DNA of 15,591 bases, from NCBI RefSeq assembly GCF_001279005.1, contig NZ_LGCN01000259.1:1-15591 (forward strand), written 5' to 3'. Within the stretch, counting starts at the first letter, position 1. Each line of letters begins with the position of its first letter. Shown one piece after another: positions 1-15,591 of the stretch. Below the pieces are notes generated by a model. The model saw nothing but the letters and a program-made list of their open reading frames with translations, was not told where the DNA came from and ran no database searches. The position numbers and the translations under genes were made by a program. Source of the DNA: Streptomyces caelestis. GTDB taxonomy: Bacteria; Actinomycetota; Actinomycetes; Streptomycetales; Streptomycetaceae.

Positions 1-141
1 GTCCAGGTACTCATGGCCGTCCTCGTCGTACATGCGGCTGCCGTGCGCACGGTCGAAGACGGTGGGCCAGCCGCGGCAGTAGCTGCGCACCTCGGACTCC
101 AGGGACTCGAAGACGGTCAGGTCGGGCTGGATGATGGTCAT
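1..141 (-). CDS. ectB: Diaminobutyrate--2-oxoglutarate aminotransferase, N-terminal 47 codons (cut by window edge)
   Basis: Read on the minus strand from ATG at 141-139, the frame is open to the window edge and gives the typical start of Streptomyces Ect[21 protein letters not shown], then a Y-C-R-G-W-P motif and the M-Y-D-E-D-G-H-x-Y-L-D segment that opens the class III aminotransferase fold. EctB is a PLP enzyme that converts L-aspartate-4-semialdehyde plus an amino donor (glutamate) to L-2,4-diaminobutyrate, the first committed step to ectoine. A GAGGA ribosome binding site lies at 152-148. The catalytic lysine and most of the protein lie outside the window. The gene is transcribed away from the decarboxylase operon, an unusual arrangement because ectB normally sits between ectA and ectC. 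The assignment is confident from the N-terminus alone. Completeness cannot be judged. Confidence 0.88.
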
Positions 142-697
142 CCACACTCCTCAGTGGGTTTCGGGTGACCGGTGTCGGCGGACCGAGGAGACAGCACTCC
201 ACGCGGACTGCTTGGCCGGCCTTGGGCATCGCTGGGCGGACGGCTGCGGCTGCAGAGGGCTGCGGGCGTCCATGAGGTGACGAAGGGCAGCCGGGCTCTG
301 GCAGGCGCCTTGTCGTGGGGCGGAATGGCCCTTGCTCCGAGCCTGCCCCGTTGACATGCAATGCCCATGCGAGAGGTGTGTACGCCTGGGCGATGGCGAG
401 CCCTGAACCGGCGTCGATCACTTCTGGTCACACTTCGACTTCACTCCGCGACGGAGTTTGCCGCACATGCCCCTTCTGTCCCATTTGATTGCTTTGCCGG
501 AAGGGCGTGCATTCTCTTGTGGCGTGAGTCACACATAGGGGGCGAAGGTGCATACCGCAAGGAGTCCTGGGGATACGGGGGCGCTTTCTCATTCCGTCGC
601 CGGCGCAAGATGGCCGATTCCTTGATCGGGCGTGTGACGCCTCGTCGCTCTGTCCCCTACGGTTTCGGGAAAACAATCGAAGCGCGGGGAGTATCAG
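142..697. promoter_or_regulatory. Divergent control region between ectB and the decarboxylase operon
   Basis: This 556-bp stretch carries no convincing gene. Short open frames here lack homology-like composition and ribosome binding sites. It must hold the promoters for both ectB (leftward) and the seven-gene operon (rightward). It is visibly richer in A/T than the flanking genes between about 350 and 700. A TTGACA hexamer at 351-356 could be a -35 box, but I see no good -10 at 16-18 bp. A perfect dyad, ACTCCG-CGA-CGGAGT, lies at 443-457. Exact start sites cannot be assigned from sequence. Confidence 0.6.
443..457. promoter_or_regulatory. 15-bp dyad, candidate operator
   Basis: ACTCCG and CGGAGT are perfect inverted 6-bp arms around a CGA centre, in the middle of the divergent control region. 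This is the spacing expected for a dimeric regulator. No regulator gene for it is identified here. It is the clearest symmetric site I found between the two divergent genes, but such a short dyad can arise by chance. Confidence 0.3.
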
Positions 698-1984
698 TTG
701 TCAGAAAATCCGACGAAGCGCATACAGGGACTCGCGGCGGAGGAACTTGCGAAAGAATTCGGAACCCCTCTGTTCGTATATGACGCTCAGGTCCTCGCGA
801 GGCAGTTACGGAAAATCTCCGAAGCCTTGCCCGTTGGCGTGGATGTCTTCTACTCGCTGAAAGCGAATCCGAATATCAGCGTGTGTGGGTTTCTCGGCAG
901 CCGGGGCGCGGGGGCGGAGGTCTCGTCGCTCACGGAACTCATCACTGCCCTCAGGGCGGGAGTGGATCCGGCCGACATCATCTTCCTCGGGCCGGGCAAG
1001 AGCAGGGCCGACCTCGAGGCCTGCGTATCAGCCGGCATCCATGCCGTGGTCTGCGAATCGCTTGCTGAGCTCCAGCTCCTGGACGACGTGGCAGCTGCCC
1101 GGGGAGCGGGCCGGTGCCCTGCCGTGCTGCGGGTCAACCCGGGCTTCCTCAGTAAGGGGTCCGGGCTGTCGATGGGAGGCAAACCGCGCCAGTTCGGCAT
1201 CGACGAGCAGGAGGTCCGCAGGGCAGGGGCCCTGCTCCGCTCCCTGGAACACGTCGAGGTCAAGGGATTCCACGCCTACATGGGAACCCGATTCCTTGAC
1301 CACCAGGATGTCGTGGCGAACACGCTGAACATCCTGGCGATGGCAGAAGACCTCGCCACTCAATTAGACATGGAGCTCTCCGTCGTGGACTTCGGGGGAG
1401 GCCTGGGGGTGGCCTACTTCGAGAACGAGTCGGAGCTCGACACAACGGAACTCGGGGAAGGCCTGGAAGGCCCGGTAGGTGATTTCCGTGCACGTCACCC
1501 GGACTGCAGGCTCATCATGGAGCTCGGTCGATTCCTCACAGCCGATGCCGGCACCTATGTGACACGGGCCGTCTACGTGAAGGAATCGATGGGTGAACTG
1601 TTCGTCGTAGCGGACGGCGGCACCAATCACCATATGGCAGCAGTAGGGATCGGAAGTTTCGTGAAACGGAACTTCCCTATAGTCCACCTGGGACGCCCTG
1701 CCGCCCGCCCCACACACACCTATACGGTCACCGGGCCGCTGTGCACGCCGAACGACACCATCGTGAAGAAGGCCAGGCTCCCCGAAGTCCGCCCCGGTGA
1801 CCTGCTCGGGATCGAACGCTCCGGCGCCTACGGTCCCACTGCCTCGCCCGGACTGTTCCTCAGCCACGGCTACCCCGCCGAGGTTCTTGTGCACGACGGA
1901 CACGCCACCCTCGTGCGAGAGCGGGACACACCCGAAGAGATGCTCTCCCGCCAGCATCTGGCGGTCTTCAAGGACGCCTCGTGA
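698..1984 (+). CDS. PLP-dependent decarboxylase, fold type III, BtrK/VinO-like (probably acts on a carrier-bound amino acid)
   Basis: The 428-residue length matches the family. The alanine-racemase-like barrel carries the PLP lysine K55 in Y-S-L-K-A-N, His192 in FHAYMGT, the glycine loop GGG 233-235 and the ELGRF phosphate-binding segment at 275-279. The C-terminal domain supplies Cys349 in GPLCTPND and Tyr378 in SGAYG. Diaminopimelate decarboxylases usually show C-E-S-x-D and ornithine decarboxylases C-D-S-x-D. The C-T-P-[EN]-D form is what I recall from BtrK, which decarboxylates gamma-glutamyl-ACP in butirosin biosynthesis. VinO and exosortase-associated decarboxylases do related jobs. Start is TTG 698 with GGGGAG at 686-691; the next methionine is far inside the fold. 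It heads an operon with a ligase and an ACP, so the likely substrate is an aspartyl- or glutamyl-ACP. A LysA role is less likely. Confidence 0.85.
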   Translation: MSENPTKRIQGLAAEELAKEFGTPLFVYDAQVLARQLRKISEALPVGVDVFYSLKANPNISVCGFLGSRGAGAEVSSLTELITALRAGVDPADIIFLGPGKSRADLEACVSAGIHAVVCESLAELQLLDDVAAARGAGRCPAVLRVNPGFLSKGSGLSMGGKPRQFGIDEQEVRRAGALLRSLEHVEVKGFHAYMGTRFLDHQDVVANTLNILAMAEDLATQLDMELSVVDFGGGLGVAYFENESELDTTELGEGLEGPVGDFRARHPDCRLIMELGRFLTADAGTYVTRAVYVKESMGELFVVADGGTNHHMAAVGIGSFVKRNFPIVHLGRPAARPTHTYTVTGPLCTPNDTIVKKARLPEVRPGDLLGIERSGAYGPTASPGLFLSHGYPAEVLVHDGHATLVRERDTPEEMLSRQHLAVFKDAS

Positions 1985-2358
1985 CACCCGGTGCGCCCAT
2001 GGGCGTAGGTCTGGACGTTCTCGAGCGCGACGAACTGGCCTGCCTGGTGACGCGCCACTGGTTCCTGCGGTACTGCTACGCCCCGGAGGAAATCCAACAG
2101 GCGCAGAACCTCGGACCCGAAAGGCGCCTGGAGTACCTCGCCGGACGCTTCGCCGCCAAAGAGGCCATCCTCAAAGCGCTGGGCAAGGGCCTGTTCCAAG
2201 GCATCGCGCCACGCAACATCCACATCGAGCGTGCTGACGACGGATCACCCCACGTCGAACTGCGCGCCGAGGCCGCCGAGGCAGCGTCCGACCAGACCGT
2301 GCGTATCTCGATCACCCACAAGAACAACGTGGTCGCCGCCGTGGCTCTCGTCTCCTGA
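1981..2358 (+). CDS. AcpS-type 4'-phosphopantetheinyl transferase
   Basis: The 125-residue protein has the two AcpS signatures: G-V-G-L-D-V-L-E at 8-15 (Asp12 binds Mg2+) and RFAAKEAILKALG at 56-68 (Glu61 is the second metal ligand, Lys60 is conserved). AcpS enzymes move the 4'-phosphopantetheine arm of CoA onto the serine of a carrier protein. GTG 1981 overlaps the decarboxylase stop by four bases (GTGA) and has AAGGA at 1970-1974, so translation is probably coupled. ATG 1999 is an alternative start. A dedicated AcpS in this short operon suggests it activates the ACP encoded at 4386-4655. Housekeeping AcpS genes normally sit elsewhere, but I cannot exclude that this is the only copy. Confidence 0.88.
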   Translation: MTPGAPMGVGLDVLERDELACLVTRHWFLRYCYAPEEIQQAQNLGPERRLEYLAGRFAAKEAILKALGKGLFQGIAPRNIHIERADDGSPHVELRAEAAEAASDQTVRISITHKNNVVAAVALVS

Positions 2359-2407
2359 CCCGAACCAGCACGCCACCACCAGCGACGGAAGAAGGAATGA
2401 CGCATCC

Positions 2408-2872
2408 ATGACTTCTCCTGAAGGTGACACGAACGCCGTCACAGCGCAGCTGCGCATCAGGATCGGCCAAGAAGAAGCCCACTACGGCGGGGAACTCGTC
2501 GACGGCGCACGACTCCTGCGCCTGTTCGGCGACCTCGTCACCGAAATCACCATCCGTACCGACGGCGACGAAGGACTGCTCGCCGAGTACTCCGACGTCC
2601 GCTTCACAGCACCCGTCCGCCCCGGAGACTACATCGAAGCCACAGCCCAGCTCGTACGGAGCACCAAGCTGCGCCGCTTCGTAGCCCTGGAAGCCCGGAA
2701 GGTCATCGCCTCCTGCGACACGAGTCCCAGCGCGGCCCAGCCACTGGCCGAACCCATCACGGTGTGCACGGCGAACGCGGTAACCGTCGTCCCCAAGCCG
2801 AAGCGGTCCAGCTCACCCGACGGCAGCCGGCACCAGAGCGAAAAGGACACCGTGCTGACAGGAGGACGGTAG
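2408..2872 (+). CDS. Hot-dog-fold protein resembling 3-aminobutyryl-/beta-alanyl-CoA ammonia-lyase (Kal-like)
   Basis: The 154-residue protein starts at ATG 2408 behind AAGGA at 2392-2396. An ATG at 2397 is out of frame. Residues 14-100 contain E-A-H-Y-G-G-E-L-V-D-G-A (23-34), L-F-G-D (39-42), D-G-D-E-G-L (52-57) and F-x-A-P-V-x-x-G-D-Y-I-E-A (66-78), followed by A-R-K-V-I. I recognise this pattern from Kal, the hot-dog enzyme of lysine fermentation, and from beta-alanyl-CoA:ammonia-lyase. Both reversibly remove ammonia from a beta-aminoacyl thioester to give the enoyl thioester. The C-terminal 40 residues are polar and look disordered. Beside a decarboxylase and an ACP, the logical substrate is beta-alanyl-ACP (acryloyl-ACP as product), or the reverse addition of an amine. 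The family match is good; the substrate is inference. A thioesterase-like role for this hot-dog protein is the main alternative. Confidence 0.72.
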   Translation: MTSPEGDTNAVTAQLRIRIGQEEAHYGGELVDGARLLRLFGDLVTEITIRTDGDEGLLAEYSDVRFTAPVRPGDYIEATAQLVRSTKLRRFVALEARKVIASCDTSPSAAQPLAEPITVCTANAVTVVPKPKRSSSPDGSRHQSEKDTVLTGGR

Positions 2873-4371
2873 TGCCCCAGCATCCGACCCTTCACTCCCT
2901 GCTCGACGAGACAGCCGCGGCACACCAGGACCGGTGTGCCATGAGTACCGCCTCGGACTCGATCACCTACAAGAACCTGGCACAGGCCTCTCGCCATGCT
3001 GCGCACCTGCTGCGCGCGCACGGTGTCCAGCGCGGTGACCGGGTCGTCATCTCCTCACCCGACGCGATCACCGTCGCCGTCGCAGTCCACGCCGCCTCCC
3101 GAGCAGGCGCGATGTTCAGCGTGCTGCACGAGGACGTCCGGGACAGCCCGCTCCAGCATGTGCTGCAGGACTGCGAACCCGCCGTGATCGTGACCGACGA
3201 CCCTGGTGTCTCCGCCACCGCACAAGCACACGACGTGCAGGTCCTCACCTCCCAGGAACTGCGCCACGCTCCAGCCCCGAGGGAAGGCTCACACCTGCCA
3301 AACCCTCCGCTCGGAGTCGACGGGGCGTGCCTGATCTACACCTCGGGCACCACGTCACTGCCCAAGGCAGTGGTCAGCACTCACCAGCAGGTGCTCTTCG
3401 CCGCCCAGGCCATCCAGGACTGTCTCGCCTACCGTGCCGACGACATCGTCTACAGCCCTCTGCCACTGTCCTTCGACTACGGCCTGTATCAGATGTTCCT
3501 GACGTTTCTGGCCGGCGCGCAGTTGCGAGTAGGCCATGTCGCAGAAGTCGGCCCACCCCTCCTGCGCGCCCTGCAGGACAGCAAGGCCACCGTGCTCGCC
3601 GCCGTGCCCTCCGTCTCCGACCGCCTGGCCTGGCTGGTGCGCAGGGCGAAGAACAAGCCCGCCCTGCGTCTGTTGACCAACACCGGCGCCGCCCTGTCCG
3701 AGAAGACCATCGCCGACCTGCGCGAGGCGATACCCACCTTGCGCGTGCAGCTGATGTACGGGCTCACGGAATGCAAGCGGGCCACCATCATGCCGCCGGA
3801 CGGAGACCTTCAGCGGCCCGGCTCGTCCGGAAAGGCGCTCCCCGGCACCGAGGTCTTCACCATCGATGACGACGGCAAGCGACTGCCGGCAGGAGAGGTC
3901 GGCCAGTTCGTCGTCCGTGGCTCCCACGTCATGGCCGGGTACTGGCGGCGCCCAGAGATGACCGCCGAACGCTTCCACCGGCGTGACGGCCTCTTTCCGG
4001 AACTGCGCACCGGCGACTACGGCTGGATGGACGACGAAGGCTACCTCTACTTCTCAGGGCGCCGTGACGACCTCTACAAGGAACGCGGATTCCGCGTCAG
4101 CGCCACCGAAGTGGAGGCCGCGGCCCGCCGTGTCGAAGGCGTGGACTCGGCGGCCGTGCTACCGCCCGGCCCGAAGACCGGGCATACCGCGGTACTGGCC
4201 GTAGTGACGGAACTGGACGGGCCCGAGGTACTGGCCCGCATGCAAGGACTCATCGAGGACTACAAGATCCCGCGCCGCTGCGTCCCGGTCCCGCACCTCC
4301 CCACCAACCACAACGGCAAAGTCGACCGACAGGCCCTGACCAACCTCATCCACGACCCCGCACACGCATGA
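2872..4371 (+). CDS. AMP-forming acyl/aminoacyl ligase (ANL superfamily, stand-alone adenylation enzyme)
   Basis: GTG 2872 shares one base with the preceding stop (TAGTG) and follows GGAGG at 2861-2865, giving 499 residues. Adenylation motifs in order: A3 Y-T-S-G-T-T-S-L-P-K at 156-165, FDYG at 201-204 (A4 region), A5 M-Y-G-L-T-E at 295-300, A7 T-G-D-Y-G at 380-384, A8 K-E-R-G-F-R-V-S at 403-410, and A10 N-G-K-V-D-R at 481-486 with catalytic Lys483. It should adenylate a carboxylate with ATP and pass it to the phosphopantetheine thiol of the downstream ACP. The A3 loop reads S-L-P-K-A rather than the usual G-x-P-K-G, a mild oddity. There is no fused condensation or carrier domain. Ligase, type III decarboxylase and ACP also occur together in exosortase-associated and butirosin/macrolactam loci. 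Substrate is not readable by eye; aspartate fits the neighbours best. Confidence 0.88.
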   Translation: MPQHPTLHSLLDETAAAHQDRCAMSTASDSITYKNLAQASRHAAHLLRAHGVQRGDRVVISSPDAITVAVAVHAASRAGAMFSVLHEDVRDSPLQHVLQDCEPAVIVTDDPGVSATAQAHDVQVLTSQELRHAPAPREGSHLPNPPLGVDGACLIYTSGTTSLPKAVVSTHQQVLFAAQAIQDCLAYRADDIVYSPLPLSFDYGLYQMFLTFLAGAQLRVGHVAEVGPPLLRALQDSKATVLAAVPSVSDRLAWLVRRAKNKPALRLLTNTGAALSEKTIADLREAIPTLRVQLMYGLTECKRATIMPPDGDLQRPGSSGKALPGTEVFTIDDDGKRLPAGEVGQFVVRGSHVMAGYWRRPEMTAERFHRRDGLFPELRTGDYGWMDDEGYLYFSGRRDDLYKERGFRVSATEVEAAARRVEGVDSAAVLPPGPKTGHTAVLAVVTELDGPEVLARMQGLIEDYKIPRRCVPVPHLPTNHNGKVDRQALTNLIHDPAHA

Positions 4372-4385
4372 AAGGAGCAGGCTCG

Positions 4386-4655
4386 ATGAGCCTCAACCGC
4401 GCAGACGTGACCGCCGCCATGGAAACGGCCCTGAACAAGGTGCTGGACCGGCCGGTGACCGGGCTCTCCGGACAGACCAGGCTCTTCGACGACCTTCACC
4501 TGGACTCCACCACGATGCTCGAGATGCTCATGGAACTCGAGGACTCCCTGGGCCTCGAGGTGGACCCCGAAGAACTCGAAGCCGACGACTTCGAGACCGT
4601 CGACACCTTCACCGACTTCGCCCTCGCCCAGCTCGAGACACGCAACGCGGCCTGA
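4386..4655 (+). CDS. Acyl carrier protein
   Basis: This is an 89-residue acidic helical protein with the phosphopantetheine site L-H-L-D-S-T at 37-42 (Ser41 modified), preceded by F-D-D-L and followed by the acidic helix M-E-L-E-D-S-L-G-L-E typical of recognition helix II. ATG 4386 is preferred over ATG 4368 because AAAGGAG at 4371-4377 is correctly spaced for it. ATG 4368 would overlap the ligase stop but has no ribosome binding site. The ACP directly follows the ligase that should load it and shares the operon with its own AcpS. It probably carries the amino acid through decarboxylation and presents the product to EctA. A role in fatty acid synthesis is unlikely because no other fab genes are present. 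Confidence 0.92.
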   Translation: MSLNRADVTAAMETALNKVLDRPVTGLSGQTRLFDDLHLDSTTMLEMLMELEDSLGLEVDPEELEADDFETVDTFTDFALAQLETRNAA

Positions 4656-4754
4656 ACGACCCACCACACCGACCAGCACATGCCCGCGGCCAGGCCGCCG
4701 AGCCTGCGCGAGACGCCATGCACGCACCCGACACGAGCCCAAGGGAAGGCAACC

Positions 4755-5159
4755 GTGATCGTTCGCTCGTTCAAGGACATCGAAGGTACTGACAGGCACG
4801 TCAAGTCCCGCTCCGGAACATGGGAGAGCAAGCGCATCATCCTCGCGAAGGAAGGAGTCGGCTTCTCCCTGCACGAGACGACCGTCTACGCCGGCACGGA
4901 GACGACCATGTGGTACGCCAACCACATCGAGGCCGTCCTCTGCGTCGAAGGCGAGACCGAGCTCACCAACGAGGAAACCGGCGAGAAGCATCTCATCACC
5001 CCCGGCACCATGTACCTGCTGAACGGGCACGAGAAGCACACGCTGCGCCCCACCGTGGACTCCCGTTTCATCTGCGTGTTCAACCCCCCGGTCACCGGCC
5101 GCGAGGATCACGACGAGAACGGCGTCTACCCCCTGCTCACCGAGGAGGCCACTGCATGA
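4755..5159 (+). CDS. ectC: L-ectoine synthase (cupin N-acetyldiaminobutyrate dehydratase) homologue
   Basis: GTG 4755 with AGGGAAGG at 4742-4749 gives 134 residues, normal for EctC. A longer frame from ATG 4680 adds only non-homologous sequence. EctC is a metal-dependent cupin that closes gamma-N-acetyl-diaminobutyrate into the tetrahydropyrimidine ring of ectoine. Visible signatures: I-V-R-S-F-x-D-I-x-G-T-D-R at the N-terminus, W-E-S at 23-25, H-E-T at 40-42, N-H-x-E-A-V at 56-61 (Glu59 at the iron-ligand position), P-G-T-M-Y at 83-87 (Tyr87), H-E-K-H at 92-95 (His95), C-V-F-N-P-P at 107-112 and H-D-E-N-G-V-Y at 119-125. Metal ligands are conserved. Several second-shell positions differ from typical EctC (FSLHET for FSFHET, A-V-L-C for A-V-Y-C, H-T-L for H-Y-L). 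It overlaps ectA by three bases. Confidence 0.9.
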
Positions 5160-5689
5160 CCGCGCCGGCCTCCCTCTCCACCCCCAGCCGAGCCCGCCCC
5201 GAGTACCGGACGCCGCGTGTCGAGGACACGCAAGCCATGTGGCAGATGGTGCACGAGTCGGACGAACTCGATGACAACAGCCCCTACTACTACGCGCTGT
5301 GGTGCCGCGACTTCGCCGAAACCTCCCTCGTGGCATCACTCGGCGACGAGGTCGTCGGCTTCCTGACCGGCTACTTCCGCCCCGATCAGCCCGACACCTA
5401 TCTGGTATGGCAGGAGGCCGTGAAGCCGCGCCATGGCATTCCGATGCTCGGAGTGCAGCTGTTCGAACAGGCCGCCGAGCGCGCGGTCAGCAAGGGTGCC
5501 CGCTACATCGAGGCGACCGTGTCGGCAGACAACAAGGCCATCATCATGGTGCTGAAGAAGTGCGCCAAGCGGTACCGGGCCCCCGTCCACACCGAAGTGC
5601 TCTTCCCGGGCTCGCTCTTCCCCGAGGAGCACCACGACGAGGTGCTCTACCGGATCGGGCCCATCGAGCCGGTCTCTGAACTCACCTGA
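5156..5689 (+). CDS. ectA: Diaminobutyrate acetyltransferase (GNAT) homologue with altered CoA-binding loop
   Basis: ATG 5156 lies inside the ectC stop region (ATGA) with GAGGAGG at 5142-5148. The product has 177 residues. EctA transfers an acetyl group from acetyl-CoA to the gamma-amine of diaminobutyrate. EctA hallmarks are present: V-x-E-S-x-x-L-D-x-N-S-P-Y around 32-44, C-R-D-F-A-E-T at 50-56, V-W-Q-E-A-V at 84-89, Y-I-E-A-T-V at 117-122, F-P at 150-151 and 155-156, and L-Y-R-I-G-P at 164-169. The substrate-binding L-D-x-N-S segment is intact. However, the GNAT pyrophosphate loop, normally R-G-x-G-L-[AG] after V-x-P-x-x, reads here [11 protein letters not shown] (89-99), so the paired glycines are lost. 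It may use an ACP-bound acyl donor, or be a weak acetyltransferase. It is the last gene of the operon, while ectA is normally first. Confidence 0.85.
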
Positions 5690-5704
5690 CGGCCCGGCTG
5701 ATGC

Positions 5705-5771
5705 GGTGTCACCGCGCGCGTGCTCTCACTGTGCGCCACGGAAGGTGTTGCGGTAGGCGCGCGGTGACACC
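5705..5771. terminator. 15-bp inverted repeat at the convergent 3' ends, possible bidirectional terminator
   Basis: GGTGTCACCGCGCGC (5705-5719) is the exact reverse complement of GCGCGCGGTGACACC (5757-5771), separated by 37 bases. It lies between the convergent 3' ends of ectA and the AraC-type gene and overlaps the last codons of the latter. A GC-rich stem here could end both transcripts. There is no T-tract on either side and the loop is long, so the role is uncertain. Confidence 0.35.
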
Positions 5772-6709
5772 CCCAGTGCTTCGCGGAAGTGCTGGCGCAT
5801 CGCGGTTCCCGTCCCGAAGCCGGCCGCGGCGGCGATGCGGTCCACGGGATCGTCCGTGCGTTCCAGCAGCCGGCGCGCATACTGCAGACGTTGCTGGCCG
5901 AGCCACTGCATCGGCGTCATGCCGGTCTCCTGGCGGAACCTGCGGGTCAGTGTGCGCACGCTCGTCGAGGCCTGGCGAGCCAGATCCTGCAAGGTCAGGG
6001 TCTCGTCGAGGTGCTCCACGGCCCAGGCGCGGAGCGCGGCGGTGGAGCTGTCGCCGCCATCGGGCACGGGGCGGTCGATGTACTGGGCCTGGCCGCCTTC
6101 CCGGTGCGGTGGGACCACCGTGCCGCGGGCGACGGTGTTGGCGATGTCGGCGCCGTGGTCACTGCGGATCATGTGCAGGCACAGGTCGATTCCCGCGGCG
6201 ACACCCGCGGACGTCAGCACCTGTCTGTCGTCGGTGTACAGCACGTCGGGGTCGACATCGATCTCCGGGTACAGGGCGGCCAGCTCGGGACACGACTTCC
6301 AGTGCGTCGTCGCCCGCCGGCCCGCGAGCAGGCCGGCTGCCGCCAGGACGAACGAGCCGGTGCAGATGGAAGCCAGACGCGCTGTCGCCGGCACTTCCGC
6401 GAGAGCCGCTTCGACCAGCGGGCTCAGCCGGCCCCGCTGCTGGGGCCCGTAGTCCTCGACTGCGGCCGGCACGATCACCGTGTCCGCGTCGCGTAGGGCC
6501 CGCGGCCCCAATGGCACATTGACCGTGAAGTCGGCGTCGGTCAACACCTCGCCCGGCTCCACGGCGCAGGTCACGACCGAGTACAGGCGCCGGCCGGCCT
6601 CATTCACCGCGGTGCCGAACAGGCGGTGCACGATGCCCAGCTCCATGGGCAGAAGGCCATGACGAACCAGGACCACAACTTTGTGCACGGAATCCTCACT
6701 CACTGTCAT
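5726..6709 (-). CDS. GlxA-type AraC family transcriptional regulator (DJ-1/PfpI-like domain plus AraC helix-turn-helix)
   Basis: The protein has 327 residues. Residues 9-200 form a class I glutamine amidotransferase-like (DJ-1/PfpI) sensing domain with the S-I-C-T-G-S-F nucleophile elbow (Cys116) and T-H-W at 135-137. Residues about 225-322 are the AraC/XylS domain with two helix-turn-helix units (L-x-D-L-A-R-Q-A at 240-247; I-A-A-A-A-G-F at 292-298) and the closing G-V-S-P-R-A-Y-R motif. In this family the N-terminal domain usually senses a small molecule and is not catalytic. The gene is divergent from the MFS gene, with 71 bp between starts, and convergent with ectA. It most likely controls the transporter. 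Control of the ectoine-like operon is possible but no shared site is evident. Confidence 0.9.
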   Translation of the reverse strand: MTVSEDSVHKVVVLVRHGLLPMELGIVHRLFGTAVNEAGRRLYSVVTCAVEPGEVLTDADFTVNVPLGPRALRDADTVIVPAAVEDYGPQQRGRLSPLVEAALAEVPATARLASICTGSFVLAAAGLLAGRRATTHWKSCPELAALYPEIDVDPDVLYTDDRQVLTSAGVAAGIDLCLHMIRSDHGADIANTVARGTVVPPHREGGQAQYIDRPVPDGGDSSTAALRAWAVEHLDETLTLQDLARQASTSVRTLTRRFRQETGMTPMQWLGQQRLQYARRLLERTDDPVDRIAAAAGFGTGTAMRQHFREALGVSPRAYRNTFRGAQ

Positions 6710-6780
6710 GGCCAGATTCTTTCACTACCTGTCCAAACGGCCAGTGGTTTCCGGTCCCCGTCTCACCGAAGGATGAAGAC
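6710..6780. promoter_or_regulatory. Divergent promoter region between the AraC-type regulator and the MFS transporter
   Basis: The two starts are 71 bp apart, so both promoters overlap. The hexamer GGCCAG occurs twice in direct orientation (6710-6715 and 6739-6744), each followed by a T-rich stretch. AraC-family regulators often bind direct repeats, so these are candidate half-sites. A GAAGGA ribosome binding site for the transporter lies at 6768-6773. Confidence 0.4.
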
Positions 6781-8091
6781 ATGCACAACGCCACCGGCCA
6801 TCACACCAACGCCGCCGGGCGCCGCGCCTGGTGGGTAGCCGCCGTCACCGGAGTGGCGATCATCGTCGCCGGTGCCTTCTCCACCATGCCAGGCATCCTG
6901 CAGGACCCCCTGCGCCAGGAGTTCCACTGGTCCCGCGGCTCCATCGGCCTGGCGGCCTCGGTCAACATGATCCTCTACGGGCTCACCGCCCCCTACGCCG
7001 CCGCCCTGATGGACCGCTTCGGCATCCGCCGGATCGTCATCGCCGGGCTGGGAGCCGTCGCCGCCGGAGCACTGCTCACCACCACGATGAGCGCAGCCTG
7101 GCAGTTCACGCTTTTCTGGGGCTTCCTCGTCGGCCTCGGCACCGGATCACTCTCGATGACCCTCGGTACCACCGTCACCAACCGCTGGTTCACCACCCGC
7201 CGCGGCCTGGTGACCGGCATCCTCTCCTCCGGCAGCGTCCTCGGCCAGATGGTCTTCCTGCCCGCCCTCTCCTGGACCATCGCCCACCACGACTGGCGAC
7301 CCGCCCTCGTCAGCCTCGCCCTCGCCGCACTGGCGGTCACCCCCCTGATCCGCCTCGTCCTGCGTGACCACCCCGCCGACGTCGGACAACGCCCCTACGG
7401 CAGCAACACCTTCATCCCACGCCCCGCACCCGTTCCCGGAGCAGCCCGCCGCACCGTGACCGTCCTGCGCGACGCCGCCCGGACCGTCCCCTTCTGGCAG
7501 CTCGCCGGCGCATTCGCCATCTGCGGCGCGTCCACCAACGGCATCATGTGGACCCACTTCGCCCCAGCGGCCCACGACCACGGCATGCCCGTCACCACCG
7601 CCTCGACACTGCTGGCACTCATCGGCGTCTTCAACGTGGCCGGCACCATAGCCTCCGGATGGTTCACCGACCGCATGGACGCCCGCCGGCTCCTCGCCGC
7701 CTACTTCCTCCTACGCGGCCTGCTGATGATCAGCCTGCCGCTGGTCATGACCGCCAGCGTCAACGCACCCATGCTCACCTTCGTGGTCGTCTTCGGCCTT
7801 CTCGACCTGGCGACCGTGCCACCGGTCATCGCCCTGTGCCGCACCTTCTACGGCGACGACAGCGCCATCGTCTTCGGCTGGACCAACGCGGCACACCAGA
7901 TCGGTGCGGCCTCGGCCTCCTTCCTCGGCGGCGTGGCCCGCGACGCCTTCGGCAGCTACGACCCTGTCTGGTTCGCACTCGCAGCCTTCTGCGCGGCCGC
8001 CGCCATGCTGTCCCTGGTCATCCGCCTCCGCCCCACCGCCTCGGCCGAGACCGACAAGAAAACGTACGCATCGTCCGCCACGGAGCAGTGA
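6781..8091 (+). CDS. Major facilitator superfamily transporter (monocarboxylate/oxalate-formate porter-like)
   Basis: The 436-residue protein has about 12 hydrophobic segments in two blocks of six, split by a polar loop near residues 205-240. The F-H-W-S-R-G-S-I-G-L-A segment after the first helix and R-F-G-I-R-R between helices 2 and 3 are typical of the MCT/oxalate-formate branch of MFS. A second cytoplasmic loop reads F-T-D-R-M-D-A-R-R. The start at ATG 6781 is supported by GAAGGA just upstream and by the start of membrane helix 1 near residue 16. It pairs divergently with the AraC-type regulator. It could export or import a small carboxylate, perhaps the product of the adjacent pathway, but the substrate cannot be read from sequence. 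Confidence 0.87.
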   Translation: MHNATGHHTNAAGRRAWWVAAVTGVAIIVAGAFSTMPGILQDPLRQEFHWSRGSIGLAASVNMILYGLTAPYAAALMDRFGIRRIVIAGLGAVAAGALLTTTMSAAWQFTLFWGFLVGLGTGSLSMTLGTTVTNRWFTTRRGLVTGILSSGSVLGQMVFLPALSWTIAHHDWRPALVSLALAALAVTPLIRLVLRDHPADVGQRPYGSNTFIPRPAPVPGAARRTVTVLRDAARTVPFWQLAGAFAICGASTNGIMWTHFAPAAHDHGMPVTTASTLLALIGVFNVAGTIASGWFTDRMDARRLLAAYFLLRGLLMISLPLVMTASVNAPMLTFVVVFGLLDLATVPPVIALCRTFYGDDSAIVFGWTNAAHQIGAASASFLGGVARDAFGSYDPVWFALAAFCAAAAMLSLVIRLRPTASAETDKKTYASSATEQ

Positions 8092-8156
8092 CGGCAATGC
8101 CTCAGCGCTCCGTCCTCTCCAAGCTGACAGGCGCTCCGAGGACGAATGCCCGGCAG

Positions 8157-8262
8157 TGAGCCTCCGCCAACCTGAAGACACAGGTCAAGGGTTGGTGTGA
8201 CATCTTCGGGGATGCTCACGCTGGTCGCGAGCGGCTGTCCGTGGAGTAGATCGTCCGTCAGC
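8157..8262 (+). repeat. Left copy of a ~107-bp inverted repeat
   Basis: From TGAGCCTCCGCCAACC to GTCAGC, this block matches the reverse complement of 9693-9800 with only a few substitutions and two or three single-base gaps. The pair brackets the MBL-fold hydrolase gene and the IS5-type fragment. I do not recognise the repeat as the end of a known insertion sequence. Confidence 0.85.
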
Positions 8263-8417
8263 ACGGTCGGCTCGAAGACAGACCGGACGACGCAACGGCA
8301 GCGGATGTGCGAGCTTTCTTCTCTTGGATGCCGATCGAGAACCCCCGGATGACCTGCGACAACGCCCTCAAGCAACTCAGTCGAATCAGGACTGACCCGA
8401 AATTCCTAGCCTTTTGA
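8196..8417 (+). pseudogene. Unrecognised gene remnant
   Basis: One frame reads C-D-I-F-G-D-A-H-A-G-R-E-R-L-S-V-E, then a TAG at 8247-8249, then continues I-V-R-Q-H-G-R-L-E-D-R-P-D-D to a TGA at 8415-8417. Composition looks protein-like but I cannot name the family. Its first part lies in the inverted repeat and its last 12 bases overlap the end of the MBL-fold gene on the other strand. With no start and an internal stop it is probably a relic. The rest of 8092-8195 shows no gene. Confidence 0.25.
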
Positions 8418-9260
8418 GGCGGTGGAGCGGGCCAGCTCCCATGGGTCGTGGGCGCTGAAGACGGTGATCTCATCCGCGTGGTCGCGTCGGAGGGAGCGCA
8501 GCCGGTCGCGGGTCGCGTCGCGAGCCGCGACGTCGGTCTGTGCTCCCTGCTGGACCGGCTCAAGGGCGGGATGCGAGAAAGGCAGCGTGTGCTCGAGCTC
8601 GCCGTGATACATATACGCGTCACCCGCATGCAGCAGCCACCGTCCGTGGCCGTCGCGCACGGCGACACCCGAGTGTCCCGCCGAGCGACCAGGCAGCGGA
8701 ACCAGCAGCAGCTCGCATGCCAGCCCCTGCGGCCGCGTCACGCCGGGGAAGCCGAACCACTTTGTGCGATCCGCCATGGGTGCGGGTGTGAGCAGCGGGT
8801 TGTGCGCCCGGTGTGCTGGCATGAAGCGGTCGAGGCTGTGCCGGTGGTGCGCTGCCGTGGGGTCGGTGACGGCCCGGTATTCGTCGGGGTGGACATGCAC
8901 CTGTGCGTGAGGGAAGTCCGGCAGTCCTCCCGTGTGGTCGCGATGCAGGTGGGTGAGCACGATGTGCCGCACGTCCTGGGGCGCGTACCCGAGGCGGACG
9001 ACCTGGCGCAGCGCGCTCTCCTCGGGGTTCAGTGCGGGCTGGGCGTAGGCGACCCAGTCCGCACCCAGCGACCGGTCAGGGTGCTGTAGGTCGGCGGTGC
9101 CGAGGCCGGTGTCGGCCAGGATCAGCCCGTCCGAGTCCGTCTCGATGAGCAGGCAATGGCAGGCAACGGCCCGTTCGCGGTTCACAGCGCCGGCCGGAGG
9201 TTCTTCGCCGAGTAGTGGAATCCCCCGGAAAGAACCGCAGTTGAGGTGGTGGATACGCAC
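8406..9260 (-). CDS. MBL-fold metallo-hydrolase resembling N-acyl-homoserine lactonases
   Basis: From GTG 9260 the product has 284 residues and begins M-R-I-H-H-L-N-C-G, the usual start for this group. A TTG at 9278 would add six residues but has a poorer ribosome binding site. The zinc motif H-L-H-R-D-H lies at 104-109, preceded by the A-D-T-G-L-G loop near 49-54 and followed by G-H-S-G (third metal histidine) and H-A-G-D-A (bridging aspartate). The C-terminal V-F-S-A-H-D-P supplies the last histidine. Related AttM/AiiB-like enzymes open lactone rings, and many actinobacterial paralogues have unknown substrates. All expected metal residues are present, so it could be active. It lies between two copies of a long inverted repeat. 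Confidence 0.85.
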   Translation of the reverse strand: MRIHHLNCGSFRGIPLLGEEPPAGAVNRERAVACHCLLIETDSDGLILADTGLGTADLQHPDRSLGADWVAYAQPALNPEESALRQVVRLGYAPQDVRHIVLTHLHRDHTGGLPDFPHAQVHVHPDEYRAVTDPTAAHHRHSLDRFMPAHRAHNPLLTPAPMADRTKWFGFPGVTRPQGLACELLLVPLPGRSAGHSGVAVRDGHGRWLLHAGDAYMYHGELEHTLPFSHPALEPVQQGAQTDVAARDATRDRLRSLRRDHADEITVFSAHDPWELARSTASKG

Positions 9261-9318
9261 AAGGCCCCCTGGAGGCAAGCTGACGGGGTGTTCTTGCCGG
9301 ACGTGAGGAGAGGCCTTC

Positions 9319-9697
9319 GTGGCTCACCAAACCGTTGGACACGCACCGGCGGGTGATCACACCCACGACATCACCGCTGCCCGCCACGATCATGTCCTGG
9401 CCCGTCTGCGCGCCGCCGGTCTCGGAGCGCTGGCGGACCTCGGCTTCCGCGGCCTGGACAACGACGTGTGCGATCCCGTGATCGTCACCGGTTTTGCAGC
9501 CACCCGCGCCCACAAGTTCACTCCCGGTCAGAAGACCGCCAACCGCGTCCTCGCCACCGGACGCGCTCCCGTCGAGCACGGCTTCGCCCACCTCAAGGAC
9601 TGGCGGACCCTCCGCCAAACTCCGCACTGACCCCGCCCGCGCCACCCACCTCCTGCGCGCCCTGCTCGTCCTGAAGAATCTCAAAGTCAACCGCTGA
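9319..9697 (+). pseudogene. IS5-family (DDE_Tnp_4-like) transposase, C-terminal fragment with a frameshift
   Basis: From about 9364 the frame reads H-D-I-T-A-A-R, then L-A-D-L-G-F-R-G-L-D, T-P-G-Q-K-T-A-N-R-V-L-A and the catalytic-glutamate segment V-E-H-G-F-A-H-L-K-D-W-R, which I recognise as the 3' third of common Streptomyces DDE transposases. An extra C near 9612-9616 shifts the frame. The protein then continues K-L-R-T-D-P-A-R-A-T-H-L-L-R-A-L-L-V-L to a stop at 9695-9697. The N-terminal two thirds and the first catalytic aspartate are missing. The stop codon lies within the right inverted repeat. Confidence 0.8.
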
Positions 9698-9800
9698 CCG
9701 ACGATCTACTCCACAGACAGCCGCTCACGACCAGCGTGAGCATCCCCGAAGACTGTCACACCAGCCCTTTGGCCTGTGTCTTCAGGTTGGCGGAGGCTCA
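9693..9800 (-). repeat. Right copy of the ~107-bp inverted repeat
   Basis: This is the reverse-complement partner of 8157-8262. Its outer end meets the IS3-like remnant and its inner end overlaps the last codon and stop of the IS5-type fragment. The two copies differ at several positions, so they are old or were acquired separately. Confidence 0.85.
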
Positions 9801-9855
9801 GTGGTGTGCGCGAGGAACCCATGCCGGGAAAGCGATGCTGTATCAGTTGTCTTCC

Positions 9856-9978
9856 GGACATGACGGACAACGCCTCGGCTGCCTCAGCCCGGTCGAGTTC
9901 GAAGAGCAGCACCACGCCGAGCAGGCAGCGACCGACCGAGCGAACCTGAAACCCCGCCGACCTGCTCCGACCAGCTGA
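9856..9978 (+). pseudogene. IS3-like transposase, extreme C-terminal remnant
   Basis: Forty codons read R-L-G-C-L-S-P-V-E-F-E-E followed by A-x-Q-A-A-T-D-R-A-N-L-K-P-R, matching the tail of Streptomyces IS3-family orfB proteins (L-G-Y-L-S-P-V-E-F-E). The catalytic core is absent. The frame is open further upstream but does not resemble transposase there. This is a relic at the outer edge of the right inverted repeat. Confidence 0.6.
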
Positions 9979-10068
9979 CCAGCCCTTCCCGAGCAACGGG
10001 GGAACCTCAGCCACGGCACGCTGGTCCTGGGAAAAAGGGGCGGAACAGGTGGGACAGCCGCGGCCCTC

Positions 10069-10254
10069 GAGCTCACAGTGGTGGAGGTTCGGCGACTCCT
10101 GGCAGATGGTCGCGTCCGGCCCCGGCACCTGAGCGGACACCGAGGACTGCACCACGCGCTGAGCTGGTCGAACCGACGCCGCCGACGCCACGCAGTCGCC
10201 CGCCGCTGTCACTACCTGCGGCGTTGCCGCACGAGCGAGGGACGGTCTCCGTGA
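10069..10254 (+). pseudogene. IS701-like transposase, C-terminal remnant
   Basis: The frame reads E-L-T-V-V-E-V-R-R-L-L, then H-A-L-S-W-S-N-R-R-R-R-R-H-A-V-A-R-R-C-H-Y, ending at TGA 10252-10254. This L-T-x-x-E-V-R-R-L-L ... W-S-x-W-R-R-x-H-Q-A-x-A-R-x-x-H-Y pattern closes many Streptomyces IS701-family transposases. Only the tail remains, and no upstream catalytic domain is found between 9979 and 10068. Confidence 0.55.
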
Positions 10255-10283
10255 GACCGCCCCCGCATGATCGAAGTCCCGCT

Positions 10284-10340
10284 ATACTCCAGTTGCCCAG
10301 CGAAAACCGCAGGTCAGACAGCAAAGTCCGGCTGGAGTAT
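10284..10340. repeat. 9-bp inverted repeat between an IS701-like tail and the quinone reductase gene
   Basis: ATACTCCAG (10284-10292) and CTGGAGTAT (10332-10340) are perfect inverted arms 39 bases apart, ending exactly at the reductase stop codon. It could be an IS end or contribute to termination of the reductase transcript. Neither is demonstrable. Confidence 0.3.
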
Positions 10341-10945
10341 CAGGACAGTGTCCGCGAGCGGGCATGAATGGCTCCACTGATGATCCGCACTGCGCGGTCG
10401 ACACTCCGAGCCGTGGCCTCGGAGGAAGCCTGCTCGGACTCGTAGATGAACGCTGTGGCGCCGCGCCGGCTGCCACAGTAGTCGACGATTCCGTGCTCGA
10501 TCTGCGTTCGCAGTGCTTCCTCGTACCCGTGGCGCTCGTATGCGCCGGAGTCGTCGCCGGCGATGGGCAGAAGATGTGTGGTGAGTGCCTGAAGTTTCGG
10601 TCGCAGGCCAGAAGTCGGGGAGTGCTCGAAGGCCCAGCCGTTGACAAAGACGCGGTCTATCCACCCCTTCAGCAGCGCAGGCATCGACCACCAGTACACA
10701 GGGAAGATCAATACGAGATCGGTGGCGCGCTCGAGGCGACGGTGCTCACTGACGATGTCGGCCGGATAGTTGCCGCCCTCGTGGTACGCCCGGCGATCCG
10801 CCAGGGTGAACGCGGGGTCGAACCGTTCCTTGGCCAGGTCGGCGGCCTCGACTGACATGGGGTGGAGTGCCGCCTTGAGTTTTTCCAGCACGTGATGCGT
10901 CAGGGACTGGGGGTCTGGGTTCGTGGCGACCAGCAGGGTGTGCAT
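10340..10945 (-). CDS. NAD(P)H dehydrogenase (quinone) / flavodoxin-like oxidoreductase
   Basis: The 201-residue protein has a flavodoxin-like fold: strand 1 and the FMN/FAD phosphate loop at M-H-T-L-L-V-A-T-N-P-D-P-Q-S-L (1-15), and the signature F-P-V-Y-W-W-S-M-P-A-L-L-K-G-W at 81-95 followed by D-R-V-F. This is the MdaB/KefF/NQO1-like family, soluble flavoproteins that reduce quinones or related electrophiles by two electrons. Start ATG 10945 has GAGGGAGAG upstream on the minus strand. It is divergent from a TetR regulator and shares its palindromic operator, so it is probably induced by an electrophile that the regulator senses. Confidence 0.9.
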   Translation of the reverse strand: MHTLLVATNPDPQSLTHHVLEKLKAALHPMSVEAADLAKERFDPAFTLADRRAYHEGGNYPADIVSEHRRLERATDLVLIFPVYWWSMPALLKGWIDRVFVNGWAFEHSPTSGLRPKLQALTTHLLPIAGDDSGAYERHGYEEALRTQIEHGIVDYCGSRRGATAFIYESEQASSEATARSVDRAVRIISGAIHARSRTLS

Positions 10946-10968
10946 CGACAGCTTCTCTCCCTCAAGGA

Positions 10969-11003
10969 TAACCTACTAGTAGTAGCTTACTGGTAGTAGG
11001 TTA
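10969..11003. promoter_or_regulatory. 35-bp palindromic operator between the quinone reductase and tetR genes
   Basis: TAACCTACTAGTAGTA (10969-10984) and TACTGGTAGTAGGTTA (10988-11003) are inverted 16-bp arms with two mismatches around GCT. Within each arm TAGTA repeats. The site fills the short intergenic gap and ends three bases before the TetR ATG, so bound repressor would block both divergent promoters. Confidence 0.8.
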
Positions 11004-11006
11004 CTC

Positions 11007-11606
11007 ATGGATGAGAGACTGCCGGGCATGGCCGAGCGACGACTCCCCAGTGCCGAGCGGCGGGCCCAGCTCGTCGGCATCGCCCGCGACGTGATCGCCA
11101 CCGAAGGTACGGACGCGCTCACGCTCGCGTACCTGGCGAGCAGAGCAGGGATCTCCAAGCCCGTCGTCTACGATCACTTCTCCTCGCGCTCGGCACTTCT
11201 CCTCTCGCTGTATCAGGACTTCGACCAGCGACACCTCGCCGACCTGCATGCTGCGATAGCGCACACCCCGCCGGATTTGCGGCAGCGGGTCGAAGCGATC
11301 GCGACGGCTCATGTCGCGTGCATCGTCTCCCAGGGGGTCGAACTCAGTGGAGTGGTGGCCGCCCTGGCCGGCACGCCAGCCCTCGAGAAAGTCAGGCGAG
11401 AATCCGAACGCCGCTACGTAGACATCTGTCGGCAAGCCATACGAAGCGCCGACGGCGCTGCGGACCTCGGTAAGGAAGCAGCCATTGCATTCGTAGGCGC
11501 CGCGGACGCACTCGGCCATGCGGCCGCCCGTGAAACGATCAGCCCGGAACTCGCCCGATCGACCATCACCACCGTGTTGCTCAGCCTTGTCAACGCCTCT
11601 GGCTGA
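11007..11606 (+). CDS. TetR family transcriptional regulator
   Basis: The 199-residue protein has an N-terminal TetR DNA-binding domain: A-R-D-V-I-A-T-E-G at 26-34, then L-T-L-A-Y-L-A-S-R-A-G-I-S-K-P-V-V-Y-D-H-F at 38-58, with the recognition helix around 49-58. The remainder is a helical ligand-binding and dimerisation domain. ATG 11007 has no Shine-Dalgarno and follows the operator directly, so the message may be leaderless. ATG 11028 is an alternative start with a weak site. Divergent from the quinone reductase, it very likely represses that gene and itself. Confidence 0.9.
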   Translation: MDERLPGMAERRLPSAERRAQLVGIARDVIATEGTDALTLAYLASRAGISKPVVYDHFSSRSALLLSLYQDFDQRHLADLHAAIAHTPPDLRQRVEAIATAHVACIVSQGVELSGVVAALAGTPALEKVRRESERRYVDICRQAIRSADGAADLGKEAAIAFVGAADALGHAAARETISPELARSTITTVLLSLVNASG

Positions 11607-11684
11607 AGGACTCGGAGCCATGCAGTCGCTCTCGTGTCGATAACCTCCTGACCCTGCAGTTGCCGAATACCTGACCCATGCTGG

Positions 11685-11928
11685 TCAGGTCGCATGGGTG
11701 TACTCGTGGAGGGTGCCGCCGAGTCGTGTGCGTCTGCGTATGTCGAGACACGCGATCGTGCCCGCATCTTCGATCGGAGCAGGCAGCGGATGGAGGGGGG
11801 CGAGCATTCGCGATGCCCTGGTGTGGCCCGTGCCCGTTGCAGAAGGATCCGAACTCGCGCAGGGTGTACAGGAGATGACACCGGTTCCAGAGCGGTGTGC
11901 GGTCCAGCAGTTCTCGTCGGCAGGTTTG
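11685..11928 (-). pseudogene. Integrase-type (IS481-like) transposase, 3' remnant, copy 2
   Basis: On the minus strand the frame reads T-C-R-R-E-L-L-D-R-T-P-L-W-N, then L-R-E-F and H-Q-G-I-A-N-A-R, then a frameshift, and ends L-D-I-R-R-R-T-R-L-G-G-T-L-H-E-Y-T-H-A-T stop at 11687-11685. This is the C-terminal end of the same transposase family found next to it at 11964-12697, but diverged from it. The tail after the stop resembles the tail after copy 1 (T-T-C-G-G-C-A-A ... G-C-A-G-G-G), suggesting a shared element end near 11635-11660. Confidence 0.7.
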
Positions 11929-11963
11929 CGCCCTGCCCTTGCCGAAATCCTCGTCCGGGCAGG

Positions 11964-12697
11964 TCAGGCGGCATGCTCGTACTCGTGAAGAAGGCCGCCG
12001 AGGCGATCGCGTCGTCGTACCTCGAGGCGGGCGATCTGGTCCGGATCGGCGATCGGCGGGGCGACGGGTTCAGCTGGCGGGCGTTCGCGATGCCCCGATG
12101 GGGCCGGTGCACATGGGAGACACGCTCGAATTCCCGCAGGGCGTGGAGCGGATGCGGCTGATCCCAGATCGAGGTCCGGTCCAGCAGCTCGCGCCTGCAG
12201 GTCTGCACCCAGCGTTCCATGACCGCATTCATCCGCGGCATCCGGACGCCGCTGAGCACGACCTCGATCCCCGCACTGGCGAGGACCGTGTCGAACAGGG
12301 CGGGGAACTTCCCGTCCCGGTCCCAGGTCAGGAACCGTGCCCGGCAGTTGACATCCTCCAGGGCCATGACGAGATTTCTCGTGGCCTGCGCCACCCACGA
12401 GGCCGTCGGGCGCGCGGCCGAGCCCAGGATCCGGATCCGTCGGCCGACGTGCGCGATCACGGCGAACACGTACGGTCGTGCCCCGGTCAGGGTGACCGTC
12501 CCGAAGAAGTCGCAGGCCGGCAGCGCGTCGGCCGGGGAGCGCAGGAAGTCGGCCCACGTGCTGGAGGCCCGTTCGGGCGCCGGGTCGATCCCGGCCTCCC
12601 GCAGGATCTCCCAGACCGTGGAGGCGGCGGCCTTCACGCCCAGCACCAGCAGCTCGCCGTGGAGGCGCCGGCAGCCCCACGTGGGATGCTCCCTGCA
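11964..12697 (-). pseudogene. Integrase-type (IS481-like) transposase, 5'-truncated and frameshifted, copy 1
   Basis: The minus-strand frame shows H-P-T-W-G-C-R-R-L-H-G-E-L, S-T-V-W-E-I-L-R-E-A-G-I-D-P-A-P-E-R, A-C-D-F-F-G-T-V-T-L-T-G (the first catalytic Asp region), R-D-G-K-F-P-A-L-F-D (second), M-P-R-M-N-A-V-M-E-R-W-V-Q-T-C (third, Glu) and I-A-N-A-R. A frameshift near 12060 then moves to the frame ending L-G-G-L-L-H-E-Y-E-H-A-A stop at 11966-11964. The N-terminal helix-turn-helix is missing beyond about 12697, where a different transposase fragment begins on the opposite strand. DDE residues survive but the gene is not intact. Confidence 0.8.
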
Positions 12698-12708
12698 ACA
12701 GAGGCCGG

Positions 12709-12956
12709 GACGAGATCCTCGACTCCGTACCAAAGCCCTGTCTGACGAGGAAGCCGCTACCGCCATCGCGTTCTTGCCCCGGGCCAGGACCTTGTCTGCA
12801 GCCCACGGCATCACCCCCATCGAACGCATCGTCACAGACGACGGGGATTGCTACCGCGCCGGCGCGTTCGCGCAGACCCTGCTCGCCACACGTCATCAGC
12901 GCATCACCCTGTACACACCTCGCCACAACGGCAAGGTGGAGCGCTACGACCGGATC
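12709..12956 (+). pseudogene. IS481-like transposase internal fragment
   Basis: The plus-strand frame reads A-L-S-D-E-E-A-A-T-A-I-A-F-L, then A-A-H-G-I-T-P-I-E-R-I-V-T-D-D-G and Y-T-P-R-H-N-G-K-V-E-R-Y, the second Asp and the Glu of an rve-type catalytic core. No first Asp precedes it and the usual H-Y-N-Y-H-R-P-H ending is absent. The same frame runs on into unrelated sequence to TGA at 13071-13073. This is a third, opposite-orientation fragment in the same cluster. Confidence 0.75.
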
Positions 12957-13087
12957 AAGCCAGCCGTTGTCAGAGCGGTTCGGGAGCTGAAGTACAAGAG
13001 CGGCAGGATCTACCGATTACGGCTGCTGGTGGGATATCTCTGGCAAGGCGGCCCGGATCGGGGCCGTTCTTGAAAGGAGGCCTTGTC

Positions 13088-13957
13088 GTGGACGGCTGGT
13101 ACGTGGATGACCGCTGCAGCAACTGCGATGCCGCCCGGCAGTTCGCGCCGGATCTGATCGGCGAAGTCGATGGAAGATCTCAGGTTCTGCGCCCACCGCG
13201 CGACGAAGAGGAGACAGGGCGCTTACACGCCGCCGCCTTCGCCTGTCCCACACGCTCCATCCGCCCGCCGGCCGGGCAGCAGGATTCCAGGCTCGACCCC
13301 TTCCCAATGGTCCTGGACGAGGGGCTACTGATCTGTGGGCACAACTCGCGGCACACCGCCGGGGCCAACTCCTACCTGCTTGTGCGGCCCTCCGGCACGG
13401 TCATGATGATCGACACACCACGCTGGAACCGTGAACTGGCCGAGCGATACGCGGCAACAGGCCCCGTCACCCATGTGCTGCTCACCCACCGCGACCATGC
13501 CGCACACGGCCGCCGCTACGCGGACCATTTCGGCGCCCGACTGTGGATCCATGAGGGGGACCTCGACGCCGCACCGGACGCAGATCACGTCATCCGGGGT
13601 CTTGAACCTGTGAAGATCAGCGAGGGCGTCACCGCTCACCCGCTGCCCGGCCATACCCAGGGCAGCGTGCTCTACCTTGCGGACGACCGGTATTGCTTCA
13701 GCGGGGACAGCTTCTACTGGTCCCGCGCCACCCGTGACCTGGAGGTCGCAGAGAGCGTGACCTGGTACTCCATCCAGGAGTTGGCCGCTTCCCTCACCAG
13801 GACAGCCGGACGACTGCGTTTCGAATGGGTTCTGCCGGGCCACGGTGACCGTCACCGGCTGACCGCCGACGAAATGTCCCGGCGGCTGACGGCACTGGCA
13901 CAACGCACACGACTGCTGCGGCCCCGACCAGTCGACTTCACCGCCGTTCGCTGGTGA
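13088..13957 (+). CDS. Ferredoxin-like domain fused to an MBL-fold metallo-hydrolase
   Basis: GTG 13088 follows AAAGGAGG at 13073-13080, giving 289 residues. Residues 5-58 form a small ferredoxin-like domain (D-D-R-C-S-N-C-D-A-A-R-Q-F-A-P, then A-C-P-T-R-S-I) with cysteines at 10, 13 and 53. Position 16, usually the third cysteine, is alanine, so a full 4Fe-4S ligand set is missing. Residues 75-270 form an MBL-fold domain: L-T-H-R-D-H at 132-137, G-H-T-Q-G-S at 188-193, S-G-D-S at 205-208 and P-G-H-G-D at 250-254. The first histidine of H-x-H-x-D-H is replaced by leucine, a variant common in this ferredoxin-MBL family. It may be a redox-linked hydrolase. Substrate is unknown. It lies just downstream of IS debris and may have been brought in with it. 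Confidence 0.82.
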   Translation: MDGWYVDDRCSNCDAARQFAPDLIGEVDGRSQVLRPPRDEEETGRLHAAAFACPTRSIRPPAGQQDSRLDPFPMVLDEGLLICGHNSRHTAGANSYLLVRPSGTVMMIDTPRWNRELAERYAATGPVTHVLLTHRDHAAHGRRYADHFGARLWIHEGDLDAAPDADHVIRGLEPVKISEGVTAHPLPGHTQGSVLYLADDRYCFSGDSFYWSRATRDLEVAESVTWYSIQELAASLTRTAGRLRFEWVLPGHGDRHRLTADEMSRRLTALAQRTRLLRPRPVDFTAVRW

Positions 13958-14049
13958 GACAGCGGCTCGACCAGCAGCGCACTCCACGGGCGACGGCCAC
14001 CATGCTCCGTCCTGGAAGAGTCAGTGGTGGCCGCGGCGGCACTTCGGGC

Positions 14050-14280
14050 AGGTTTGCCTTGCGGCCATCGCGGCTTGTGGCGGCGAGTCAGGTGCCGTCC
14101 GGACTGATCGCCACCGAGGCCGCCCGCGTGGTGTGGCCGGTGAGGGTGCGCTGGAGGGCGGCATGAGGGATCGGGTGGAAGCCCTTGGTTGATGAGGCAG
14201 TGGGGGCGCAGGGCGGGGCCTCACCGACGTGCGGTGATCTGCAGCTGCCAGGGTGGGTGTCGAGGCGGTTGTGCAGGACG
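14050..14280 (-). pseudogene. WD40-repeat protein remnant (NB-ARC/WD40 type)
   Basis: On the minus strand L-Q-R-T-L-T-G-H-T-T, then V-A-I-S-P-D-G-T, a TGA stop, then L-A-A-T-S-R-D-G matches the WD40 unit T-L-T-G-H-T ... I-S-P-D-G-T-W-L-A-T-x-S-R-D-G. The stop at 14087-14085 sits exactly where tryptophan (TGG) is expected. Upstream, in another frame, D-T-H-P-G-W-Q-L-Q resembles linker sequence of these proteins. This is a short decayed fragment with no start or end. The rest of 13958-14458 shows no intact gene. Confidence 0.5.
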
Positions 14281-14458
14281 CCGATGAGGGCGTGGAGCGG
14301 GTCGGTGGGGGCGAGGAGGTAGGTGGGGCGGCAGCCCTCCGCCTCCGACCACGAGACCTGCAAGCGACGCAACACCGTCGAGCGGCGCCGTCAAGAGTGA
14401 TTGGCGAAATCTGTGGACCGATGCCCATGGGCATGTTGGTGCGACTGCGCAAGGGGCT

Positions 14459-14569
14459 TCAGGTGAGGCCCTCGAAAAAGTCCCAGAGCGCGGTGTGCAG
14501 GATTTCGGGCTGTTCCAAGTGCAGGTTGTGGCCGGTATCAAGGATGCTCAGGGCCGTGGTGGCAGGTCC
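14459..14569 (-). pseudogene. Alpha/beta-hydrolase C-terminal remnant
   Basis: The minus-strand frame reads I-L-D-T-G-H-N-L-H-L-E-Q-P-E followed by W-D-F-F-E-G-L-T and a stop at 14461-14459. G-H-x-x-H-L-E-Q-P is the catalytic-histidine motif that closes many alpha/beta-hydrolases. The gene is cut at its upstream side by the IS5-type elements that start at about 14580, so only some 36 codons remain. Confidence 0.65.
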
Positions 14570-14582
14570 CTTTCGACCTTTA

Positions 14583-15468
14583 GAGGTCCTAACAAAGGCG
14601 TTGGTCGTGTCGGTGGGTGATGAGGCAGGTGGCGAAGCCGAGGAAGGCCTCGTGGATGTCGTCGCGTTTCTCCCAGCGGATGCGCAGGCGGCGGAAGCCG
14701 TGGAGCCAGGAGATGGTGCGTTCGACGACCCGGCGGAAGATGCCCGGGCCGGAGCCGTGTGGCTGGTCGCGTTCGGCGATCACGGGCCGGATGCCGCGCT
14801 GCCACAGCAGCCGCCGGTACTTGTCGTGGTCGTAGCCGCGGTCCGCGAAGAGCATGTCCGGCCGTCGCCGTGGCCTGCCGACGACGCCGGCGACCGGTGG
14901 GACCTTGTCGAGCAGGGGCAGGAGCTGGGTGACGTCGCCCGCGGTTGCCGCCGGTCAACGACACCGCGAGCGGGATGCTCTGCCCGTCGACCAGGACGTG
15001 GTGCTTGCTGCCCGGCCGTGCGCGGTCGACCGGGCTGGGACCGCTTTGGGGCCGCGCCGGGCCGCCCGGACGTGGGAAGAGTCGATCACCGCCCGCGACC
15101 AGTCCAGCTGCTTCGCCGACCGCAGCTTCCTCAGCAGCACCAGGTGCAGCTTCTCCCACACGCCGGCCTCGTTGCAGGCGGCCAGGCGCCGCCAGCAGGT
15201 CATCCCTGATCCGAAGCCCAGTTCCTGGGGCAGGTACTCCCACTGGATGCCGGTATGCGGCACGAACAGGATCCCGCACAACGCCTGCCGGTCCGGCACC
15301 CGTGGCCGGCCCGCCACCAGCTTCGGCCCCGGCTCGGGCAACAACGGCTCGATCAGCGACCACAGTTCGTCCGACACGAGCCACGGCCGCGACTGACGCT
15401 TCCCCATGCCCCGACCAACGAGCGGACAAGCCGACGGTCACTTGATCAACAACTTCTGTTAGGGCCTC
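14583..15468 (-). mobile_element. IS5-family insertion sequence, 886 bp, both ends present
   Basis: The ends are imperfect inverted repeats: GAGGTCCTAACA at 14583-14594 and its partner TGTTAGGGCCTC at 15457-15468 (one mismatch in the first 12 bases). Both sides are flanked by TTA (14580-14582 and 15469-15471), fitting the 3-bp TNA target duplication of the IS1031-type IS5 subgroup. The single transposase gene fills the element and its stop codon lies in the left repeat. The right flank runs directly into the end of another IS5-like element. Confidence 0.85.
14589..15407 (-). pseudogene. IS5-family transposase with two compensating frameshifts
   Basis: ATG 15407 opens the N-terminal part (W-S-L-I-E-P-L-L-P-E-P, then G-I-L-F-V-P-H-T-G-I-Q-W, and W-S-R-A-V-I-D-S-S-H-V-R-A with the first catalytic Asp). 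Near 15040-15050 the sequence must move to the -1 frame to continue S-P-V-D-R-A-R-P-G-S-K-H-H-V-L-V-D-G. Near 14950 it must shift +1 to read G-D-V-T-Q and then L-F-A-D-R-G-Y-D (second Asp) and R-R-V-V-E-R-T-I-S-W (Glu), ending at TAG 14591-14589. The first and last parts share one frame. The gene is probably inactivated by a one-base loss and a one-base gain. A programmed -1 shift at the first site is possible, but I see no canonical slippery heptamer. Confidence 0.8.
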
Positions 15469-15480
15469 TTAGAGCTTGTC

Positions 15481-15591
15481 TCACGTGGTGAGCTTTGCGA
15501 GTTTCTTGTAGCAGGTCAGGACCGCTGCGAGTCCGAGGAAGGCCAGGAAGTGGCTGCCTTTGCGCTCGTACCGGACGGTCAGGCGGCGGTA
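15481..15591 (-). pseudogene. IS5-like transposase C-terminus, cut by the window edge
   Basis: The minus-strand frame, open at the edge, reads Y-R-R-L-T-V-R-Y-E-R-K and then F-L-A-F-L-G-L-A-A-V-L-T-C-Y-K-K-L and ends at 15483-15481. This is the typical end of a second IS5-family transposase, different from the neighbour at 14589-15407. Its terminal repeat probably begins at GAGCTTGTCTCACG (15472-15485). Whether the gene is intact beyond the window is unknown; it is listed as a partial gene. Confidence 0.75.

Follow-up and report, generated by a model that had tools for sequence, protein, structure and literature searches.

Ectoine genes joined to an acyl carrier protein loading module in Streptomyces caelestis: a predicted carrier-protein-dependent variant of ectoine biosynthesis

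Ectoine and hydroxyectoine biosynthesis, encoded by ectABC and ectD, is the described pathway closest to the locus presented here. The two have in common homologs of EctB, EctA, and EctC, the conserved residues of EctC, and, in some relatives, EctD. They differ in that the EctA of the present operon lacks the acyl-CoA P-loop, and in that the operon carries its own ligase, decarboxylase, ammonia lyase, acyl carrier protein (ACP), and AcpS, often with its own regulator and MFS transporter. These additional genes resemble the starter-loading systems VinN/VinO/VinL (vicenistatin) and FlvN (fluvirucin), which share an Asp-type ligase, a free ACP, and ACP-bound decarboxylation; FlvN is a known Asp loader. 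Relative to those systems, the operon adds an ammonia lyase, and its predicted acceptor is diaminobutyrate rather than a polyketide synthase. Profile search found no polyketide synthase among ten window proteins tested, and covered the neighbors of some relatives only. BtrI/BtrJ/BtrK from butirosin biosynthesis shares the decarboxylase family and the carrier-bound logic, while using a different amino acid and acceptor, with neither lyase nor ring closure. The lyase matches Acl2 and Kal at the family level, with blocks DAHY..G, GAR, GD..TE, and FTAPV..GD; it differs from them in its predicted action on ACP thioesters and in scoring under the Kal cut-off.

The window, meaning the whole stretch of DNA analyzed, is the 15,591 nucleotides of contig NZ_LGCN01000259.1 of Streptomyces caelestis. 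All of the genes named in a preliminary description of this DNA (ectB, decarboxylase, AcpS, Kal-like lyase, ligase, ACP, EctC, and EctA) are present by profile matches and coordinates, in the order given in Table 1. The tight operon ending in ectC and ectA that it described runs from 698 to 5689, with a divergent, partial ectB adjoining; adjacent genes overlap by 1-4 bases at four of the six junctions, given the chosen start sites. The contig (G000:C258) stops inside ectB. The first 99 bases of the window also open contig C187, on which ectA-ectB are found, and the assembly therefore broke at a repeat. A complete divergent ectB occurs in the relative L248.

Table 1. Features of the operon and its flanks in the window.
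Feature	Position	Strand	Evidence or remark
ectB 5' end, DABA aminotransferase, 47 aa N-terminus	1..141	-	divergent; gene cut by contig end; no ectA upstream
Divergent intergenic region, ectB / operon	142..697	.	
PLP decarboxylase, BtrK/VinO-like, predicted aminoacyl-ACP substrate	698..1984	+	PF02784/PF00278
AcpS-type phosphopantetheinyl transferase	1981..2358	+	PF01648, TIGR00516
Beta-amino-acyl-thioester ammonia lyase (Kal/Acl-like)	2408..2872	+	NF052388, 142 bits, below cut-off of 160
AMP ligase, VinN-like, predicted L-aspartate loading via beta-carboxyl	2872..4371	+	PF00501
Free-standing acyl carrier protein, LHLDST site	4368..4655	+	PF00550, alignment; start may be 4386
EctC-type ring-closing cupin	4755..5159	+	PF06339; PRK13290, 186 bits, cut-off 128
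EctA-type acyltransferase without acyl-CoA P-loop	5156..5689	+	TIGR02406, 144 bits, cut-off 120.6
Lost P-loop site, RHGIPMLG, EctA residues 92-99	5429..5452	+	
AraC-family regulator with DJ-1/PfpI domain, common neighbor	5726..6709	-	PF12833, PF01965
MFS transporter, common neighbor, candidate exporter	6781..8091	+	PF07690

The reading we favor, with moderate confidence, is a carrier-protein-dependent variant of ectoine biosynthesis in which EctA transfers an ACP-borne, non-acetyl acyl group onto diaminobutyrate, after which EctC forms the ring of a 2-substituted ectoine, likely 2-vinyl. AcpS would prime the ACP, and the VinN-like ligase would attach L-aspartate to it through the beta-carboxyl. 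The BtrK/VinO-like decarboxylase would convert Asp-ACP to beta-alanyl-ACP, from which the Kal/Acl-like lyase would remove ammonia to give acryloyl-ACP. With L-2,4-diaminobutyrate supplied by EctB, the P-loop-less EctA would take its acyl group from the phosphopantetheine arm of the ACP, instead of from acetyl-CoA, and place it on the gamma-amino group. Ring closure by EctC would then yield, most likely, 2-vinyl-tetrahydropyrimidine-4-carboxylate (C7H10N2O2, 154.074), which EctD may hydroxylate in some relatives and which the MFS protein would probably export. Every reaction, the identity of the acyl group, and the product are predicted from sequence; the product is probably a new ectoine-like molecule, despite gene annotations that point to ordinary ectoine. 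The preliminary description had outlined the same overall scheme, from aspartate through acyl-ACP to EctA and EctC, and each of its steps has gained support from sequence comparison, the product itself standing as a prediction.

Aspartate loading is suggested by the Asp-recognition residues of the ligase, which scores 340 bits against VinN (3wvn). It retains D230, K330, and R331 of VinN, aligns to VinN without gaps in the short loop, and has the bulky residues Y and T in place of F231 and S299, features of a VinN-type beta-amino acid ligase. The D and KR motifs occur in every ect-linked ligase read except that of L025, which is truncated and has KR only; the fragmentary L256 was excluded. VinN itself loads 3-methylaspartate, and loading of that or another acid, leading to methacryloyl or 3-aminoisobutyryl and a larger 2-substituent, would be compatible with the glutamate-mutase-like gene found in 8 of 21 module genomes, including that of the window. 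We regard this alternative as doubtful, given that no such gene was found in the other 13 genomes and that none of the eight matches lies within the module locus; they are on other contigs or, in G166, 1.6 Mb away. A missing glutamate mutase was dropped as proof of aspartate, one such gene being encoded in the genome of the window itself, and it serves as a partial argument only.

The decarboxylase has BtrK as its best relative in the PDB, scoring 260 bits where diaminopimelate decarboxylase scores 167. Its GPLCTPxD motif is of the BtrK type, with CTPxD replacing CExxD in comparison with BtrK and one diaminopimelate decarboxylase, and this assignment favors the earlier suggestion of beta-alanyl-ACP as its product. 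Membership in TIGR03098 and TIGR03099, the exosortase-associated ligase and decarboxylase, was considered and rejected (323 bits against a cut-off of 592, and 358 against 478). For the lyase, the sole significant relative of solved structure is beta-alanyl-CoA:ammonia lyase 4mtu, at 58.8 bits, or 76.3 bits (2.5e-20) as a profile. The blocks shared with Acl2 place the protein in the same superfamily, its catalytic role being predicted, and this relationship is in keeping with the proposed Kal-like step to acryloyl-ACP. The cut-off of NF052388 (3-aminobutyryl-CoA ammonia lyase) was passed in none of 394 genomes, and the window lyase falls short of it (Table 1).

Asp loading and decarboxylation would first yield beta-alanyl-ACP, and the beta-alanyl group might itself be transferred, with the lyase acting later or no elimination occurring in vivo, to give 2-(2-aminoethyl)-tetrahydropyrimidine-4-carboxylate (C7H13N3O2, 171.101). 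Ammonia lyases of the Kal/Acl type are reversible, which counts in favor of such a product. Two points weigh against the acryloyl route: the Acl equilibrium lies toward the beta-alanyl rather than the acryloyl thioester, and the lyase scores under the Kal cut-off. We nevertheless consider the beta-alanyl outcome unlikely, since it has no need of the lyase, a gene found in each ect-linked module that the examined DNA covers completely.

The clearest departure from ordinary ectoine genes is found in EctA. The acetyl-CoA-binding P-loop, RGxGxA, is missing from module EctAs: all 20 have HG[IV]PxLG and none has RGxG, which is found in 29 of 30 ordinary EctAs, the remaining one reading RGRR. The ordinary set consists of the 28 next-best matches at the examined loci plus two from the window's own genome; ordinary EctAs and EctCs alike were selected by score, with gene surroundings checked for only part of them. 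Module EctAs form a single clade on a long branch with support of 100/100. A second tree was built from 11 of the 20 module and 18 of the 30 ordinary EctAs. Basic residues have been gained at positions 92 (19/20), 134 (20/20), and 135 (12/20), and would suit an acidic ACP. By model, the best match of a module EctA is still EctA. Among 120 of 150 relatives found, 107 have the HG[IV]PxLG-type loop and none has RGxG, and most of the named entries are labeled diaminobutyrate acetyltransferase. Loss of the P-loop does not prove an ACP donor, but it speaks for the transfer of an ACP-borne acyl group to diaminobutyrate that had been put forward for EctA.

EctC has changed less. The window protein keeps the metal and substrate residues W21, S23, R25, T40, Y52, E57, Y84, H92, C104, and F106, which lends weight to its proposed role in closing the ring. 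Types A and B comprise 14 EctCs, all of which keep the 11 checked residues common to the 25 high-scoring family EctCs (L180-L204). At position 38, where P. lautus has N, the window protein and all 25 high-scoring EctCs have H, so that N38H was rejected as a module-specific change. The window EctC has V42, T66, and S100, matching a carrier-linked signature of V42, [TSCM]66, and S100, with F at position 100 in one of 14. It lies close to ordinary EctC in the tree and could probably still make ectoine from acetyl-DABA. Of 18 module and 25 ordinary EctC rows, 13 and 20 respectively entered this tree, which leaves aside L205 (partial) and L206-L208 (lower-scoring, with other residues at 21 and 38). 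Carrier-linked EctCs require two changes on it, a single change appearing in 8% of bootstrap trees; they do not form one clade, and a single origin is therefore backed by EctA only.

Type C EctCs carry Y84H, and the type D loci L144 and L145 combine the module with ectB, ectA, a P450, and a LysE-type exporter in the absence of ectC, each of these genomes having one EctC on another contig. Both observations would fit an acyl-diaminobutyrate as end product, or as substrate for P450 oxidation, with a minor or different role for EctC, the compound being an electrophilic amino-acid antimetabolite. For the window type this is very unlikely, as its EctC keeps the known residues and overlaps ectA.

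The gene set, its recurrence, and the motif losses and retentions are directly established. The set was found again in Streptomyces, Nocardiopsis, Lentzea, and Halosaccharopolyspora, and modules occur in the families Streptomycetaceae, Pseudonocardiaceae, and Nocardiopsidaceae. A scan with the ligase placed ectA nearby in 13 of the best 80 of 580 loci. One of these (L004) is cut by a contig end within the decarboxylase, where the locus starts; another (L025), besides its truncated ligase, lacks decarboxylase and lyase while keeping the ACP and ectC-ectA. The lyase occurs together with ect genes in 7 of 394 Streptomycetaceae genomes searched, in one of which (G329) the gene set is split over two contigs. 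Within the window's genus, 12 of 392 genomes have the variant EctA. ectD adjoins the module in L008, L013, and L253-L255. L138, L147, and L252 were taken as duplicates of L018, L016, and L020.

The expectation that the ACP module and ectAC stay together held only in part. In the loci examined the variant EctA has a carrier-protein cassette as its neighbor, except in L250, a remnant with ectA and a truncated ectC but no ligase or ACP, and in G329, where variant EctA and module are on different contigs. In L010, L014, L016, and L018, however, the lyase and ligase adjoin ketosynthase or KASIII-like genes and ectAC is missing; ketosynthase or KASIII genes likewise lie beside the ect-less L138 and L139.

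Over 18 loci, from which the partial L004 and L025 were left out, pairwise distances of five module proteins correlate with r of 0.81-0.93 over ten protein pairs, and for each pair 0 of 999 permutations reached as high a value; linkage alone could cause this. Chance placement of an unrelated ACP module next to ordinary ectoine genes is the least probable reading we weighed, because the set recurs in three families, the P-loop-less EctAs form a single clade, the distances of the module proteins correlate, and an ordinary EctA is encoded elsewhere in 19 of the 21 genomes with the variant (all but those of L004 and L012). EctC and EctA do exceed the ectoine family cut-offs, and the ect genes persist in L025 and L250 where the loading genes are mostly or entirely lost, as chance adjacency would allow.

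A second P-loop-less EctA lineage, sister to that of the module (L257-L259), adjoins a dichloroacetyl cassette similar to cmlM, cmlJ, cmlK, and cmlS of chloramphenicol biosynthesis, with a CmlS-type halogenase, a putative carrier protein, and ectC, ectD, and ectB; in contrast to chloramphenicol, its predicted acceptor is diaminobutyrate. The cassette is absent from the window. The chance seems about even that carrier-protein ectoine pathways are a whole class, in which P-loop-less EctA takes interchangeable acyl groups from ACP cassettes (acryloyl in the window's type, dichloroacetyl in the sister lineage) and EctC and EctD make reactive or halogenated 2-substituted ectoines, exported as bioactive compounds although the annotation of the genes names ordinary ectoine.

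A search by title and start of abstract, covering a minority of subscription papers and no bioRxiv preprints, found no description of this gene set. PMC5924519 leaves the role of ectC genes outside ordinary ect clusters open; the pathway, if correct, would supply one concrete role. Modular carrier-protein logic might then equip the ectoine ring with non-methyl side chains, of which the vinyl group would make the amidine electrophilic and the dichloromethyl group would give a halogenated ectoine, and a route to engineering new compatible solutes would follow. The state of the EctA P-loop provides a one-line test for finding such clusters. In several relatives, AcpS and the lyase read as one open reading frame.

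In GNAT enzymes the P-loop grips the pyrophosphate of CoA. In 29 of 30 ordinary EctA proteins the corresponding position, which we take to be the CoA-pyrophosphate loop, has the sequence RGxG; in all 20 EctA proteins compared from carrier-module loci, decayed locus L025 included, it is HG[IV]PxLG. Module EctAs form a single clade in the EctA tree (support 100/100). An ordinary EctA is also present in 19 of 21 genomes with the variant form; among 20 such ordinary copies, 17 show RGxG and three RGQR. The best structural match to an AlphaFold model of the EctA (pLDDT 85.8, built with 16 sequences) is EctA 6sjy (E 2.7e-16). Module EctAs gain basic residues at 92 and 134, and 12 of 20 have another at 135, a pattern that would fit the docking of an acidic ACP.

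A related P-loop-less EctA, with loop NGISGLG or NGVSGLG, occurs at loci L257 and L258/L259 (genomes G840 and G904), beside genes for a 108-aa protein, an SDR, an AMP ligase, a hexapeptide protein, a halogenase, a phosphopantetheinyl transferase and a Na+/H+ exchanger. The halogenase of L258 scores 1074.8 bits with the CmlS model NF033113, above its cut-off of 900, and both halogenases of this lineage carry the CmlS C-terminal domain. The 108-aa protein has no Pfam match (L257, L258) and no NCBIfam match (L258). The chloramphenicol genes, as described in PMC4249514, encode CmlM, a 108-aa putative ACP adjoining the SDR CmlJ, the ligase CmlK and the halogenase CmlS; a PPTase and a Na+/H+ antiporter are encoded close by. 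The cassette likewise has SDR, ligase, CmlS-type halogenase, PPTase and Na+/H+ transporter; because CmlM sits in such surroundings, we read the 108-aa protein as a putative carrier protein. The ectC of this lineage lies on the opposite strand, followed in L259 by ectD, an MFS gene and ectB, and the predicted product is 2-dichloromethyl ectoine. A 100/100 branch separates module and sister EctAs together from ordinary EctA. That one EctA clade adjoins two unlike acyl-carrier cassettes is the best argument for its proposed carrier dependence.

The nearest named relative of both the window ligase (ligase scan) and the window EctA (tree) is Streptomyces torulosus. Among the best 80 of 580 loci in a ligase scan of genome contigs, 13 have ectA nearby (L004-L009, L011-L013, L015, L017, L020, L025), in Streptomyces, Halosaccharopolyspora, Lentzea and Nocardiopsis. 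The preliminary description had proposed a search for a conserved gene set; recurrence with ectA is borne out, but constant association is not, as four further loci (L010, L014, L016, L018) carry lyase and ligase without ectAC, adjoining ketosynthase or KASIII-like genes. Neither decarboxylase nor ACP was seen at L010. Lyase with loading-module parts also adjoins such genes at L133, where no ligase was seen, and L139; a possible role at these loci is an acryloyl or beta-alanyl polyketide starter. Strong lyase matches (E < 1e-30) occur in 16 of 394 Streptomycetaceae genomes: seven with ect genes (G000, the window's own, G298, G007, G234, G299, G166 and G329, the last with lyase and ect genes on separate contigs), four adjoining KASIII-like genes (G371, G386, G324, G297), and five of another kind. 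A shorter, 126-aa Kal-like protein occurs at L134, L136, L140 and L143, at L134 adjoining a flavin monooxygenase-like protein, an amine oxidase and an acyl-CoA dehydrogenase.

By EctA profile search, 12 of 392 genomes of the window's genus have the variant: nine with the module (one, G1054, fragmentary), two with a different cassette and one remnant (G941). Across the class, 88 of 394 genomes have any EctA at E 1e-25; scores are bimodal: two EctAs, both from module loci, reach 300-320 bits, and the others lie at or below 161 bits. In two decayed relatives ectA survives the loss of loading genes: L025 retains part of the ligase, ACP, ectC, ectA and the regulator and MFS genes, and L250 retains ectA, the ectC 3' end and the regulator and MFS genes.

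The closest solved structure to the window ligase is VinN (340 bits). At the VinN residues named in a review, D230, F231, S299, K330 and R331 (PMC11253843), it aligns D, Y, T, K and R. A second review (PMC11284099) describes VinN as attaching 3-methylaspartate to VinL for decarboxylation by VinO, and gives aspartate as the acid that FlvN recognises. BtrK is the nearest solved relative of the window decarboxylase (260 bits), and both have a CTPxD motif. The lyase, searched singly against solved structures at E <=1, matched only beta-alanyl-CoA:ammonia lyase 2; as a profile it scored E 2.5e-20 (runner-up 0.021). From this combination of ligase, decarboxylase and lyase, the loading genes are predicted to make acryloyl-ACP; acryloyl would be the likeliest acyl group, with beta-alanyl or methacryloyl also possible.

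Four architectures were distinguished. Type A is the window's arrangement, found also at L248 with a complete, divergent ectB. Type B has ectB, with ectD alongside in L008, L013 and L253-L255 and ectB only in L009 and L012. Type C (L007, L011, L135, L137, L249, L251) has ectB, a P450, an FAD reductase, an altered EctC and, in some, a 65-aa gene; P450, ferredoxin and reductase were named by Pfam in L011 and by likeness or eye elsewhere. Type D (L144, L145) has ectB and ectA, a P450 and a LysE-type exporter without ectC, and its predicted product is an acyl-diaminobutyrate, perhaps oxidized. Metal and ligand residues of EctC are given in PMC6344544. Eleven checked residues are identical between the 14 type A/B EctCs and all 25 high-scoring family EctCs; the four type C EctCs compared have S38 and H84. 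Carrier-linked EctCs compared all have V42, and all but one S100.

The window is the entire contig G000:C258 of an 8.6 Mb draft assembly. Adjacent operon genes overlap by 1-4 bases at four of six junctions, and the divergent ectB runs only 47 codons before the contig end. Downstream lie an AraC/DJ-1 regulator gene and then an MFS transporter gene, whose proximity to the operon suggests product export.

Features of the window by position
Feature	Position	Strand	Basis
99-base repeat	1-99		
Decarboxylase, AcpS, Kal/Acl-like lyase, AMP ligase, ACP, ectC, ectA	698-5689	plus	
Metallo-beta-lactamase-fold gene	8406-9278		
Transposase-like fragments	within 8406-15491		by eye
Flavodoxin-like gene	10340-10945		by eye
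TetR-like regulator	11007-11606		by eye
Second metallo-beta-lactamase-like gene	13307-13957		by eye

G000 holds several ect copies, and 99-base repeats inside ectB and ectC are assembly break points in the window and contigs C187, C202, C106 and C265. Judged by eye, an ectD on C106 carries a frameshift, and on C265 transposase-like sequence follows the 3' end of an ectB.
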